Notes under the pieces: generated by a model | What the model saw: the letters and a program-made list of their open reading frames with translations, nothing else | What the model was told of the DNA's origin: nothing | The model's database searches: none | Translations under genes and position numbers: made by a program | In this document: positions 1 to 64,000 of the stretch, piece by piece | Numbering within the stretch: position 1 is the first letter of the stretch | How the letters are laid out: every line of letters begins with the position of its first letter | Source: Leucobacter soli | GTDB taxonomy: Bacteria; Actinomycetota; Actinomycetes; Actinomycetales; Microbacteriaceae | Assembly: GCF_910593785.1 (NCBI RefSeq) | Contig: NZ_CAJVAP010000007.1 | Coordinates: 1 to 64,000 of the forward strand | DNA: 64,000 bases | Direction of reading: 5' to 3'

Positions 1-50
1 GGAAGGAATGAAGGAATGAGGGAGGGGGAAGGAATGAGGGAGGGAAGGAA
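1..50. repeat. Purine-rich direct repeat at window edge
   Basis: An almost pure purine tract on the + strand. A 16-bp unit, AAGGAATGAGGGAGGG, occurs at 11-26 and again at 29-44, and a shorter copy of its start is at 3-11. The G-runs (GGGAGGGGG, then GGGAGGG) could form a quadruplex on this strand. It lies downstream of the last gene of the minus-strand operon. The window starts inside the tract, so its full length is unknown. Confidence 0.6.
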
Positions 51-82
51 GACGGGAGTGCGCGCGAGTGAAGAGCCCCGGC

Positions 83-313
83 TCACTCGTCGATGACGAG
101 CAGTTCACCGACTTCGCAGTCGAGCGCCCGGCAGATGGCGGTGAGCGTCGAGAAGCGGATCGCGCGGGCACGGTCGTTCTTCAGCACCGAGAGGTTGACG
201 AGGCTGACCCCGACGCGCTCGCTGAGCTCGGTCAGCGTCATCCCGCGCTCGGCGAGTAGCTCGTCGAGCCGGCAGTGGATCGCATGCCCGTCCTCGGGCT
301 CGGCGGGGCTCAT
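83..313 (-). CDS. XRE-family (Cro/C1-type) helix-turn-helix regulator
   Basis: A 76-residue DNA-binding protein made almost entirely of one HTH_3 domain. Residues 14-60 carry the pattern LLAERGMTLTELSERVGVS followed by VNLSVLKN and AICRALDCEVGELL, which is the small YozG-like XRE class often paired with DUF2975 membrane proteins. Its ATG overlaps the stop of the upstream membrane gene by 4 bp (ATGA), so the two are translationally coupled. It is the last gene of a five-gene minus-strand operon. The likely role is control of its own operon, perhaps through the inverted repeat at 3303-3337; this is inference. Confidence 0.85.
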   Translation of the reverse strand: MSPAEPEDGHAIHCRLDELLAERGMTLTELSERVGVSLVNLSVLKNDRARAIRFSTLTAICRALDCEVGELLVIDE

Positions 314-930
314 ATGAGACCGGCCGTCTCGCGTTCGATGCGGGCTCCCACCGCGTAGGTGTTGATGACAAGAGTCGTCACGAAGGCGGCGATGACGAAG
401 TGGAACGGTTCAAGAGTGAAGACGACGAACCCCGTGAGTTCACCGCCGGTGACGCTGAGCAGGGCCTCGGCGCCGGCCAGCCCTTGGAAGAACGCGGAGA
501 GGCCGAAGCCGGCGAGCCCGGTCAGGCCCGCGATCGCGACGAGCGCCGTGCTGCTCCGACTGAAGATCTCGCCGCGGAGCGCCCTGCGCGAGAGCAACAG
601 CAGACAGACGACGACGGTGGCGAGCCCGACGAAGAAGGCCGACTGTTCGAGGACTCCCGACCAGAAGCCGAGGGGCGTCATCTGCCGCACGGCGATCGTA
701 GCCGCGTCGAGCTGCAGGGCGACCGGCGCCCCGCCCTCGCCGAGCGGCGTCTCGACCGGCGTATCGGGGAATCGCACGAGGAAGCGCGCGTCTTCGCCGA
801 GCAGCAGCTCCATGACGCGCATCAGGCCCGCGTAGGCGCTCCATGCCAGGATCGCGATACCTGCGATCATGAACGCGACGATGCCGATGCGGTCGGCGCG
901 CGAAGGCCGGTACTCGGCTGCGGCGTTCAT
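310..930 (-). CDS. DUF2975-type membrane protein
   Basis: A 206-residue integral membrane protein with about four hydrophobic segments (roughly residues 15-35, 92-112, 126-150 and 170-192) and an extracytoplasmic loop after the first. The arrangement, and the small XRE gene fused downstream by a 4-bp overlap, match the DUF2975/HTH pairing of unknown function. Its start overlaps the stop of the preceding gene (927-930). It ends ERETAGLI, a terminal motif shared with the three upstream paralogues. No enzymatic residues are recognisable. It is probably a membrane sensor or partner of the regulator; that is inference. Confidence 0.7.
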   Translation of the reverse strand: MNAAAEYRPSRADRIGIVAFMIAGIAILAWSAYAGLMRVMELLLGEDARFLVRFPDTPVETPLGEGGAPVALQLDAATIAVRQMTPLGFWSGVLEQSAFFVGLATVVVCLLLLSRRALRGEIFSRSSTALVAIAGLTGLAGFGLSAFFQGLAGAEALLSVTGGELTGFVVFTLEPFHFVIAAFVTTLVINTYAVGARIERETAGLI

Positions 931-1676
931 ACCAGGCCCTCGGTTTCCTGTTGCAGGCGGGCCGCCTTCCGCCAGAGGATCGCGACCAGCATGAGCAGGA
1001 CCCCGAGCGTCAGGTACGGCCAGTACGCGTCCTGCAAGAAGCCGAAGTGGGGCGCCACCACCCAGCCGTGCTGGTTCGAGGGCACCATCGTGCCGTCCGT
1101 GGGCAGGGCGAGTATCTCGATCGCTCGCGCGCTGGAGCGGGCCTCGAGCCAGGGCACGAGGGCGGAGTTCAGGATCGCGAGTACGCCGAGCGCCGCGAGC
1201 ACGCCGCGGGCCGCGCCCGAGAAGGGTTTGGATCCGAGCAGTCGCCAGGCGAGGGCGATGACGCCGAGCCCGCCCACGATCACGATGAGAAACGGTATCG
1301 CTGTGGCCAGCGCGAGGAGCAGTTGGGGCTCGCGGAGCTGTTCGAGCGGTGCCGAGACCGTGACGGTCGAGTAGTCGATCAGCGCTTCGCTGCCGGTCCC
1401 TGGCAGCACCGGTGCGTCGACCTCGTCGCCGATCATCGGTGCGGCGTAGGAGGCCTCGAAGCCGAAGTGGCCGCTCTTGTCCACTCCCGCCGCGAACGAG
1501 AGCCAGAGCCCGTAGAACACCGAGCCGGCGACCACGAGTGCGGCCACGACGATGAGCAAGATGAGGCCGGTACGGGCGGCGGGCGGGGGAGCGGATGCCG
1601 AAGCGCGGATGGCGTCGGCGGCTTCGGCCGTGTCGGGAGCTCCGCTGGCGTCGATGGCGCCGGTTGTGCTGTTCAT
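927..1676 (-). CDS. Four-segment membrane protein, DUF2975-like paralogue
   Basis: A 249-residue protein with a cytoplasmic N-terminus rich in Ala/Ser/Pro (residues 1-35), a first membrane segment at about 38-60, a long outer loop, then three more segments and the C-terminal motif LQQETEGLV. The start at 1676 is chosen because GAAGGAT lies 6-8 nt upstream; the open frame extends further upstream but in non-hydrophobic sequence that overlaps the preceding gene. Its size, topology and tail resemble the neighbours at 310, 1727 and 2555, so the operon probably grew by duplication. Function unknown. Confidence 0.65.
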   Translation of the reverse strand: MNSTTGAIDASGAPDTAEAADAIRASASAPPPAARTGLILLIVVAALVVAGSVFYGLWLSFAAGVDKSGHFGFEASYAAPMIGDEVDAPVLPGTGSEALIDYSTVTVSAPLEQLREPQLLLALATAIPFLIVIVGGLGVIALAWRLLGSKPFSGAARGVLAALGVLAILNSALVPWLEARSSARAIEILALPTDGTMVPSNQHGWVVAPHFGFLQDAYWPYLTLGVLLMLVAILWRKAARLQQETEGLV

Positions 1677-1726
1677 GCTGATCCTTCGTGTGTGCGTCGT
1701 CGTGGACTCGTGTGCGTCGCCCGCCA

Positions 1727-2479
1727 TCAGACCAGGCCCTCCTGGTCGCGCTGCAGCCGGGAGCCGTAGCGGAAGATCGCGGCGAGGGCGGCGAATCCGA
1801 GCCCGGCCGCGAGCGGCCAGAAGGGCAATTGGATCTGGATGTCCGGCTCGGGCCAGAAGGCGGCGAAGTCGTCGCTCGTCGTGGCGCCGGTCCAGACCGC
1901 GCTGTCCCAGCTGAGCGCCTCGGTCGCGGCCATGCTGCCGCCGATGTCGCCGAGCACCTGGGCGGCGAAGCCCCCGAGCGCGACGACCACCGCCGTCACC
2001 ATCGCCATCCTGGCGACCACCGGCGCGAAGGCGCGGCCGGCGCGCAGTTCGCGGCAGGCGAGGGCGATGAGCGCGGCGATGACGCCCGGGATCAACCACC
2101 AGAGCATCTGGCTGATCGCCCAGCAGATGCGTGGGCCCAGGGTCAGCCCGGTGACGACGGCGGTGACCTGCGTGAAAACGCCGTCGAATGCGGCCGTCAT
2201 GCCGTCGAGTTCCAGGCCCTCGGGCTGCTCCGGCCAGAACGGTCGGACCGGAAAGGTGATCGAGGTGCCGGAGCCGGGGTCGAGGATCGCGATCGCGTTG
2301 AACGTCGCGCCGACCGTCGCGAACGCGGCCCAGACGATCGCGATGACCATCGTGATGCGAATGACGGGGTCGCCGGTGCCCCCGGCTCGGGACTTCCGGG
2401 CCGCCAGGACGATGGCCAGCGCGGCTGCGGCGAGGAGCAGCACCATGATCATGATGACGGGGGCGTTGATCGCGGACAC
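1727..2479 (-). CDS. Four-segment membrane protein, DUF2975-like paralogue
   Basis: A 250-residue membrane protein starting MSAINAPVIMIMVLLLAAAA, with the first membrane segment right at the N-terminus, three further segments and the terminal motif LQRDQEGLV. The outer loop between segments 1 and 2 is longer than in its neighbours. The gap to the next gene downstream is 50 bp, so the genes are co-directional and probably co-transcribed. Nothing in it suggests an enzyme. It is best described as a member of the same local paralogue family. Confidence 0.65.
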   Translation of the reverse strand: MSAINAPVIMIMVLLLAAAALAIVLAARKSRAGGTGDPVIRITMVIAIVWAAFATVGATFNAIAILDPGSGTSITFPVRPFWPEQPEGLELDGMTAAFDGVFTQVTAVVTGLTLGPRICWAISQMLWWLIPGVIAALIALACRELRAGRAFAPVVARMAMVTAVVVALGGFAAQVLGDIGGSMAATEALSWDSAVWTGATTSDDFAAFWPEPDIQIQLPFWPLAAGLGFAALAAIFRYGSRLQRDQEGLV

Positions 2480-2554
2480 GATGTCGATCCTTCAGGTCGG
2501 AGCGGGTCGGGGTGGGGGCTGGAGCGGTTCGTCGGAGAGGCTTCGATCGGCGAC

Positions 2555-3253
2555 CTAGACGAGGCCGTCGGTCTCGCGCTGGGCGCGCTCGCCGTCGGAG
2601 AGGAGGAAGCCGAACATGGCGACCATGCCGCCCACGAGGAGCAGGATCAGGTCGAAGCGTCCGACGACCCAGATCGGATCCCAGAGGTTCTGCATGATCG
2701 AGTCGGGGGTCGTCGAGGTGAGGATGCCGTCGCCGTCGCGCTGGTAGATCGCGTAGCCGAGATCCTCCGCTGCGATGTCGACGGCGAGAGCCTCGAGCTG
2801 GGGGCCGACGGTCGCGAGCACCATCACGAGCAGCCCGAGTACGAGGAGGCTCCAGCGCAGATGCCGGGCGAAGGGCCGGCGCCGCAGCAGCCGGATCGCG
2901 AGCAGGATCGCCGCCAGGCTGCCGGCGACGACTACGAGGAGGGTGAGTGCGGTCTGCGCCGATTGCAGCAGCCGCGGAGCGGTGAGGGGATCGCCGCTCG
3001 TGAGCAGCACGCCGGCGTAGGCGGCGGATGACTCGCCGTCGAGCGTGTTCGGATCCTGCTCGAACGGCAGACGTGCCGTCGAGAGGTCGGCGAAGCCGTT
3101 CCAGAGGTCGGTGAAGTGGCTCAGCATCATCGGGATCGCGGAGACGAGTGCGCCCAGGAGCAGCAGGGAGCCGATGGCGAGCGCGATGATCGCGGTGATG
3201 GATCGCCCGACCCGCCCTGCGGTGGGGGCGGCGTTCCGGTTCTCGATCGACAT
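2555..3253 (-). CDS. Four-segment membrane protein, first gene of operon, DUF2975-like
   Basis: A 232-residue membrane protein with segments at about residues 18-42, 100-120, 133-152 and 195-220, ending AQRETDGLV like the other three operon members. It is the promoter-proximal gene of the minus-strand operon. The AT-rich inverted repeat at 3303-3337 lies about 50-85 bp upstream of its ATG. The family assignment rests on topology, the shared C-terminal motif and the XRE partner at the end of the operon. Its function is not known. Confidence 0.65.
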   Translation of the reverse strand: MSIENRNAAPTAGRVGRSITAIIALAIGSLLLLGALVSAIPMMLSHFTDLWNGFADLSTARLPFEQDPNTLDGESSAAYAGVLLTSGDPLTAPRLLQSAQTALTLLVVVAGSLAAILLAIRLLRRRPFARHLRWSLLVLGLLVMVLATVGPQLEALAVDIAAEDLGYAIYQRDGDGILTSTTPDSIMQNLWDPIWVVGRFDLILLLVGGMVAMFGFLLSDGERAQRETDGLV

Positions 3254-3302
3254 GACGGCCTCCGAACGGTGGTTGAGCGGTGGAGCGCGGTAACGAGCAG
3301 TG

Positions 3303-3337
3303 CTTATCGAATATCGTTATTATCGCTTTTCGATAAG
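3303..3337. promoter_or_regulatory. Inverted repeat, putative operator of the membrane-protein/XRE operon
   Basis: Perfect 9-bp arms CTTATCGAA (3303-3311) and TTCGATAAG (3329-3337) flank an AT-rich centre that holds further TATCG copies. It stands out sharply from the GC-rich surroundings and lies between the divergent membrane-protein operon and clpC. It is probably the binding site of the XRE protein encoded at 83-313 and overlaps that operon's promoter; the protein assignment is inference. Confidence 0.55.
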
Positions 3338-3374
3338 TATCGAGGCGGCCGATCGGATTGTCAAGATCTCGTCA

Positions 3375-3421
3375 CGCCTGCGGCGAACACGGCACCGCGA
3401 CGGCCCACCACCCCGTAGCCT
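3375..3421 (+). promoter_or_regulatory. clpC promoter with possible ClgR box
   Basis: A -10 hexamer TAGCCT lies at 3416-3421. At 3375-3387 the sequence CGCCTGCGGCGAA resembles the actinobacterial ClgR box as I recall it (CGC-Y-N-A-N-R-GCG-WW), with one mismatch. It sits about 40 bp upstream of the -10, where an activator would bind. ClgR is known to drive clp genes in corynebacteria and streptomycetes. Confidence 0.4.
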
Positions 3422-3479
3422 GGAAACACCGACCGGGATCGCACCGACGACGCGACCCCGGCTGCAGGAGGTAATTGAG

Positions 3480-6008
<2,529 letters not shown>

Positions 6009-6033
6009 CCCCGCCCCTGCGCACTCCCCAACG

Positions 6034-6092
6034 GCAAGTGCTCAGTAGTACCGGGTTCGGCACGATCCGACCCGTCGCTACTGAGCACTTGC
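6034..6092. repeat. 59-bp near-palindrome downstream of clpC
   Basis: Perfect 15-bp arms GCAAGTGCTCAGTAG (6034-6048) and CTACTGAGCACTTGC (6078-6092) enclose an inner partial pairing CGGGT/ACCCG. It could act as the clpC transcription terminator, but no T-run follows. The length and perfection of the arms also fit a palindromic intergenic repeat. No second copy was seen in this window. Confidence 0.65.
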
Positions 6093-6130
6093 GCGTGGGA
6101 GGGGGTGACGAGAGGGCCGGCCGGCCGCAC

Positions 6131-6142
6131 TAGACTCTCTCC
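6131..6142 (+). promoter_or_regulatory. Leaderless -10 element of argA-like gene
   Basis: TAGACT at 6131-6136 is followed by 6 nt and then ATG, so transcription should begin at or next to the start codon. No Shine-Dalgarno sequence is present. Confidence 0.55.
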
Positions 6143-6661
6143 ATGACTGATACGAGCACGGTGAGCGTACGGCCGGCGCAGACCCGGGACGTGGCGGCCA
6201 TGGTCGCGCTGATGACGCCGCTGGTGGAGCGGCGGATCCTGCTCGGCAAGGATCTCGTCGAGCTCTACGGGGCCGTGCAGGAGTTCGTGGTGGCGGTCGA
6301 CGGCGAGGATCGCGTGATCGGCTACGGCGCACTGCACGTGATGTGGGAGCAGCTGGGCGAGGTGCGCACCCTCGGCGTCGCGGAGGGGTGGCTCGGCCGT
6401 GGCGTCGGGCACCGCCTGATCTGCGCGCTCGAGCGGCGTGCGGTCGACCTCGGGCTCAGCCAGTTGTTCTGCCTGACCTTCGAAGTCGACTTCTTCGCCA
6501 GGCACGGCTTCGAGGCCGTGGGCGAGGACACGCAGCTCGTCGCTGCCGAGGTCTACGCGGAGCTGCTGCGGTCGCACGACGAAGGCGTGGCGGAGTTCCT
6601 GGACCTCGCCCGGGTCAAGCCGAACACGCTCGGCAACACCCGGATGCTCAAGCGCCTCTGA
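6143..6661 (+). CDS. argA: Amino-acid N-acetyltransferase (short ArgA-type GNAT)
   Basis: A 172-residue GNAT enzyme that probably transfers acetyl from acetyl-CoA to the alpha-amino group of glutamate, the first step of arginine synthesis. The acetyl-CoA-binding signature is RTLGVAEGWLGRGVGH at residues 75-90. The following FCLTFEVDFFARHGFEAVG is typical of the short actinobacterial N-acetylglutamate synthase class. The size matches that family and lacks the kinase-like domain of the long ArgA. It is monocistronic with a leaderless promoter. No other arg gene is nearby, so the substrate remains an inference from family. Confidence 0.8.
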   Translation: MTDTSTVSVRPAQTRDVAAMVALMTPLVERRILLGKDLVELYGAVQEFVVAVDGEDRVIGYGALHVMWEQLGEVRTLGVAEGWLGRGVGHRLICALERRAVDLGLSQLFCLTFEVDFFARHGFEAVGEDTQLVAAEVYAELLRSHDEGVAEFLDLARVKPNTLGNTRMLKRL

Positions 6662-6778
6662 GCGGGAGCGGACGCGCCCGGCCCATTCGTCGTTCTGCCC
6701 GCGCCCGACGCCGGCACCGACCGCCTGGGAGGCGGCGGGGTAGCGGCGTTTCGGGCATCCCGCGGTGCGCCGCGCGGC

Positions 6779-6790
6779 TACCCTGGGGGC
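6779..6790 (+). promoter_or_regulatory. Leaderless -10 element
   Basis: TACCCT at 6779-6784 is followed by 6 nt and then the ATG at 6791, with no ribosome binding site. The arrangement is the same as at the gene upstream. Confidence 0.5.
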
Positions 6791-7429
6791 ATGTCCGGCT
6801 GGCGAGATCCCCTGGGGCCGAAGCCCAAGAGCGTGTATGTGCGCCGCCGGATCCTGGCCCTCGCCGTACTGGTCGCGATCGTCGTCGCCGTCGCGCTGAT
6901 CATCTGGAAGCCCGGCTCGAGCGGTGGCGCCAATGCGGGTTCGAAGGTCGAGATCCCCGACGGCGTCAGCGAGACGCAGGCGCCCGCGGACGAGGACGGG
7001 GAGGACGGCGACGCGAGCGAGGACGTCGCCGAATGCAAAGCGAAGCGGCTCGAAGTGGTCCCCGTCACGGATCGGGAGAGCTACGCCGCCGATGAGGAGC
7101 CCGAGTTCTCGCTCACGGTCGCCAACACCGGCAAGAAGCCGTGCACGGCCGACCTGGGCACCGCAGGCATGGTGTTCGAGGTGACGAGCGGATCGGATCG
7201 CGTCTGGGTCTCGACCGACTGCCAGACGCAGCCCGACCATCGGGCGGTCGTCCTGGAACCGGGGCAGAAGCTCAGCACCGAGGCGATCGTGTGGGATCGG
7301 ACTCGATCGAGCGCCGGGACCTGCGACATCGCACGGGACCCCGTGGGAGCCGACGGCGCCTCCTATCACCTGCGGGTGACGGCCGCCGGCGTCGACAGCA
7401 CGGGCACGGCTCAGTTCCTGCTGTACTAG
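6791..7429 (+). CDS. Membrane-anchored extracytoplasmic protein of unknown function
   Basis: 212 residues: a short cytoplasmic head with basic residues (KSVYVRRR), one membrane segment at about residues 20-40, an acidic linker (DEDGEDGDASED, about 68-79), then a beta-rich C-terminal domain from about residue 82. The C-terminal domain contains four cysteines, probably as disulfides, and the pattern FSLTVANTGKKPC, which resembles DUF4232-like or CARDB-like adhesive beta folds of actinobacterial cell-surface proteins. No catalytic motif is visible. It is alone between leaderless promoters. Confidence 0.6.
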   Translation: MSGWRDPLGPKPKSVYVRRRILALAVLVAIVVAVALIIWKPGSSGGANAGSKVEIPDGVSETQAPADEDGEDGDASEDVAECKAKRLEVVPVTDRESYAADEEPEFSLTVANTGKKPCTADLGTAGMVFEVTSGSDRVWVSTDCQTQPDHRAVVLEPGQKLSTEAIVWDRTRSSAGTCDIARDPVGADGASYHLRVTAAGVDSTGTAQFLLY

Positions 7430-7574
7430 CGCCCTGAGCCGGAAATTGGCTTCACAGATCCGAGCACTCCCGCGGCGCCTCGCTTCGTCGGCGTCGATCC
7501 GCGATCCCGCACCGCCTGCTCGACGCGAACATCACGAAGCGGAGAATGTCGATGCCGTTCGCGACGCACGGGGT

Positions 7575-7586
7575 TATCATCAGGGT
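7575..7586 (+). promoter_or_regulatory. Leaderless -10 element
   Basis: TATCAT at 7575-7580 followed by 6 nt and ATG at 7587. This favours the 7587 start over the longer open frame that begins at 7446. Confidence 0.5.
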
Positions 7587-7757
7587 ATGGACAAGAAGCG
7601 GGCATCTGAAACCGGGATCCGTCTCGATCTCCCGGACGGGACCCACGAGGCCTGGGCGATCGATGCGGTCGTCGACGACCTGCTGCACGGGGACACCGCG
7701 GGAGTGCTCAAGGAACTGCACGAGCCGTATCCCGAGAATCCGATCGACGAGGCCTGA
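7587..7757 (+). CDS. Small acidic protein of unknown function
   Basis: A 56-residue, soluble, acidic protein (starts MDKKRASETGIRLDLPDG, ends ENPIDEA). No signal peptide or membrane segment. The start is supported by the -10 hexamer placed 6 nt upstream. The gene is convergent with the PucR-type regulator, only 8 bp away. I do not recognise a family. Coding character (codon bias, compact GC-rich third positions) favours a real gene over chance. Confidence 0.5.
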   Translation: MDKKRASETGIRLDLPDGTHEAWAIDAVVDDLLHGDTAGVLKELHEPYPENPIDEA

Positions 7758-7765
7758 GCGGCCCC

Positions 7766-8746
7766 TCAGGCGGGCTCCTCCTCCGGTCGAGGGTCGGCGT
7801 CGGTGACCAGGCGCAGGGCCATCCACAATTCCGCACGGTCGTCGGCGCTCGCGAGCGAGGATCCGGTCAGCCGCTCGATCTTCTCGAGCCGGTTGCGCAA
7901 CGTGTTCCGATGCACACCGAGCTCCTTGGCCGTCTGATTCGCCCGCCCGCCCGTCGCGAGGTAGGCGCGCAGTGCGCGGCGCAGGGTGAGCGCCTCCTCG
8001 CTGCGCTCGCTGAGCGGGCCGAGGATCTCGTCGCCGATGGCCCGCCCGCCCGAGGCGAGCAGCTCGATCATCGGGTTGCCGCGGTCGGCCCACAGCGCGA
8101 GCGCGGTGCGCTTCGACCCGCCGAGGGGCGGATCGCCGAGGGCGACCGCGCGCGCTCGGGCCGAGGCGAGACTGTTCGGCGCCTGCTCGACGGCGACGGC
8201 TCGGCCGATCGCCAAATCGAGCAGGTGCGCGCGGCACAGCTCGATGATCGGCGCGAGGCGCGCGGCGGGCCCGGCATCGGCATCGACTGCGGCATCGGTA
8301 GCGCCTGCGGTATCGGCATCGGCATCGACTCCGACATCGAATCTCGTATCGTCATCGACCCGTAGCACGAGCACCAGCTCGGCGAAGCCCTGGCGGTAGG
8401 GGATGTCCAGCTCGGTCGCGCGGATGACGAAGTGCTGAGGCGCGCTCGCGCGGAACGCGGTGAGGAAGGCGTCGATTCGCTCGGGGCGGCCGCGCGCGAG
8501 CGCGGCGCGCACCTGTCTGGGCAGGTGTTCCTCCGGCCAGCACACGCCGAGCGCCGCAGCCGCATCCTCGTAGCGGCCACGGGCGATGAGCGCGCCGACC
8601 CTGGACCTTCGCAACTGTTCCCGGTGCTCCGTCTCGGACTCGGCCGGCCGGACCTCGGCGACACCGGTCGTGAGGCTGGGCCGCGCACTCCTCGTGACGC
8701 GGTCGCCAGTCCGGTTCGCCGACCCGCGTGCGCTGTGCTGCGGCAT
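7766..8746 (-). CDS. PucR/CdaR-type transcriptional regulator (HTH_30)
   Basis: A 326-residue regulator. The C-terminal signature HRNTLRNRLEKIERLTG (about residues 284-300) is the PucR-type helix-turn-helix found in regulators of catabolic genes. The N-terminal half lacks a recognisable PucR sensor domain and contains an Asp/Ala low-complexity stretch. The start at 8746 is supported by GGGGAGG 5 nt upstream; a much longer open frame on this strand is a shadow. It is divergent from the CoA-transferase/glutaryl-CoA dehydrogenase pair, with a 9-bp inverted repeat in between, so it is very probably their regulator. Confidence 0.85.
   Translation of the reverse strand: MPQHSARGSANRTGDRVTRSARPSLTTGVAEVRPAESETEHREQLRRSRVGALIARGRYEDAAAALGVCWPEEHLPRQVRAALARGRPERIDAFLTAFRASAPQHFVIRATELDIPYRQGFAELVLVLRVDDDTRFDVGVDADADTAGATDAAVDADAGPAARLAPIIELCRAHLLDLAIGRAVAVEQAPNSLASARARAVALGDPPLGGSKRTALALWADRGNPMIELLASGGRAIGDEILGPLSERSEEALTLRRALRAYLATGGRANQTAKELGVHRNTLRNRLEKIERLTGSSLASADDRAELWMALRLVTDADPRPEEEPA
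8273..8358. repeat. Low-complexity ATCGGC/ATCGAC tract inside the PucR gene
   Basis: Repeats of GCATCG, GGCATCG and CATCGAC encode the Asp/Ala/Thr stretch of the regulator (DADADTAGATDAAVDADAG). The short imperfect units suggest a slippage-prone, length-variable linker between the N-terminal and HTH regions. Confidence 0.5.
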
Positions 8747-8783
8747 GGTACCTCCCCGCGTCTGGCAGTCCGTGATCACAATT

Positions 8784-8811
8784 TGCACAAGTGAAGCATT
8801 CGACTTGTGCA
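8784..8811. promoter_or_regulatory. Inverted-repeat operator between PucR gene and CoA-transferase
   Basis: Perfect 9-bp arms TGCACAAGT (8784-8792) and ACTTGTGCA (8803-8811). The repeat lies just upstream of the CoA-transferase -35 region and about 40-60 bp upstream of the regulator's own start. This fits activation of one transcript and autoregulation of the other. Confidence 0.6.
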
Positions 8812-8820
8812 TTTTGAACC

Positions 8821-8849
8821 TTACTCCACTCTGCGCGGGCGCGTAGCCT
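8821..8849 (+). promoter_or_regulatory. Promoter of the CoA-transferase/gcdH unit
   Basis: A possible -35 TTACTC (8821-8826) and -10 TAGCCT (8844-8849) are separated by 17 bp. The inverted repeat at 8784-8811 abuts the upstream side. Confidence 0.4.
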
Positions 8850-8875
8850 GAAGCGTGTCGAAGCTCGGAGGCCAC

Positions 8876-10111
8876 GTGAATCACCCGGATCAGCCCACCG
8901 CCGCATCCCCGTCTGCCCCGCCAGCGAACCATCGCCGCGGGCCGATGGCCGGGATCCGCATCGCGGACTTCTCGCGGGTCCTCGCCGGCCCGCACGCCAC
9001 GATGATCCTCGCCGACCTCGGCGCCGATGTGATCAAGATCGAGAGCCCCGAGGGCGACGGTACTCGTCAGTGGTCGCCGCCGAGCAATGCGGTCGGCCAG
9101 AGCACCTACTTCGCCGGTGTCAACCGTGGCAAGCGCTCGATTGTCTGCGACCTGCGCTCCGAGGAGGGCATTGCCCGTGCCCGAGAGCTCGCACTCTCCG
9201 CGGACGTCGTGATCGAGAACTTCAAGCCCGGCACCATGCAGAAGTTCGGCCTCGGCTACGAGGCCGTCGCCGCCGAGAACCCGGGCGTCGTCTACTGCTC
9301 CATCTCGGGCTTCGGCGATGCCGCCGGGAAGGATCTGCCGGGGTACGACCTGCTGGTGCAGGCGGTCGGCGGCCTCATGAGCATCACGGGACAGCCCGAC
9401 GGCGCGCCCGGCGGCGAACCTACCAAGGTCGGCGTTGCACTGGTCGACATCCTCACCGGGCTCAACGCGGTGATCGGCATCCAGGCCGCACTGCGCGCGC
9501 GCGACTTGCCGGCCGACGCCCCTGGGGCGTCCGGCGGCCGCGGCCAGCATGTGAAGGTCACGCTGCTGGGATCCCTGCTCTCCGCGCTCGCCAACCAGGC
9601 CTCCTCCACGCTCGAGACCGGCGTCTCCCCGGGGCGGATGGGCAACGCCCACCCCTCCATCGCGCCGTACGAGACGTTCCGCGCCGCGGATCAGTCGATC
9701 GCGGTCGCCGTCGGCACCGACGGTCAGTTCGCCCGCCTCGCGCAGGCGGTCGGGGATCCGACGCTCGCCGACGATCCGCGCTTCGCCGACAACCCCTCCC
9801 GCGTCGAGCATCGCGCCGAACTGTGCGAGAGGCTGGAGGCGCGCCTGCGCACCCGCACCGCCGCCGAATGGATCGACGCCTTCACCGCGGCCGGCATCCC
9901 GGCCGGTCGCGTCAACACGATCGCGCAGGCGATCGAGCTCGCCGAGAGCCTGGAGCTCGGTGTCGTGGCGGAGACCCCGGCCGTCGGGCCCGACGGGGAG
10001 GCGCACACGCTCCGATCCATCGCGACGCCCATCTCGTTCTCCGAGACTCCGGCTCGCTACGGCACGCCGCCCCCCGGCCTCGGCGAGCACGACGGCGCCA
10101 CTTGGCGCTGA
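8876..10111 (+). CDS. CaiB/BaiF-family CoA-transferase
   Basis: A 411-residue family III CoA-transferase. The N-terminal pattern GIRIADFSRVLAGPHATMIL, then LGADVIKIESPEGDG and VVIENFKPGTMQKFGLGYE, are standard for the family; the catalytic Asp of the YDLLVQAVGGLMSITG block is present. By context (glutaryl-CoA dehydrogenase next) it probably makes glutaryl-CoA from glutarate, using succinyl-CoA or acetyl-CoA as donor. GTG 8876 is preferred because GGAG lies 5 nt upstream; an in-frame GTG at 8855 would have no ribosome binding site. Confidence 0.88.
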   Translation: MNHPDQPTAASPSAPPANHRRGPMAGIRIADFSRVLAGPHATMILADLGADVIKIESPEGDGTRQWSPPSNAVGQSTYFAGVNRGKRSIVCDLRSEEGIARARELALSADVVIENFKPGTMQKFGLGYEAVAAENPGVVYCSISGFGDAAGKDLPGYDLLVQAVGGLMSITGQPDGAPGGEPTKVGVALVDILTGLNAVIGIQAALRARDLPADAPGASGGRGQHVKVTLLGSLLSALANQASSTLETGVSPGRMGNAHPSIAPYETFRAADQSIAVAVGTDGQFARLAQAVGDPTLADDPRFADNPSRVEHRAELCERLEARLRTRTAAEWIDAFTAAGIPAGRVNTIAQAIELAESLELGVVAETPAVGPDGEAHTLRSIATPISFSETPARYGTPPPGLGEHDGATWR

Positions 10112-10124
10112 TCCGACACGATCC

Positions 10125-10204
10125 GTCATTCTGCGCGAGCAAAGCGAGTCGCAGAATCCGACCTGTACACCCGAGATCCCGCGATTCGCTCCGCGCGCAG
10201 GATG
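10125..10204. repeat. Pair of REP-like imperfect palindromes in opposite orientation
   Basis: The first element (about 10125-10159) pairs ATTCTGCG (10128-10135) with CGCAGAAT (10150-10157). The second (about 10170-10204) is a diverged copy in inverse orientation; read on the minus strand it starts ATCATCCTGCGCGCGG. Two inverted copies in a gap inside an operon resemble the BIME arrangement of REP elements. They may lower read-through or stabilise the upstream message. Confidence 0.55.
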
Positions 10205-10224
10205 ATGCAATGAGAGGAACCCCC

Positions 10225-11391
10225 ATGCCCACCACGATCGACCAGCTCTTCGACATCTCCGATTTCGTGACCGAGGAGGAGCGCGAGTGGCAGTTGAGGG
10301 CGCGGGAGTTCGCGCAGACGCGCATCGCGCCGATCATCGATGAGGCGTTCGAGGATCGCCGCCTGCCGGTCGAGCTGCTGCCCGAGGTCGGCGAGTTCGG
10401 CGCCTTCGGCATGTACATGGACGGCTACGGGCTGCGCGGCGCCTCGTCGGTCGCCTACGGCCTCGTCGCGATGGAGTTCGAAGCGGTCGACTCGGGGTTC
10501 CGCACGGCGCTCTCGGTGCAGGGCTCGCTCGCGATGGGCGCCATCCATAAGTTCGGCAGCGAGGAGCAGAAGCAGCGCTGGCTGCCCGCGATGGGCCAAG
10601 GCTCGGCGATCGGCTTCTTCGGACTGACCGAGCCGCAGGGCGGATCCGACCCGAGCACCATGATCACCACCGCTCGCCGCGACGGCGACACGTGGGTGCT
10701 CAACGGCAAGAAGCGCTGGATCGGCCTCGCCACCATCGCAGCGGTCGGCGTGATCTGGGCGAAGGACGAGGAGGGCGTGGTGCGCGGCTTCGTCGTGCCG
10801 ACCGACACCCCGGGCTTCCAGGCGACGGCGATCGAGAACAAGCTCTCGATGCGGGCCTCGCTGCAGACCGAGATCGAACTGAACGATGTGCGCCTGCCGC
10901 TCGACGCGATGCTGCCGGGCGCCAAGGGACTCTCGGCGCCGTTCAAGTGCCTAAACGAGGCGCGCTACGGCATCGCCTGGGGCGTGATGGGCGCTGCGCG
11001 CTCGTGCCTCGAGGTCGCGATCGAGCGTTCGCAGACGCGCGAGACGTTCGGGTCGCCCATCGGCGGCAAGCAGATCATCCAGGCCAAGTTCGCAGATATG
11101 TTCCTCGAGTATCAGAAGGGACTGCTGCTCGCGTTGCATCTGGGGCGGCTGAAGGATGCGGGCAAGCTGCCCCACGCTCAGATCTCGGTCGGCAAGCTGA
11201 ACAACGTGCGCGAGGCGATCAAGATCGCCGGCACCTGCCGCGCGATCCTCGGCGGCGACGGCATCACCTCCGACTTCCCGGTGATGCGGCACATGGCGAA
11301 CCTCGAGTCGGTGCGCACCTACGAGGGCACCGATGAGGTGCACCAGCTGGTGATCGGGCGCGAGCTGACCGGCATCGCCGCGTTCGCCTGA
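10225..11391 (+). CDS. gcdH: Glutaryl-CoA dehydrogenase (acyl-CoA dehydrogenase family)
   Basis: A 388-residue FAD enzyme that oxidises and decarboxylates glutaryl-CoA to crotonyl-CoA in lysine/glutarate breakdown. It shows the N-terminal helical domain, the flavin/substrate block GFFGLTEPQGGSDPSTM, and the C-terminal catalytic base in the motif YEGTDEVHQLVIGRELTG, characteristic of the GcdH branch. Length is normal. The start at 10225 follows GAGAGGA; the ATG 15 nt further upstream contains that ribosome binding site. It is co-directional with the CoA-transferase gene across a 113-bp gap holding two REP-like elements. Confidence 0.92.
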   Translation: MPTTIDQLFDISDFVTEEEREWQLRAREFAQTRIAPIIDEAFEDRRLPVELLPEVGEFGAFGMYMDGYGLRGASSVAYGLVAMEFEAVDSGFRTALSVQGSLAMGAIHKFGSEEQKQRWLPAMGQGSAIGFFGLTEPQGGSDPSTMITTARRDGDTWVLNGKKRWIGLATIAAVGVIWAKDEEGVVRGFVVPTDTPGFQATAIENKLSMRASLQTEIELNDVRLPLDAMLPGAKGLSAPFKCLNEARYGIAWGVMGAARSCLEVAIERSQTRETFGSPIGGKQIIQAKFADMFLEYQKGLLLALHLGRLKDAGKLPHAQISVGKLNNVREAIKIAGTCRAILGGDGITSDFPVMRHMANLESVRTYEGTDEVHQLVIGRELTGIAAFA

Positions 11392-11659
11392 GGGGGCCAG
11401 TCTCCCGCGCGGGCGCTTGCCCCGCGTGCGGTATCTCCCTCGCGTGCGGCTGCCCGTGCGTGGTGCCTGCGTCGCGCGTGACTGCCGGTTTGGCCTGCGG
11501 GTGCCTGCTTCGTGCGCGGGCGTCTGCGGGTGCCTGCCGCATGTACGGCTGCCGACGCGTGTGCCTGCCCCGTGCGCGGTGCCTCCCTCATGCGTGACCG
11601 GCACTCTCCCTCGTGACCGGCGCTTTCCGTCTCGTGTCCGGTCCCTCACCTTCACGACT

Positions 11660-11728
11660 GGCCCCCTATCTGGCGAGTGGCCCCCTTGGTCCCGGTGATC
11701 AAGGGGGCCGCTCGTGAATAAGGGGGCC
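11660..11728. repeat. Large inverted repeat with doubled GGCCCCCTT ends
   Basis: Each arm (11660-11687 and 11701-11728) carries GGCCCCC twice, or its complement, about 19 bp apart, with a 13-nt loop between. The arms agree except for a few central bases. The result is a long hairpin or two nested ones, possibly a palindromic repeat element or a bidirectional terminator. Confidence 0.55.
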
Positions 11729-11914
11729 GTTCAACAGCGGGGAGTCTGACGGTAGGGGACTGGTTACGGTTGCAGGCGGTTGACGGTTGTAGGTGATGGA
11801 CGGTTGCATCCGGGCGGCGGATGCAGTCGAGTGGCGGGGTTTCCGGCGACCGGGCGCGGACGAGGGGTGCGGCCGGATGAGACATCGGGAGTGCGACTCG
11901 TCGACTCCATAAGT

Positions 11915-11938
11915 TATAGTTGAAGTAGAACTACTCAA
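11915..11938 (+). promoter_or_regulatory. Promoter/operator of the GntR-DUF1648-CPBP unit
   Basis: A -10 hexamer TATAGT (11915-11920) runs into a near-palindrome TTGAAGTAG-AA-CTACTCAA (11920-11938). It sits in an AT-rich island 22 bp upstream of the GntR start. Position and symmetry fit an autoregulatory site for the GntR protein. Confidence 0.5.
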
Positions 11939-11959
11939 TTAGGCGAAGCGGGGTGCGTC

Positions 11960-12466
11960 ATGCTGATCCGGGTCGACGCCGCGAAGGATCGGCCGATCTA
12001 CGCGCAGATCGCCGACTCGATCCGCGCTGCGGTCTCCGCCGGTCGCCTGGTCCCCGGCGAGAAGCTGCCGCCGGCCGGTGATATCGCCGCAGGGCTCGAG
12101 GTGAACAAGCACACGGTGCTGCACGCGTACCAGCTGCTCCGGGACGAAGGACTGCTCGATCTGCGGCGCGGGCGAGGCGCAGTCGTGACGCCGCTGGCCG
12201 AGGAGATCGCATCGCTGCACCGGGAGGCGCAGGCGCTCGCGGCCCGGGCCAGACTGCTCGGCATCGAGGCCGAGACGCTCGCCGCGATCGTGGCGCACGC
12301 GCACACCGACGCGGTCGGAACCTACGCTGCCGATACCGTCGGCACCGGCGCAGTAGACACCGGCGCAGTCGGTACGGCGACGGTCGGCGCGGAAGTCGGT
12401 GCAGCAGTCGGCGCGGCGGCCGCGCGAAACGAAGCGACGCTCTCGCGGAAGAGGAGGACGCCATGA
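11960..12466 (+). CDS. GntR-family regulator, YtrA subfamily
   Basis: A 168-residue protein. Residues 1-75 form the GntR winged helix (RPIYAQIADSIRAAVSAGRL, then PGEKLPPAGDIAAGLEVNKHTVLHAYQLL). There is no large effector domain, only a short helical extension as in YtrA-type regulators of ABC or membrane-protein operons. Residues about 115-155 are a low-complexity tail of Val/Gly/Thr/Ala repeats, unusual for the family. The stop overlaps the next gene by 4 bp. It probably represses its own operon. Confidence 0.85.
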   Translation: MLIRVDAAKDRPIYAQIADSIRAAVSAGRLVPGEKLPPAGDIAAGLEVNKHTVLHAYQLLRDEGLLDLRRGRGAVVTPLAEEIASLHREAQALAARARLLGIEAETLAAIVAHAHTDAVGTYAADTVGTGAVDTGAVGTATVGAEVGAAVGAAAARNEATLSRKRRTP

Positions 12467-13524
12467 ACGATGCGACACCGCAGCTCCTGAGCGAGGAGCA
12501 GCGCCGAGATCTCCACCGGGCGCGGCGCGCAGCGCGCTGGGTGGGAGTGTACGTCCCCGTGGCGGTCGTGCTCATCGGCCTCGCCGTGGTCATCGTCTGG
12601 ATCCCGAGACTGCCGGATCCGGCCGCGACGCACTGGGGCTTCTCCGGCGGCCCGGACGGCTTCGGCTCGCGCTGGACCTCGGTGTGGCTCCTCGGCGGGC
12701 TCGGACTCGGCTTCATCCTGATGATGCGCCTCATGGTCGTCTTCGGCGGCCGAGGCGGGGCGATGCCGCTGTGGTCGCGTTTCCAGCGCTTCATGACCGC
12801 CTTCACCGTTGGGTTCGCGGCGTTCATCGTCACGGTGACGCTGACGACCGCGGGCGTGCAGCTCGACCTCGACGACGCGGCCGATGCTCCCGGTGTCGGC
12901 GGCTTCATGGCGCTCAGCTTCGGAATCTGGATCGTCGCCGGGCTCGTCGGGTGGTTCGCGCAGCCGAGCGTTGAGATCCGGCAGCCGGTGGCGGATCCGA
13001 GCCGTCCGCTCGCGCTCGCGGGCACGGAGCGCGCGGTGTGGATCGGGGCGGTGAAGCCGTCACGGGTGTTCCTCTGGGTGATCGGTGCGGCCCTCGGCGT
13101 GCTCGGGGTGAGCACGGTCGTCGTGTTCCTCGCTCCGGTCGAGACCGCGGTGCGCTGGATCATGTTCGGGGTGTTCCTCCTCGTCCTGGCGCTCTCGGTC
13201 ACGACGCTCTGGTTCGGCGTGCGGATCGATGCGCGTGGGCTCGAGGCGCGGTCGTTCCTGGGCTGGCCGGCCTTCCGGCTGCCCGCGACCGAGGTCGAGA
13301 GCGTCGTGGCCGAGCGGATCGTGCCCTTCGCGGAGTTCGGAGGCTGGGGCCTCCGGTGGACTCCGGGCCGCTTCGGGATCGTGATGCGGACCGGTGACGG
13401 CGTGGTCGCGACGCGTGAGGACGGGCGGATCTTCGCCGTCACCGTCGACGATGCGGAGACGGCGGCCGCGCTGCTCGCCGCCGTCGCCGAACAGGCCCGT
13501 ACCAGTGGCGTTGCGGGGGAGTGA
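12463..13524 (+). CDS. DUF1648-domain membrane protein
   Basis: A 353-residue protein with about seven membrane segments. Residues 28-75 carry the DUF1648 signature (IPRLPDPAATHWGFSGGPDG), also found in SdpI-type immunity proteins. The C-terminal half is a soluble domain with a bacterial PH-like pattern. The start overlaps the GntR stop (ATGA), so translation is coupled. GntR-YtrA regulators next to DUF1648 proteins are common in Gram-positives and are thought to respond to envelope stress; the specific role here is unknown. Confidence 0.75.
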   Translation: MNDATPQLLSEEQRRDLHRARRAARWVGVYVPVAVVLIGLAVVIVWIPRLPDPAATHWGFSGGPDGFGSRWTSVWLLGGLGLGFILMMRLMVVFGGRGGAMPLWSRFQRFMTAFTVGFAAFIVTVTLTTAGVQLDLDDAADAPGVGGFMALSFGIWIVAGLVGWFAQPSVEIRQPVADPSRPLALAGTERAVWIGAVKPSRVFLWVIGAALGVLGVSTVVVFLAPVETAVRWIMFGVFLLVLALSVTTLWFGVRIDARGLEARSFLGWPAFRLPATEVESVVAERIVPFAEFGGWGLRWTPGRFGIVMRTGDGVVATREDGRIFAVTVDDAETAAALLAAVAEQARTSGVAGE

Positions 13525-13537
13525 GGGGAGCGAACGG

Positions 13538-14791
13538 ATGAACGAGCGGATAGACGGAAACCTGTCGGATCAGCCAGATCGCGGAACCGGGCGTACCGGG
13601 CGTGCCGGGCGTACCGATCGTCCCGAGCGCACCGCGGCGCCCCTGAGCGGCGGGCGCCCTGACCGCCCGGATCGCGTGCCGTGGGCAGCGGTGATCGTGT
13701 ACATCGTCGTCGCGTTCGGTCTCGCCTGGCTGGTCGCCATACCCATCTGGTCGAGCGGCGGCGGCGAGGCACCCGATCTGGCGGCGAAGATCGCCGTGAC
13801 CGGCATGGCCATGATGTTCACGCCGACGGTTGCGGCCCTGGCGGCGATGCTCGTGTCACGGGCACCGCGCGGTACCCGCCTGCGTCTCCTCGGGCTCTGG
13901 CCGCTCAGGCCGGCCAAGCGGGTCGTCTGGTTCATGGTCGGGGCGATCCTCGCGCCGATCGCGGTCGTCGTGGCCGTGGTGTTCGTCTCCGCGGCGCTCG
14001 GCCTGGTGCGGCTGGACCTCGTGGGGTTCTCGGGCTTCCGCGAAATGCTCGACGCGCAGCTGGCGGGGCTCGATCCGGCGGTCGCTGCGGCGATGCCGCC
14101 CATCGGCCTGCTCGTCGCCCTGCAGCTGCTCTCGATCCCGTTCGGTGCACTCGTCAACACCGTCTTCGCGCTCGGCGAGGAGCTGGGCTGGCGAGGGTGG
14201 CTCCTGCCGGCACTCCGGCCGTTCGGCCGGTGGCCGGCACTGCTGATCACGGGCGTCGTCTGGGGGCTGTGGCATTCGCCGCTGATCCTGCTCGGCTACA
14301 ACTTCGGGTACACCGACTGGCGCGGTGTCGCGCTGATGGTCGGCGGCTGCGTCGCCTGGGGCGTGCTGTTCGGCTGGGCGCGCCTGCGCTCGGCGTCGGT
14401 GTGGCCGGCGGCCATCGGGCACGGCGCGCTGAACGCCTCGGCCGGGCTCGTCGTGCTGCTCGCGGCTGCCGGCGGCGAGCCGGACATGGGCCTCGTCGGC
14501 CCGCTCGGCGCGGTGACGTGGGGGGTCATCGCCGTGATCGTGGCGATCCTGGCGCTCACCGGGCAGTTCGGCCCGGAGCCCGAGCTCGCACCCGCGCGCC
14601 CGGCGCGCGATCCGGCGCCGCCCGTGCCCGGGATCGTGGAGCCTGCAGTCACCGATCCTGAGCACACTAATCCTGAGCACACTGATCCTGAGCTCGCCGA
14701 TCCCGCGACCCCGAGCCCGGCGGGAGCGGATCCTGCCTCTGCGGATCCGGGCGCTACGCGAGCACCGAGCGATCGAACGGATCGACGCTGA
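13538..14791 (+). CDS. CPBP-family intramembrane glutamic endopeptidase
   Basis: A 417-residue membrane protease of the CPBP (CAAX protease/Abi) family. Motif 1 is [13 protein letters not shown], motif 2 is GLWHSPLIL and motif 3 is GHGALNAS, together giving the Glu/Arg/His catalytic set, in a bundle of about eight membrane segments. The N-terminus has Arg/Gly/Thr repeats and the C-terminus about 70 residues of Pro/Glu/Asp repeats. The start at 13538 follows GAGGGGAG; it is 13 bp after the DUF1648 gene. It may act in immunity or prenyl-protein-like processing. Its 3' end overlaps luxS by 38 bp on the opposite strand. Confidence 0.85.
14654..14698. repeat. Three 15-bp tandem repeats in the CPBP gene tail
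   Basis: The unit GATCCTGAGCACACT is repeated three times with drift and encodes [16 protein letters not shown] second short array, GGGCGTACC-type 9-mers at 13589-13615, encodes the N-terminal RTGRAGRT. Both add disordered sequence and are likely to vary in length between strains. Confidence 0.6.
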
Positions 14792-15245
14792 TGCCCTGAT
14801 CCAGCACCGACCGGCTCCACTCGCGCGCCGAATGCAGCGAGTGGTCGCGGTAGTTGCCGCAGCTCACCGCGTCGGTGCCGGGCACGTCGTCCCAGGTGAT
14901 CCGCTCGGCGATGTCGGCGAGCGATGCCTTGATCGCCGCGGCGACGTCTGCCGGGTCGGGTTCGCCCCAGACGATCAGGTGGAAGCCGGTGCGGCAGCCG
15001 AACGGCGAGATGTCGATCACGCCGTCGAGGCGGGTGCGCAGCAGGCCGGCGATCGTGTGCTCGATCGTGTGCAGGCCCGCGGTCGGGATCTCTCCCTCGT
15101 TGGGCTGGACCAGCCGGATGTCGTAGTTGGTTATCGCGTCGCCTTTGGGGCCGTGCTCTACGGCGATCTTGCGCACGTAGGGCGCGCGCACCTTGGTGTG
15201 GTCGAGCTGGAAGCTCTCGATCTCGGCAAGTTCGACATCGCTCAT
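14754..15245 (-). CDS. luxS: S-ribosylhomocysteine lyase LuxS
   Basis: A 163-residue metalloenzyme that cleaves S-ribosylhomocysteine to homocysteine and DPD, the precursor of AI-2. The metal ligands are H59 and H63 in HTIEH and C129 in SCGNYRDHS. The catalytic C84 lies in [12 protein letters not shown]. Length is normal. GGAGG precedes the start. An MTA/SAH-nucleosidase-like gene, which would supply its substrate, begins 850 bp away. LuxS may serve only the methyl cycle here; no AI-2 receptor gene is in the window. Confidence 0.96.
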
Positions 15246-15471
15246 GGGTGCCTCCGGGGTGCTGCGGCGGATCGTGGTGGATGGCGCGCGCGAGGGGTCG
15301 CGCTGCGCAGTGCCCTCTACGCTACGCGATCGCGCGCACCCGCCGCCGATGACTGCATCGTGTTACAGCGCGTGGGGCGCGGCCCGTCGTCTTTCCAGGT
15401 CGGCGTCGTTCCGGGCCGGTACGGCGACCTGGTCACCTCGACCGAGGTCGCCGGGCGGCCTGGCCCGGCGG

Positions 15472-15792
15472 TCAGGCGGCCTCGCGGCTCAGCGTGATGT
15501 TCGCGGCGCGCCCGGTGCGGTCGATCCGCACCTGCCAGCCGCGGCGGCTCAGCTCGTCGAGGTCGTGCGCCGCGTCGGCGAGCCGGTCGGTCTCGACGAG
15601 GTAGAGAGTACGGCCGGCGGCACGGTAGACCGACCGGTGGCCGGCCCATGCGGGAACGCGCGGGGCGCCCTCGGGCGTGGTCTCGGCGATGCTGCCGAGT
15701 TCGTGGTACGGGGTGCGCAGCAGGCGTACCGGGGCCAGCCCGGTGGCTGCGCGGGTCGTGGGGGTGTTCGCTTGATTCGTACGGTTCTTCAT
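15472..15792 (-). CDS. Small basic protein of unknown function
   Basis: A 106-residue soluble protein. The start at 15792 is set by CAGGAG 8 nt upstream; the longer frame to 15894 is unlikely. The middle part, VYRAAGRTLYLVETDRLAD followed by ELSRRGWQVRIDRTGR, suggests a small alpha/beta domain. I do not recognise a family. It lies between luxS and the nucleosidase gene, separated from luxS by 226 bp that hold only the luxS promoter region. Confidence 0.5.
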   Translation of the reverse strand: MKNRTNQANTPTTRAATGLAPVRLLRTPYHELGSIAETTPEGAPRVPAWAGHRSVYRAAGRTLYLVETDRLADAAHDLDELSRRGWQVRIDRTGRAANITLSREAA

Positions 15793-16097
15793 TTCGGATG
15801 CTCCTGTTTCTCCGCGTCTGTCGCGGGAGGCCCGGTGCGGGCCGGATCCCGCGCAGCGATCGATGCGCATGCGGGATCGACGGGTGCGTCGCAATGGTGC
15901 GGCACCCGATGAGCGAGATGTCTCGGAGTAGCGGATCGGCCCCGGCGCAGTGCCTCGATGCTCAATGCGGGAAGGGGCGACGGATCGGAGATCGCGCGCT
16001 CAGCCTTTCATAATATTGCAGTTTCTCCAGAATTGCTAGACTCGACTTTTCGAGTACGGGAACCCGTGCACGTCTCACGGAGGTAAGGAGTCGCCGC
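15793..16097. promoter_or_regulatory. 305-bp intergenic region with nucleosidase promoter
   Basis: No gene is seen. Near the right end an AT-rich patch holds a -10-like TAGACT (16037-16042). ACTCGA-CTTT-TCGAGT (16040-16055) could form a small hairpin at the transcript start. ACGGG/CCCGT lies further down, and GGAGGTAAGGAG precedes the ATG at 16098. I could not match the leader to a known SAH riboswitch. Confidence 0.4.
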
Positions 16098-16682
16098 ATG
16101 ACCGGTTCGTCGCTGCTGGTGTTCGCGCACGATGACGAGGCTGCGGCCTTCGCCGAAGCGGGCGTGCCGCACCTCGTGACCGGGGTCGGCAAGATCAACG
16201 CGACGCTCGAACTGACGCGCGCGCTGCTCGCAGCGGCGGGCGCCCGCCCGATCGACGCCGTCGTGGTGCTCGGCACTGCGGGGGCTATCGCCGATGCGGC
16301 GCGACTCGACACCGTCTACCAGATCGAGTCGGCCGTGCAGCACGACTACTCGCTGCCCTCCCCACGGCTCGAGCTGCCCGTTCCTCTCGGTGCCGAGCTC
16401 GTCGCCGAGACCGCGGTCATCGCGACCGGCGACGTCTTCGTGCAGGACGACGCGCAGCGCGTCGCGATCGCCGCGTCCGGGGCTGCGCTCGTCGACATGG
16501 AGAGCTACGCCTACGCCGCGGTCTGCGCCCGGCTCGGCGTGCCGCTGCGGATCTTCAAGACGCCTTCGGACTTCGCCGACAGCTCGACGACGCAGGGGGA
16601 GTGGGACGGCATCGTCATGACGAAGAGCGAGCAGCTGCTCGCGTTCGCGCGGGACCGGCTGCCGGAGCTCCTCGACGGCTGA
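16098..16682 (+). CDS. MTA/SAH nucleosidase-like protein (PNP/UDP phosphorylase fold)
   Basis: A 194-residue member of the nucleoside phosphorylase superfamily. It has GVGKINA at about residues 30-36, VVLGTAGAI at about 56-64, ATGDVFVQDD, and the ribose-binding/catalytic region VDMESYAYAAVC followed by KTPSDFADSS. These fit 5'-methylthioadenosine/S-adenosylhomocysteine nucleosidase, which makes S-ribosylhomocysteine, the LuxS substrate. It is about 35 residues shorter than typical MtnN, with a trimmed N-terminal region. GGAGGTAAGGAG precedes the ATG. Proximity to luxS supports the assignment. Confidence 0.8.
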   Translation: MTGSSLLVFAHDDEAAAFAEAGVPHLVTGVGKINATLELTRALLAAAGARPIDAVVVLGTAGAIADAARLDTVYQIESAVQHDYSLPSPRLELPVPLGAELVAETAVIATGDVFVQDDAQRVAIAASGAALVDMESYAYAAVCARLGVPLRIFKTPSDFADSSTTQGEWDGIVMTKSEQLLAFARDRLPELLDG

Positions 16683-16793
16683 CCTCGGGATGGCGATGGT
16701 GGCGATGGCGGGGCTGACGGCGATCGGATGCGACCGACGCAGGGATCCGGCCTCGATTCGCGCATCACGACCGGATCGCGTAAGCTTTTCCGC

Positions 16794-16882
16794 GGTGACG
16801 TGTCCGAGCGGCCGAAGGTGCAACACTCGAAATGTTGTGTAGGTAACCCCTACCGTGGGTTCAAATCCCACCGTCACCGCCA
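16794..16882 (+). tRNA. tRNA-Ser (anticodon CGA)
   Basis: The acceptor stem GGTGACG pairs with CGTCACC (16872-16878), G16879 is the discriminator, and CCA is encoded at 16880-16882. The anticodon arm CAACA-CTCGAAA-TGTTG gives anticodon CGA (reads UCG). The long variable arm GTAGGTAACCCCTAC is typical of serine tRNA, and the T-arm GTGGG-TTCAAAT-CCCAC is perfect. Its last 14 bases are duplicated at 17813-17826. Confidence 0.97.
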
Positions 16883-16885
16883 GCA

Positions 16886-16935
16886 AGAACCCCCGAACTC
16901 CGTTGAAATCATGCGGAAGTCCGGGGGTTCTTTTT
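16886..16935 (+). terminator. Rho-independent terminator of tRNA-Ser
   Basis: GAACCCCCG (16887-16895) pairs with CGGGGGTTC (16922-16930), followed immediately by TTTTTG. A strong stem with T-run just after the tRNA. Confidence 0.9.
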
Positions 16936-16967
16936 GTTTGCGGGAGGGCTTTTGCCCACATTTATTT

Positions 16968-17144
16968 TCAGCCTGCCGCCTCACGGGCCTCGCTCAGGGC
17001 CTTCGCCACGGTTTCGAGATCGTCGTCAAAAAGGTCTGGGTAGGTGTCGAGTGTCATGGCGGCTGATGCGTGCCCGAGTATGCGTTGTACGGCCTTCGCG
17101 TTCGCGCCTGCGGCCACCGCGAGTGAGGCAGTGGTGTGTCGCAC
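16968..17144 (-). pseudogene. Tyrosine-recombinase (phage integrase) 3' fragment
   Basis: Reading the minus strand to a TGA at 16968-16970 gives an integrase C-terminus: VRHTTASLAVAAGANAKAVQ, then RILGHASAAMTLDTYPDLFD, then DDLETVAKALSEAREAAG. This contains the catalytic R of R-H-x-x, the GHAS histidine motif and the nucleophile Tyr (DTYPDLF), as in actinophage/ICE integrases. Upstream of about 17144 the similarity stops and there is no room for the rest of the gene, so only about 58 codons remain. It faces the tRNA it probably used as attachment site. Confidence 0.8.
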
Positions 17145-17153
17145 TTCTTCGCG

Positions 17154-17246
17154 ATGCGATTCCCCAAGAAGCGGGTGGTTCTGAAGATCTCTCAGCGCAG
17201 TGACGGCGAGATGATCAAGCTGTTCGAAGACGAAGGCTTCGAGTAA
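17154..17246 (+). pseudogene. 30-codon 3' fragment of an unidentified gene
   Basis: An open frame from an ATG at 17154 to TAA at 17246 ends with a natural-looking C-terminus (VVLKISQRSDGEMIKLFEDE, then GFE). It begins where the integrase similarity stops and is followed by a terminator-like hairpin. It looks like the remaining 3' end of a gene fused to the integrase remnant by a deletion. I do not recognise the family. Confidence 0.4.
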
Positions 17247-17261
17247 CCCCAGACAGATGAG

Positions 17262-17304
17262 AAGCGCCCCCGCTCAACCCCGAAGAGTGAGCGGGGGGCG
17301 TTTG
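17262..17304. terminator. Terminator-like hairpin
   Basis: GCGCCCCCGCTCA (17264-17276) pairs, with one bulge, with TGAGCGGGGGGCG (17288-17300), followed by TTT. It closes the 17154-17246 fragment. Confidence 0.65.
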
Positions 17305-17469
17305 GCTCGGGGTCAGACGCGGGGCTTGTTCTGGGCCGTCACCTCAAGGCCGAAGATCTTCACTCTCCTGAGCCCGTAGCAAGCCAGGGGTTTGTAGGTT
17401 CTCGACCACATTCCTTGATCTCTCAGGCCGGCAACGCAGAATGGGACACCCGAGCGAAAGGAAGCCATC

Positions 17470-17664
17470 ATGGGATTTCTGGATGACGCGAAAGAGACCG
17501 CCGAGGCTGCCGCCAAGAAGGTAGGCCGCGCGGTCGAGGACGGTGTCGACAAGGCGAAGGACAAGGTCGACGAGATCAAAGCCGATGCTGAGGTGAAGCG
17601 CGCCGAGGCCGAACGCGACTCGGTCAAGGCCCGGAACGAGGCGAAGGACAAGCTCCGCGACTAG
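17470..17664 (+). CDS. Small charged helical protein (CsbD/YtxH/LEA-like)
   Basis: A 64-residue, highly charged, Ala/Lys/Glu/Asp-rich protein without cysteine. It starts MGFLDDAKETAEAAAKKVGR and continues as one amphipathic helix with 11-residue-like spacing (KAKDKVDEIKADAEVKRAEAER is the flavour). Such proteins (CsbD-like, YtxH-like, LEA-like) are often general-stress proteins; I cannot place it precisely. AAAGGAAG precedes the ATG and a strong terminator follows. It is intact although it lies inside the decayed island. Confidence 0.65.
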   Translation: MGFLDDAKETAEAAAKKVGRAVEDGVDKAKDKVDEIKADAEVKRAEAERDSVKARNEAKDKLRD

Positions 17665-17687
17665 TCCCGCCCGGAAATACGTGAAGG

Positions 17688-17721
17688 CCCCCTCGCCGTT
17701 CCCGAAGGAGTGGCGAGGGGG
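17688..17721 (+). terminator. Terminator of the small helical-protein gene
   Basis: CCCCCTCGCC (17688-17697) pairs perfectly with GGCGAGGGGG (17712-17721). Only a short T-poor tail follows. Confidence 0.75.
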
Positions 17722-17812
17722 TCTGCGCGTGAGCGCTGGAGCGTGGGCGTGTTCGTGCGGGGTGGCCATGATGTCTGGAGACGGGTGTCGAGGATGTGCT
17801 GAAACCGGACAT

Positions 17813-17826
17813 CACCGTCACCGCCA
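17813..17826 (+). repeat. Second copy of the tRNA-Ser 3' end (attR-like)
   Basis: CACCGTCACCGCCA, identical to 16869-16882 including the encoded CCA. The bases before it (GACAT) do not match the tRNA, so this is only the attachment-site part and not a second tRNA. Confidence 0.75.
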
Positions 17827-17829
17827 TGA

Positions 17830-17857
17830 AAACCCCTGGTAGAACAGGGGTTCTCTT
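17830..17857 (+). terminator. Terminator-like hairpin after the attR-like repeat
   Basis: AACCCCTG (17831-17838) pairs with CAGGGGTT (17845-17852), followed by CTCTT. It has the same plan as the hairpin after the intact tRNA and may be the terminator originally belonging to that tRNA. Confidence 0.7.
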
Positions 17858-17926
17858 ATTCTGCGGTGGCACGTGCTTCTCGCTCGGCCAGTGCGGTTCC
17901 TTTCACCTCTCCTGATGGCGGTTCGC

Positions 17927-17974
17927 CTGTCGCTTTGATGCACGATGCGGTCGAATAGTGCATCGAAGCGACAG
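17927..17974. repeat. Long inverted repeat (17-bp arms)
   Basis: CTGTCGCTTTGATGCAC (17927-17943) pairs with GTGCATCGAAGCGACAG (17958-17974) with a single wobble position and a 14-nt loop. It lies in the gene-free stretch 17858-18069 just outside the attR-like copy. No T-run follows. It could be an old recombination site, a repeat element or the terminator of the TetR gene, which ends at 18070 on the minus strand. Confidence 0.6.
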
Positions 17975-18069
17975 CTGAATCGTGCATGAGTTCCGAGCGA
18001 GAGGCTGAGGCGCAGCCTCGCGCCGGGCGCTGAGTGCTGAGCGGTGAGCGCTGAATGCACGGCCAGGGT

Positions 18070-18642
18070 TCACCTCAACGGCTGCACCCACCACGAGGGC
18101 GACGCGGCCACGATGGCCCGCGCTGCCGCGTCGGTGTCGAGCTCGGGGGAGCGCAGCCAGGCTTCGATCGCGCCCACCGTGCCGTGGACCGCGTACGCGA
18201 TGGCGATCTCGGTGTTCAGCGGCTCATCCCCGCCGGCCAGCTCGGCCGGGAGAATCTGCGGGTGCGCGTGCAGATACGCGGTGAGCGCGCTGTGGATGCG
18301 CAGCTCGAGGATGTCGCGGACGTGGTCGTCAGTTCCGTGGACCAGCGCGTTCCGATAGATCTCGGCATGCTTGGCGACGTGCTCGAGCAGCTCGCGTTCA
18401 GCGTCGCCGAACTCGCGCGCACCGCCCTCGGCCGGCATCGGGAGATGCTCCAGTTCGGCATCGAGCACCGCGGCGAGCAGAGCCGAGGGGCTCGTCGCAT
18501 GGCGGTAGAACGTGTCGCGCGAGATACCCGCGGCATGCGCGACCGCCGATACCGTCAAGCTGCTCGAGGGCTGGACGGAAGCGAGCTCGACGATCGCCGC
18601 CGCGAGTTGCGCTCGTGTTCGCTGCTGACGGATATCCACCAC
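18070..18642 (-). CDS. TetR/AcrR-family regulator
   Basis: About 190 residues. The N-terminal HTH (RAQLAAAIVELASVQPSSS, then LTVSAVAHAAGISRDTFYRH) is clear and is followed by a helical ligand domain. A GTG at 18642 (or the adjacent one at 18639) places the HTH near the N-terminus as usual. A TTG at 18675 would add 11 residues; neither has a good ribosome binding site. It is divergent from the SDR gene with a 26-bp inverted repeat between, so it probably represses that gene and itself. Confidence 0.85.
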   Translation of the reverse strand: MVDIRQQRTRAQLAAAIVELASVQPSSSLTVSAVAHAAGISRDTFYRHATSPSALLAAVLDAELEHLPMPAEGGAREFGDAERELLEHVAKHAEIYRNALVHGTDDHVRDILELRIHSALTAYLHAHPQILPAELAGGDEPLNTEIAIAYAVHGTVGAIEAWLRSPELDTDAAARAIVAASPSWWVQPLR

Positions 18643-18676
18643 TGCAGTCTGCCATTGCCAGCAGCCGCGCACCAAG

Positions 18677-18702
18677 CTCTATCCAACATGTGTCAGATAG
18701 AG
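18677..18702. promoter_or_regulatory. TetR-type operator between TetR and SDR genes
   Basis: CTCTATC (18677-18683) and GATAGAG (18696-18702) are perfect arms around a partly symmetrical ACATGT core. It lies just upstream of the SDR gene's promoter region and close to the regulator's start. Confidence 0.6.
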
Positions 18703-18754
18703 GTAAGCTGGAGAGACGTAATCGAAGGAGCGTGCGCTCCTGAAAGGAGATATC

Positions 18755-19534
18755 GTGTCGCAACGGTTTGCAGACAAGGTCGTCATCGTCACCGGGGGTG
18801 TGTCGGGCATCGGAGCCGCCGCGGCGCGCCAGTTCGCCGAGGAAGGCGCGAAAGTCGTCGTCGCCGACATCAACGCCGACCTCATCGGGGCGGTTCCCGA
18901 GAACTTCGGCGCATCGGTCACCGGTCGCGTCACCGACGTGACGAACGAGGAAGACGTCGCGGGTCTGATCGCCGAGACGGTCGCTCAGCACGGGACGCTC
19001 GATGCGTTCATCAACGTGGCAGGCGGTTCGCGCCCCGGCACGCTGACCGACATCAGCGCGGAGGACTGGGACTTCACGGTTCGGCTGAACCTGTACAGCG
19101 CCTTCTACGGCACGCGCCTCGCTGCGAAGCAGTTCATCGCGGAGGGCAAGGCCGGGGCGATCGTCAACGTCGCCTCGCTCAACTCCGAGGTGCCGATGCA
19201 TTTCGGCGTCGGGTACACGGCGTCGAAGGCTGCGGTGGCGATGCTCTCCCGCCAGGCGGCGCTCGAGCTCGGCGGCCACGGGATCCGAGTGAACGCGGTC
19301 TCGCCGGGCCTCGTCGACACCCCGCTCACCGCGGGCATGCTGGGCATCGAAGGCATGCGCGACGCGTTCGACGAGCGGATCCCGCTGCACCGCGCCGCGC
19401 AGCCCGAGGAGATCGCCTCGTCGATCGTCTACCTCGCGAGCGACGACGCCTCGTACGTGTCGGGCACGAACCACATCGTCGACGGGGCCTGGAACACCAC
19501 CGGCTATCCGGACCTCCGCAAGTTCATGGGCTGA
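18755..19534 (+). CDS. Short-chain dehydrogenase/reductase (SDR)
   Basis: A 259-residue classical SDR that should oxidise or reduce an alcohol/ketone with NAD(P). The nucleotide motif TGGVSGIG is at residues 13-20, VVVADIN ends the second strand with an Asp that favours NAD(H), NVAGG is the structural motif, and the catalytic pair is in YTASK after SLNS. The C-terminus SGTNHIVDGAWNTTG is standard. GTG start with AAAGGAGAT upstream. The substrate is unknown; control by the divergent TetR protein suggests a xenobiotic or a hydroxylated metabolite. Confidence 0.9.
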   Translation: MSQRFADKVVIVTGGVSGIGAAAARQFAEEGAKVVVADINADLIGAVPENFGASVTGRVTDVTNEEDVAGLIAETVAQHGTLDAFINVAGGSRPGTLTDISAEDWDFTVRLNLYSAFYGTRLAAKQFIAEGKAGAIVNVASLNSEVPMHFGVGYTASKAAVAMLSRQAALELGGHGIRVNAVSPGLVDTPLTAGMLGIEGMRDAFDERIPLHRAAQPEEIASSIVYLASDDASYVSGTNHIVDGAWNTTGYPDLRKFMG

Positions 19535-19553
19535 GCAGGTGCTCCCCTGAGGG

Positions 19554-19581
19554 GCCCGGATCGGCGGTCGCCGGTCCGGGC
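19554..19581. terminator. GC-rich hairpin between convergent genes
   Basis: GCCCGGATCGGCG (19554-19566) pairs with CGCCGGTCCGGGC (19569-19581) with one wobble. It lies between the converging SDR and nucleotidase genes and may terminate both, although no T-run is present. The rest of the gap (19535-19710) holds further CGGGCCCC/GGGGCCCCGG pairing. Confidence 0.5.
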
Positions 19582-19710
19582 TCCGTTGCTTCGGGCCCCG
19601 TTGCCCGGGGCCCCGGTGCGCGCGAACCGGCGCCGGGTCGGCAGGAATGAAGAGCGGGCCGAACGCCAAGCGCTCGACCCCCTCGATCCTTCGCGAGATG
19701 CGGCTTCGGG

Positions 19711-22700
19711 CTAGCTCACCCGGAGCTTCACCTGCTTCGAGGTCACGGAGTTCAGCGTGCTGCTGCCGAGCACCTTGACCGAGATCTTGTGGGTGCCCTT
19801 CTTCAGTTTGGGCAGCGTCACCGAGACCTTGCCCTTGTGTCCGGCCTTGAGCGTCACCGTCTTCAGTGTCTTGCCGCCGTCGAGGATGCGCACCTTCCCG
19901 GTCGCGTAGACGCCGCTCGCGCCGGGCAGCTTCACCGTGACGGCGACCTTCCCGTTCTTCGTGCGCGAGATCGACGACTTGGCGAGCTTCCCCGTCACCG
20001 TCGGCTTCGCCTTCGACACCTTCACCTTTGTCGAGGCCTTACCGGCCTCCACCGCGTCCGTACCGAGGTACTTCACCGCCAGCGTGCGAGTGCCCGGCTT
20101 CGTGTTCGCCGGCAGCTTCACCGTGACGCGACCGGTCGACGAGAGCTTCGCGCTCTTGACCACGGTCTTGCCGCTCAGACTCACCTGCACCGCACCGGAC
20201 GCGGCCTTGCCGTCGGCCTTCACCGTGACGGTCGCGGAGTTCGCCTGCCCGTATCGCGTCGACGACTTGGCGGCCTTCACCAAAACCGTCGAGTCGATGA
20301 GCTCCGGGTCGGGTTCGGGCTCCGGCTCACCCGCGATCGCGCGGCCGAGCGGCGACGGGTCGACGACATCGTGGGCTTCGAAGAACTCGACGGTCGCCGC
20401 GAGGTCGACCTGGCCCGTGTCGGTGTGGTTCGCGCCCTCGGGGAAGGTGAAGAAGTTGTCGCCGCCGACCGCGACGAACGAGTTCGTCACCACGGTGAAC
20501 ACGTCGCTATCGGCGACCTTCTCGCCTGCGAAGCGGATCTGGATGATCCGATCGCCCTTGGCCCGCGCCTCGTCGTAGTAGTAGCTCAGGCCCTCGGAGA
20601 TGCCGAGGTGCAGCTTGGGTCGCGACCAGCCCTCGGGCTGCCACTGCTCCTCGAGCACGCTCTTCAGCTGCGCGCCGGTCAGATCGACCGTCACGAGCGT
20701 GTTGGCGAACGGCTGCACGTCGGCGGCGGCCCGGTAGGTCACCGTGCCGTCGGCGCCCTTGAGCATGTCTGCACGCAGACCGCCCGGGTTCATGATGCCG
20801 ATCTGCGCCTTCTTGCCCGCGTACGCATCGTTCGACGTCGCCCACAGGTAGATGTCGGCCACCGTGTTGCCGGCCGTCGACTCGACGCCGCGGTCGCTGC
20901 CGGCCGTGCCGCCGCGCGTGATATCGCCGCTGATCGTGCCGACCTGCACGGCGCCCTTCACGTCCGCCTCGGCGACCGCCGCGTCGACGATCGTCTGCAC
21001 CGCCGTGTTCGCGGGGTACTTCTGCGCGAAGCTGCTGCTCCCGGCGGGCTTCTCGGCGAGCGCCTCGAGCGAGCCGGTGATCGACTCGATCGTGTCGGTG
21101 GCCCGATCGTAGGTCAGCGAGAGCCGGCCCAGCGTCGTGCCGTACTGGTGCGCCTGAATGACCGGGCGGTTCTCGCCGCCGGGGCCGGCGATCTCGCACG
21201 CGTACTTCTGGTGGGTGTGCGCCGAGACGATCGCGTCGATGTCGGCGGAGGCGCCGCGAACTAGTTCTCCGAAGTCGGTGTCCTCCGTCGCGATGGTCGA
21301 GCAGGTGTCGACCGCCGAGCCGTCGTGCGTGAGGAGCACGGTCACGTCGGCCAGATCCTCGTCCTCGATCTCCTGCGCAACGCGGTTCGCCGCGACGACC
21401 TGGTCACCGAAGTCGATGCCGGCGACTCCGGTGGGGGTCACCATCGCAGCGGTCTGCCGGGTGACGACGCCGATGAACGCGACCCGCACGCCGTCGATCG
21501 TCTTCACCGCGTACTCGTCGAGCGCCGGGGTCTGCGTGCCCTTGTAGTACACGTTGGCGCCGAGGCCGAACTCGCTGCCGCCGTAGCGCTTCAGCACGCG
21601 GGTCTTCAGGTCGGCGAGGCCGCGATCGAACTCGTGGTTGCCCACGACGCTCAGGTCGAGACCCGCCTCACGGAGCGCGTCGATCGTCGGCGTGTCGTCG
21701 TTGATGAACGACGGGAACGTCGACGCGCCGATGTTGTCGCCGGCCGAGACGAACAGCGTGTTCGGGTTATCCGCGCGCTTCGTGTCGACGGCGCCCGCGA
21801 GGCCACCGGCACCGACCTCGCCGTTGCCACCGAGGCCCGAGGCGTCGATGCGGCCGTGGAAGTCGTTGATCGTCAGGATGTCGATCTCGGCCTTCAGATC
21901 GTCGACCTCGAACAGCGTGGTCGTGCCGGAGACCTCGTTGCCGACGGCGACGAGCGGGCGGCCCGTGGCCGACTTCTCAGCGGGGATGAACGCGACGCCT
22001 TCCGCGCCCTGGTCGCCCGAGGCGGGGGTGCCGGGCGCCTGGCTGAAATCGCGGTTGTTCACGTACGTCACGAACTCGGAGTTCGCCGGATCGCTGATGT
22101 CGTACACCATGATGCCGCCGACGCGCTCGAGGCCGATGAAGGCGTAGGTCTTGTCGCCGACCTTGCCGACGGCCATGTTCTCGGGCTCGGGGCCCTTGTC
22201 GTCGCTGCGACCCTCTTTGTTGTTCTCGGTGTGATTCGAGTTGACGAAGTTCGGGTTCGCGGCGTTCGTGATCTCCTCGAACTGCGAGCCCGAGTCGAAC
22301 ACCTGCGTGCCGTCGGTCTGCCAGATCGAGAACGAGCGTCCGCCGAAGGCGTGGAGCTCCTCGTAGCAGGTGCCCGCCTCGTTGAGGCCATCGGCGATCG
22401 AGATGTTCAGGCGACCGAGGTCGGCGTCGGTGAGCTTGCCGGTCAGCGGGCTGCCCGCGCACAGCGGGGGGACGCCGGACTTGCCCAGATCCTTCGCGCG
22501 CAGCGGCTCGACGTAGCTGCCCCACTCGCGCGCATCGCCCTCGTTCGCGGTGGCGAGGTAGGTCTCGCCGCCCGCTTCGAACGACACGATGCCGTCGGGC
22601 ATGTAGACGCCGAACAGTCCCTCGTAATTCCGCAGGTTGAAGGTCGGGTTGCCGTTCGGGTCGCGGTCGCTCGGATCGAGCTTGTTCTCGGGATCGCCAT

Positions 22701-23580
22701 GATCCTTGAGGCCGAGGCTCCAGATGTCGGTCACCTCGGCGCCCGCGATGTCGACGACGGCGACGGCGTTCGCCTCCTGCAGCGCGACGTATGCGGTGCC
22801 GCCGTCGACCGCGATGTACTCGGGCTCGAGGTTGCGGCTCACCGGGAGGTCATCGGCGCCGTGGGGCTGCGGACCGAAGACGCGCACGCCATCCGGCAGC
22901 GACTTGGTGCCGCCGTTCGCGGCCGACTCGTAGGCGTGGAAGTCCGCGGTCTCGACGTCGCCCTGCGCTGCGGCGGCGACGGTCGCGGGGAGCGCGATGA
23001 CGCTGATGCTGCCCTCGGGGTCGACGGTGAAGTCGTCGGCGGGCTCGCCCTCGTTCGCGGTGAGCGCGTAGGTGCCGTCGGCCGTGATCGCGACGTTGTC
23101 GGGGAGCGCGCCCACCTCGACCTCGCCGAGCTTCTTGGCCTTGTTCTTCGCGTTCGCATCGAAGAACACCACGTGACCGGCCCCGACCTTGTCGGTGGCC
23201 TCGAAGGCGATGATGCCGAGGCCATCCTCGCGGATCGCGACCGAGTTCGCGACGCCCGTGGATTCGATGGAGTAGATCTTCGTCATGTCGCTCGGATCGC
23301 TGTAGTCGATCACGTCGACCTTTCCGGCCTGAGCGTTCACCACGTACAGACGGTCGCCGTGCGCCTGCACGATCTCCGCGGCCGACTCGTCGAAGACGCC
23401 GGTCTCGAACGTGCCGATCGGGCTGAGCGAGAGCTCGGCGCCGTCGGCCGAATGGACGATCGGCTCGGGGACGACTGCAGCGACCGCGGCCTGGACCGGC
23501 ACGGCGATGACGCCGAATGCCGTCGCCGTCGCCGCGATCGAGGCGAGGACCCGTCGGGGGTGGTGCCTGAGTTGGGACAT
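19711..23580 (-). CDS. Secreted choice-of-anchor-I / 5'-nucleotidase-type metallophosphoesterase with Ig-like tail
   Basis: A 1289-residue secreted protein. After a signal peptide (about residues 1-32), residues 40-480 form a beta-propeller-like choice-of-anchor-I domain (NSVAIREDGLGIIAFEA, YIAVDGGTAYVALQEANA). Residues about 500-780 are the calcineurin-like phosphoesterase (TINDFHGRID, SAGDNIG, VGNHEFDRG, VLLTHDG, VSAHTHQ). Then comes the 5'-nucleotidase C-domain (PGGLRADM, VGGDNFFTF) and about 250 residues of Lys/Thr/Val-rich Ig-like repeats (KVKVSKAKPTVTGK). It probably scavenges phosphate from extracellular nucleotides. The start at 23580 is set by GAGGAG and the signal peptide. No LPXTG sorting motif is seen. 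Confidence 0.92.
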   Translation of the reverse strand: MSQLRHHPRRVLASIAATATAFGVIAVPVQAAVAAVVPEPIVHSADGAELSLSPIGTFETGVFDESAAEIVQAHGDRLYVVNAQAGKVDVIDYSDPSDMTKIYSIESTGVANSVAIREDGLGIIAFEATDKVGAGHVVFFDANAKNKAKKLGEVEVGALPDNVAITADGTYALTANEGEPADDFTVDPEGSISVIALPATVAAAAQGDVETADFHAYESAANGGTKSLPDGVRVFGPQPHGADDLPVSRNLEPEYIAVDGGTAYVALQEANAVAVVDIAGAEVTDIWSLGLKDHGDPENKLDPSDRDPNGNPTFNLRNYEGLFGVYMPDGIVSFEAGGETYLATANEGDAREWGSYVEPLRAKDLGKSGVPPLCAGSPLTGKLTDADLGRLNISIADGLNEAGTCYEELHAFGGRSFSIWQTDGTQVFDSGSQFEEITNAANPNFVNSNHTENNKEGRSDDKGPEPENMAVGKVGDKTYAFIGLERVGGIMVYDISDPANSEFVTYVNNRDFSQAPGTPASGDQGAEGVAFIPAEKSATGRPLVAVGNEVSGTTTLFEVDDLKAEIDILTINDFHGRIDASGLGGNGEVGAGGLAGAVDTKRADNPNTLFVSAGDNIGASTFPSFINDDTPTIDALREAGLDLSVVGNHEFDRGLADLKTRVLKRYGGSEFGLGANVYYKGTQTPALDEYAVKTIDGVRVAFIGVVTRQTAAMVTPTGVAGIDFGDQVVAANRVAQEIEDEDLADVTVLLTHDGSAVDTCSTIATEDTDFGELVRGASADIDAIVSAHTHQKYACEIAGPGGENRPVIQAHQYGTTLGRLSLTYDRATDTIESITGSLEALAEKPAGSSSFAQKYPANTAVQTIVDAAVAEADVKGAVQVGTISGDITRGGTAGSDRGVESTAGNTVADIYLWATSNDAYAGKKAQIGIMNPGGLRADMLKGADGTVTYRAAADVQPFANTLVTVDLTGAQLKSVLEEQWQPEGWSRPKLHLGISEGLSYYYDEARAKGDRIIQIRFAGEKVADSDVFTVVTNSFVAVGGDNFFTFPEGANHTDTGQVDLAATVEFFEAHDVVDPSPLGRAIAGEPEPEPDPELIDSTVLVKAAKSSTRYGQANSATVTVKADGKAASGAVQVSLSGKTVVKSAKLSSTGRVTVKLPANTKPGTRTLAVKYLGTDAVEAGKASTKVKVSKAKPTVTGKLAKSSISRTKNGKVAVTVKLPGASGVYATGKVRILDGGKTLKTVTLKAGHKGKVSVTLPKLKKGTHKISVKVLGSSTLNSVTSKQVKLRVS

Positions 23581-23811
23581 CTGTGCGTGTGCTCCTCGAA
23601 TAGGGGGACGTGCTGGGAGACCCGGGGCCCGGTCCGTCGGACGGAATCGAGCGCCCAGAGCCAGCGTGCGCGGCGAGGGTTGCCCGAATGTGAACGCGGC
23701 GCGAACGCGGGATTCCGAATGCGTGACCGGATCACCGGTGGGCGGCCGGCGTTTCGCGCATAGGCTGGAAGGCGTCGGCCGTGCCGAGGCCGCAGGGCGG
23801 AGGGATGCACC

Positions 23812-24324
23812 ATGAGCGAAGTCCGGGTCATCGGAGTCGCGCTGGACTCCATCGGGCAACCCGTCCTGCTCCTGAAGCCGATCGACGGCGAGGCCGCGCA
23901 GGGGAAGATCCTGCCGATCTGGATCGGACCGCTCGAGGCGACCTCGATCCTCGCCGCCGTGCAGGGATCGCCGACGCCGCGCCCCTTCGCGCACGACCTC
24001 ATGCGGTCGCTCATCGAAGCGATCGACGGGGTGATCCTGCACGTGGAGGTCACCCGGATCGACGAGGGCACCTTCTACGCCGCGGTGCGCATCGAAGGAT
24101 CGAACGGCGAGCATCTGGTCGACGCCAGGCCCTCCGACGCCATCGCGCTCGCCGCGCGGGTGGGCGCCCCGATCCACGTCGCCGACGAGGTGCTCGCCGA
24201 AGCCGGGATCGAGGACACGCTCACCGGAGGCCCGCCCCCGCACGACGATGCGGCGGACGAGGAGCGGCTCGCGGAGTTCCGCCGGTTCCTCGACACCGTC
24301 GACCCCGACGACTTCAAGGAATGA
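23812..24324 (+). CDS. Bifunctional nuclease family protein (DUF151)
   Basis: A 170-residue BFN-domain protein. It has the family pattern GQPVLLLKPIDG, LPIWIGPLEATSI, RPFAHDLMRSLIEA and DARPSDAIALAARVGAPIHV. DUF151 proteins are reported to have nuclease activity, and in actinobacteria the gene is usually found near ftsR/merR-like regulators, which are absent here. The C-terminal 35 residues are acidic. It is divergent from the large nucleotidase gene; the 231-bp gap (23581-23811) holds both promoters, including a TAGGCT hexamer near 23761. Confidence 0.88.
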   Translation: MSEVRVIGVALDSIGQPVLLLKPIDGEAAQGKILPIWIGPLEATSILAAVQGSPTPRPFAHDLMRSLIEAIDGVILHVEVTRIDEGTFYAAVRIEGSNGEHLVDARPSDAIALAARVGAPIHVADEVLAEAGIEDTLTGGPPPHDDAADEERLAEFRRFLDTVDPDDFKE

Positions 24325-24387
24325 GCCGACGGATCCACCGGGGCGCGAGCGCCCCGGCCGCCCCTACCGGAGTGGAGCGCCCCGGAA

Positions 24388-24399
24388 TACACTGGCCGC
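24388..24399 (+). promoter_or_regulatory. Leaderless -10 element
   Basis: TACACT at 24388-24393 followed by 6 nt and the ATG at 24400. Confidence 0.5.
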
Positions 24400-24774
24400 A
24401 TGAGCCGATCCATCGACGTCGCACGCCACATGTTCACCCTCGACTGCCCCGACGCGCCCGCGCTCGCCGAGTTCTACGGCCGACTGCTCGGCTGGCGGGT
24501 CGTGCTCTCGGAGGGGTGGGCCGAAGTGCTCCCCGCCAGCGGCACCGGCGGCATCTCCTTCCAGCAGGTCGAGGAGTACGTCGCGCCGGACTGGCCCGAG
24601 GCCACCGTCCCGCAGCAGGGGCATCTGGACTTCTACGTCGAATCCCTGCCCGACGCGCTCGAGTTCGCCGATTCCATCGGCGCCGTCCGCCATGCGCACC
24701 AGCCGGGAGGGGAGGGCGGCTTCGTCGTCTACCTGGACCCCGCCGGGCACCTGTTCTGCCTCTGCAGGAAGTAG
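24400..24774 (+). CDS. VOC-family (glyoxalase-like) protein
   Basis: A 124-residue vicinal-oxygen-chelate fold protein: HMFTLDCPDAPALAEFYGRL at the N-terminus, HLDFYVESLPDALEFAD in the middle, and VVYLDPAGHLFCLCRK at the C-terminus. It matches the Glyoxalase_6 subgroup, common in actinobacteria with mostly unknown substrates. A possible metal/ligand His is in GHLDFYV. It is monocistronic with a leaderless promoter, and followed by a short tandem repeat and the convergent protease gene. Confidence 0.8.
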   Translation: MSRSIDVARHMFTLDCPDAPALAEFYGRLLGWRVVLSEGWAEVLPASGTGGISFQQVEEYVAPDWPEATVPQQGHLDFYVESLPDALEFADSIGAVRHAHQPGGEGGFVVYLDPAGHLFCLCRK

Positions 24775-24789
24775 CCGCGCCGCGGCTGT

Positions 24790-24831
24790 CCGCCGCTCAG
24801 GATCCGCCGCTCAGGATCCGCCGCTCAGGAT
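24790..24831. repeat. Three 14-bp tandem repeats
   Basis: CCGCCGCTCAGGAT occurs three times head to tail (24790-24803, 24804-24817, 24818-24831) in the 87-bp gap between two convergent genes. A simple slippage array. Confidence 0.8.
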
Positions 24832-24861
24832 CCGCGGTCGCGCATCCGCGCTGCTCGCCGA

Positions 24862-25338
24862 TCAGGCTTCGCGGTTGCGCCGCCTGATCGCCCGTTCGGG
24901 TCTGCCGCCGAGGTACGAGGCCGCCGAGTCGACGATGAAGCCCTGCCGCAGCGCCTCGCGGCCGATGAGCATCCGGAACACCATCTCCGGTCGGCTCGTG
25001 AGGGTGATCTCCGACGACGCCCTCCGCCCGCACAGCCGTACGTCCATCAGCACGACCAGGCGCTCCTCCGCATGCCCGGACGAACTGCGCACGGTGCGCC
25101 GATCGTGCACCGGGCGCTCGAGGATCACGGCGTCGAGGTCGTTCCGCTGCCAGGGGTGCACGGTGAACCGGACCCAGTCCGCCCCGTCGCGGGAGAACTC
25201 GGTTACGTCCGAGGCATGCAGCGCCGAGGTCTGCGCGCCCGTGTCGATCTTCGCCTTCAGCCAGTCGACACCGGTCCCCGGCAGCCCGACCCATTCACGC
25301 CAGCCCGTGAGAGTGCTTGAATGGTCTGGTTCGATCAC
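24862..25338 (-). CDS. Retropepsin-like ATP-dependent zinc protease (RimB/Zn_protease family)
   Basis: A 158-residue protein of the Zn_protease (PF05618) family. It has the aspartyl-protease-like motif KAKIDTGAQTSALHA near residues 28-42 and MLIGREALRQGFIVD near the C-terminus. In other bacteria such proteins are encoded next to RimK-type ligases and trim poly-glutamate tails. It starts with GTG at 25338, only 24 bp from the divergent RimK start, so the promoter of each lies within or against the other gene. The pairing with RimK supports the family role. Confidence 0.85.
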   Translation of the reverse strand: MIEPDHSSTLTGWREWVGLPGTGVDWLKAKIDTGAQTSALHASDVTEFSRDGADWVRFTVHPWQRNDLDAVILERPVHDRRTVRSSSGHAEERLVVLMDVRLCGRRASSEITLTSRPEMVFRMLIGREALRQGFIVDSAASYLGGRPERAIRRRNREA

Positions 25339-25362
25339 GCGTCTATCTTGGCAGGTCTCACG

Positions 25363-26550
25363 GTGAAACTGGCGATCCTCTCCCGCGCCCCGCAGGCGTA
25401 CTCCACGCAGCGCCTCCGCGCCGCAGCGGAGCAGCGCGGCCATCGGGCGCTCGTGCTCAACACGCTGCGCTTCGCGATCGACCTCTCGGACGAGGTCCCC
25501 GATCTCCGCTACCGGGGCAAGCAGCTCAGCGACTACGACGCGATCCTGCCCCGGATCGGCAGCTCGATCACCTACTTCGGCACGGCCGTCGTGCGGCAGT
25601 TCGAGCAGATGGACGTCTACACGCCGAACACGGCGAACGGCATCTCGAACGCCCGCGACAAGCTGCGCGCGATCCAGATCCTCTCCCGGCACAACATCGA
25701 TATGCCGGCGACCGCGTTCGTGCGCAATCGTGCCGACGTGCGGCCGGCGATCGAGAGCGTCGGCGGGGCGCCGGTGGTCATCAAGCTGCTCGAGGGCACG
25801 CAGGGGATCGGCGTGATCCTCGCCCCGCAGGTGAAAGTGGCCGAGGCCATCATCGAGACGCTGCACTCGACGCGTCAGAACGTGCTGATCCAGAAGTTCA
25901 TCGCCGAGAGCCGGGGGCGCGACGTGCGGGCGCTCGTCGTGGGGGACCGCGTGGTCGCGGCGATGCGCAGGATCGCGAGCGGCGACGAGTTCCGCTCGAA
26001 CGTGCACCGCGGGGGCAGCGTCGAGCCCGTCGATCTCGATCCCGCCTACGAGCAGGTGGCGGTGCGCGCCGCGCAGATCATGGGCCTGCGGGTCGCCGGC
26101 GTCGACATGCTCGAGGGCGACGACGGGCCGCTGGTGATGGAGGTCAACTCCTCGCCGGGGCTGCAGGGCATCGAGCAGGCGACGGGACTCGACGTCGCGG
26201 GGGCCATCGTCGACTACATCGCGAACCAGGTCGCCTTCCCCGAGATCGACGTGCGGCAGCGGCTCTCCGTCTCCACGGGGTACGGCGTCGCCGAGCTCGT
26301 GATGCACGCGGGCGCCGAGCAGGTCGGCAAGCAGCTCGGCGACCTCGGCCTGTGGGATCGCGACATCACCGTGCTCACCCTGCATCGGGGCGTGCAGGTG
26401 ATCCCGAACCCGCGCAAGCACGTGGTGCTCGAGCCGGAGGATCGTCTGCTCTGCTTCGGCAAGCTGGAGGAGATGCGCTCCATGATCCCGGAGCGGCCGC
26501 GGCGCCGGGCGCGGGTGCGGAAGCTGCCCGAGGAAGCGCGGATCCCCTGA
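25363..26550 (+). CDS. RimK-type ATP-grasp glutamate ligase fused to an RCK_C domain
   Basis: A 395-residue protein. Residues 1-290 are a RimK-type ATP-grasp ligase: KLAILSRAPQAYSTQRLRAA, PVVIKLLEGTQGIGV (ATP site), QKFIAESRGRDVRALVVGD, and VAGVDMLEGDDGPLVMEVNS (metal Asp/Glu/Asn). This class adds glutamate to proteins such as S6. Residues about 300-380 match a TrkA-C/RCK_C regulatory domain (LWDRDITVLTLHRGVQVIPN, then LEPEDRLLCFGKLEEM), an unusual addition. The GTG start at 25363 follows GGCAGG. The divergent neighbour is the cognate-type protease. Confidence 0.88.
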   Translation: MKLAILSRAPQAYSTQRLRAAAEQRGHRALVLNTLRFAIDLSDEVPDLRYRGKQLSDYDAILPRIGSSITYFGTAVVRQFEQMDVYTPNTANGISNARDKLRAIQILSRHNIDMPATAFVRNRADVRPAIESVGGAPVVIKLLEGTQGIGVILAPQVKVAEAIIETLHSTRQNVLIQKFIAESRGRDVRALVVGDRVVAAMRRIASGDEFRSNVHRGGSVEPVDLDPAYEQVAVRAAQIMGLRVAGVDMLEGDDGPLVMEVNSSPGLQGIEQATGLDVAGAIVDYIANQVAFPEIDVRQRLSVSTGYGVAELVMHAGAEQVGKQLGDLGLWDRDITVLTLHRGVQVIPNPRKHVVLEPEDRLLCFGKLEEMRSMIPERPRRRARVRKLPEEARIP

Positions 26551-26562
26551 GCGCCGGGGCGG

Positions 26563-27285
26563 CTATCCCTGCCGCGCGAGCGACAGGTCGAACTCGACGT
26601 AGCCTTCGGGCTCGACCTTGACGAAGCCCAGGCTCGGGGCCTCGACGCCGTAGTCGGCGAACGTGATGGCGATCCGGCCGACGACCTGCGCGGTGTCGCC
26701 GTCGGCCTGCAGCTGCACCGGGAAGGTCACGGATTGCGTGACCCCTGCGAGGGTGAGCTCGCCCTCGAGGTCGAGTTCGATCACGTCGCCCGCGGCCGGG
26801 GCGCTGTCGACGGCGGCGGGTTCGGTGAGCTCGAACGTCGCGGTCGGATGCTCGCCCGTGCGCATGGCCTGCGTGGTGAAGTAATCGTCGCGCGAGCCGT
26901 TGTCGGTCGCGATGGAGGCCACGTCGACCTCGATCGACGCCGCGGTCACGGCGAGGCCGTCGATCGTGACGGTGCCGCTCAGCTGCGAGGTGCGGCCGGT
27001 CACGGTGACGTCCGTGCCGTTCAGCACTTCGTCGACCCGGTAGCCGGCCTCGGAGCCGTCCTCGACGGCCCAGGTGCCGCTGAAGCCGTCGGCGTCGGGC
27101 TCCTCCGCGGAGCCTCCACCGCTCTCCGGATCCAGCGCCGAGTCGTCGATCGTCAGCTCGGGGATGTCGGCGGCAGGCGGGGCGATGAAGTCCCGGTAGA
27201 TCACCGGGCCGGCGAACGCCGCCGTGGCGCCGATGGCGAGGACGGAGGCGACGACGATGAACGCGATCTTGGCACGGCGGGTCAT
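26563..27285 (-). CDS. YceI-family secreted protein
   Basis: A 240-residue protein with an N-terminal signal/anchor segment (about residues 6-27), a low-complexity linker, and a YceI lipocalin-like domain from about residue 70: GTWAVEDGSEAGYRVDEVLN, ASIEVDVASI, THPTATFELTEP-like HPTATFELTE, and VEPEGYVEFDLSL. YceI domains bind isoprenoid or amphiphilic ligands. CAGGAG precedes the ATG at 27285. It converges with RimK (12-bp gap). Its upstream region carries the terminator of the M24 gene. Confidence 0.88.
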   Translation of the reverse strand: MTRRAKIAFIVVASVLAIGATAAFAGPVIYRDFIAPPAADIPELTIDDSALDPESGGGSAEEPDADGFSGTWAVEDGSEAGYRVDEVLNGTDVTVTGRTSQLSGTVTIDGLAVTAASIEVDVASIATDNGSRDDYFTTQAMRTGEHPTATFELTEPAAVDSAPAAGDVIELDLEGELTLAGVTQSVTFPVQLQADGDTAQVVGRIAITFADYGVEAPSLGFVKVEPEGYVEFDLSLARQG

Positions 27286-27350
27286 GCGGACTCCTGGGCG
27301 GGTCGGGCGGCGAATGCATCCAGCCTGCACCTCCCGCTTCGGAAGGGACT

Positions 27351-27401
27351 GTGAAACCGCGGGGAGGGGGCTGAGCGATTGCGGATCGCCCCCTCCCCGC
27401 G
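27351..27401 (-). terminator. Terminator of the M24 peptidase gene
   Basis: Perfect 14-bp arms CGCGGGGAGGGGGC (27358-27371) and GCCCCCTCCCCGCG (27388-27401), right after the stop codon at 27408. Read on the minus strand it is followed by GTTTCAC. Confidence 0.8.
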
Positions 27402-27407
27402 ATGCCG

Positions 27408-28664
27408 CTACTGTCCGACGACCATGATCTCGTGCGGCAGTTTCGAGAGGAGCGAGGTCTTGTCCTCCTCGATCACGAACGAGTCGAGCAGACCGATTCC
27501 GCACATGCTCTCGAAGTTCGCGACGGTGCCGGCCTCGAAGACTCGGTCGTCGTCCTCGCCGCCGACGACGGTGAACTTCCACTCGCCGACCCAGTCCGGC
27601 GGGAAGGCGATGCCCATCTCGTAGCCGCCGATCCAGACGCTGGAGTTCAGCTCGAAGACGCCGGCCTGCTCGTAGTAGTCGTAGAGCTCGCGGTTGACGT
27701 CGCCGATGCGCACGCCCGGCCGGGCGCGCTCGAGGAGGATGTCGAACCCGCCGGCGAGGATGTTGATCAGCTCGGTGGCCGCCTTCGGGGGCTCCTTGAA
27801 GGCGTAGAGCTGCGAACGGTTCGAGTGGTAGCGCTTGTAGACGCCGCAGGGGTCGACGTCGAGGAAGTCGTCCTCGGTGATGACCCGGCGGCCCGAGATC
27901 TCGTGGTAGACGCCGAGTGCGGCGAGTCCGACGAACGCGACCTGGTGCAGGCCGGCGGGTTCGCCTCCGGCGTTCGAGAGGCCGCGGATCAGCTCGCCGT
28001 GCGCCTCCAGCTCGGTCATGCCGGGGCGCAGCACGCTCGCGAGGTGCAGCAGGCCGGCATCGCAGATCTCGGCGGCCTTCTTGACGGCCTCGAGTTCGGC
28101 CGCGGACTTGACGGCACGCACCCGGCGGGCGGTCAGCGTCGCATCGACGACGCGCGCGCCGGCGTCGAGAAGCGCGCCCTCGATCATGAGCGACACCGCG
28201 GGGTTCGGGATCGCGGAGTACTTCTCGAGTCCGACGTTCGACCCGGCGACCCAGCCCTCCTGCTTCATCTCGTTGATGATGAAGCGCAGCATCCCGTCCC
28301 GCTCGTAGCGGGGGAGCAGGCGGACGTCCGCGGCGGCGGAGGTGCGTCGGATCATCTCGGTGTGCTCGACGCCCTCGAAGAGGATGAAGCCGGCGTCGAC
28401 GCGGACGACGGTGCAGGTCAGCGGGCGCCAGTCGCGGGGACCGTTCGCCTTGTACCAGCGCAGTGCGAGGCCGTGCAGCCAGTTCTGCGACTCCGGCGAG
28501 GAGAGGACGAGGGTGTCCACGCCGTCCTCGGCCATGGCGCGCTGCAGGCGCTCGAGCCGCGAGGCGTATTCCTCGTCGGAGAAGGCGATATGGGGCTCGG
28601 TGCCCGAGATGCGCTCCTGCTGTTCAGCGAGAAAGTTGGTGATCGTGGGGTCGAGCATACTCAC
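27408..28664 (-). CDS. M24-family metallopeptidase/creatinase-like hydrolase
   Basis: A 418-residue pita-bread-fold protein. The N-terminal creatinase domain (about 1-160) precedes the catalytic M24 domain. Metal ligands are expected in FLDVDPCGVYKRYHSN (Asp pair), and in the C-terminal FEAGTVANFESMCGIG and SFVIEEDKT (Glu pair). The usual HxG histidine block appears as GYEMGIAFPPDW, a variant shared with ectoine-hydrolase-like M24 proteins. Substrate unknown; amidohydrolase activity on a small amide is likely. GAGGTGA precedes the ATG. The 18-bp operator at 28731-28748 lies upstream, tying it to the polyamine-type regulon. Confidence 0.82.
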   Translation of the reverse strand: MSMLDPTITNFLAEQQERISGTEPHIAFSDEEYASRLERLQRAMAEDGVDTLVLSSPESQNWLHGLALRWYKANGPRDWRPLTCTVVRVDAGFILFEGVEHTEMIRRTSAAADVRLLPRYERDGMLRFIINEMKQEGWVAGSNVGLEKYSAIPNPAVSLMIEGALLDAGARVVDATLTARRVRAVKSAAELEAVKKAAEICDAGLLHLASVLRPGMTELEAHGELIRGLSNAGGEPAGLHQVAFVGLAALGVYHEISGRRVITEDDFLDVDPCGVYKRYHSNRSQLYAFKEPPKAATELINILAGGFDILLERARPGVRIGDVNRELYDYYEQAGVFELNSSVWIGGYEMGIAFPPDWVGEWKFTVVGGEDDDRVFEAGTVANFESMCGIGLLDSFVIEEDKTSLLSKLPHEIMVVGQ

Positions 28665-28730
28665 CTCTGAGTCTTCCGTTCCGGCTTCGGTGCGACCGTC
28701 GAAGCGATGATCGAGGATCGCGGAGTTGTA

Positions 28731-28748
28731 ATAATAACAAATTATTAT
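28731..28748. promoter_or_regulatory. Operator copy 1: ATAATAA-N4-TTATTAT
   Basis: A perfect 18-bp inverted repeat with spacer CAAA, 67 bp upstream of the M24 gene on the minus strand. The same symmetric sequence occurs at 29708-29725. It is an AT island in GC-rich DNA and includes -10-like hexamers. Confidence 0.75.
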
Positions 28749-28798
28749 GCGCTGATGAACCGGGTGGAGAGTCCTGACCCGGCTCGTGCCGGGCGCAC

Positions 28799-28830
28799 GC
28801 CTGAGGCTTGCGCGCCGGCGGGCCTCAGGC
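28799..28830 (-). terminator. Hairpin overlapping the end of the TetR gene
   Basis: GCCTGAGGC (28799-28807) pairs with GCCTCAGGC (28822-28830), covering the TetR stop codon. It may separate TetR transcription from the M24 promoter. Confidence 0.5.
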
Positions 28831-29598
28831 CGTGGCGTCGTCCTGCGCGTGGAGCAGCGCCGCCGCGACGACTCCGGGGGTCAGGAGATCGGCGGCCGGT
28901 GAATCGGGCTCGTGCGCGATGCGATCGAGGACGGCCGCGGCCTCGAGCGGGTCGACCCCGAGCTGCGTGGTCGTCCAGTCGTTCAGGATCTGCAGCATCA
29001 GCTCGGTGGTGAAGATCTCGGGCTCGGCAAGGGTGCGCACCGCGAGCCCGTCCATGAGCGCGAGCAGGCCGATGGTCAGTGTCGCGGGATTCGCGCCCTC
29101 GGGCAGTCGGCCCTGCTCGGTGAGCTGGATCATCGACCGCTCGAGCGGGAGTGCCCAGAGTTCGTAGATCCGCTTCGCCACGCCGCGCATGTGGTCGGAT
29201 CGCCCGGCGGCGGCCCAGAGCTCGCTCCAGAACCCCCAGCGCTCGGGGAACGAGACCGTGCCGAAGACATGCAGCCGAGCGGCCTCGTAGATGACCTGGA
29301 GCGGATCGGTCACCGCGTCGAGGCGCTCGGACGTGGAGTTCGAGATCACCTGCATCATCGCCGCGAACGCCGCGTCGACGAGCTTCTCCCGGGTGTCGAA
29401 GTAGTGCTGGATGAGCCCGAGACTCACGCCGGACTCGCGCGCGATGTCCTTGAGCTTGGCGGCGACGATGCCGTCGCGCGCGATGACGCGGATCGTGCCG
29501 CAGAGGATCTCGGCCCGTCGTCGTGTGGCGAGGTCGATCTCGTCGCCCGTGTCCTGGGCGGGGGGAGATTCCGGGGTCGGGGTCGTCTCGATTGGCAC
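28825..29598 (-). CDS. TetR/AcrR-family regulator of the polyamine-type region
   Basis: A 257-residue regulator with a BetI-like HTH (AKLKDIARESGVSLGLIQHY, then FDTREKLVDAAF) at about residues 55-85 and a long helical sensor domain. The GTG start at 29598 is chosen for AAGGAG 5 nt upstream; the open frame continues to 29703 without a ribosome binding site. Two identical-type operators flank the gene: one before the divergent solute-binding-protein gene and one before the downstream M24 gene. It is therefore likely to repress both in the absence of an imported amine. Confidence 0.87.
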   Translation of the reverse strand: MPIETTPTPESPPAQDTGDEIDLATRRRAEILCGTIRVIARDGIVAAKLKDIARESGVSLGLIQHYFDTREKLVDAAFAAMMQVISNSTSERLDAVTDPLQVIYEAARLHVFGTVSFPERWGFWSELWAAAGRSDHMRGVAKRIYELWALPLERSMIQLTEQGRLPEGANPATLTIGLLALMDGLAVRTLAEPEIFTTELMLQILNDWTTTQLGVDPLEAAAVLDRIAHEPDSPAADLLTPGVVAAALLHAQDDATA

Positions 29599-29707
29599 GC
29601 GAACTCCTTCATTGGTGTGCAAGCGTTCCCCAACCTCCTGGGTCTCCATCCGATCTACCTTACGGTTTCGCGAGGAAGGCGGGGCGAGGATGCCGGCTTG
29701 CACGAAG

Positions 29708-29728
29708 ATAATAATGCGTTATTATGAT
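29708..29728. promoter_or_regulatory. Operator copy 2 and -10 of the ABC importer operon
   Basis: ATAATAA (29708-29714), spacer TGCG, TTATTAT (29719-29725), the same symmetric site as at 28731-28748. The -10 hexamer TATGAT (29723-29728) overlaps its right arm, so a bound repressor would block the promoter. Confidence 0.75.
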
Positions 29729-29761
29729 ACTCCGATCGTTTTGACGAAGGAGTCCACGAAA

Positions 29762-30829
29762 ATGAGAAAGACATCGCTGAAGCTGGTGCCGATGGCCGCG
29801 GTCGCCGCGCTCGCGCTCGCCGCCTGCTCGTCGGGAACCGGCACGGAGGCCGGCGGGGACGGCGGGGAGTCCGGCGGCTCCCTCGTGTTCGCGAGCTACG
29901 GAAGCGCTTACCAGGACGCACAGAACGAGGCCTTCCTCACTCCCTGGGCTGAGGGCGCCGGGGTGACCGTCCAGAACGACGGCCCCACCGACTATGCGAA
30001 GATCGCTCAGATGGTCGACGCCGGCAACACGACCTGGGACGTCGTCGACACGGAGCCGTACTTCCCCGTCGCCAACTGCGGCACGCTCGTCGAGGAGATC
30101 GATTTCACGAACATCGACACGACGCAGTTCCCCGAGGGCACGGTCTCAGACTGCTCCATCCCGATCGCGCAGTACTCGACCGTGGTGATCTACAACACCG
30201 ACACGTACAGCGGCGCGTCGGTGCCGACGACTCCGGCGGACTTCTTCGATGTCGCGAAGTTCCCCGGCACTCGCATGGTCCCGAACTGGGCCGGCGGCGG
30301 TGCGCTCGAGGTCGCCCTCCTCGCCGACGGCGTGGCCCCCGAGGATCTCTACCCGCTCGACACCGAGCGCGCCTACGCGAAGCTCGACTCGATCCGCGAC
30401 TCGCTCGAGTTCTGGAACACCAGCTCGGAGTCGCAGCAGTCGATGGAGGACGGCTCGGCGGACATGTGGCTCGCCTGGTCGGGCCGCGGATACGAGGCCG
30501 AGAACAACGGCGCGGCCATCGCCCCGGTGTGGGAGGACAACCTGCTCGCCTGGGCCAGCCTGAGCATCGTCAAGGGAAGCAAGAACGCGGCCAACGCGCA
30601 GAGCTTCATCGAGTACGCGGCGCAGGCCGAGCCGCAGGCGCGCTTCGCTGAGATCCAGCCCTACTCGCCGGCGAACCTCTCCGCAGCGCCCGAGCTGAGC
30701 GACCTTCAGCAGAAGTGGAACGTCGCCGATGCGAGCGTGCAGGATCAGGCCGTGGTGACGAACGTCCAGTGGTGGGCGGACAACTCGGGCGACGCCGAGA
30801 CCGAGTGGCTCGCCTGGTCGACCAGCTGA
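29762..30829 (+). CDS. PotD-like extracellular solute-binding lipoprotein
   Basis: A 355-residue binding protein of the spermidine/putrescine type. The lipobox LAAC ends at C22. The mature part shows VFASYGSAYQDAQNEAFL, DVVDTEPYF, and the block ALLADGVAPEDLYPLDTERA that it shares with the paralogue at 62818-63912. It delivers substrate to the two permeases and ATPase that follow. AAGGAG precedes the ATG. The gene is divergent from the TetR gene with the operator between. Binding of polyamines is inferred from family and the downstream enzymes. Confidence 0.88.
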   Translation: MRKTSLKLVPMAAVAALALAACSSGTGTEAGGDGGESGGSLVFASYGSAYQDAQNEAFLTPWAEGAGVTVQNDGPTDYAKIAQMVDAGNTTWDVVDTEPYFPVANCGTLVEEIDFTNIDTTQFPEGTVSDCSIPIAQYSTVVIYNTDTYSGASVPTTPADFFDVAKFPGTRMVPNWAGGGALEVALLADGVAPEDLYPLDTERAYAKLDSIRDSLEFWNTSSESQQSMEDGSADMWLAWSGRGYEAENNGAAIAPVWEDNLLAWASLSIVKGSKNAANAQSFIEYAAQAEPQARFAEIQPYSPANLSAAPELSDLQQKWNVADASVQDQAVVTNVQWWADNSGDAETEWLAWSTS

Positions 30830-30841
30830 CCTCACCGTTCA

Positions 30842-30880
30842 CGGGTCGGTCGGCGGGCCGAGTGCGCGCCGACCGACCCG
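30842..30880 (+). terminator. Strong hairpin between binding-protein and permease genes
   Basis: Perfect 14-bp arms CGGGTCGGTCGGCG (30842-30855) and CGCCGACCGACCCG (30867-30880) with an 11-nt loop and no T-run. Hairpins at this place in ABC operons stabilise the binding-protein message or attenuate read-through, which keeps the binding protein in excess. Confidence 0.65.
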
Positions 30881-30920
30881 AGCCTCCCGCATCCGCTCCT
30901 CCCCGCCCCTTGGATAGCCC

Positions 30921-31772
30921 ATGAGACCGTCGCGACTGCTCAGCGGCATCGCCGTGATCCCGGCCGTGGCCGTGATCGCCATCTTCTTCCTCCTGCCGAT
31001 CGGCGTGATCCTCGTCCGCTCGTTCACCGATCCCGAGCCCGGGTTCGGGCAGTACGCGGCGGCGCTCGCAGACCCGACCACGTTGCGCGTGCTCGGACGC
31101 ACCTTCGGCATGGCCGCTATCGCCGTGGTCTCGTGCCTCGCGCTCGGCTACCCCTTCGCCTACCTGCTCACGCTGGTGGGACCCACTGCGCGCACCCTGC
31201 TGATGGTGCTGGTGCTCGTGCCCTTCTGGACCTCGCTCATGGCGCGGACCTTCGCCTGGATCTCGCTGCTGCAGCGCGACGGGCCCGTCTCCGCGATCCT
31301 GGCCTTCTTCGGCTTCGACGATGTGACGCTGCGCGGCACCGCGGCCGGCGTGGTCCTCGCCATCGTGCAGATCCTGCTGCCCTACATGATCCTCACGCTC
31401 TACACCTCGCTGGCGTCGATCGACCGGCGTCAGCTCGCCGCAGCCCAGAGCCTCGGCGCGAATCGCTTCCGCTCGTTCCTGCAGGTCTATCTGCCGCAGT
31501 CGCTGCCCGGCGTCTTCGCCTCGAGCGCGCTGGTGTTCATCCTGGCGCTCGGTTTCTACATCACGCCGCAGCTGATCGGCAGCCCCAAAGAGGCGATGAT
31601 CGCGCAGGTGATCGGGCTCCGGGTCGAGAAGCTCATCGACTTCGCCGGCGCGGGAGCGCTGTCGGGCCTGCTGCTGCTCGCCACCATCGGCATCTTCTCG
31701 ATCGTGGTCCTCGCCGTGGCGCCGCTCCGGCGCGGGATCACCCAGATGGCGACCGGAGGTGACCGCCGATGA
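30921..31772 (+). CDS. ABC transporter permease, PotB-like
   Basis: A 283-residue permease with six membrane segments. The EAA-type cytoplasmic loop (AAAQSLGANRFRSFLQVYLPQ in essence; visible as RQLAAAQSLGANRFRSF) contacts the ATPase. It has the PotB/PotC-type N-terminus IPAVAVIAIFFLLPIGVILV. It overlaps the next gene by 4 bp (ATGA). Together with 31769 it should form the channel of a polyamine-type importer. Confidence 0.9.
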   Translation: MRPSRLLSGIAVIPAVAVIAIFFLLPIGVILVRSFTDPEPGFGQYAAALADPTTLRVLGRTFGMAAIAVVSCLALGYPFAYLLTLVGPTARTLLMVLVLVPFWTSLMARTFAWISLLQRDGPVSAILAFFGFDDVTLRGTAAGVVLAIVQILLPYMILTLYTSLASIDRRQLAAAQSLGANRFRSFLQVYLPQSLPGVFASSALVFILALGFYITPQLIGSPKEAMIAQVIGLRVEKLIDFAGAGALSGLLLLATIGIFSIVVLAVAPLRRGITQMATGGDRR

Positions 31773-32587
31773 ACGAACCGACGCGCATCCGCCTGCCCAT
31801 CAAGCTGTGGGCGGCAGTGGCCGCGCTGCTGCTCGTGGCCCCGACGCTCATCGTGGTCCCGCTCTCGTTCAGCGACAAGCGCAGCTTCGCGTTCCCCATC
31901 GAGGGCTGGTCTCTGCAGTGGTACGAGAACTTCTTCAACGACCAGCGCTGGCTGGGGTCGCTCCTCACCAGCCTCGGCGTCGCGGTCGTCGTCGGCGTCA
32001 TCGCGACCGTGCTCGGTACCCTGGCGGCACTCGGTATCCGCGGCCTCCGCGCCCGGTTCTCGGCGACGGCGCAGGTCACCATGATGCTTCCGATCCTGAT
32101 CCCGGGCATCGTCGCCGCCATCGCGATCTTCGGCATGTACCTCCGCTGGGGCCTGAGCGGCTCGACGCTGGGCATCGTGCTCGCACACATCACGCTGGCG
32201 CTGCCGTTCGTGCTGATCCCCGTCAGCACCGCGCTGCGCGGCTTCGACGACACGCTGACGCGCGCGGCGGCGGTGCTGGGCGCGAGCCCGATCGCCCGCT
32301 TCTTCCAAGTGCAACTGCCGATCCTCCTCCCCGGAATCGCGACCGGCTTCGTCTTCGCCTTCGTGACGAGCCTGGACGAGGTGGTGATCGCCTACTTCCT
32401 GCAGTCGCCGACGCTGCGCACGCTGCCCGTGCAGATGTACAGCTCCGTGACCGTCGAGACCGATCCGAGCATCGCCGCGGCATCCACGCTGCTGCTGGTG
32501 CTCTCGACACTCATCATCCTCATCCCACGCCTCGCGCAGGTCGTCCAGGAGCGACGCGCCGCGAAACGACTAGGAGACGCCGAATGA
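31769..32587 (+). CDS. ABC transporter permease, PotC-like
   Basis: A 272-residue permease with six membrane segments, an N-terminal RLPIKLWAAVAALLLVAPTL segment, a large outer loop with WSLQWYENFFND typical of PotC, and the EAA loop AAAVLGASPIARFFQVQLPI. Start and stop overlap both neighbours by 4 bp. It is the second half of the channel. Confidence 0.9.
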   Translation: MNEPTRIRLPIKLWAAVAALLLVAPTLIVVPLSFSDKRSFAFPIEGWSLQWYENFFNDQRWLGSLLTSLGVAVVVGVIATVLGTLAALGIRGLRARFSATAQVTMMLPILIPGIVAAIAIFGMYLRWGLSGSTLGIVLAHITLALPFVLIPVSTALRGFDDTLTRAAAVLGASPIARFFQVQLPILLPGIATGFVFAFVTSLDEVVIAYFLQSPTLRTLPVQMYSSVTVETDPSIAAASTLLLVLSTLIILIPRLAQVVQERRAAKRLGDAE

Positions 32588-33762
32588 CCCCGACGACCAC
32601 CTCCGGTGCAGACCTGAGACTCAGCGGCCTCGTCAAGCGCTACGGCGGTACGGCTGCAGTAGAGAACGTCGACCTGGAAGTTGCCTCCGGCGAGTTCCTC
32701 ACCCTGCTCGGCCCGAGCGGGTCGGGCAAGACGACGACCCTCTCGATGATCGCCGGCTTCACCGAGCCGAGCGGCGGGAGCGTGGTGATCGACGGGCAGG
32801 AGATCACCGCCGTGCCCCCGCACAAGCGCGGCCTCGGCATGGTCTTCCAGAACTACTCCCTGTTCCCGCATCTGTCGGTGCGCGAGAACGTGGAGTTCCC
32901 GCTGCGCCAGCGCGGGGTCGCCAAGGCCGAGCGGGCCCGGCGCGCGATGGAGGCGCTCGAGCTGGTCGAGCTGCAGGGGCGGGCGAACGCGAAGCCGAGT
33001 CAGCTCAGCGGTGGCCAGCAGCAGCGCGTCGCACTGGCGCGCGCCCTGGTGTTCGAGCCGCGACTGCTGCTCATGGACGAGCCCTTCGGCGCCCTCGACC
33101 GCGCGCTGCGCGAACGGTTGCAGGTCGAGCTGCGCCGGCTGCACCACGAACTCGGCATCACGGTGGTCTTCGTGACTCACGATCAGGAGGAGGCGCTGAC
33201 CCTCTCGGATCGGATCGCGGTGTTCAACGAGGGGCGGATCGAGCAGGTCGGCACGCCCGAGGAGCTGTACGAGCGGCCCGCGACGCTGTTCGTGGCGCGC
33301 TTCATCGGCGAATCGAACGCGCTGCACGGGACGGTCGCCGACGGATCCTTCGTGAGTCACAGCGGGGTGCGCCTGCCGGCCGGGATCGCCGACGGGCCCG
33401 CGGTCGCGATCGTCCGCCCCGAGCGCGTGCGTGCGAGGGCCGCCGGAGACCCCGCGGGCGAAGCGTCGGCAGCCGGCTCTGCGGGCTTCGCGGGCACCGA
33501 GTCCGTCACCGCCGATCTCGACGGCCGGATCGACGACGTCACCTACCTCGGCGCGCAGCGCCGCGTCGAGGTCGCGACCGATGACGGCCCCGTCATCCTC
33601 CGCTCGGGCACCGATATCGCGATGCCCGGCATCGGCCAGCCGGTCCGGCTCAGCTGGGCCGCGGTCGACACCGCCATCTTCCCCACCCGCGACGAAGCAA
33701 CAGGAACGAGCAACCCATGGACCGCAACCCTCGCCCCGCCCACATCAAGCTCTCGGAGCTGA
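32584..33762 (+). CDS. ABC transporter ATP-binding protein, PotA-like
   Basis: A 392-residue ATPase. Walker A is GPSGSGKTT at about residues 43-51, the Q-loop is in VFQNYSLFPHLSVREN, the signature is LSGGQQQRVALARAL, Walker B is LLLMDEPFGALD, and the H-loop is in VTHDQEEALTLSD. The C-terminal TOBE domain (from about 290) is typical of PotA/MalK-type importers. The last ~15 codons overlap the start of the cupin gene by 46 bp and look non-conserved (NPWTATLAPPTSSSRS), so the functional end may be near residue 377. Confidence 0.92.
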   Translation: MTPTTTSGADLRLSGLVKRYGGTAAVENVDLEVASGEFLTLLGPSGSGKTTTLSMIAGFTEPSGGSVVIDGQEITAVPPHKRGLGMVFQNYSLFPHLSVRENVEFPLRQRGVAKAERARRAMEALELVELQGRANAKPSQLSGGQQQRVALARALVFEPRLLLMDEPFGALDRALRERLQVELRRLHHELGITVVFVTHDQEEALTLSDRIAVFNEGRIEQVGTPEELYERPATLFVARFIGESNALHGTVADGSFVSHSGVRLPAGIADGPAVAIVRPERVRARAAGDPAGEASAAGSAGFAGTESVTADLDGRIDDVTYLGAQRRVEVATDDGPVILRSGTDIAMPGIGQPVRLSWAAVDTAIFPTRDEATGTSNPWTATLAPPTSSSRS

Positions 33763-34130
33763 CCCCGATCGACGCGGACGCCGCGCCGACGAAGGTGCGC
33801 ATCAAGCGCATCATCACCCGCGCCGAGCATCAGAGCGAGCTCACGCAGGGCGTCTGCTGGATGGACCCGGGCGAGCAGACCAACGTCTGGTCGAGCCACG
33901 AGGTCTTCGACCCGAAGACGGCCCAGCACTGGTACGGGCCTGTCGACGAGACCTACTACATCATCCGCGGTCGCCTGCGGCTGACCTGGCGCGGTGACGA
34001 CGACGAGGGCGTCTTCGACCTCGGGCCCGACGACACGGTCTACCTCGCCCCGGGATGGACCTACCACCTCGAGAACACCGGGGACGAGCCCGCGTTCTTC
34101 GTCTACAACATGACCCCGGCGCAGGAATAG
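33717..34130 (+). CDS. Cupin-domain protein
   Basis: A 137-residue single-domain cupin. The beta-barrel motifs are WSSHEVFDPKTAQHWYGPVD followed by ETYYIIRGRLRLTW, and later DTVYLAPGWTYHLENTGDEP. The metal-binding His/Glu set is incomplete compared with the classical motif, so an enzyme role is uncertain; a ligand-binding or small isomerase role is possible. Its start lies inside the end of the ATPase gene, which implies co-expression with the importer. Confidence 0.8.
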   Translation: MDRNPRPAHIKLSELTPIDADAAPTKVRIKRIITRAEHQSELTQGVCWMDPGEQTNVWSSHEVFDPKTAQHWYGPVDETYYIIRGRLRLTWRGDDDEGVFDLGPDDTVYLAPGWTYHLENTGDEPAFFVYNMTPAQE

Positions 34131-34165
34131 GCGCCGCGTTCCCACGCCACTGAGAGGAGCCGGAG

Positions 34166-35299
34166 ATGACCCGGACCGAATCGATGCCCGTCCACTTCGA
34201 CGCACGGGTGCTCGAGCACGACACCGGCAGCGCGCTGCACGAGGCCGCACCGAGCCCCTGGTTCGCGGCGAACGAGCCGCACACCGAGGGGCGGCTGCGC
34301 ATCGAGCGCATGCACGACATCCTCGAGCGCGGGCCGGTCGCCGACGCGGTGCGCTTCGCTCCGGGGCGTCTCGCGGCCGAGGAGGAGCTCGCGCGCGTGC
34401 ACGAGGAAGACTACATCGCCGAGGTGCGCCGCTCCATCGAGCGCGGCGGCGGCTGGGCGACCGGCACCACGCGGTTGGCCGAAGGATCCTGGGAGCCTCT
34501 GCTCGCGGCGGCCGGCACGGCGCTCGCCGCGGCCGAGACGGTGCTCTCCGGCAGCGCGCCGATGGCCTACGCGCTCACGCGCCCGCCCGGTCATCACGCG
34601 CAGCGCGCCCAGGCGGACGGCTACTGCTTCTTCAACGGGGCGGCGCTCGCGGCCGATGCGGCGCGGCGGGCCGGCATCGAGCGGGTCCTCGTCCTCGACT
34701 GGGACGTGCATCACGGCAACGGCACGCAGGACATCTTCTACGAGCGCGACGACGTGCTCACCGCGAGCCTGCACATGGATCACGGCGCGTGGGGCGCCAG
34801 CCACCCCCAGACCGGTCGGCTCGAGGAGCGCGGGGAGGGACGCGGGGCGGGCTTCAACCAGAACGTCCCGCTGCCGCTCGGGGCCGGCAACACCGCGTAC
34901 CTCCGCGCCTTCGACGAGGTCATCGCCCCGCTTGCCGAGCGCTTCCAGCCCGGCATGATCGTCTGCGCGAGCGGGCAGGATGCGAGCGCCTACGACCCGA
35001 ACGGGCGCCACAACGTCTCCATGCCGGGATTCCGCGGGATGGGCCGCCGGGTGCGGGAACTCGCCGAGCGCCACACGGACGGCCGCGCGATCCTCGTGCA
35101 GGAGGGCGGCTACAACCCCTCCTATGCGCCGTACTGCCTGCTCGCGACCGTCGAAGGGCTGCTCGGGCGCGATGAGGAGACGGCCGACCCGCTCGCGTAC
35201 GTCCCCGACCAGACGCTCGGCCTCGAGGAGCGCTTCGCCGAGCTCGCGGCGGAGCTGAGCGACGAGCGCCTCGCCCGGATCTCGGCGCAGCGTTCCTGA
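34166..35299 (+). CDS. Histone-deacetylase-family amidohydrolase (acetylpolyamine deacetylase-like)
   Basis: A 377-residue zinc amidohydrolase. The catalytic His pair H143-H144 is in RPPGHHAQ. Zinc ligands are D180 and H182 in DWDVHHGNGTQ and D272 in SGQDASAYDP. The Gly-Gly-Tyr loop QEGGYN near the C-terminus provides the transition-state Tyr. Bacterial members of this class remove acetyl groups from acetylputrescine and acetylspermidine. Its place between a PotABCD-like importer and amine-oxidising enzymes fits this. GAGAGGAGCCGGAG precedes the ATG. Confidence 0.9.
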   Translation: MTRTESMPVHFDARVLEHDTGSALHEAAPSPWFAANEPHTEGRLRIERMHDILERGPVADAVRFAPGRLAAEEELARVHEEDYIAEVRRSIERGGGWATGTTRLAEGSWEPLLAAAGTALAAAETVLSGSAPMAYALTRPPGHHAQRAQADGYCFFNGAALAADAARRAGIERVLVLDWDVHHGNGTQDIFYERDDVLTASLHMDHGAWGASHPQTGRLEERGEGRGAGFNQNVPLPLGAGNTAYLRAFDEVIAPLAERFQPGMIVCASGQDASAYDPNGRHNVSMPGFRGMGRRVRELAERHTDGRAILVQEGGYNPSYAPYCLLATVEGLLGRDEETADPLAYVPDQTLGLEERFAELAAELSDERLARISAQRS

Positions 35300-35383
35300 A
35301 GTCGCATGGCGACGTTGCCGGGCTCGTGCATTTCTAGCGATCTGCTGTGCAGTTGCTCGAAAGCGGAACGGAATCAGTCGGAA

Positions 35384-35402
35384 ACGCGCCGATTCGGCGC
35401 GT
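35384..35402. promoter_or_regulatory. Perfect 19-bp palindrome upstream of the FAD oxidoreductase gene
   Basis: ACGCGCCGA-T-TCGGCGCGT. It is 45 bp upstream of the start at 35447. A -10-like TATCGT at about 35409-35414 would place the palindrome over the -35 region. The 147-bp gap thus probably holds a separate, regulated promoter inside the cluster. Confidence 0.6.
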
Positions 35403-35446
35403 AATCGGTATCGTTAGAAGCACTGCGTTTAATGGAGGAAACCACG

Positions 35447-36820
35447 ATGCTCAACGGCAATGTCTCGCACTGGTGGCAGCAGATCGGCGGCGCACCGGAT
35501 CCGAGGCCGTCGCTGCCCGGAGATCTCACCGCCGACGTCGCGATCGTCGGAGCCGGGTACACCGGACTCTGGACCGCCTACTACCTGAAGCAGGCCAAGC
35601 CCGAGCTCCGAGTCGTCATCGTCGAGCAGCACCACGCGGGCTACGGAGCCTCGGGCCGCAACGGCGGCTGGCTGACGAACGCCATCACCGGCGGGCGCGA
35701 GCAGTACGTGAAGACGCACGGCCGCGAGGCCGCCGAACGCTTCCAGGCCGAGATGAACGGCACGGTCGACGAGGTGATCCGCGTGGCGCAGGCGGAGGGG
35801 ATCGACGCCGACATCAAGAAGGGCGGCGAGTTCAACGTCGCCTACACGCCGGCGCAGGAGAAGCGCATCCGCGAGTTCGCCGCGTCCGAGCAGCAGTGGA
35901 AGCACACCGACCTGCAGCTGCTCGAGGCCGCGGAGGCCGCGGCGAAGATCAACGTGGCGAACACCCGTGCTGCCGTCTGGCATCCGCACTGCGCCAGGAT
36001 CCAGCCCGCCAAGCTCGCCGCGGGGCTCGCCGAGGCCTGCGTGCGCTCCGGCGTCGAGATCTACGAAGGCACCCGCGTGGTCGAGATCGCTCCGCACCGC
36101 CTCCGCACGACGCACGGCACGGTCTCCGCCGACTACGTGGTGCGCGCCACCGAGGGCTTCACCGCGAACCTGAAGGGTCTGCACCGGCTCTGGCTGCCCA
36201 TGAACTCGTCGCTGATCGCGACGGAGCCCCTCCCCGCCGCGGTGTGGGACCAACTGCACTGGAACGAGGGCGAGACGCTCGGCGACTTCGCGCACGTGTA
36301 CATGTACGCGCAGCGCACCGCCGACGACCGCATCGCGATCGGCGGTCGCGGAGTGCCCTACCGCTACGGCTCGAAGACCGATACCGACGGGCAGACGCCG
36401 CCCGTCACGGTCGAGACTCTGAGCGAGATCCTGCACCGCTTCTTCCCCGCGACGAAGGGGGCGGCGGTCGACCACGTGTGGTCGGGCGTGCTCGGCGTGC
36501 CCCGCGACTGGGCCGCGACCGTCGGCCTCGACCGCGCGACCGGGATCGCCTGGGGCGGCGGCTACGTCGGCACCGGCGTCACTTCGACGAACCTCGCCGG
36601 CCGCACCATCTCCGATCTGATCCTCGGCCGCGACAGCGAGCTGGTCACCCTGCCCTGGGTGAACCACCGCGTGCGCAAGTGGGAACCGGAGCCGCTGCGC
36701 TGGATCGCGACGAAGGGCCTGTACGCGGCCTACGGGATCGCCGACCGCAGCGAGCTCGCTGGCCGCCGCACGACCTCGCCGATCGCCCACATCGCCGACG
36801 TCGTCACCGGTCGGCACTAG
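35447..36820 (+). CDS. FAD-dependent oxidoreductase, gamma-glutamylputrescine-oxidase-like
   Basis: A 457-residue DAO-family flavoenzyme. The dinucleotide motif GAGYTGLWTAYYLKQ follows ADVAIV (about residues 36-52), with VEQHHAGYGASGRNGG next, typical of PuuB and related amine/amino-acid oxidases, and GGGYVGTGVTSTNLAGR near the C-terminus. It probably oxidises an amine such as gamma-glutamylputrescine or a related compound. The ATG at 35447 follows GGAGGAA; the in-frame ATG at 35432 carries that ribosome binding site and is rejected. Confidence 0.88.
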   Translation: MLNGNVSHWWQQIGGAPDPRPSLPGDLTADVAIVGAGYTGLWTAYYLKQAKPELRVVIVEQHHAGYGASGRNGGWLTNAITGGREQYVKTHGREAAERFQAEMNGTVDEVIRVAQAEGIDADIKKGGEFNVAYTPAQEKRIREFAASEQQWKHTDLQLLEAAEAAAKINVANTRAAVWHPHCARIQPAKLAAGLAEACVRSGVEIYEGTRVVEIAPHRLRTTHGTVSADYVVRATEGFTANLKGLHRLWLPMNSSLIATEPLPAAVWDQLHWNEGETLGDFAHVYMYAQRTADDRIAIGGRGVPYRYGSKTDTDGQTPPVTVETLSEILHRFFPATKGAAVDHVWSGVLGVPRDWAATVGLDRATGIAWGGGYVGTGVTSTNLAGRTISDLILGRDSELVTLPWVNHRVRKWEPEPLRWIATKGLYAAYGIADRSELAGRRTTSPIAHIADVVTGRH

Positions 36821-36924
36821 GCTCTCCGCCAGGACGCCACGCCTCCGCGACCTACCCGGCGCCCCGCGCCGACCGAACCGCATCGAACAGCACCGTACAC
36901 AACCGAAGGAAAGCAGGAACCGAT

Positions 36925-37275
36925 ATGGCGACACCCACCTCCTCCGCGCACGACACCGCGAACATCGACCTCGGAGCGAAGGCCGAGAAGCCGAACGCGA
37001 CGATTCCCGGAACGGCCGACGCCGCGGTCACCGTCTGGGAGGACGACCGGATCGACACCGGGCTCTGGGAGTGCACGCCCGGCGCCTTCGCCGCGACCCG
37101 CGTCGGCTACACCGAGATCTGCACGATCCTCTCGGGCACCGTGACGCTCGAGGTCGAGGGCGCCGAGCCGGAGCTGTTCGGCCCCGGCGACGTGATGGTG
37201 ACCCCCTCGGGCTGGGAGGGCACCTGGATCGTGCACGAGCCCCTCCGCAAGCACTACACGATCATCAAGGACTGA
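36925..37275 (+). CDS. DUF861-type cupin
   Basis: A 116-residue cupin of the DUF861 (EutQ/ureidoglycine-like) class: TGLWECTPGAFAATRVGYTE, then ICTILSGTVTLEVEGAEPE, and GDVMVTPSGWEGTWIVHEPL. Such cupins are very often encoded beside PuuB-type oxidases and may handle an unstable imine/aldehyde product or act in ligand sensing. No strong ribosome binding site is seen beyond AAGCAGGAA. A hairpin follows at 37291-37318. Confidence 0.85.
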   Translation: MATPTSSAHDTANIDLGAKAEKPNATIPGTADAAVTVWEDDRIDTGLWECTPGAFAATRVGYTEICTILSGTVTLEVEGAEPELFGPGDVMVTPSGWEGTWIVHEPLRKHYTIIKD

Positions 37276-37290
37276 CAGCCGGTCGGAGCA

Positions 37291-37318
37291 CCGGTGCCGT
37301 CACCCGCGTCGGCACCGG
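37291..37318. repeat. Intercistronic hairpin
   Basis: CCGGTGCCG (37291-37299) pairs with CGGCACCGG (37310-37318) in the 76-bp gap between the cupin and amidohydrolase genes. No T-run. Confidence 0.45.
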
Positions 37319-37351
37319 CACCCGCATCGGCGACTGCGCGAAGGAGCGATC

Positions 37352-38992
37352 ATGAGCGAGCACACCGGAGCCGATCTCGCCGTCATCGGCGCGCGACTGC
37401 GCACGAATACCGCGGATCACGTCGGGGCCACAGCGCTGCTGGTCAGGGACGGCCGGATCGCGTCGCTCGGCGGCGACGCGGCGATACGCGCCGAAGCCGA
37501 GGCCGCCGGCATCCCCGTCCGCGACCTGGCCGGGGCGACCGTCACGCCGGGCCTCTTCGACTCGCACACCCACCCGCACTGGGCCGCCGACGTCACGGCC
37601 GGCATCGACCTCGGCGGGCGCGGTTCGATCGACGAGATCCGCGACGCGCTTGCCGCCGAGCACGCGCGCCTGCCCGAGGGCGCGTGGCTGCGCGGTTGGA
37701 ACCTCGAGTACGAACCCTTCGAGGGGACCGGCATGCGCGGCGATCTGCTCGCGGACGCCGCCCCAGGCCGCCCCGTGGCGCTCATCTGCTACGACCTGCA
37801 CACCGGACTCGGTACCGCACCGGCGCTCGCCGCCGCGGGAATCACGGGCCCGCGCGACTTCGCCGACGCGAGCGAGATCGTCGTCGACGCCGACGGCGTG
37901 CCCACGGGCGAGCTGCGCGAGCCCACGGCCTACAATCTGCTGTTCGACGCTGCACCGAAGCCGACGCGCGACGCTGAGCGCGATGCCCTGCGCGACATGT
38001 TCCGCCGGCTCGCGGCCGTCGGACTGACGGGCGGTGCGATCATGGACGGCAAGGATCGCACCGTCGACCTGCTCGCTGAACTCGAATCGCGCGGCGAGCT
38101 GGATCATCGCGTCACGGTCCACCACTGGCACGCCGTCGGCGACACCGACGACGACGCGGCTCGGGTGATCGACGGCAAGGACCGTCGGGGCCGGCTGTGG
38201 CGGACCGGTGCGATCAAGCTCTTCAGCGACGGGGTGATCGACACCGGCACGGCGTGGCTGCACACCCCGGACGCCTGCGGCGATGGCCGCGCCGCGTTCT
38301 GGCCCTCGTGGGAGCGCTACGGCGAAGTGGTGCGGAAGTATCACGATGCCGGCATGCTGATCGCGACGCACGCGGTGGGCGACTACGCGGTGAACCGGGT
38401 GCTCGACGTCTACGCGACGCTGCCCGCGCGCCCCGGGCTCCCGTTCCACTCGATCGAGCACCTCGAGGTGCTGGCGGACGAGGACGTCGAGAAGCTGCGC
38501 GCCTTCAACGCGGAGCGCCCGGCGGGCGAGGGCGTCACGGCGTCGATGCAGCCCCTGCACATGCAGTGGCGGGCGGCCGACCACAGCGACAACTGGGCGG
38601 CGCGCCTGGGCGAGGGGCGCGACGCGACCGGGTACCGGGTGCGCAGCGTGCTCGACGCCGGCGCGCGGCTCACGCTCGGCTCGGACTGGCCGGTGGCGCA
38701 GTACGACCCGAGGATCGGCATGGCCTGGGCCCGCGGCCGGCACACGCCAGGCGAGGCGCAGGCGCACGTCTTCGAACCGGAGCAGCGGCTGACCGGCGAG
38801 GAGGCACTGCTCGCGTACACCCTGTGGCCGGCGCAGGCGCGCGGACACGAGGATCGGGGCCGGCTGGCGCCCGGTGCTGTCGCGGACCTGACCGTGTGGG
38901 GCGCGGATCCCGTCGAGGCGACGCCCGACGAACTGCCCGAGGTGCCGATCCGCCTCACCGTCGTCGAGGGCCGGGTGGTCTTCGAAGGCTGA
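37352..38992 (+). CDS. YtcJ-family amidohydrolase (Amidohydro_3)
   Basis: A 546-residue metal-dependent hydrolase. The first metal site is DSHTHPHW at about residues 70-77, followed by ATHAVGDYAVNRVLD and HSIEHLEVL (later His ligands), and LGSDWPVAQYDP (catalytic Asp). The C-terminal AHVFEPEQRLTGEEALLAYT and LAPGAVADLTVWGADP complete the Amidohydro_3 architecture. This family includes N-substituted formamide deformylases. It would cleave an amide or formamide in this pathway; the exact substrate is unknown. Confidence 0.88.
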   Translation: MSEHTGADLAVIGARLRTNTADHVGATALLVRDGRIASLGGDAAIRAEAEAAGIPVRDLAGATVTPGLFDSHTHPHWAADVTAGIDLGGRGSIDEIRDALAAEHARLPEGAWLRGWNLEYEPFEGTGMRGDLLADAAPGRPVALICYDLHTGLGTAPALAAAGITGPRDFADASEIVVDADGVPTGELREPTAYNLLFDAAPKPTRDAERDALRDMFRRLAAVGLTGGAIMDGKDRTVDLLAELESRGELDHRVTVHHWHAVGDTDDDAARVIDGKDRRGRLWRTGAIKLFSDGVIDTGTAWLHTPDACGDGRAAFWPSWERYGEVVRKYHDAGMLIATHAVGDYAVNRVLDVYATLPARPGLPFHSIEHLEVLADEDVEKLRAFNAERPAGEGVTASMQPLHMQWRAADHSDNWAARLGEGRDATGYRVRSVLDAGARLTLGSDWPVAQYDPRIGMAWARGRHTPGEAQAHVFEPEQRLTGEEALLAYTLWPAQARGHEDRGRLAPGAVADLTVWGADPVEATPDELPEVPIRLTVVEGRVVFEG

Positions 38993-39057
38993 GCCTGCAC
39001 CGCTCAGGTCGAGCCGAGCCGCGCATCCTCGCCACCCGCCCGCGGAATGGCGATGAA

Positions 39058-39106
39058 AGGCGAGAAATGGCTGCATAGGTCGGCGTTCTGGAACCGTTTC
39101 TCGCCT
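39058..39106. terminator. Hairpin between convergent amidohydrolase and amine oxidase genes
   Basis: AGGCGAGAAA (39058-39067) pairs with TTTCTCGCCT (39097-39106), extended to 13 pairs with a wobble. Direct CTCTCGC repeats follow. It is probably a bidirectional terminator. Confidence 0.6.
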
Positions 39107-39151
39107 CTCGCCTCTCGTCGACGGCCGACGGGCGACTCGAGTTTCAGCCGC

Positions 39152-40558
39152 TCAGCGGGGCGCGAGCGCCTCGATCACGCGCCGCGCCTCGCGGAGGCCG
39201 CTCTCGATTGCACCGTCGATGAAGCCGCCCCAGAGGTCGGCGTTGTCGGTCGTCGCGAAGTGCAGCGCACCCTGCGGCTGCTGCAGCTCGGCGAGATCGC
39301 GGGTGAGCTGGCCGGGCCGGTGCGTCATCCACGTGTTGAGTGAGAGCGCATCCTTCATCCAATCGTGGGCGGTGACCTCGAGGACTTCGATACCCGGTCT
39401 GAACGCGTCGACCGCCGCCTGCACGGTGGCGAGGTCGTCGAGGTCGATGCGCGTATGGTCGGGCCCGAAGGCGACGAGCACCGTGTAGTCGCCGTCGGCG
39501 TCGCTGCCGTAGAACTCGGCCTTCAGTACCGAGAGCGGGTCGTGCTGGCTCGCGTAGGCGAAGAAGCGGGGCAGATGGCCGCGAGCCTTCAGCCAGACCT
39601 TGGTGCCCTGCGAGGCGACGGTCTCCGCGGCCTGCCGCTGCCATGCCGCGGGGAGGGGCGGGTCGAACCGGATGCCGCCGCTCGCGTTCACCGGCAGCGT
39701 CGAGATAACGCGACGGGCGCGGATCCGGCAGCCGTCGGCGGTCTCGACAATGACGCCCGCGGCGCCGTCGAGACCCTGCACCACCGAAACCACCGTCGTC
39801 TGCAGCCTGATCTCGCCGTGCACATCGGCCGCGATCCGATCGGTGAAGCCGCGCATGCCGTCGACGACGCGGTAGGTCGACGAGGCCTCGTGCATCAGCT
39901 GCCAGTGCCCGCCGGTCGCCGCGACCCAGCGCAGCGCGCTCGAGAGCCCGGCCTGATCGAGCGGTGCGTTCACGTGGCCGACCCAGACCGAGTCGTTCGC
40001 GGCGCGCGCCTCGGGGCCGAGCACACCTTCCCGATCGAGCGAATCGTAGCGATCCTGGATGCTGAGATGATCGAGCTGCTGGATCGTGCCGACCGTCGGC
40101 TCGACGCCGCGCGGCATCGCCACGCGCACGTCGTCGATCAGCGCCTGCTGCCCCTCGTCGATCAGCGCCATGAACTCGGCGAGCGTGCCCGAGCGAGCCG
40201 CGCCCCCGGCGCCGCGCCAATAGGCCTCGTCGGCGACGGGGCTGCGCACGATCTCGCGCTGGTAGCGCGTGATCTCGGCCCAGACGTGCGGCTGCACCCA
40301 GTGCACCCAGTTGGCGCCCATCTCGAGATCCATGCCGAAGCGGTGATCGGTCCAGGTGCGCCCGCCGATGCGATCCCGCGCCTCGAGCACCAGCACGTCG
40401 AGCCCGGCCGCGCCCAGTTCGCGGGCGGCGACGAGCCCGGCGAAACCGGCGCCGATCACGGCGACGTCGACGGTGTCGGCGGCAATGGCGGGATCAGCGG
40501 GTTCGGCGGGATCGACGGGGAGGCCCGGCTCTGGAACGGAGGATCTCGGCGTGCTCAT
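39152..40558 (-). CDS. Flavin monoamine oxidase family protein (putrescine-oxidase-like)
   Basis: A 468-residue amine oxidase. The FAD motif VAVIGAGFAGLVAARELG is at about residues 31-48, then LEARDRIGGRTWTDHRFGMD and MGANWVHW. The C-terminus GALHFATTDNADLWGGFIDG followed by AIESGLREA is the standard flavin-contact block. Family members in actinobacteria oxidise putrescine or other primary amines to aldehydes. The ATG at 40558 is supported by TAACCT-N7-ATG on the minus strand; a GTG two codons upstream is an alternative. It is divergent from the MFS gene. Confidence 0.88.
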   Translation of the reverse strand: MSTPRSSVPEPGLPVDPAEPADPAIAADTVDVAVIGAGFAGLVAARELGAAGLDVLVLEARDRIGGRTWTDHRFGMDLEMGANWVHWVQPHVWAEITRYQREIVRSPVADEAYWRGAGGAARSGTLAEFMALIDEGQQALIDDVRVAMPRGVEPTVGTIQQLDHLSIQDRYDSLDREGVLGPEARAANDSVWVGHVNAPLDQAGLSSALRWVAATGGHWQLMHEASSTYRVVDGMRGFTDRIAADVHGEIRLQTTVVSVVQGLDGAAGVIVETADGCRIRARRVISTLPVNASGGIRFDPPLPAAWQRQAAETVASQGTKVWLKARGHLPRFFAYASQHDPLSVLKAEFYGSDADGDYTVLVAFGPDHTRIDLDDLATVQAAVDAFRPGIEVLEVTAHDWMKDALSLNTWMTHRPGQLTRDLAELQQPQGALHFATTDNADLWGGFIDGAIESGLREARRVIEALAPR

Positions 40559-40571
40559 ACGCACTAGGTTA
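40559..40571 (-). promoter_or_regulatory. Leaderless -10 element of the amine oxidase gene
   Basis: Minus-strand TAACCT (40571-40566) followed by 7 nt and the ATG at 40558. Confidence 0.5.
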
Positions 40572-40616
40572 TGCCTCGCCTGGAGCGGGGCGGGCCCGCA
40601 GAACTGACCCGAGTCG

Positions 40617-40629
40617 TAGAGTGGCAGCT
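40617..40629 (+). promoter_or_regulatory. Leaderless -10 element of the MFS gene
   Basis: TAGAGT (40617-40622) followed by 7 nt and the ATG at 40630. This is face to face with the amine oxidase promoter in a 71-bp gap. Confidence 0.5.
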
Positions 40630-42039
40630 ATGACCGAACCGCTCCGGGAGCCGACCGCACCCGAGACGGGTAGCTGGCGAGAGCTCTTCGGCAGAGGCAA
40701 CGCCGGAACGGTCTTCGTGCTCGCGGGCGGGGTGCTCGTCTACGCGATGAACTCGTTCCTGACGGCGGCACTGCTGCCGGGCATGATCGACGATCTCGGC
40801 GGTCGGCAGTACTTCGCCTGGGTCGTCACCGTATTCCTCGTCGCTGCCGTGCTCGCCTCGATGCTCGTCGCGCGTCTGCTCGGCACGTTCGGCGCCGCGC
40901 GCGCCTACCTCGTCGCCTACTCGGTCTTCGCGTTCGGGGCGCTGACCACCGCGATCTCGCCGAACATGGAGACGCTGCTCGCGACGCGCGTGCTCCAGGG
41001 TCTCGGCTGCGGGCTGCTCGTCGGGCTCGGCTTCGCGGTGATCAAGAGCGCGCTGCCCGAGCGGTTGTGGACGCGGGCCACGGGCGTCACCTCGGGCATG
41101 TGGGGCGTCGGCGTGCTCATCGGCCCCGTCTTCGGCGGCCTGTTCGCGCAGTTCGGGATGTGGCGCATCGCCTACCTCAGCTTCTTCGTATTCGCCGTTG
41201 CCCTGGGGCTTCTCGCGATCAGGGCGCTGCCGTCGGGGCGCGTGGTGCACGGCTCCACCTCGCCGCTCCCGGTCTGGTCGCTGGCCATCGTCGTGCTGGC
41301 GACGGTCGCGTTCAGCAGCGCGTCGATCGTGCCCACCGGCGTGCTCACCGCGGCGGGGATGGGCGCGGGCGCTCTGCTGCTGGTGCTGTTCGTCGTCGTC
41401 GAGCGCCGCAGCGTCAACGCGGTGCTGCCCCGCATCGCCTATCTGCGCGGAAATCCGCTCAAATGGATCTACCTCACCCTCGCCATCCTGAGCTCCGGGG
41501 CCATGATCGACATCTATCTGCCGTATTTCGCGCTCGAGCTCGCCGGCCTGTCACCGTTGATCAGCGGGCTGTTCGGCGGCGCGATCGCGATCGGCTGGAG
41601 CGTCTCGCAGGTCTACAGCGCGGGCCTCGACGCGCCGCGTTCGCAGCGGATCGCCACGGTGCTCGGCGCGGTGCTCATGGCGGTCGGGCTGCTGGCCTAC
41701 ACGCTGACCCAGCGCGATGGCGAATGGTGGATCGCGCTGCTCTGGCTGCTGCCGCTCATCGTGATCGGCGCGGGCATCGGCCTTGCATTCCCGCACCTCA
41801 GCGCCGCCGCGCTGCGCAGCACCGACGACCCCGAGGAGGGTGCGAAGGCCGCGGCGGGCGTGAGCACCGTCGAATTGGTCGCGAACGCGATCGCCTCGGC
41901 GCTGGTCGGCGTGCTGGTCGCGGTGGGCGGCCCGGTCGCCGCGTCGTCGGCCACGGTGATGGGCGGCGGGATCACGCTGCTCGGCCTCGTCGGCGTGGCC
42001 ACCGCCGTGCTGGCGATCCGCCCTCGCGCACGGGCGTGA
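40630..42039 (+). CDS. MFS transporter
   Basis: A 469-residue major-facilitator protein with about 14 hydrophobic segments. The N-half has the DHA2-like pattern (LPGMIDDLGGRQYFAWVVTV, MLVARLLGTFGAARAYL), and GMWGVGVLIGPVFGGLFAQF is the motif-C region of drug/proton antiporters. An exporter of a toxic amine or a drug is plausible given the neighbouring amine oxidase and decarboxylase, but the substrate cannot be read from sequence. Its 3' end converges with the decarboxylase gene, 7 bp apart. Confidence 0.88.
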   Translation: MTEPLREPTAPETGSWRELFGRGNAGTVFVLAGGVLVYAMNSFLTAALLPGMIDDLGGRQYFAWVVTVFLVAAVLASMLVARLLGTFGAARAYLVAYSVFAFGALTTAISPNMETLLATRVLQGLGCGLLVGLGFAVIKSALPERLWTRATGVTSGMWGVGVLIGPVFGGLFAQFGMWRIAYLSFFVFAVALGLLAIRALPSGRVVHGSTSPLPVWSLAIVVLATVAFSSASIVPTGVLTAAGMGAGALLLVLFVVVERRSVNAVLPRIAYLRGNPLKWIYLTLAILSSGAMIDIYLPYFALELAGLSPLISGLFGGAIAIGWSVSQVYSAGLDAPRSQRIATVLGAVLMAVGLLAYTLTQRDGEWWIALLWLLPLIVIGAGIGLAFPHLSAAALRSTDDPEEGAKAAAGVSTVELVANAIASALVGVLVAVGGPVAASSATVMGGGITLLGLVGVATAVLAIRPRARA

Positions 42040-42046
42040 CACGCGG

Positions 42047-44803
42047 CTACTTCAGCACCCGATACCCGCGGCTCGGATCGTAGCCGTGGATCTCCCGCGT
42101 ATCGAGAACGGCCATGAAGTCGAGGACCCCGCCGGTGATCACCTGGCCGGGAACGAGGACGGGGAACCCGGGCGGATAGGGCGTCACGAATCCGGCGCTG
42201 ACCGGCTGCTCGCCGCGATCGACCCGTTCCCGCAGCTCGGCCGGCTGCACGTACTCGACGGCCGATCGGCGCTGCCCGCGGAAGAATGCCGCGCGCATAT
42301 CGCCGTCGGGCAGCTCCGCATCGGTGGCGTAGCCGTCGGAGAACGAGCTGAAGTCGGGCAGCGGCGGCATCGCGACCTCGCCGGGCAGCGGCAGTTCGGG
42401 ATCGCGCTGCTCGCGAGCCTCCTCGAAGCGCTCCGCGAGCTTCACGAGCACCTCGATCAGGTAGGCGATGGCGCTGCGGGAGGTGCCGATGTTCGTCATG
42501 AACAGCACGGTGTTCCGGCTGGTCTTGTTCACCTGCACGCCGTAGCGGTCCATCAGGTAGTCGTGCTTGAAGGTGTCGCCGTCGACCCCCGTGCGCGTGA
42601 TCTCGACCGTGATGCGGCTCGGATCGATCACGAACTCGTCGCTCGCCCAGGCCCGCCACATCGTCGCGAGGCCGTCGCGCAGCGGCATGGGGCGGCCCGA
42701 GGCGCGATGCTCGGCCGGGATCAGGTCGTGGGCGGTGAGCACCCGGAAGGTGCGGCGCAGCAGCGGATGGCGCGCGATCGCCTGCGCGAGGCTCGTCGCG
42801 AGATCCAATTGACGCTGCACGAGGTCGAAGCCCTCGAGCTCCACCTGCCGGCGGCCCAGATCGAGCGAGGTCAGGATCTGGTAGTTCGGCGAGGTCGTCG
42901 TGTGCGTCATGTAGGCCTCGTGGAACGGGTCCTCCGCCTCCCGGACCCAGTCCTGGTCGTAGACGTGGATCATCGAGCCCTGCCGCAGCGACGTCAGCGT
43001 CTTGTGCGTCGACTGGGTCGCGTACACGCGGATCCGGGCCTCCGGGGAGGGGATCAGGCGCTCGTCCAGCCAGACCTCGTCGGCGGCCGGCCGACCGGAC
43101 TCGTCGAAGAGCCGCTGCCGCTGCTCCCGGTAGGCCGCGTCGTGCGCCGCCGACTTCAGCTGCGCCTCCAAGCGCTTGGCCGCGGACATCGCCGTGCGAC
43201 GCCGGGTCACCGGATGGAAGGCCGCGAACGCGAACCAGGCCTCGTCCCAGAGGAACACCAGATCCGGTTTGATCGCGAGGCACTCGGCCATGACGCGCTC
43301 CGGATCGTAGACGATGCCGTCGAACGTGCAGTTGGTGAGGGTGACCATCCGCACCTCGTCCAGCCGGCCCGCCGCCCGGTAGTCGAGCAGCAGCTGCTTG
43401 ATGCGGCTCAGCGGGACCGCGCCGTAGAAGGCGAAGTCGTTGAGCGGATACGCCTCGAGATAGGCGGGCCGCGCACCGGTCAGCATGATCGCGTGGTGGT
43501 GGGACTTGTGGCAGTTGCGGTCGACCAGCACGACCTCGTTCGGCGCGACGAGCGCCTGGTGCACGATCTTGTTGGCCGTCGAGGTGCCGTTCGTGACGAA
43601 GAAGGTGTGCTTCGCGCCGAAGGCGCGGGCCGCGAGATCCTGCGCCTTCTTGATCGTCCCGGTGGGGGCGAGCAGCGAGTCCAGGCCGCCGGAGGTGGCG
43701 GAGGTCTCGGCGAGCAGCAGGTTGAGGCCGTAGAACTCGGTGAGGTCGGTGATCCATTTCGAGCCGACGACGGAGCCGCCGCGCGCGACCGGCAGCGCAT
43801 GGAAGACCCCGACCGGGCGGCGCGCGTGATCCTGGATCGCGCTGAAGAACGGGGTGTCGTAGAGGTGCGAGACCCGGCGCAGCAGCGTGAGGTGGAGTTC
43901 GAGCTGATCCTCGCGGCGGAAGACGCGGCGGAATCGTCGGGTGAGCACACCGGCGAGATCCTCGATGTGAGCGCCGGCCATGAGGTAGAGGTCGAGTTCG
44001 GGCCGGATCGCGTTCAGCGTGTCCGCGAGATCGAGCACCCGCCGCACCGAGGCCAGCGGACTGCCGCCGTGCGCGGGATGCATGCCCGCCTCGGCATGCG
44101 CGAGGTCGATGGTCTCGCGGAGGTCCCGACTCAGCGGCTGCTTCGTGCGGTCGGTGAAGCCGGGGCGTACGACCACCGAGAGGATGTTCGGGTTGGTGAG
44201 CGCGGCGGCGACGGCGTCGTCGGCCGACGGCACGATCACGTAGTCGTAGATGAAGGCGTCGGCGGGGTTCCGGAGCTGCCGCAGCTCGGCGCGCATCGTG
44301 TCGCGATCCGACTCGGTGGTCTCGTCGACCACCAGGACCTCGAAGCGGGGTCGCGGATCGACGTCGTCCTCGAACTCGCCGCGCTCGGAGGGATCGAGCA
44401 CCGCTTCGGCAGGCTGGTCCTGCGGGTCGTCGGGAACGGTCGTCGCGCGGATCCGGCCCACGACGCGACCGATCCGATCGAGTGCGGCGCGGTAGTCCCC
44501 CTTCTGCAGCAGCTCGGCGATCGCGGCGACGTAGCGCTGGCCGAATCCGGCCCAGTACATCTCGATCGTCTCGAGGGCGCGCAGGTTGCGCCACACCTCG
44601 CTCTCCGCCGAGAGCTCGCCGCTCTCGAGGTCGCCGTGCGCGAGCCGCTTCACCGCGAAGCGCAGATACTCCCAGGCGTCGCTGCGCAGCCGCCACGTGC
44701 TCGACGGCATGCCCGGATCGCGCTCGAGCGTCGGGGCGCCCGGCGTCGCCGCGCCGCGACCCGAGAGTGGCGTGATCCGGCGCACGGCATCGAGAGGGGG
44801 CAT
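42047..44803 (-). CDS. Ornithine/lysine/arginine decarboxylase (fold-type I, PLP)
   Basis: A 918-residue PLP enzyme that decarboxylates ornithine, lysine or arginine to putrescine, cadaverine or agmatine. The N-terminal ~120 residues are an extra helical region. Residues about 120-270 form the receiver-like wing domain. The PLP domain carries HTFFVTNGTSTANKIVHQAL, DRNCHKSHHHAIMLTGARP, FLWDEAWFAF, and Lys601 in ATQSTHKTLTSLRQGSMIH as Schiff-base lysine. Typical enzymes are 710-750 residues, so this one is about 180 longer. The start at 44803 follows AAAGGAT. The neighbourhood suggests a polyamine link. Confidence 0.92.
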   Translation of the reverse strand: MPPLDAVRRITPLSGRGAATPGAPTLERDPGMPSSTWRLRSDAWEYLRFAVKRLAHGDLESGELSAESEVWRNLRALETIEMYWAGFGQRYVAAIAELLQKGDYRAALDRIGRVVGRIRATTVPDDPQDQPAEAVLDPSERGEFEDDVDPRPRFEVLVVDETTESDRDTMRAELRQLRNPADAFIYDYVIVPSADDAVAAALTNPNILSVVVRPGFTDRTKQPLSRDLRETIDLAHAEAGMHPAHGGSPLASVRRVLDLADTLNAIRPELDLYLMAGAHIEDLAGVLTRRFRRVFRREDQLELHLTLLRRVSHLYDTPFFSAIQDHARRPVGVFHALPVARGGSVVGSKWITDLTEFYGLNLLLAETSATSGGLDSLLAPTGTIKKAQDLAARAFGAKHTFFVTNGTSTANKIVHQALVAPNEVVLVDRNCHKSHHHAIMLTGARPAYLEAYPLNDFAFYGAVPLSRIKQLLLDYRAAGRLDEVRMVTLTNCTFDGIVYDPERVMAECLAIKPDLVFLWDEAWFAFAAFHPVTRRRTAMSAAKRLEAQLKSAAHDAAYREQRQRLFDESGRPAADEVWLDERLIPSPEARIRVYATQSTHKTLTSLRQGSMIHVYDQDWVREAEDPFHEAYMTHTTTSPNYQILTSLDLGRRQVELEGFDLVQRQLDLATSLAQAIARHPLLRRTFRVLTAHDLIPAEHRASGRPMPLRDGLATMWRAWASDEFVIDPSRITVEITRTGVDGDTFKHDYLMDRYGVQVNKTSRNTVLFMTNIGTSRSAIAYLIEVLVKLAERFEEAREQRDPELPLPGEVAMPPLPDFSSFSDGYATDAELPDGDMRAAFFRGQRRSAVEYVQPAELRERVDRGEQPVSAGFVTPYPPGFPVLVPGQVITGGVLDFMAVLDTREIHGYDPSRGYRVLK

Positions 44804-44941
44804 CGGCGATCCTTTCGCGGGGTGCTCGGCCGACCCCCGGCATGCGGTACGGCCAGAATGTGTCCCGATCCTACCCGCAGGCGCATGCTCGCAGGCGCGT
44901 ACGACCTCTATCGGTCTCCTCTGGTAGACGAAGGCGCCGGG

Positions 44942-44954
44942 TAGGATCGTAGGC
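44942..44954 (+). promoter_or_regulatory. Leaderless -10 element of lpdA
   Basis: TAGGAT (44942-44947) followed by 7 nt and the ATG at 44955. Confidence 0.5.
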
Positions 44955-46397
44955 ATGGGCGCAGCGCAGGAACGCAGGGATCGAATCGTCGTACTAGGCG
45001 GCGGCCCCGGGGGGTATGAAGCCGCGCTGGCCGGTGCGCAGCTCGGTGCGCAGGTGACGCTCGTCGAGCGGGCGGGCGTCGGCGGCGCCGCCGTGCTCAC
45101 CGACGTGGTGCCCTCGAAGAGCCTCATCGCCACGGGCGGCGCTGCGCAGGCCGTGCGCGACGCGAGCCGGCTCGGCGTGCAGGCCTTCGTGCCGGGCGCC
45201 GCGGGCAAGGCCGTGCGGCCCGAGATCGCCGTGAACCTCGCCGCCGTCAACAAGCGCCTGCTCGCGATGGCGGGGGCGCAGTCCCTCGACATGCGCGAGA
45301 GCCTCGAGGAGGCCGGGGTGCGCATCGTGCAGGGATCCGGCCGGCTCGACGGCCCGAACGCGGTGATCGTCTCGACCTCCGAGGGCGGCGGCACCGACTT
45401 CGACCGCATCGAGGCCGACACGATCGTGGTCGCCGTCGGCGCGAGCCCGCGCGAGCTCGACAGCGCGAAGCCCGACGGCGAGCGCATCCTGACCTGGAAG
45501 CAGCTCTACGACCTCAGCGACGTGCCCGAGCACCTCATCGTCGTCGGCTCCGGCGTCACCGGCGCCGAGTTCGCGAACGCCTACGCCACGCTCGGCTCGA
45601 AGGTGACCCTCGTCTCGAGCCGCGAGCAGGTGCTGCCGGGGGAGGATCCCGACGCCGCAGCCGTGATCGAGCACGAGTTCAAGCGGATCGGCATGAAGGT
45701 GATGTCGAAGTCCCGCGCCGAGTCGGTCGAGCGCACCGAGACGGGCGTGAGGGTCGCGCTCGCCGACGGGCGCACCGTCGAGGGCTCCCACTGCCTCATG
45801 GCGGTGGGCTCGATCCCGAACACCGCGGGTCTCGGGCTCGAGGAGGCCGGCATCGAGCTGAACGAGAGCGGTCACATCCGCGTGAACAAGGTGGCGCGCA
45901 CCTCGGTGCCCTCGATCTACGCCGCGGGCGACTGCACCGATTTCTTCCCGCTCGCCTCCGTCGCGTCGATGCAGGGCCGCACCGCCATCATGCACGCGCT
46001 CGGCGACTTCGTGCGCCCGATCGACCTGCGGAACGTGGCTGCGAACGTCTTCACGCACCCCGAGATCGCGACGGTCGGCTGGAACGAGCGCACTCTCGCC
46101 GAGGCGAGCGACGTGGCCAAGGCCGTTACCCACACGATCCCGCTGAGCACGAACCCGCGCGCCAAGATGGTCGGCATCACGGACGGCTTCGTGAAGCTCT
46201 TCGCCTGGCAGGCCTCCCGCACGGTGATCGGCGGCGTGATCGTCGCGGATCGGGCGAGCGAACTGATCTTCCCGCTGGCGCTCGCGGTCGAGCACCGTCT
46301 CACCGTCGACCAGGTCGCCTCGGCGTTCACGGTCTATCCCTCGCTCACCGGCGCCATCACGGATGCCGCCCGCGCGATGCACCAGAGCGCGCAGTGA
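44955..46397 (+). CDS. lpdA: NAD(P)H-quinone dehydrogenase LpdA-type flavoprotein
   Basis: A 480-residue member of the pyridine-nucleotide disulfide reductase fold: FAD motif VVLGGGPGGYEAALAG, NAD motif VVGSGVTGAEFANAYATLGS, and YAAGDCTDFFPLASVASMQG. The redox-active CxxxxC is missing: the site reads GVGGAAVLTDVVPSK, and the C-terminal catalytic His-Glu is replaced (VYPSLTGAITDAAR). This is the actinobacterial quinone-reducing class and not a lipoamide dehydrogenase. Its stop overlaps the cupredoxin start (GTGA). Confidence 0.92.
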   Translation: MGAAQERRDRIVVLGGGPGGYEAALAGAQLGAQVTLVERAGVGGAAVLTDVVPSKSLIATGGAAQAVRDASRLGVQAFVPGAAGKAVRPEIAVNLAAVNKRLLAMAGAQSLDMRESLEEAGVRIVQGSGRLDGPNAVIVSTSEGGGTDFDRIEADTIVVAVGASPRELDSAKPDGERILTWKQLYDLSDVPEHLIVVGSGVTGAEFANAYATLGSKVTLVSSREQVLPGEDPDAAAVIEHEFKRIGMKVMSKSRAESVERTETGVRVALADGRTVEGSHCLMAVGSIPNTAGLGLEEAGIELNESGHIRVNKVARTSVPSIYAAGDCTDFFPLASVASMQGRTAIMHALGDFVRPIDLRNVAANVFTHPEIATVGWNERTLAEASDVAKAVTHTIPLSTNPRAKMVGITDGFVKLFAWQASRTVIGGVIVADRASELIFPLALAVEHRLTVDQVASAFTVYPSLTGAITDAARAMHQSAQ

Positions 46398-46798
46398 GCG
46401 CCACGGGGGCCCGTGCGGCCGGAGGAGCTCTCTCGCGCCGATCGGTGCTGCTCGGCGCCGCCGGAACCGGAGTCGCCGGGGCGCTGACGGCCGGGCTCGC
46501 GGGGTGCGCGGCCGCCAAGCCGGATCCGGTGCCGTCGGACACCGGCGTCGAGCCCGCGGTGACGGTGCAGGCCATCGACAACCGCTACGAGCCAGCCGAG
46601 GTCGAGATCGCCGAGGGCCAGGCGGTGCGGTGGGTGTTCGCCGGCACCAACAAGCACGACGTCGTGGCCGAGGACGGCAGCTTCGTCAGCGAACTCATCG
46701 CCGAGGGGGAGTACGTCCACGTCTTCGAGACGGCAGGGGAGTTCCCCTACGACTGCTCGATCCATCCCGAGATGACCGGGCGGGTCGTCGTCCGGTAG
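46394..46798 (+). CDS. Cupredoxin (plastocyanin/azurin-like) lipoprotein
   Basis: A 134-residue export protein: SRRSVLLGAAGTG is Tat-like, and a lipobox LAGC ends at C38. The blue-copper ligands are H88 (TNKHDV), C121, H124 and M127 (YDCSIHPEMTG). It should be a membrane-anchored type-1 copper electron carrier. The GTG start overlaps the lpdA stop by 4 bp, so it is translationally coupled to a quinone reductase, suggesting a joint role in electron transfer or redox defence. Confidence 0.88.
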   Translation: MSATGARAAGGALSRRSVLLGAAGTGVAGALTAGLAGCAAAKPDPVPSDTGVEPAVTVQAIDNRYEPAEVEIAEGQAVRWVFAGTNKHDVVAEDGSFVSELIAEGEYVHVFETAGEFPYDCSIHPEMTGRVVVR

Positions 46799-46874
46799 CG
46801 CTCGTCGGCGGATGTCGGCGCTTCTCGCGCGGGACGACGTCCACTGACGAGTCGGAGAGGCCGGCGGGCCCGGA

Positions 46875-47858
46875 TCAGCCGCCGGGAGCCGCGAGGCGCA
46901 CGGACTCGAGCTGTTCGGCGCGTGTCGGCGCCGGGTGCACGGTGACCAGCTCATCGGCATCGGCGAACCTCGCGAAGGCGGCCAGTTCCTCGCGGACGCG
47001 CTCGGGACCGCCGACGGCGGTGTGCCGCATCATGCCGCGGATCTCCTGGGCTGCGGGCGAGTCGAAGACCGCGGCCGCCTGCTCCTCGGTGAGCGGGGTC
47101 TCCCGCCCGCGCGAGAGGAATCCGCGGACCCGTGCGAGCTCGGCGCGGGAGAAGAGCGCCTCGGCCGCCTCGTCGCTCGCGGCAGCGACCACGTTGATCC
47201 CCGCGCTCACCCAGGGCTCGGGATGGGCTTCGCTCGGCGCGTAGTTGTCGCGGTAATGCCGAACGGCCGCCTGGAGCGCCTGCGGGGCGAAGTGCGACGC
47301 GAACGAGTACGGCAGGCCGAGCTGCGCGGCGAGATTCGCGCCGAAGAGGCTCGAGCCGAGGATGGTGAGCGGCACGCGGGTGCCGCGCCCCGGATAGGCG
47401 TTCACCGCGTTCCGCGGCAACTCGTCCGAGAGGTACCGCTGCAGCTCGAGCACGTCGCTCGGGAAGCCCTCGGCGTCGGCATGCGTGCGGCGCAGCGCGC
47501 GGAAGGTCAGGCCGTCGGTGCCGGGTGCGCGGCCGAGTCCCAGGTGGATGCGGCCGGGATGCAGCTCGGCCAGGGTGCCGAACTGTTCGGCGATCACGAG
47601 CGGTGAATGGTTCGGCAGCATGACGCCGCCGGATCCCAGTCCGATCCGCTCGGTGTGCGCTGCGATGTGCGCGATGAGCACGGCTGGCGCGCTCGAGGCG
47701 ATCGTCGGCATGTTGTGGTGCTCGGCGTACCAGACTCGGGTGTACCCGCCCGCCTCCGCCGTGCGGGCGAGGTCGACCGAGTGCGCGAGAGCCGGACCGA
47801 TCTCGCCCTCCAGCTCCACACCGGCGAGATCGAGAAGGGAGAGGGGGACGAGGCTCAT
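46875..47858 (-). CDS. LLM-class flavin-dependent oxidoreductase (YhbW-like)
   Basis: A 327-residue luciferase-like monooxygenase/oxidoreductase: [14 protein letters not shown] at the N-terminus, then [20 protein letters not shown] and [20 protein letters not shown], then [11 protein letters not shown] and the mid-block [20 protein letters not shown]. These fit the MsnO8/YhbW branch, which binds reduced FMN or F420. Substrate unknown. ATG 47858 is chosen; a TTG four codons upstream is possible. It stands alone, convergent with the cupredoxin gene. Confidence 0.9.
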
Positions 47859-48018
47859 ACTGAGGTCCAACCGTCGCCGGGTGAACGCTATTCCCGAGGC
47901 TCCGATCCGATGGGGGATCGGCCACCCTGAACCGGCCCGGAGCCGGCTCCCGGCCTGGTAGGGTCGAGGGAGAGACCCGTCGCGCCCGCGCGCCGTTTAC
48001 GCCCCAGAGAGGATCCCG

Positions 48019-48264
48019 ATGGACACCCAGCAGAGCGAGTCGAACACCGAGCTCTTCGAGCCCGGATCCGCACCGGCAGCGGGCGGCGCACTCATCGGCC
48101 AGTTCCTGATCTCGATCATCCTGGTCTTCGGTGGCTTCTACCTGATGGCCGTCGCACCGTCGTACCTCGACGGAGACGGTCACATCGGCTTCTGGATCTT
48201 CGCCGCAGCGCTCGCCGCCTGCTCGCTCGGCTTCTGGACGGCCTTCCGCGGCACGAGGCAGTAG
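48019..48264 (+). CDS. Small two-segment membrane protein
   Basis: An 81-residue protein with a polar N-terminus (MDTQQSESNTELFEPGS), two membrane segments (about residues 25-46 and 56-76) and an Arg-rich tail (FRGTRQ). AGAGGATCCCG precedes the ATG. Such proteins are common next to biotin carboxylase genes in Microbacteriaceae, but I cannot assign a role. Confidence 0.65.
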   Translation: MDTQQSESNTELFEPGSAPAAGGALIGQFLISIILVFGGFYLMAVAPSYLDGDGHIGFWIFAAALAACSLGFWTAFRGTRQ

Positions 48265-48283
48265 CCTCCGCTTCGAAGCCTTC

Positions 48284-48311
48284 GAGCCCGGTGCCTCTCG
48301 GCATCGGGCTC
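48284..48311. terminator. Hairpin between convergent genes
   Basis: GAGCCCGGTGCC (48284-48295) pairs with GGCATCGGGCTC (48300-48311) with one wobble and a TCTC loop. It lies between the small membrane gene and the carboxylase gene end. No T-run. Confidence 0.55.
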
Positions 48312-48347
48312 GACTCGTTCGTGGTGGTTCCCGGTCAGGGGTCGGCG

Positions 48348-50135
48348 CTACGCGGCGTCGACCGTCTCCTCGGCGTCGGCGACCACGCTCAGGAGGATGT
48401 GCCCGCTCGGCACGGTCTGACCGACCGGCGCATCGACGCCGGCGATGACGCCGTCGTGCGGCGCGTAGATCGACTGCTCCATCTTCATCGCCTCGAGCAC
48501 GACGACGAGTGCGCCGGACTCGACGCGCTGGCCCTCTTCGACTGCGACCTTCACGACGGTCGCCTGCATGGGCGCAGCCACGGCGTCGCCCGATTCGCCC
48601 GACACGGACGAGTTCGTCGCCCGTCGCGGCGCCGGGCCGCGCGTCACGTCCGCGTCGGCGAGGGGCAGCAGGGTGACGGGCATGGTGACCTCGACACGGC
48701 GGCCCTCGACCTCTACGACCACGGACCGGCGCTTCGACGGGTGCGCGACCGCGGGGACCTCGCCCTCCCACGGTTCGATGTCGTTCTCGAACTCGTTCTC
48801 GATCCACAGCGTGTAGACGCCGAAGCGCCCGTCGGGAGCCGTGAACGCCGGGTCCCGCACGATCTTGCGGTGGAACGGGAGGACGGTTGGCAGCCCCTGC
48901 ACCTCGAACTCGTCGAGGGCGCGACGGGCCCGATCCAGCGCTTCCTCACGGGTGGCGCCCGTGACGATCAGCTTGCCGAGCATCGAGTCGAAGGCGCCCG
49001 AGATGACGTCTCCGGTGGTCACGCCGGTGTCGACCCGGACGCCGGGGCCGGAGGCCGGCTTGAACAGGTTGACCGGTCCTGGGGCGGGCAGGAAGCCGTT
49101 ACCGGGATCCTCGCCGTTCAGACGGAACTCGAAGGAGTGGCCGTGCGCTACGGGGTCGCCGTAGTCGAGCGCACCGCCCTCGGCGATGCGGAACTGCTCG
49201 CGCACCAGGTCGATGCCCGTGATCTCCTCGGAAACCGGATGCTCGACCTGCAGGCGGGTGTTCACCTCGAGGAACGAGACGGTGCCGTCCTTCGCCACCA
49301 GGAACTCGCAGGTTCCGGCGCCGACATAGCCGACCTCGCGCAGGATCGCCTTCGACGCGGAATAGAGCTTCTCGTTCTGCTCGTCGCTGAGGAACGGGGC
49401 CGGAGCCTCCTCCACCAGCTTCTGGTGGCGGCGTTGCAGCGAGCAGTCGCGGGTCGACACGATGACGACGTTGCCGTGGCTGTCGGCGAGGCACTGGGTC
49501 TCGACGTGGCGCGGCTTCTCGAGGTACTTCTCGACGAAGCACTCGCCTCGGCCGAAGGCCGCGACCGCCTCCCGCGTGGCGGACTCGAAGAGCTCCGCGA
49601 CCTCGTCCCGCTCGTACGCGACCTTGAGGCCGCGGCCGCCGCCGCCGAACGCCGCCTTGATGGCGATCGGCAGGCCCACCTCGTCCGCGAAGGCGAGCAC
49701 CTCGTCGGCGCTCTCGACCGGGTCGCTCGTGCCGGCCGCCAACGGCGCACCGACCTTCTCGGCGACGTGGCGCGCGGAGACCTTGTCGCCCAGGCGCTCG
49801 ATCGCGTCGGGGCCCGGCCCGATCCAGGTCAGCCCGGCGGCGATCACGGCCCGAGCGAAGTCGGCGTTCTCGGCGAGGAACCCGTACCCCGGGTGCACGG
49901 CATCGGCGCCCGAGCGGCGGGCGACCGCCAGGATCTTGTCGATCACCAGATAGGTCTCGGCACTGGTCGTGCCGTGCAGCGCGTAGGCCTCGTCGGCCAG
50001 CTGCGAGTGCATCGCATCCCGATCCTGATCCGCGTAGACCGCGACCGAGGCGATCCCGCTGTCTTTCGCGGCTCGGATGATGCGGACGGCGATCTCGCCG
50101 CGATTGGCGATGAGCACTTTACGAATACGCGACAT
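48348..50135 (-). CDS. Acyl-CoA carboxylase biotin carboxylase/BCCP subunit
   Basis: A 595-residue alpha subunit: biotin carboxylase domain ([71 protein letters not shown]) and a C-terminal biotin-carrier domain with K551 in EAMKMEQS. It carboxylates biotin for an acetyl-/propionyl-CoA carboxylase beta subunit, which is not in this window. The start at 50135 is supported by TAGGCT-N7-ATG on the minus strand; a longer frame to 50186 is less likely. Confidence 0.94.
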
Positions 50136-50148
50136 GGAGAACAGCCTA
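50136..50148 (-). promoter_or_regulatory. Leaderless -10 element of the carboxylase gene
   Basis: Minus-strand TAGGCT (50148-50143) followed by 7 nt and the ATG at 50135. Confidence 0.5.
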
Positions 50149-50327
50149 TTGGAGGGTCGAGAACGATCGTTGGATATGCGCGACAAAGCTTATCCGGCAT
50201 CGTTGCCGATACCTACATGCCCCGGGTTCGATCGCACGGCCTGATCCGGTCTACGCTGGAGCTGGGCATCGCGATGCGGCGGTGCCGCTCCCGCAGCGCC
50301 CAGGCGCTCCGTCAGTGAGGAAGCAAC

Positions 50328-50939
50328 ATGGCCCAGTCCTTCAATCTCGACGATCTGCTCGGGCAGATCCCCATCGGCGACATCGCGGCCGACTTCGGCG
50401 TCGACGAGTCGACCGCGTCGGCGGCGGTCAAGCAGGCGCTGCCCGGCCTGCTCGGCGGCCTGGCCGTCAACGCCGGCGACGAGGAGGGCGCGAACAAGCT
50501 CGAGCAGGCGCTCGAGAAGCACCGCGGCTCCGAGGCGAAGGGCCGGCTCTCGGCCATCGACACCGCCGACGGCGAGAAGATCGTCGGCCATGTGCTCGGC
50601 GCGAAGCAGGAGGAGGTGGTCCAGGCGCTCGGCGCCCAGTCCGGCGACTCCGGCATCGCGGCGCTGATCCCGAAGCTGCTCCCCATCCTCGCGCCCATCA
50701 TCATGCAGTTCCTCGCGAACGGGCTGGGCACCCAGAAGTCGGAGTCCGCCGCCGACTCGGAGCCGGCCGGCGGCGGCCTGGGCGACCTGCTCGGCGGGTT
50801 GCTCGGCGGTGGGTCCCAGAGCGGCTCCGGTGGCGGTCTCGGCGACCTCCTGGGAGGGCTGCTCGGCGGTGGCGGGTCCGGTTCGTCGGGCGGCGGCCTC
50901 GGCGATCTGCTCGGCGGGATCCTCGGCGGCCGCAAGTAG
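50328..50939 (+). CDS. DUF937-domain protein with Gly/Leu repeats
   Basis: A 203-residue protein. The DUF937 helical domain (about 1-130: LGQIPIGDIAADFGVDESTA, AVKQALPGLLGGLA, IVGHVLGAKQEEVVQALGAQ) is followed by three copies of GGGLGDLLGGLLGGG-type repeats to the end. The repeats form Gly-rich linkers with amphipathic LGDLLGGLL modules. Function unknown; family members in gammaproteobacteria are called YidB. GAGGAAGCAAC precedes the ATG. Confidence 0.85.
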   Translation: MAQSFNLDDLLGQIPIGDIAADFGVDESTASAAVKQALPGLLGGLAVNAGDEEGANKLEQALEKHRGSEAKGRLSAIDTADGEKIVGHVLGAKQEEVVQALGAQSGDSGIAALIPKLLPILAPIIMQFLANGLGTQKSESAADSEPAGGGLGDLLGGLLGGGSQSGSGGGLGDLLGGLLGGGGSGSSGGGLGDLLGGILGGRK

Positions 50940-51009
50940 GCTCCGGCCGGCCCCGGTTCTCCCGGTCGGGGGAGGGCCGGGCGTCGGCCCTCCGGCATGT
51001 CTGCCCGGA

Positions 51010-51021
51010 TACACTTGCAGC
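51010..51021 (+). promoter_or_regulatory. Leaderless -10 element of the dehydratase-murB operon
   Basis: TACACT (51010-51015) followed by 6 nt and a GTG start at 51022. This fixes a start that the reading frame alone leaves ambiguous. Confidence 0.55.
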
Positions 51022-51480
51022 GTGGTCAATCCAGATATCCAGGGCAAGACGTATCCGCCGACGGCGCCCTACCTCGTCGGCCGCGAGAAGGTGCGCGAGT
51101 TCGCTCGCGCCGTGCTGAGCGAGGCGCCGCTCAACCACGACCCCGAGGCTGCGCGGTCCGCGGGCTTCGCCGATGTCGTGGCGCCGCCGACCTTCGCGAT
51201 CGCCGTGCAGGATCTGACCCTGCAGCAGCTGCTCGCCGACGAAGAGGCGGCCGTCGACTTCTCCCGAGTGGTGCACGGAGACCAGCGCTTCAGCTACAGC
51301 CGCCCCATCGTCGCGGGTGACGAGCTGACGGGCACGATGACCGTGACGAGCGTGAAGCAGCTGGGCGGAAACAGTATGGTCACCTCATCGACGGACGTCG
51401 TCGACGCCTCGGGCGACCACGTCGTGACGGCGGTCAGTACGCTCGTCGTGCGTGCCGCCGAAGAGGAGGACCCGGCATGA
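51022..51480 (+). CDS. MaoC-type (FAS1-like) dehydratase, HadA-like subunit
   Basis: A 152-residue hot-dog-fold protein: YPPTAPYLVGREKVREFARA, NHDPEAARSAGFADVVAPPT, VVHGDQRFSYSRPIVAGDEL. It matches the N-terminal MaoC-like dehydratase domain of HadA, the non-catalytic partner in a HadA-HadB type (3R)-hydroxyacyl dehydratase. The GTG at 51022 follows a leaderless promoter. It overlaps the next gene by 4 bp. In organisms without mycolic acids it may act in ordinary fatty-acid metabolism. Confidence 0.85.
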   Translation: MVNPDIQGKTYPPTAPYLVGREKVREFARAVLSEAPLNHDPEAARSAGFADVVAPPTFAIAVQDLTLQQLLADEEAAVDFSRVVHGDQRFSYSRPIVAGDELTGTMTVTSVKQLGGNSMVTSSTDVVDASGDHVVTAVSTLVVRAAEEEDPA

Positions 51481-51902
51481 GCGGCCCCGTCCTCGAGACG
51501 CTGGCGGTCGGCGACGTCGTCGCGGAGCACCGCTACCTCCTCACCCGCGATCGCCTGGTCCGGTACGCCGGCGCGTCCGGCGACTTCAACCCGATCCACT
51601 ACCGCGACGACGTCGCCCGGTCGGTCGGCCTGCCCGGCGTGCTCGCCCACGGCATGCTCACCATGGGCGCAGCGGCCTCGCCCGCGATCGAATGGCTCGG
51701 ATCGGTGGGCTGGGTGCGCGACTACCAGGTGCGGTTCACCCGCCCCGTCCCGGTCGACGCTGAAACGGGTGCCGAGGTCGCGATCGTCGCGACCGTCGGC
51801 GTGCTGGACGCGGAGGCGCGGACCGCGCGCATCGACCTCACCGTGACCTTCGCCGAGCAGACGGTGCTCGGCAAGAGCCGGCTGCTGGTGCAGTTCCCGT
51901 GA
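51477..51902 (+). CDS. MaoC-family dehydratase, HadB-like catalytic subunit
   Basis: A 141-residue hydratase-2-type protein. The catalytic motif is YAGASGDFNPIHYRDDVARS (Asp and His of the hydratase-2 dyad), followed by PGVLAHGMLTMG. It pairs with the upstream HadA-like subunit. Stops and starts overlap on both sides (ATGA and GTGA), so the three genes form one tightly coupled operon ending in murB. Confidence 0.9.
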   Translation: MSGPVLETLAVGDVVAEHRYLLTRDRLVRYAGASGDFNPIHYRDDVARSVGLPGVLAHGMLTMGAAASPAIEWLGSVGWVRDYQVRFTRPVPVDAETGAEVAIVATVGVLDAEARTARIDLTVTFAEQTVLGKSRLLVQFP

Positions 51903-53080
51903 CCGCACCCGCCGGCTCGTCGCCGAGCCCGCCCGCCCGCGGCGAGACGCCGGTGAATCTCGCCGAGCTCACCACGATGCGGGTCGGCGGCCCGGCGGAC
52001 CGGGTGCTCGAGGCCCGCAGCGCCGAGGAGCTCGTGCGCTCGGCGCTCGGACTCTGGGCCGAGGGCGAGGAGTGGCTGCTGATCGGCGGCGGATCGAACA
52101 CGATCGTCTGCGACGAGGGCTTCCCCGGCGCCGTGCTGCTGGTGCGGAACGAGGGCGTGGAACGGGTGGTCGATCCCGAGCTGCCGGAGACCACCGTGCG
52201 CTTGCGCGTGCAGGCAGGCCAGGACTGGGACGGGCTGGTCGCCGCCTGCGTCGAACGCGGCTGGTCCGGCATCGAGGCGCTCTCCGGCATCCCCGGCCGG
52301 GCCGGGGCCGCGCCGATCCAGAACATCGGCGCCTACGGTACCGAGCTCGGTGACGTGCTGCACTCGATCGAGTTCCTCGACGAAGCGAGCGGCGAGGTGC
52401 TGCGTCTCCCCGCCTCCGAGCTGGAGCTGGGCTACCGGCATTCCAGCATCAAGGCGGGCCGGGCCGGGGTCGTGCTCTCGATCGACCTCCTGCTCGACGC
52501 GCACCCCGACCAGGAGAACCCGATGTCCGCGCCCGTCGGGTACGGGCAGCTCGCGGATGCGCTCGGCATCACGATCGGTCAACGCGTGTCGTTGCGCGAG
52601 CTGCGCCGCACCGTGCTGCGCCTGCGCGCCTCCAAGGGCATGGTCCTCGACACCGGGGATCACGACAGCTGGAGCGCTGGATCCTTCTTCACCAACCCCA
52701 TCGTCACCGAGCGCTTCGCGCGCGAGCTGCCGGCCAACGCGCCGCGCTTCCCGCTCGCCGGCGACGAGCCCGCTCCCGCGGTCACGACGTTCGAGGAGCT
52801 CGCGGCCGGCCTGCCGCTCCGCCTGCCCGAGGCCGCCGGCGAGCGTCGGGTGAAGCTCTCCGCCGCATGGCTGATCGAGCACGCCGGCATCGAGAAGGGC
52901 TTCCGGCTGCCTGGCTCGGGCGCCGCGATCTCGTCGAAGCACACGCTCGCGATCACCAACCGGGGGGCTGCGACGGCGGCCGACGTCGCCCAGCTCGCCC
53001 GCTACGTCGTGCAGCGGGTCCAGTCCGAGTTCGGCGTGATCCTGGTGCCCGAGCCGAACCTCTACGGCCTCGAACTCTAG
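51899..53080 (+). CDS. murB: UDP-N-acetylmuramate dehydrogenase MurB
   Basis: A 393-residue FAD enzyme that reduces UDP-GlcNAc-enolpyruvate to UDP-MurNAc in peptidoglycan synthesis. It has the FAD motifs LLIGGGSNTIVCDEG and SGIPGRAGAAPIQNIGAYGT, the catalytic Ser in WSAGSFFTNPIV, and the C-terminal SAAWLIEHAGIEKGFRLPGS with the final FGVILVPEPNLYG (catalytic Glu). It starts with GTG overlapping the dehydratase stop. The dehydratase-dehydratase-murB order is conserved in many actinobacteria. Confidence 0.96.
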   Translation: MTAPAGSSPSPPARGETPVNLAELTTMRVGGPADRVLEARSAEELVRSALGLWAEGEEWLLIGGGSNTIVCDEGFPGAVLLVRNEGVERVVDPELPETTVRLRVQAGQDWDGLVAACVERGWSGIEALSGIPGRAGAAPIQNIGAYGTELGDVLHSIEFLDEASGEVLRLPASELELGYRHSSIKAGRAGVVLSIDLLLDAHPDQENPMSAPVGYGQLADALGITIGQRVSLRELRRTVLRLRASKGMVLDTGDHDSWSAGSFFTNPIVTERFARELPANAPRFPLAGDEPAPAVTTFEELAAGLPLRLPEAAGERRVKLSAAWLIEHAGIEKGFRLPGSGAAISSKHTLAITNRGAATAADVAQLARYVVQRVQSEFGVILVPEPNLYGLEL

Positions 53081-53113
53081 GGCGCGCCTCGCAGCGGCCG
53101 CGGCGGTCCCGGC

Positions 53114-53136
53114 GGGGAAACGCATCGCGTTTCCCC
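53114..53136 (+). terminator. Hairpin after murB
   Basis: GGGGAAACGC (53114-53123) pairs perfectly with GCGTTTCCCC (53127-53136), with a 3-nt loop and outer CCCGG/CCGGG pairing. No T-run. It is the likely end of the three-gene operon. Confidence 0.7.
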
Positions 53137-53348
53137 CAGGGCCGGGATCCGCAGTCGACGATGCTCCCCGCTTCGCAGATGTGGATGAATCCACCAGTCC
53201 GAGCCTGATCTTTTTGTCTGGATTGAACAAGCTTCGACCGGTATGGTGCCGTCCGCCGTTGTGGAGACCGCGCCCGATCCTTGGCGCTCCCAGGCCGCGC
53301 CTCTAGCGTGGCAGCAGCACCGTGCGCACGCCCGTCGAAGGAGCAGAT

Positions 53349-55385
53349 ATGAGCACCACCCCCCGCATCGATGTCAACGCGGTCCGCGACTCCCTCTACG
53401 GGAAATGGAAGACCGAGCGCCTCGAAGCGCGTCGCGTCGCCTCGGATCCGCGGTTCCAGACGATCCCCGGGCAGTCGATGGAGGATCATCGCGCCCGCGT
53501 GCTCGAACAGCTCGGCGGGCTCGTCGAAGCCGGCGCGATCCAGCGGGCCTACCCCTCCGACCTCGGCGGCAGCGACAATCATGGCGGCAACATCGCCGCC
53601 TTCCAGGAACTGGTCTTCGCCGACCCCTCGCTGCAGATCAAGAGCGGCGTGCAATGGGGGCTCTTCGGCGCCGCGATCCTGCACCTCGGTACGCGGACGC
53701 ACCACGAGAAGTGGCTGCCCGACGTGATCAGCCTGAAGCTGCCGGGCGCGTTCGCGATGACCGAGATCGGGCACGGCTCCGATGTCGCCTCGGTCGCGAC
53801 GACCGCCACGTACGATCCCGGTGCCGAGGAGTTCGAGATCCACACCCCGTTCCGCGGAGCGTGGAAGGAGTTCCTCGGCAACGCGGCCCTGCACGGGCAG
53901 GCGGCTGTCGTCTTCGCGCAGCTCATCACCGGTGGTGTGAACCACGGTGTGCACGCCTTCTTCGTCCCGATCCGCACGCCCGAGGGCGAGCTGCTGCCCG
54001 GGGTCGGCGCCGAGGACGACGGGGTGAAGGGCGGTCTCAACGGCATCGACAACGGGCGGCTGCACTTCACGAACGTGCGGATCCCGCGCGAGAACCTGCT
54101 CAACCGCTACGGCGACGTCGCGCCCGACGGTACGTACTCCTCGCACATCGAGAGCCCCGGCCGCCGCTTCTTCACCATGATCGGCACGCTCGTGCAGGGG
54201 CGCGTCTCGCTCGACGGATCCGCCGCGAACGCGATGAAGGGCGCGCTGGCCATCGCCCTGCGCTACGGGGCCGAGCGGCGTCAGTTCCCCGGCCCGGACG
54301 GTCGCGACACGGTGCTCCTCGATTACGGGTTGCACCAGCGCCGCCTGCTGCCGCGACTCGCCGAGACCTACGCCGTCGCCTTCGCCGGGCACCGGCTGCT
54401 CGAGACCTTCGACGAGGTGTTCTCGGGCGCCAACGACACCGATGAGAACCGAGAAGACCTCGAGACCCTCGCCGCCGCGCTCAAGCCGCTCTCGACCTGG
54501 GCCGCGCTCGACGTGCTGCAGGAGGCGCGCGAGGCGACCGGCGGCGCCGGCTTCATCGCGAAGAACCGCCTCACCGGGTGGCGGGCCGACCTCGACATCT
54601 ACGTCACCTTCGAGGGTGACAACAACGTGCTGCTGCAGCTCGTCGGCAAGCGTCTGCTCACCGACTACGCGGCGCAGTTCAAGGACGGCGACGTCGCGGC
54701 GATAGCGAAGGCCGTCGCCGGGCAGATCGGCGAGGGAGCGGTGCGCTTCGGCCTCCGCCAGATCGGTCAGAGCATCGCGGACCTCGGGCAGGTGGCCCGA
54801 TCCGTCGAGGGCGTGCGGGACGAGTCGGCGCAGCGCGAGCTGCTCGCCGACCGCGTTCAGACGATGGTCGCGGCGATCGCGATGGCGCTGCGCGAATCGA
54901 CGAAGGACCTGCCGAAGGAGAGGCGCGCGGCGGCCTCCGCGGCGGCGTTCAACGCGCAGCAGGCCAAGCTCATCGACGCGGCGCGGGCCCACGGCGAACT
55001 GCTGCAGTGGGAGGCGTTCACCGAGGCGCTCGCCGACTTCTCGGGCGACACGCTGACCGTCATGACCTGGCTGCGAGACCTCTTCGGCCTGAGCCTCATC
55101 GAGAAGCACGCGGCCTGGTACCTCGTGAACGGTCGGCTCTCGGGCTCGCGCGTCGAGGCGGTCACCGCGTACATCGACCGACTCCTGGGCCGCATCCGCG
55201 AGCAGGCTCTCGACCTGGTCGACGCCTTCGATCTGACGCCCGAGCTGCTGCGCGCCGAGATCGCGACCGGCATCGAGGCGGAGCGCCAGGCCGAGGCGCA
55301 CGCGCACGTCGAGGCCCGCATCGCCGACGGCACCTGGCCGATCCACGAGAAGGAGCTGCGCAAGCGGGCGCAGGCCGTGTCATAA
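53349..55385 (+). CDS. Acyl-CoA oxidase/dehydrogenase-type flavoenzyme
   Basis: A 678-residue protein of the acyl-CoA oxidase group: PGAFAMTEIGHGSDVASVAT (FAD/substrate block), FGAAILHLGTRTHHEKWLPD, RRQFPGPDGRDTVLLDYGLH, and the catalytic Glu region DIYVTFEGDNNVLLQLVGKR. The C-terminal ~200 residues form the ACOX helical domain. It would oxidise fatty acyl-CoA with O2 to the 2-enoyl product. GAAGGAG precedes the ATG at 53349. A -10-like TAGCGT is at about 53303. It converges with the SnoaL-flavin reductase gene. Confidence 0.92.
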   Translation: MSTTPRIDVNAVRDSLYGKWKTERLEARRVASDPRFQTIPGQSMEDHRARVLEQLGGLVEAGAIQRAYPSDLGGSDNHGGNIAAFQELVFADPSLQIKSGVQWGLFGAAILHLGTRTHHEKWLPDVISLKLPGAFAMTEIGHGSDVASVATTATYDPGAEEFEIHTPFRGAWKEFLGNAALHGQAAVVFAQLITGGVNHGVHAFFVPIRTPEGELLPGVGAEDDGVKGGLNGIDNGRLHFTNVRIPRENLLNRYGDVAPDGTYSSHIESPGRRFFTMIGTLVQGRVSLDGSAANAMKGALAIALRYGAERRQFPGPDGRDTVLLDYGLHQRRLLPRLAETYAVAFAGHRLLETFDEVFSGANDTDENREDLETLAAALKPLSTWAALDVLQEAREATGGAGFIAKNRLTGWRADLDIYVTFEGDNNVLLQLVGKRLLTDYAAQFKDGDVAAIAKAVAGQIGEGAVRFGLRQIGQSIADLGQVARSVEGVRDESAQRELLADRVQTMVAAIAMALRESTKDLPKERRAAASAAAFNAQQAKLIDAARAHGELLQWEAFTEALADFSGDTLTVMTWLRDLFGLSLIEKHAAWYLVNGRLSGSRVEAVTAYIDRLLGRIREQALDLVDAFDLTPELLRAEIATGIEAERQAEAHAHVEARIADGTWPIHEKELRKRAQAVS

Positions 55386-55409
55386 GCGGATCCGGCCCGA
55401 TCGGCGCGG

Positions 55410-56360
55410 CTATGTCAGCTCCTCGAGTCCCGCACCGCCGTAGAACCGTCCCGCCTTGTACACCAACGGAGCCGCATCCGTGACGTCCGCATGCTCCACC
55501 CGCGCGACGAACACCGTGTGCGTCCTCGCCTGGTACCGCTCCTTGATCCGCGCCTCGATCGAGGCCGAGGAGCCGTCGATGAGCGGGCTGCCGAACGGAC
55601 CGCTGCTCCACGCGAGGCCGAGGAACTTGTCGCCGTCCTTGGCTGCGAACCTCCGCACCGTGCCGAGCTGGGCATCGCTCATGATGTTGATGCCCAGATG
55701 AGAGGATGCGAAGAGCGCGCCGTACGTCGATGAGGTCTTCTGCACGCAGACGATGACCAGCGGGGGATCGAGCGAGACGGAGGCGTACGAGTTGACCGCG
55801 AGCCCCCGGGGGGCGCCGTGCTTGTCGACCGTCGTGACGACGGTCACCCCCGTCACGAACTGGCGGTTGAAGCCCTTGATCGACTCGATGTCGATCGCGC
55901 CGGAGAGGTCGTCGGCCACGGTACCTGCGGGGTCGTCCTCGAAGGCGGCGCGCAGGGACGGCACCCCGACGTCCGCGAGGAGCGCGGCCCGGTCCCAGGT
56001 GACCTTCTCGCGAACGATCAGCCCGTCGCGCAAGACCAGCTGGTTCGAGCCCCGGGTGGACACCCGGCACCCCGTCGCTGGCACGCCCCCAAAGTTCCTC
56101 CTGAAGGTGCCGACCGAATTCCAGAACAGCGCTCCCCGCCCGCCGTCGATCACCAGGTCGTCGAGGGTGTTCGACAGATCCGGGAACGCGTCGCGGATAT
56201 CGCGGATGTCCTGCTTCAGCTCGGCGAGCGACATGGTCCGTCCGGATGCCGCGCTCTCCCGTCGATACTCCTCGTGGTAGATCCGATCGAGCGCGTCGAC
56301 CTCGCCCTCGTCCCAGGCCAGTGTCCACGCTCGTGCGATGTGCTCTTTGAACTGATGCAT
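55410..56360 (-). CDS. SnoaL-like domain fused to flavin reductase
   Basis: A 316-residue fusion. Residues 1-140 form a SnoaL/NTF2-like fold (HIARAWTLAWDEGEVDALD, then IYHEEYRRESAASGRT and LFWNSVGTFRRNFGGVPATG). Residues about 155-316 form a flavin-reductase-like FMN-binding domain (FNRQFVTGVTVVTTVDKHGA, PRGLAVNSYASVSLDPPLVI, and FASSHLGINIMSD). The reductase half probably supplies reduced flavin to the divergently encoded LLM monooxygenase. The SnoaL half may bind or transform the substrate. The start, MHQFKEHIAR, is 327 bp from the LLM gene start. Confidence 0.85.
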   Translation of the reverse strand: MHQFKEHIARAWTLAWDEGEVDALDRIYHEEYRRESAASGRTMSLAELKQDIRDIRDAFPDLSNTLDDLVIDGGRGALFWNSVGTFRRNFGGVPATGCRVSTRGSNQLVLRDGLIVREKVTWDRAALLADVGVPSLRAAFEDDPAGTVADDLSGAIDIESIKGFNRQFVTGVTVVTTVDKHGAPRGLAVNSYASVSLDPPLVIVCVQKTSSTYGALFASSHLGINIMSDAQLGTVRRFAAKDGDKFLGLAWSSGPFGSPLIDGSSASIEARIKERYQARTHTVFVARVEHADVTDAAPLVYKAGRFYGGAGLEELT

Positions 56361-56687
56361 GCGGGCCAGGATATGAACGCCGCCGAAAACCCGTCAAGAG
56401 CGGCGCACGGTCTGCCGGAAACCTTTGTGCACTGTACAGAGACGCCGCGCGACTTCTCGATTTCGGGACAACGGCGGTCCTCAGAGGACCCGGCGGCCCT
56501 TTACGGCACCGGACCAGTACGCCTCTCGCACCAGCGAACATCGTCCGGATGTCCAACTGTCGATTTTGTCGGGTCGAACGTGCGTCGAATGGCTAGTGAT
56601 TCGGGGCGGTCAGATTTCTAGGCTCGTCCGGTAGGCGGCCGGAGTCGGCTGCGCAGCCAGGAATTCGGTCTCAGAGGAAGTAGCGTC
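56361..56687. promoter_or_regulatory. 327-bp divergent regulatory region with palindromes
   Basis: No gene is seen. CTGTACAG (56432-56439) and a perfect 15-bp palindrome GGTCCTC-A-GAGGACC (56476-56490) lie between the SnoaL-flavin reductase and LLM genes. A TTGTCGGG/TTCGGGACA pair is also present. These are candidate sites for the PucR-type regulator encoded downstream. AGAGGAAG precedes the ATG at 56688. Confidence 0.5.
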
Positions 56688-57728
56688 ATGCAGTTCGGTT
56701 TGTTTCTTTCCCATCAACGGATCCACGAGCCGAGCGCGTACGCGGAGTCGCTCTTCGTCGAGAAGCGACGCGAGGCAGAACTCGCTGACGAGCTGGGCTT
56801 CGACATGATCTGGATGCCCGAGCACCATCTGATCCACTTCATGCAGGCGCCGAACGCGCTGATGCTCGCGCAATACCTCGGGCAGGGGCTCTCCTTGCGA
56901 GTCGGGACGATGGCGACGCTGCTCCCGCTCCGCCATCCGCTCATCACCGCGGCGGAGGTCGCGCTCACCGCGTCGCTGCTCGGAGACCGCTTCGAGTTCG
57001 GCGTCGGACGCGGCGCCTATGAGTACGAGTTCGTGCGGCTCGGCGTGCCGTTCGCGGATGCGCCTCAGCGGTTCACGGACACGCTCGAGTTCCTCGAGGA
57101 GCTCTGGGCCTCCGAGAGCGGAGCCGCCTCGATGTCGACCGAGGTCTACGACTTCCCGAACGCAGCTCCCTGGCCGCGCATGCCCGGCCGCGACAAGCTC
57201 CGCGTCTGGTACGCGGCGATGACCAGGCCCTCGGTGCTCAAGGCGGCCGAGGCGGGATACAGCGTGGCGACCTGGCCCTTCATCCGGCCGATGTCGGCGC
57301 TCGAGCCGATCGCCGAGGCCTTCCACGAGGGGGTGCGCGCGAACCGGCTCGGCAAGAAGCAGGAGCTCACGGTGCTGCGCGCGACCTTCGTCTCCCACTC
57401 GGAGGAGGAGATCGAGCAGCGCATCGACGAGGCCCTCATCAACCACCGGATCAACCAGCGCCTGCACCACTTCATCCAGAACGCGGACGAGTCGGGCGTC
57501 GTCAGGCCGGACCCGCTGGACGAGGAGCCCTCGCGGGCAGAGGTCAGGGAGAACCTGCTCTTCGGCACCCCCGAGGAGGTCATCGAGAAGCTTCGAGCGT
57601 ACGAGGCTATCGGCGTCGACCAGATCATGACGACCTTCGACTTCGGACCGGAGCATGCAGCGGTGGCACGGTCGATGCGGCTCTTCGCCGACGAGGTCAT
57701 CGCTCCGATGCGGTCGGCAGCGAAGTAG
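56688..57728 (+). CDS. LLM-class flavin-dependent monooxygenase
   Basis: A 346-residue bacterial-luciferase-like enzyme. It has MQFGLFLSHQRIHEPSAYAE at the start, then GFDMIWMPEHHLIHFMQAPN, RVGTMATLLPLRHPLITAAE, and FEFGVGRGAYEYEFVRLGVP. It is likely the oxygenase of a two-component system using FMNH2 from the divergent flavin-reductase fusion. The C-terminal FGTPEEVIEKLRAYEAIGVD is the usual flavin-phosphate region. It heads a run of + strand genes: amidohydrolase, PucR regulator and aldehyde dehydrogenase. Confidence 0.9.
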   Translation: MQFGLFLSHQRIHEPSAYAESLFVEKRREAELADELGFDMIWMPEHHLIHFMQAPNALMLAQYLGQGLSLRVGTMATLLPLRHPLITAAEVALTASLLGDRFEFGVGRGAYEYEFVRLGVPFADAPQRFTDTLEFLEELWASESGAASMSTEVYDFPNAAPWPRMPGRDKLRVWYAAMTRPSVLKAAEAGYSVATWPFIRPMSALEPIAEAFHEGVRANRLGKKQELTVLRATFVSHSEEEIEQRIDEALINHRINQRLHHFIQNADESGVVRPDPLDEEPSRAEVRENLLFGTPEEVIEKLRAYEAIGVDQIMTTFDFGPEHAAVARSMRLFADEVIAPMRSAAK

Positions 57729-57749
57729 GAGACGAGAAAGGACGTGAGC

Positions 57750-59402
57750 ATGTCGCAACGTGTCTTCCTGGGACGGGTCGTCACCCTCGACCGCGACGAC
57801 CGCAGAGGAACCGGCATCCGGACCTCCGGGAGCAGGGTCCGCGATGTGCTCGAGGAGTCGAGTGCGGCCGGGGACGGCGAGATCCTCGACTTCGGGGATC
57901 GGGTGATCCTCCCCGGCTTCGTCGATGCGCACGTCCATCTCGAAGTGACGGCCCGCGCCCTGGTGACGATGGTCGACGTCCGAGTACCGAGGTGCCGCAC
58001 CGTCGCGGATGTGCTGGAGGTGCTGAGCGACGCGAGCGCCGGCTGGTCGGAGCCGGAGAACGTGTGGATGCGGGCCCAGGCGAATCTGTTCTTCGACCAG
58101 AAGCTCGCCGATAAGCGCTACCCCACGCTCGCGGAGCTCGACGGCGCCACGGGGGACATCCCGTTGGTGATCCACGCCGGCGGTCACACCTCCCTGCTGA
58201 ACTCGGCGGCGATCCGTCTATCGGCGCTCGAGCGGTTCTCCACCGGCGAGCAGGGGGCGATGGGCGGAGTCGTGGTCGAACGCGACTCCACGGGCCGTCC
58301 GACCGGCCTCGTCAGCGAGATCGACAGCTTCCTTCCGATCATCGACCGGAGCGAGGGATCCCTCTCGCGGACCCTCGTCGAAGGCGCCCGCGAGCTCTTC
58401 ACCCAGTACGGCGTCACCGTGATCGGCGATATCTCGGGCACCCCGGCGGGAGTGCGCGCCATAGCCGCCGCAGCCGAGTCGGGCGAGATCCCGCAGCGTG
58501 TCGTCGAATACGTCTGCGCTCCGGGGACGCTCGAGTTCGAGGATGCGCTGAGATCTCGCGAGATCTTCGGCGACGGCGAGCGGTTCCACGTCCGAGGCAT
58601 CAAGGTGTTCGCCGACGGCGGCTACTCGTCGCGCAACGCGGCGGTCGACATCCCCTACGTCGACGAATACGCACTGGAGGCCGGCTCGACCGGCACCGTC
58701 AACATCGGCCGCGAGGAGCTGGTGGAAATGGTGAGCCGCAGCGCTCGAGCCGGGCTGCAACTAGCCGTCCACGCGAACGGCGAACGAGCGCAGCGGGAGA
58801 TCGTCGAGGCCGCCGCGGCGGCCGAGAGCGCCGCCGGCCTTCCCGTGCGGATGGAGCACGCGGGGAACCTGATGATGGACGGTACCGCGGACGCGGCATG
58901 GCGCGAGGCCGATGTCGTGCCGATCCCGCAGCCGACCTTCCTGTACAACTTCGGCGACTTCTTTCCGCTCTACCTGGGGGAGGCCGCATCCACCGGACGC
59001 TTCCGCTTCCGGGATCTCTCCGAGCGCGGCTGGCGCCTGGCGGGCAGCTCGGACGTCTTCACGGGTGCGGAGGAGGCTCAATCGAATCCGCTCTTCGGCG
59101 TCTGGAACTGCCTGGCGCGGCGCTCGTTCAACGATGCGGTGATCGAGCCCGACCAGGCGCTGACGCTCGACCAGGCGCTGCGCATGTACACGCAGTACGC
59201 CGCGGACTCGCTTGGCCTGGGTGATAGCTACGGCAGTATCGAGGCAGGGAAGGAGGCCGACTTCGTAGTGCTCGACAGGGATCCCTACGAAGCATCTGCG
59301 GACGAGCTCCTGGAGATACGGGTCGATCACGTGGTGGTCGGCGGGCGTATCGTCCACTCCCGCGACGGAGCGCCGCCGCCGAACGTCTCCGAACGCGGAT
59401 AG
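57750..59402 (+). CDS. YtcJ-family amidohydrolase (Amidohydro_3)
   Basis: A 550-residue metal-dependent hydrolase: VILPGFVDAHVHLEVTARAL (HxH metal site), VIHAGGHTSLLNSAAIRLSA, GIKVFADGGYSSRNAAVDIP (carbamylated-Lys/His region), VHANGERAQREIVEAAAAAE, MEHAGNL, and SSDVFTGAEEAQSNP (catalytic Asp). It belongs to the same family as 37352-38992 but to a distinct subgroup. The ATG at 57750 is 7 nt after AAAGGA; the GTG at 57744 is too close. It follows the LLM gene by 21 bp, so the two are co-transcribed. Confidence 0.88.
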   Translation: MSQRVFLGRVVTLDRDDRRGTGIRTSGSRVRDVLEESSAAGDGEILDFGDRVILPGFVDAHVHLEVTARALVTMVDVRVPRCRTVADVLEVLSDASAGWSEPENVWMRAQANLFFDQKLADKRYPTLAELDGATGDIPLVIHAGGHTSLLNSAAIRLSALERFSTGEQGAMGGVVVERDSTGRPTGLVSEIDSFLPIIDRSEGSLSRTLVEGARELFTQYGVTVIGDISGTPAGVRAIAAAAESGEIPQRVVEYVCAPGTLEFEDALRSREIFGDGERFHVRGIKVFADGGYSSRNAAVDIPYVDEYALEAGSTGTVNIGREELVEMVSRSARAGLQLAVHANGERAQREIVEAAAAAESAAGLPVRMEHAGNLMMDGTADAAWREADVVPIPQPTFLYNFGDFFPLYLGEAASTGRFRFRDLSERGWRLAGSSDVFTGAEEAQSNPLFGVWNCLARRSFNDAVIEPDQALTLDQALRMYTQYAADSLGLGDSYGSIEAGKEADFVVLDRDPYEASADELLEIRVDHVVVGGRIVHSRDGAPPPNVSERG

Positions 59403-59460
59403 AGCATCGGCGGCGAACCCCCACCATGCCATCGGATGAGCAGCTCGATCGTGCAGAAGC

Positions 59461-59473
59461 TAGCATGCTTCGT
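59461..59473 (+). promoter_or_regulatory. Leaderless -10 element inside the longer PucR open frame
   Basis: TAGCAT (59461-59466) followed by 7 nt and an in-frame ATG at 59474. No ribosome binding site precedes the earlier ATG at 59426. Confidence 0.45.
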
Positions 59474-61039
59474 ATGCCCAGGATCGTTGATGAGATCATC
59501 AGGAAACCTGAGTTCGGCATAGAGGTCCTCGCACGGAACAGCGAGCTCGAACCGGCGGTCGTGTGCAGAGGGGTCCAGGTGACCGAACACGTCGACCCGT
59601 CGCCGTGGCTCCACCGGCTCGAGATCGTGCTCACCACTGGGATCTCGCTCACCACCGAGGCGCAGCAGCAGGCCTTCGTCGAGAAGCTGGTCGCCAGCAA
59701 GGCGCTGGCTCTGATCTACAGTGCTTACTCGGGCGAGCTGGTGCCCGAACGGGTCATCGAGGTCTGCCGGCAGCACGGACTCACCCTGCTCCGGCCGTCA
59801 CCGGTCGTGCCGCTCGCCGACATGGCCGCGTTCATCAATCGTCGGATCCTCGACGGGCATTTCGCGACGCAGCAGACCTCGATCAAGCTGTACCGGCAAC
59901 TGGTCGCCCTGGTGATCCGCGGCGCCTCCATCCAGAAGATCCTCGACACAGTGCTCGACATCCTCGACTTCTCCCAGACGATGATCATCGATCGCGAGGG
60001 GATCGTCCTCGCGGAAACGGGGCAGGATCCGGAGATCCTCGCCCTGATGAAGCACACTATCCGCAGCTACCGTCGGAACGCCCGGGGCGCGGGGCAGTCC
60101 TTCCAGCTGCCGTTCGACCAGTCGCTTTGCAATGTCATCCCGGTCCAGCTCGACGGCAGCACCCATGCCTTCATCGCGATCGTCAGTTCGCGCGCCCTGA
60201 ACGAGCACGAGGAACTCATGCTCGAGCAACTCCACGCCGGGGTCGCGCTTACCCTCTCGCGCGACCTCACCGACAACCGGTGGCGGCAGCAGTCCTTCAC
60301 GCGTCTGCTCGAGGCCGTCCATATGGGCGAGATGAGCTCCGTCCTCGTGCAGGAGCGGCTCAGGGCCGCCAACATCGACGAAGCCGTGGAAGGAGTGCTC
60401 TTCCGAGTCGAGTGCGAGACCGATGGCTCGCATCTGGCACAGCTCATCCGGGTACTCGAGAACGAGCTCATCGGCTTCACGGACACGGTAGCCTTCCACG
60501 AGGGGGCCGTGTACTTCTTCGTCCCGGATCCGTCCGAGCGGCTCGGGGAGGAGATCTACCGTTCCCTCTCGCCGCTCCGGAACCCGAAGGTCATCGCGAG
60601 CATGCGCCACAGCGGTGCCGACGGGTTCGTCCGGGCCTACCAAGAGGTGAACATGCTGGCGCAGCAGCAGCTCAACAGTGTCGGGTTCTTCGCAGCCGAG
60701 AGCATGGACACGCTGACCATACTGCGAAGCAATCACGATCCGATGCTGCGCGCTCTCGTCGCGCGCGCACTGGGACCGTTGTTCGACGCGAACGGGAGAG
60801 AGAAGCCCGAACTGCTTCATACTCTGGAGACCTTCATCAGGAGCGGCTGTCGAACGGGGCCGACCGCAGAGGAATTGCACGTCCATCGGCACACGGTGAC
60901 GTACCGGCTCAATCAGATCACCCAGCTCGTCGGTCTCGACCCCCGCTCAGGGGATTCGCTCCTCGAATACACTGCGGCGCTCCGGCTCTATCGGGCGGGC
61001 GTCGTCAAGTGCGAGGACATCACCGACCGGACACGATAG
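59474..61039 (+). CDS. PucR-family transcriptional regulator with sensor domain
   Basis: A 521-residue regulator. An N-terminal PucR domain (about 1-120: IVDEIIRKPEFGIEVLARNS, then VQVTEHVDPSPWLHRLEIVL) is followed by a GGDEF-like linker region and a C-terminal HTH_30 (HVHRHTVTYRLNQITQLVGL, with DSLLEYTAALRLYR). Such proteins activate catabolic genes in response to their substrate. The start at 59474 gives a standard domain onset and a leaderless promoter; 59426 would add 16 residues. It sits between the amidohydrolase and aldehyde dehydrogenase genes and is probably their regulator. Confidence 0.88.
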   Translation: MPRIVDEIIRKPEFGIEVLARNSELEPAVVCRGVQVTEHVDPSPWLHRLEIVLTTGISLTTEAQQQAFVEKLVASKALALIYSAYSGELVPERVIEVCRQHGLTLLRPSPVVPLADMAAFINRRILDGHFATQQTSIKLYRQLVALVIRGASIQKILDTVLDILDFSQTMIIDREGIVLAETGQDPEILALMKHTIRSYRRNARGAGQSFQLPFDQSLCNVIPVQLDGSTHAFIAIVSSRALNEHEELMLEQLHAGVALTLSRDLTDNRWRQQSFTRLLEAVHMGEMSSVLVQERLRAANIDEAVEGVLFRVECETDGSHLAQLIRVLENELIGFTDTVAFHEGAVYFFVPDPSERLGEEIYRSLSPLRNPKVIASMRHSGADGFVRAYQEVNMLAQQQLNSVGFFAAESMDTLTILRSNHDPMLRALVARALGPLFDANGREKPELLHTLETFIRSGCRTGPTAEELHVHRHTVTYRLNQITQLVGLDPRSGDSLLEYTAALRLYRAGVVKCEDITDRTR

Positions 61040-61311
61040 GCCGGCGGACAGCCGTCCGCGTCCGCGAGTACGAGGATTCCCGGGCATGTCTCCTCCTGCC
61101 CGCGGGTCGTCGCGGCGTCGGGTCGTCGAGGCTCCCGACCCGTGGATCCGCGCCCGGCGGCGGTCGCCGAGACGAAGGCCAGTTGGAGTATCCGGCAGGC
61201 CGAGTTCTTTCAATCTGGCTAATGCTTTTGCCCTGGAGCGAAACTACCTTGGCATTCGACGGGCGCCCCCCAGTGCGCGGTTCCTGAGTGACGACGAGGT
61301 TAAGGACGGCA

Positions 61312-62766
61312 ATGACGAGTTCCATCAGCACGTACACCCTGTACATCGGCGGAGAGCGGGTCTCATCAGACTCGACCGAGACGATCGACAGCTTCAACCC
61401 GGCGACCGGCGCGCTCGAGTACCGCATCCCCGACGGGAACGCCGCCGACGCGGACCGCGCTGTTCGCGCCGCACGAGAGGCGCTCGACTCGTGGCGGAGG
61501 CTGACCCCCGCCGAGCGGGGCGCGCACCTGTTCAAGATCGCCGACGAGGCGGAGAAGCACGTCGAGCGCCTGGCCGAGGCCGAGACCCGCGACAACGGCA
61601 AGCTGCTGCGCGACACGCTCGCGACCTATCGCGTGCTCCCAAGCATCTGGCGCTACTTCGCCGGCTGGGCCGACAAGATCCCGGGTTCGGTCATTCCCAC
61701 GGGGGACGACGCGCTGAACTACCTCCGGCGTGAGCCGCATGGTGTGGTGCTGTCGATCGTGCCCTGGAATGCGCCCCTGCAGCTCGCGAGCCACAAGCTC
61801 GCGGCCGCCCTGGTCATGGGCAACACCGTCGTACTGAAGCCTTCGGAGATCACCTCGGGAGTGGTCCTCGATTTCGTCGAGGTGCTCGAGAACGCGGGCC
61901 TCCCCAGGGGCGTCATCAACATCGTGACCGGGCGCGGCAGCACGATCGGAGAGGCGCTCGTCAGCCACCCCGGCGTCGACCTGATCACGTTCACCGGCGG
62001 CACGGGCACCGGCACGAGGATCGCGAAGGTCGCGGCGGACCGGCATGTGCCCTGCCTGCTGGAGCTCGGCGGGAAGTCGCCGAACATCGTGTTCGCCGAT
62101 GCTGATTTCGAGAAGGCGCTGAACGGGGTGGCGAACGCCATCTTCGCCGTCTCCGGCCAGGCGTGCACCGCGGGATCCCGCGCCTATGTGCATCGCGACA
62201 TCTACGATGACTTCGTCGCCGCGCTGGTCGAGCGCGCGAAGCGCATCCGTGTCGGAGATCCGCGGAGCGACGGGACCGAGATGGGTCCGCTGGCCTATTC
62301 CGAGCATTTCGACCGCGTGCTCTCCTACGTCGACAAGACGGTCGGCGAGGGTGCGCGGCTCGCGACCGGTGGGCGACGGGTCGCGGGGGCGGGGTTCGAC
62401 GACGGGCTGTACCTCGAGCCGACGATCTTCGACGGCGTCACGCCCGAGATGACGATCACCAAGGAGGAGATCTTCGGGCCGGTGCTCGCCGTGATCCCCT
62501 TCGACACCGAGGACGAGGTGATCGAGCATGCGAACGGCACCGAGTTCGGACTCGCGGCGGGCGTGTGGACCCAGAACGTGAACCGCGCGCATCGCGTGGC
62601 CCGGCGGATCGATTCCGGAGTGGTGTGGGTGAACACCTACCGGGTCCTCAGCCCGATCACGCCCTTCGGCGGGTTCAAGGCCAGCGGGCACGGCAAGGAG
62701 GGCGGGGTCGAGAGCCTCTACGAGTACTCGCGGCTCAAGAGCGTCTGGATGGATCTCAGCGAGTAG
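61312..62766 (+). CDS. NAD-dependent aldehyde dehydrogenase
   Basis: A 484-residue ALDH: VPWNAPLQL with catalytic N153, FTGGTGTG, general base E251 in LELGGKSPN, nucleophile C285 in GQACTAGSR, and the C-terminal PFGGFKASGHGKEGG block. It would oxidise an aldehyde made by the LLM monooxygenase or by amine oxidation. AAGGA is 7 nt upstream of the ATG at 61312. The 272-bp gap before it (61040-61311) has no gene; an AT-richer patch near 61210-61260 is a possible promoter. Confidence 0.92.
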   Translation: MTSSISTYTLYIGGERVSSDSTETIDSFNPATGALEYRIPDGNAADADRAVRAAREALDSWRRLTPAERGAHLFKIADEAEKHVERLAEAETRDNGKLLRDTLATYRVLPSIWRYFAGWADKIPGSVIPTGDDALNYLRREPHGVVLSIVPWNAPLQLASHKLAAALVMGNTVVLKPSEITSGVVLDFVEVLENAGLPRGVINIVTGRGSTIGEALVSHPGVDLITFTGGTGTGTRIAKVAADRHVPCLLELGGKSPNIVFADADFEKALNGVANAIFAVSGQACTAGSRAYVHRDIYDDFVAALVERAKRIRVGDPRSDGTEMGPLAYSEHFDRVLSYVDKTVGEGARLATGGRRVAGAGFDDGLYLEPTIFDGVTPEMTITKEEIFGPVLAVIPFDTEDEVIEHANGTEFGLAAGVWTQNVNRAHRVARRIDSGVVWVNTYRVLSPITPFGGFKASGHGKEGGVESLYEYSRLKSVWMDLSE

Positions 62767-62817
62767 ACCCCACCGAATCTCGACGAACCACACAACGAAC
62801 GTCCAAAGGAGGACTTC

Positions 62818-63912
62818 ATGAACACTCTCTCTCAGATGAGCACCACGCGACGCGGGCTGCTCGGCGGATCGCTCGGCATCGGCGCGCTCGGTCTTCTCGC
62901 CGGGTGCTCCCCCTCGCCGCAGACAGGAGGCGGCGGTGGGAGCGGGAACCCCTTCACCATGGTCACCTGGGGCGGCACCTCCGAGGAGGCGTTCCTCGAG
63001 GCCTGGGGAACTCCCTTCATAGAGGCAACCGGCCGCACCATCACCACCGACACCATCGACTACGGCCGGTTCGCGACTCAGGCCGAGAGCGGCAAGCTGG
63101 AGTGGGACTGGTTCGACTGCGAGGCGTACTACGCGCTCGGCAATCCGGACTTCTTCCAGCCGCTCGACTACGATCGGCTCGAGGTCGACAAGGACGACTT
63201 CATCGAGATGCCCAACGATCGCGGCCAGGCCTTCACCGAGCGCGCGCTGGTCTCGTACTGGACCTCGTGGGTCAGCAGCTATCGCACCGACCGCGACGGC
63301 CCGCGCCCGATGAACTGGGAACAGTTCTTCGATACGAAGGCGATCCCGGGCAAGCGGTCCGTCTACAACTGGCCGCAGGGCATGCTCGAGATCGCGCTCC
63401 TCGCCGATGGCGTCGCGTACGAGGACCTCTACCCGCTCGACCTCGAGCGTGCGTTTGCGAAGTACGACAGCATCCGGGACGATCTGGTGTTCTGGAACTC
63501 CGCGGCCGAGTCGCAGCAGTACCTCGTGAGCGGCGCCGCGGACTTCGTCGTGACCTGGAACAACCGGATCGGCAACCTCGCGCTCGGCGGCGAGGCGGTC
63601 GCGATCGAGTGGGAGGGCAACCTCCGCTCGTACGGCATGCACGTCGTTCCCGAGAACGCCCGCGACGAAGAGGGCACCTACGAATGGATCAAGCTGGCGC
63701 TGAAGCCAGAGAACCAGGCGGCGTTGAGCCTGGGCGGCGGCATGGCGCCGACCTTGAAGTCGGCCTCCGCCTCGATCCCCGCCGATGTGCGCAAATGGCT
63801 GAGCACCGAGCCCGAGGCGATCGAGAAGTCGGTCGGCGGCGCCGACGAGAAATGGTGGGGCGAGAACCTCGCCGAGGTTTCGACACGGTGGTACGAGTGG
63901 GCGGGTCAGTGA
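62818..63912 (+). CDS. PotD-like extracellular solute-binding lipoprotein, paralogue of 29762
   Basis: A 364-residue binding protein. STTRRGLLGGSLGIGALGLL looks Tat-like and the lipobox LAGC ends at C30. The body has the same PotD-type fold and the block ALLADGVAYEDLYPLDLERA, followed by KYDSIRDDLVFWNSAAESQQ, nearly as in the binding protein at 29762-30829. It is followed by a permease gene overlapping its stop (GTGA), so a second importer of the same class begins here. Substrate unknown. AAAGGAGGAC precedes the ATG. Confidence 0.88.
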   Translation: MNTLSQMSTTRRGLLGGSLGIGALGLLAGCSPSPQTGGGGGSGNPFTMVTWGGTSEEAFLEAWGTPFIEATGRTITTDTIDYGRFATQAESGKLEWDWFDCEAYYALGNPDFFQPLDYDRLEVDKDDFIEMPNDRGQAFTERALVSYWTSWVSSYRTDRDGPRPMNWEQFFDTKAIPGKRSVYNWPQGMLEIALLADGVAYEDLYPLDLERAFAKYDSIRDDLVFWNSAAESQQYLVSGAADFVVTWNNRIGNLALGGEAVAIEWEGNLRSYGMHVVPENARDEEGTYEWIKLALKPENQAALSLGGGMAPTLKSASASIPADVRKWLSTEPEAIEKSVGGADEKWWGENLAEVSTRWYEWAGQ

Positions 63913-64000
63913 CCTCTTCGCTGAAGGGCAAGCGGCTGGGGTTCCTCATCCCCAGCCTGCTCCTGCTCGTCGTGGTGTTCGCGATCCCGGTCGTGCTCGT
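63909..64000 (+). CDS. ABC transporter permease, N-terminal part (truncated by window)
   Basis: GTG start overlapping the binding-protein stop by 4 bp. The 30 codons in the window encode SSLKGKRLGFLIPSLLLLVV and then VFAIPVVLV, the cytoplasmic head and first membrane segment of a PotB-like permease. The rest of the gene lies beyond the window. Confidence 0.8.
   Translation, partial: MTSSLKGKRLGFLIPSLLLLVVVFAIPVVL

Follow-up and report, generated by a model that had tools for sequence, protein, structure and literature searches.

A single-insertion catabolic island in Leucobacter soli with a complete importer and a candidate ring-cleaving flavin-dependent oxygenase

What compound might be taken up and broken down by the genes at the end of this window (the whole stretch of Leucobacter soli DNA analysed, 64,000 nucleotides), and do these genes belong together? 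A first-pass annotation had named six genes there as a catabolic unit, and all six are intact open reading frames, each with a clear Pfam match. It had looked to the DNA past position 64000 for the rest of the importer and for more enzymes, and there we found both: two permeases and a potA-subfamily ATPase, which together with the solute-binding protein complete the importer just beyond the window end, and three further enzymes (an SDR, a second LLM oxygenase and an Amidohydro_2 protein). The result is a 13-gene, 14.7-kb island (55.4 to about 70.0 kb) that is one insertion and a catabolic unit, with the following features.

53322-55385, plus strand: conserved gene of the left flank, outside the island, which to us reads like an acyl-CoA dehydrogenase
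55410-56360, minus strand: fusion (FR) of an N-terminal SnoaL-like domain (PF07366, E 2.8e-22) with a flavin reductase domain (Flavin_Reduct, PF01613, E 1.5e-37)
56688-57728, plus strand: luciferase-like (LLM) flavin-dependent monooxygenase (Bac_luciferase, PF00296, E 3.4e-45)
57744-59402, plus strand: Amidohydro_3 metal-dependent hydrolase (PF07969, E 1.1e-66)
59426-61039, plus strand: PucR and HTH_30 transcriptional regulator (PF07905, E 1.5e-15; PF13556, E 1.6e-18)
61288-62766, plus strand: aldehyde dehydrogenase (ALDH; Aldedh, PF00171, E 6.2e-174)
62818-63912, plus strand: solute-binding protein of the GABA-receptor / polyamine / opine type (SBP_bac_8, PF13416, E 2.1e-27)
63909-64715, plus strand: importer permease 1, starting inside the window and ending beyond 64000
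about 64712-65584, beyond the window: importer permease 2
65588-66670, beyond the window: importer ATPase, potA-subfamily (TIGR01187)
between the ATPase and the second LLM gene, beyond the window: a 169-aa protein without a Pfam match, then an SDR
67912-69060, beyond the window: second LLM (LLM2)
69057-69950, beyond the window: Amidohydro_2, the last gene of the island

Evaluation of the flanks revealed that the island sits between two conserved genes as a self-contained catabolic block. The left-flank gene, which has no NCBIfam match at E <= 1e-100, was matched in all 54 genomes of the genus (this genome counted), and the two flanking genes are close neighbours in 9 of the 53 other genomes. 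In six of these nine relatives (G579, G565, G585, G575, G568 and G573; relatives with adjacent flanking genes were chosen by eye from two tables) the flanking matches lie 73-289 bp apart, as against 14,671 bp in the Leucobacter soli contig by BLASTN, the island boundary being the ends of the BLASTN matches, without a target-site duplication as guide. No word of at least 10 bases, direct or inverted, is common to 55330-55650 and 69750-70120, and none of the 13 island genes is a transposase or integrase, on which grounds mobile-element remnants at the island ends were rejected.

Within the island, the intergenic gaps of 15, 23, 51, 34, 28 and 78 bp are operon-like, and 4-bp overlaps join the binding protein to permease 1 and LLM2 to Amidohydro_2; a wider gap of 248 bp lies upstream of the ALDH gene, and the FR gene is divergent. 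Scans for signals returned one promoter (0.8 in shuffles), no terminator (2.7 in shuffles) and a tRNA as the sole Rfam match, and repeats in two intergenic regions showed nothing remarkable. The operon-like spacing and the single common insertion boundary argue against the island being two unrelated modules (LLM with Amidohydro_3, and LLM2 with the SDR and Amidohydro_2) that serve two substrates through one importer. That arrangement gains some credence from another genome (G122), where relatives of LLM2 and Amidohydro_2 (45% and 50%) are separated by 1.7 kb within a 20-kb stretch without a match to the first LLM, FR or Amidohydro_3, and we regard it as possible with the odds running against it. 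It is compatible with the explanation that we favour for the first module.

None of the other genomes searched contained the exact gene cluster, and the LLM was found only in its own genome among 396 genomes of the order (E <= 1e-50) and among 394 of the class (E <= 1e-45), while a scan of the genome contigs returned one remote locus at 27% identity. The content of the cluster does recur in distant bacteria: LLM, FR and ALDH lie within the fetched stretch of 7 of the 11 other Amidohydro_3 relatives examined (this genome's own C10, G018, G540, G1049, pLDW-10 clusters 1 and 2, and pYKAM101), with G1049 forming a compact LLM-FR-CMD-ALDH-Amidohydro_3 block. Genes in relatives were called by a simple codon-composition script, with which starts may be wrong and genes of other G+C contents missed. 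The remaining four (own C14, R. pyridinivorans pA, NGR234 and G559, whose three Amidohydro_3 matches were counted once) have no LLM or FR match, and the hydrolase family therefore serves other pathways too. Conservation as a unit thus holds for the shared content and not for gene order. On the empty site and the recurring enzyme set together, a chance neighbourhood was rejected. The proposal that these genes, a complete importer among them, form a catabolic unit is supported by the single insertion and by the recurrence of the enzymes.

A tree of 23 LLM sequences separated those encoded beside an Amidohydro_3 gene (8) from those beside an alpha/beta hydrolase gene (11) on one branch with support 98/98, with 4 of the 23 rows unlabelled and some rows picked through the very hydrolase that labels them. 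Such a split by hydrolase type is expected if oxygenase and hydrolase act on linked steps. Long branches lead to the own C10 type (3.01) and to G018 (1.98). This genome alone holds five sets of LLM, FR, ALDH and hydrolase (C7, C10, C8, C18 and C22), the hydrolase being of the alpha/beta type on C8 (by Pfam) and on C18 (by similarity).

Considering these observations together, we put a rough probability of 0.55 on the reading that the island serves to import a polar N-heteroaromatic compound that probably bears a carboxylate group, and to degrade it through direct oxidative opening of the ring. The gene content is what leads us to infer this ring cleavage, together with the sequence of the steps, the substrate class and the regulation, as follows. 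The SnoaL-FR fusion, which is 59% identical to the FR of cluster D on C18 of the same genome, would supply reduced flavin to the LLM oxygenase, and the oxygenase, instead of hydroxylating the N-heteroaromatic ring, would open it to give an N-acyl-enamine aldehyde. The ALDH would oxidise the aldehyde arising from ring opening, and the Amidohydro_3 protein would hydrolyse the N-acyl (formamide-type) bond to a semialdehyde or acid, whose degradation would be finished by central enzymes with genes outside the island, such as an SSADH on contig C8 that passes TIGR01780 (686.6 against 646.35 bits). PucR may sense the substrate or a product, and LLM2, paired with its own Amidohydro_2, probably acts on an intermediate that is related or comes later in the route.

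The LLM at 56688-57728 is proposed as a candidate ring-cleaving oxygenase by analogy. Among solved structures its best matches are alpha chains of the bacterial luciferase type, and it retains a luciferase-like G-x-x-R-G-x-Y stretch, which we take to have a role at the flavin site. The first-pass annotation had assumed a hydroxylation, a step that appears doubtful given that the closest known parallels to this LLM system cleave the ring directly; ring cleavage is itself made less certain because LLM enzymes also carry out Baeyer-Villiger oxygenation, desulfonation and N-dealkylation. In the Amidohydro_3 protein, the HxH, Lys, His, His and Asp positions, presumably the metal ligands of active amidohydrolase-superfamily hydrolases, are conserved in all eight aligned sequences, the island's included (the alignment left out pLDW-10 cluster 2, which is cut by the locus edge, as well as NGR234, G1049 and G559), and we propose it as a putative N-acyl-enamine (formamide) hydrolase. 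The island's single ALDH falls under the cut-off of every NCBIfam model among the 25 of 46 matches listed, four SSADH models included, and the island encodes no SSADH.

This enzyme set has a precedent by description, contrary to the earlier statement that no described pathway with exactly this set was known to its author: the pyridine (pyr) pathway of Arthrobacter sp. 68b, reportedly described by Casaite et al. in 2020, is said to proceed by an LLM with flavin reductase, an ALDH and an amidohydrolase to succinate semialdehyde or succinate, and its cluster reportedly includes an SSADH (PyrD). The island differs in having an ABC importer, a PucR regulator, the SnoaL fusion and the LLM2/Amidohydro_2 pair, and in lacking an SSADH gene. 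That it is itself a pyr-type cluster acting on pyridine or methylpyridine, as in that strain, would agree with the matching enzyme set, with the 50% identity between its LLM and one that pLDW-10 of Arthrobacter crystallopoietes encodes, and with the SSADH encoded elsewhere in the genome. We consider this improbable: a dedicated ABC importer suits a charged substrate better than pyridine, and unsubstituted pyridine should need no importer; the island has only one ALDH and no SSADH; the own C10 locus and pLDW-10 cluster 2 are equally good candidates by content; and its likeness to pyr is one of described enzyme families. The Rut pyrimidine pathway was also rejected, since the 23 NCBIfam models hit by the LLM (E <= 0.001) do not include one for RutA, and the FR scoring 54 bits against RutF (TIGR03615), under the 254.75 cut-off.

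Other N-heterocycle pathways resemble parts of the proposed route. The trigonelline (tgn) pathway of Acinetobacter baylyi reportedly uses a two-component LLM for ring cleavage and then an ALDH, as the island would, with a TgnD-like alpha/beta hydrolase where the island has Amidohydro_3 and Amidohydro_2; the genome's own C8 and C18 clusters are closer to tgn than the island is. The tetramethylpyrazine (tpd) pathway of Rhodococcus jostii TMP1, said to run by ring cleavage and then a hydrolase with no ALDH step, is by description like the proposed route in placing a flavin monooxygenase before a hydrolase on an N-heteroarene, whereas the island has an ALDH, and a PucR regulator in place of the LuxR-family TpdR. 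In excerpts of PMC6099782, tpdA is given as a putative flavin monooxygenase gene and TpdR as the LuxR-family regulator of the pathway; in those of PMC10005059, amidase, ALDH and SSADH genes are read as a pyridine pathway in which the C2-C3 bond is cleaved; and in those of PMC7356986, ring opening of 4-hydroxypyridine followed by hydrolysis of an N-formyl product is proposed, with other enzyme families. Among the loci compared, pLDW-10 cluster 1 (A. crystallopoietes DSM 20117) is a close likeness and shares with the island a PucR-type regulator (also present in G540), an LLM (50%), FR, ALDH and Amidohydro_3 (42%). It differs in carrying genes for CMD and EthD, with a BCCT transporter next to it where the island has the ABC importer, and in the subtype of its FR and ALDH, which stand at 62% and 69% to those of own C10.

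The importer bears on the substrate. The first-pass annotation had called it PotD-like. Its ATPase scores 380.3 bits against TIGR01187, the potA-subfamily model, whose cut-off is 355.6. For the binding protein the name needs refining: the solved structures ranked highest are those of two GABA sensors and 4eq7 (E 6.3e-50), with a spermidine/putrescine-binding protein far lower (E 2.5e-18). The nearest natural solved relative, 4eq7, carries the depositors' label '(Polyamine)' and is, we believe, the GABA receptor Atu4243. The GABA-receptor-like binding protein seems to retain an Arg that we take to bind carboxylate, and has Gly where the GABA-sensor relative has an Asp, presumably the ammonium ligand; in two related binding proteins an Asp stands two residues earlier. 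Retention of the Arg without the ammonium-binding Asp hints that the imported substrate is carboxylated.

The same importer could be taken to point to a non-aromatic cationic nitrogen compound (a polyamine, amide or betaine) that the LLM would hydroxylate or N-dealkylate, leaving an amide to be cut by the amidohydrolase and the resulting aldehyde to be oxidised by the ALDH. The potA-subfamily ATPase, a binding protein whose relatives are receptors for GABA, polyamines and opines, 4eq7 with its label among them, and the ALDH's best-scoring NCBIfam model, betaine-aldehyde dehydrogenase (511.2 bits, below its cut-off of 668.6), all fit such a substrate. We nevertheless judge it unlikely: the Gly replaces the presumed ammonium ligand, relatives' sets stand with an NCS1-type permease (own C10 and pLDW-10 cluster 2) or adjoin a BCCT gene (pLDW-10 cluster 1), and TIGR03860, the NtaA/DmoA model, is absent from the LLM's 23 NCBIfam hits (E <= 0.001), by which an enzyme of that type was rejected. 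LLM2 scores 38.4 bits against TIGR03860, under the 279.7 cut-off.

A more specific form of the N-heteroaromatic reading, which we hold only tentatively as unlikely in its full detail, is that of an undescribed pathway in which an imported carboxylated N-heteroaromatic would be opened by a distinct LLM clade with Amidohydro_3, LLM2 and Amidohydro_2 then acting on another ring or on an intermediate further along. If so, two successive flavin-dependent cleavages, each with its own hydrolase, would dismantle a bicyclic or substituted compound. The Amidohydro_3-paired clade so defined comprises the LLMs of the island, pLDW-10 cluster 1, G540, G1049 and G018.

To our knowledge, few pathways are known in which luciferase-like enzymes open N-heteroaromatic rings oxidatively. 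The split of the tree by hydrolase type and the presence of five sets in one genome suggest a large, mostly uncharacterised repertoire, named only 'LLM class flavin-dependent oxidoreductase' in the annotations of the loci examined. For it the island offers a test case that is compact, complete and bounded by one insertion, with a binding protein that could be used to find the substrate.

The cluster begins inside the window (contig C7, positions 1-64000, of a 2.87-Mb draft genome) and, when the contig is read beyond 64000 through the fetched stretch L009 with numbering running on from the window, it extends to about 70.0 kb. Its genes, and the two to its right, are:

55410-56360, minus strand: SnoaL-flavin reductase (FR) fusion
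56688-57728: luciferase-like flavin-dependent monooxygenase (LLM)
57744-59402: Amidohydro_3 protein
59426-61039: PucR regulator
61288-62766: aldehyde dehydrogenase (ALDH)
62818-63912: solute-binding protein
63909-64715 (contig): importer permease 1
about 64712-65584 (contig): importer permease 2
65588-66670 (contig): importer ATPase, above the potA-subfamily cut-off
66705-67214 (contig): 169-aa protein with no Pfam match
67243-67833 (contig): SDR
67912-69060 (contig): second LLM
69057-69950 (contig): Amidohydro_2 protein
70024-71007 (contig), right of the cluster: prolyl aminopeptidase, equivalog cut-off passed
after the prolyl aminopeptidase: PhoH-like gene, by our own reading of the sequence

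The first six genes had been named in the first-pass annotation, and each is intact with the domain or domains claimed for it. The sequence past 64000 completes the importer with two permeases and an ATPase and adds further enzymes (SDR, LLM and Amidohydro_2), and the proposal of a catabolic system is supported.

The whole cluster is one insertion. The left-flank gene (53322-55385) has a match in 54/54 genomes of the genus, our own included (E <= 1e-120), and the right-flank PhoH-like gene in 53/54 (E <= 1e-100). Of the 53 other genomes, nine have these two flank genes within a few kb on the same contig; the nine were chosen by eye from the two match tables and all fetched. In the remaining 44 the flank genes are far apart, on separate contigs, or one is unmatched. 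Measured between BLASTN match ends, the gap from the left gene to the prolyl aminopeptidase is 14,671 bp in L. soli but 73-289 bp in six of these relatives (G579, G565, G585, G575, G568 and G573). Two others (G580 and G578) carry two other genes between the flanks, of HpcH/HpaI type and isochorismatase type by Pfam in G580, and in the ninth (G569) the prolyl aminopeptidase had no BLASTN match. The G+C content of the inserted stretch is lower, at 0.64-0.69 per kb bin with one bin at 0.71, than that of its flanks (about 0.70-0.72), and a comparison of the island ends for common words of at least 10 bases found none. The insertion site (about 55385 / contig 70024) may be a hot spot: G580 and G578 have other genes ahead of the prolyl aminopeptidase, and G573 and G565 have others behind it.

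The cluster as such is rare. With the LLM as query, L. soli itself was the only match among 396 genomes of the order (E <= 1e-50) and among 394 of the class (E <= 1e-45); at 1e-20, 10 of 54 genomes of the genus matched, our own included, the closest other being G540 at 34% identity. The Amidohydro_3 query at 1e-60 matched 2/150 genomes of the family and 2/396 of the phylum, one in each case being our own, and at 1e-50 it matched 3/54 of the genus, again including our own. Among 11 other Amidohydro_3 relatives (three G559 matches counted as one), scored by tblastn on fetched stretches with seeds from our own clusters and G018, LLM, FR and ALDH are all present in the stretch in seven: our contig C10, G018, G540, G1049, both clusters of the Arthrobacter crystallopoietes plasmid pLDW-10, and plasmid pYKAM101. 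LLM and FR had no tblastn match in the other four (our contig C14, Rhodococcus pyridinivorans plasmid pA, NGR234 and G559); the LLM annotated on pA gave no match. C14 has a FAD-binding-3 monooxygenase-type gene nearby. Conservation of the cluster holds for content, which recurs in these 7/11, but not for order, which varies, as do the accessory genes (CMD, EthD, YCII, SnoaL, NCS1 or ABC transporter). The nearest in logic is the G540 cluster, with LLM, Amidohydro_3, ALDH, ABC ATPase, FR and a regulator with the PucR helix-turn-helix, together with an apparent binding protein and permeases.

Elsewhere in our genome, C10 (L013, 6492-14472) matches pLDW-10 cluster 2 in gene order and content, with identities of 74% for LLM, 68% for ALDH, 66% for the NCS1 permease, 60% for FR and, over the 148 residues compared, 57% for Amidohydro_3. 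The Amidohydro_3 cluster of C14 (L023, 9462-15897) is of a second kind: it includes the FAD-binding monooxygenase-type gene along with ATPase and permease genes of an ABC transporter, and going by annotation plasmid pA (L016) is arranged similarly.

The window LLM has luciferase (alkanal monooxygenase) alpha chains as its best solved relatives, and its GVGRGAYEYEF aligns with luciferase GICRGLYDKDF, a stretch located at the flavin. This likeness and the presence of a dedicated FR are what a two-component oxygenase using reduced flavin would show. In Amidohydro_3, the HxH, Lys, His, His and Asp positions are kept in 8/8 aligned sequences. In the pyridine (Arthrobacter sp. 68b), tetramethylpyrazine (Rhodococcus jostii TMP1) and trigonelline (Acinetobacter baylyi) pathways, an LLM-type oxygenase cleaves the N-heteroaromatic ring, giving an N-acyl-enamine product, and ALDH and hydrolase complete the route. 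By analogy, LLM and FR would convert an N-heteroaromatic ring to such a product, whose degradation ALDH and hydrolase would then finish. The enzyme set had been thought unprecedented, a view that is not supported, as the pyridine pathway is described as having the same enzymes. We file the island under LLM-initiated degradation, an already known kind, and assign it to none of the pyridine, trigonelline, tetramethylpyrazine or Rut pyrimidine pathways. The gene tpdA, which heads the operon for initial tetramethylpyrazine degradation, is described as encoding a putative flavin monooxygenase (PMC6099782), and amidases, ALDHs and SSADHs of Rhodococcus genomes are taken as a pyridine route with C2-C3 bond cleavage (PMC10005059). 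For 4-hydroxypyridine, the proposed route is ring opening and then hydrolysis of an N-formyl product, with enzyme families other than the island's (PMC7356986).

In a 23-row LLM tree (four rows unlabelled), one branch with support 98/98 splits eight Amidohydro_3-adjacent from 11 alpha/beta hydrolase-adjacent LLMs, a split to be read with the tree's long branches and with some rows having been found through the labelling hydrolase; it fits linked functions of oxygenase and hydrolase. The window LLM and that of pLDW-10 cluster 1 are sisters (99/98). As judged from sequence relationships, the island is a mosaic of reused parts, because these have different nearest relatives in our genome: the C18 cluster for FR (59%) and ALDH (50%), and the C8 cluster for the importer (39-49%).

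Two GABA sensors and 4eq7 (E 6.3e-50) are the nearest solved relatives of the window binding protein, followed by opine and polyamine proteins; 4eq7 is labelled '(Polyamine)' by its depositors, and we take it to be the GABA receptor Atu4243. When the sequences are aligned, the window protein retains the Arg of a WNxR motif, but 23 residues on it has Gly in place of the Asp of the GABA-sensor relative. We take these positions to correspond to Arg203 and Asp226 of Atu4243, which bind the carboxylate and the ammonium group, respectively. The kept Arg and the replaced Asp suggest for the window protein, as a hint only, a substrate that has a carboxylate but no free ammonium, e.g. a heteroaromatic carboxylate. 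Other LLM-cluster binding proteins lack Asp there (C8 Ser, G559 Gly, Parasedimentitalea Gly), although in C8 and G559 an Asp stands two residues before this position. The Mesorhizobium WSM1271 protein, whose gene likewise adjoins an LLM, keeps the Asp. Another importer of the same type lies at 27408-36820 of the window with M24 peptidase-like, histone-deacetylase-fold (PF00850) and DAO-type oxidoreductase genes, perhaps serving acetylated polyamines; G559 (L055) has much the same order, with extra importer genes interposed.

Two clusters associate LLMs with riboflavin synthesis. On C18:38001-57000 (L011, about 3072-15636), a cluster of LLM, ALDH, alpha-beta hydrolase, two AA_synth, GntR, SnoaL-FR and BCCT genes directly adjoins ribD-ribE-ribBA-ribH, and in G582, G014, G581, G576 and G540 LLMs of this type also neighbour rib genes that look alike, as does the rest of the cluster where the stretch reaches. 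The second is on pYKAM101 (L015), a mobilizable plasmid, where a RibBA gene (9487-10602) lies within a cluster running from LLM, FR, EthD and ALDH to Amidohydro_3. This adjacency raises the question of whether flavin synthesis is linked to flavin-dependent ring cleavage.
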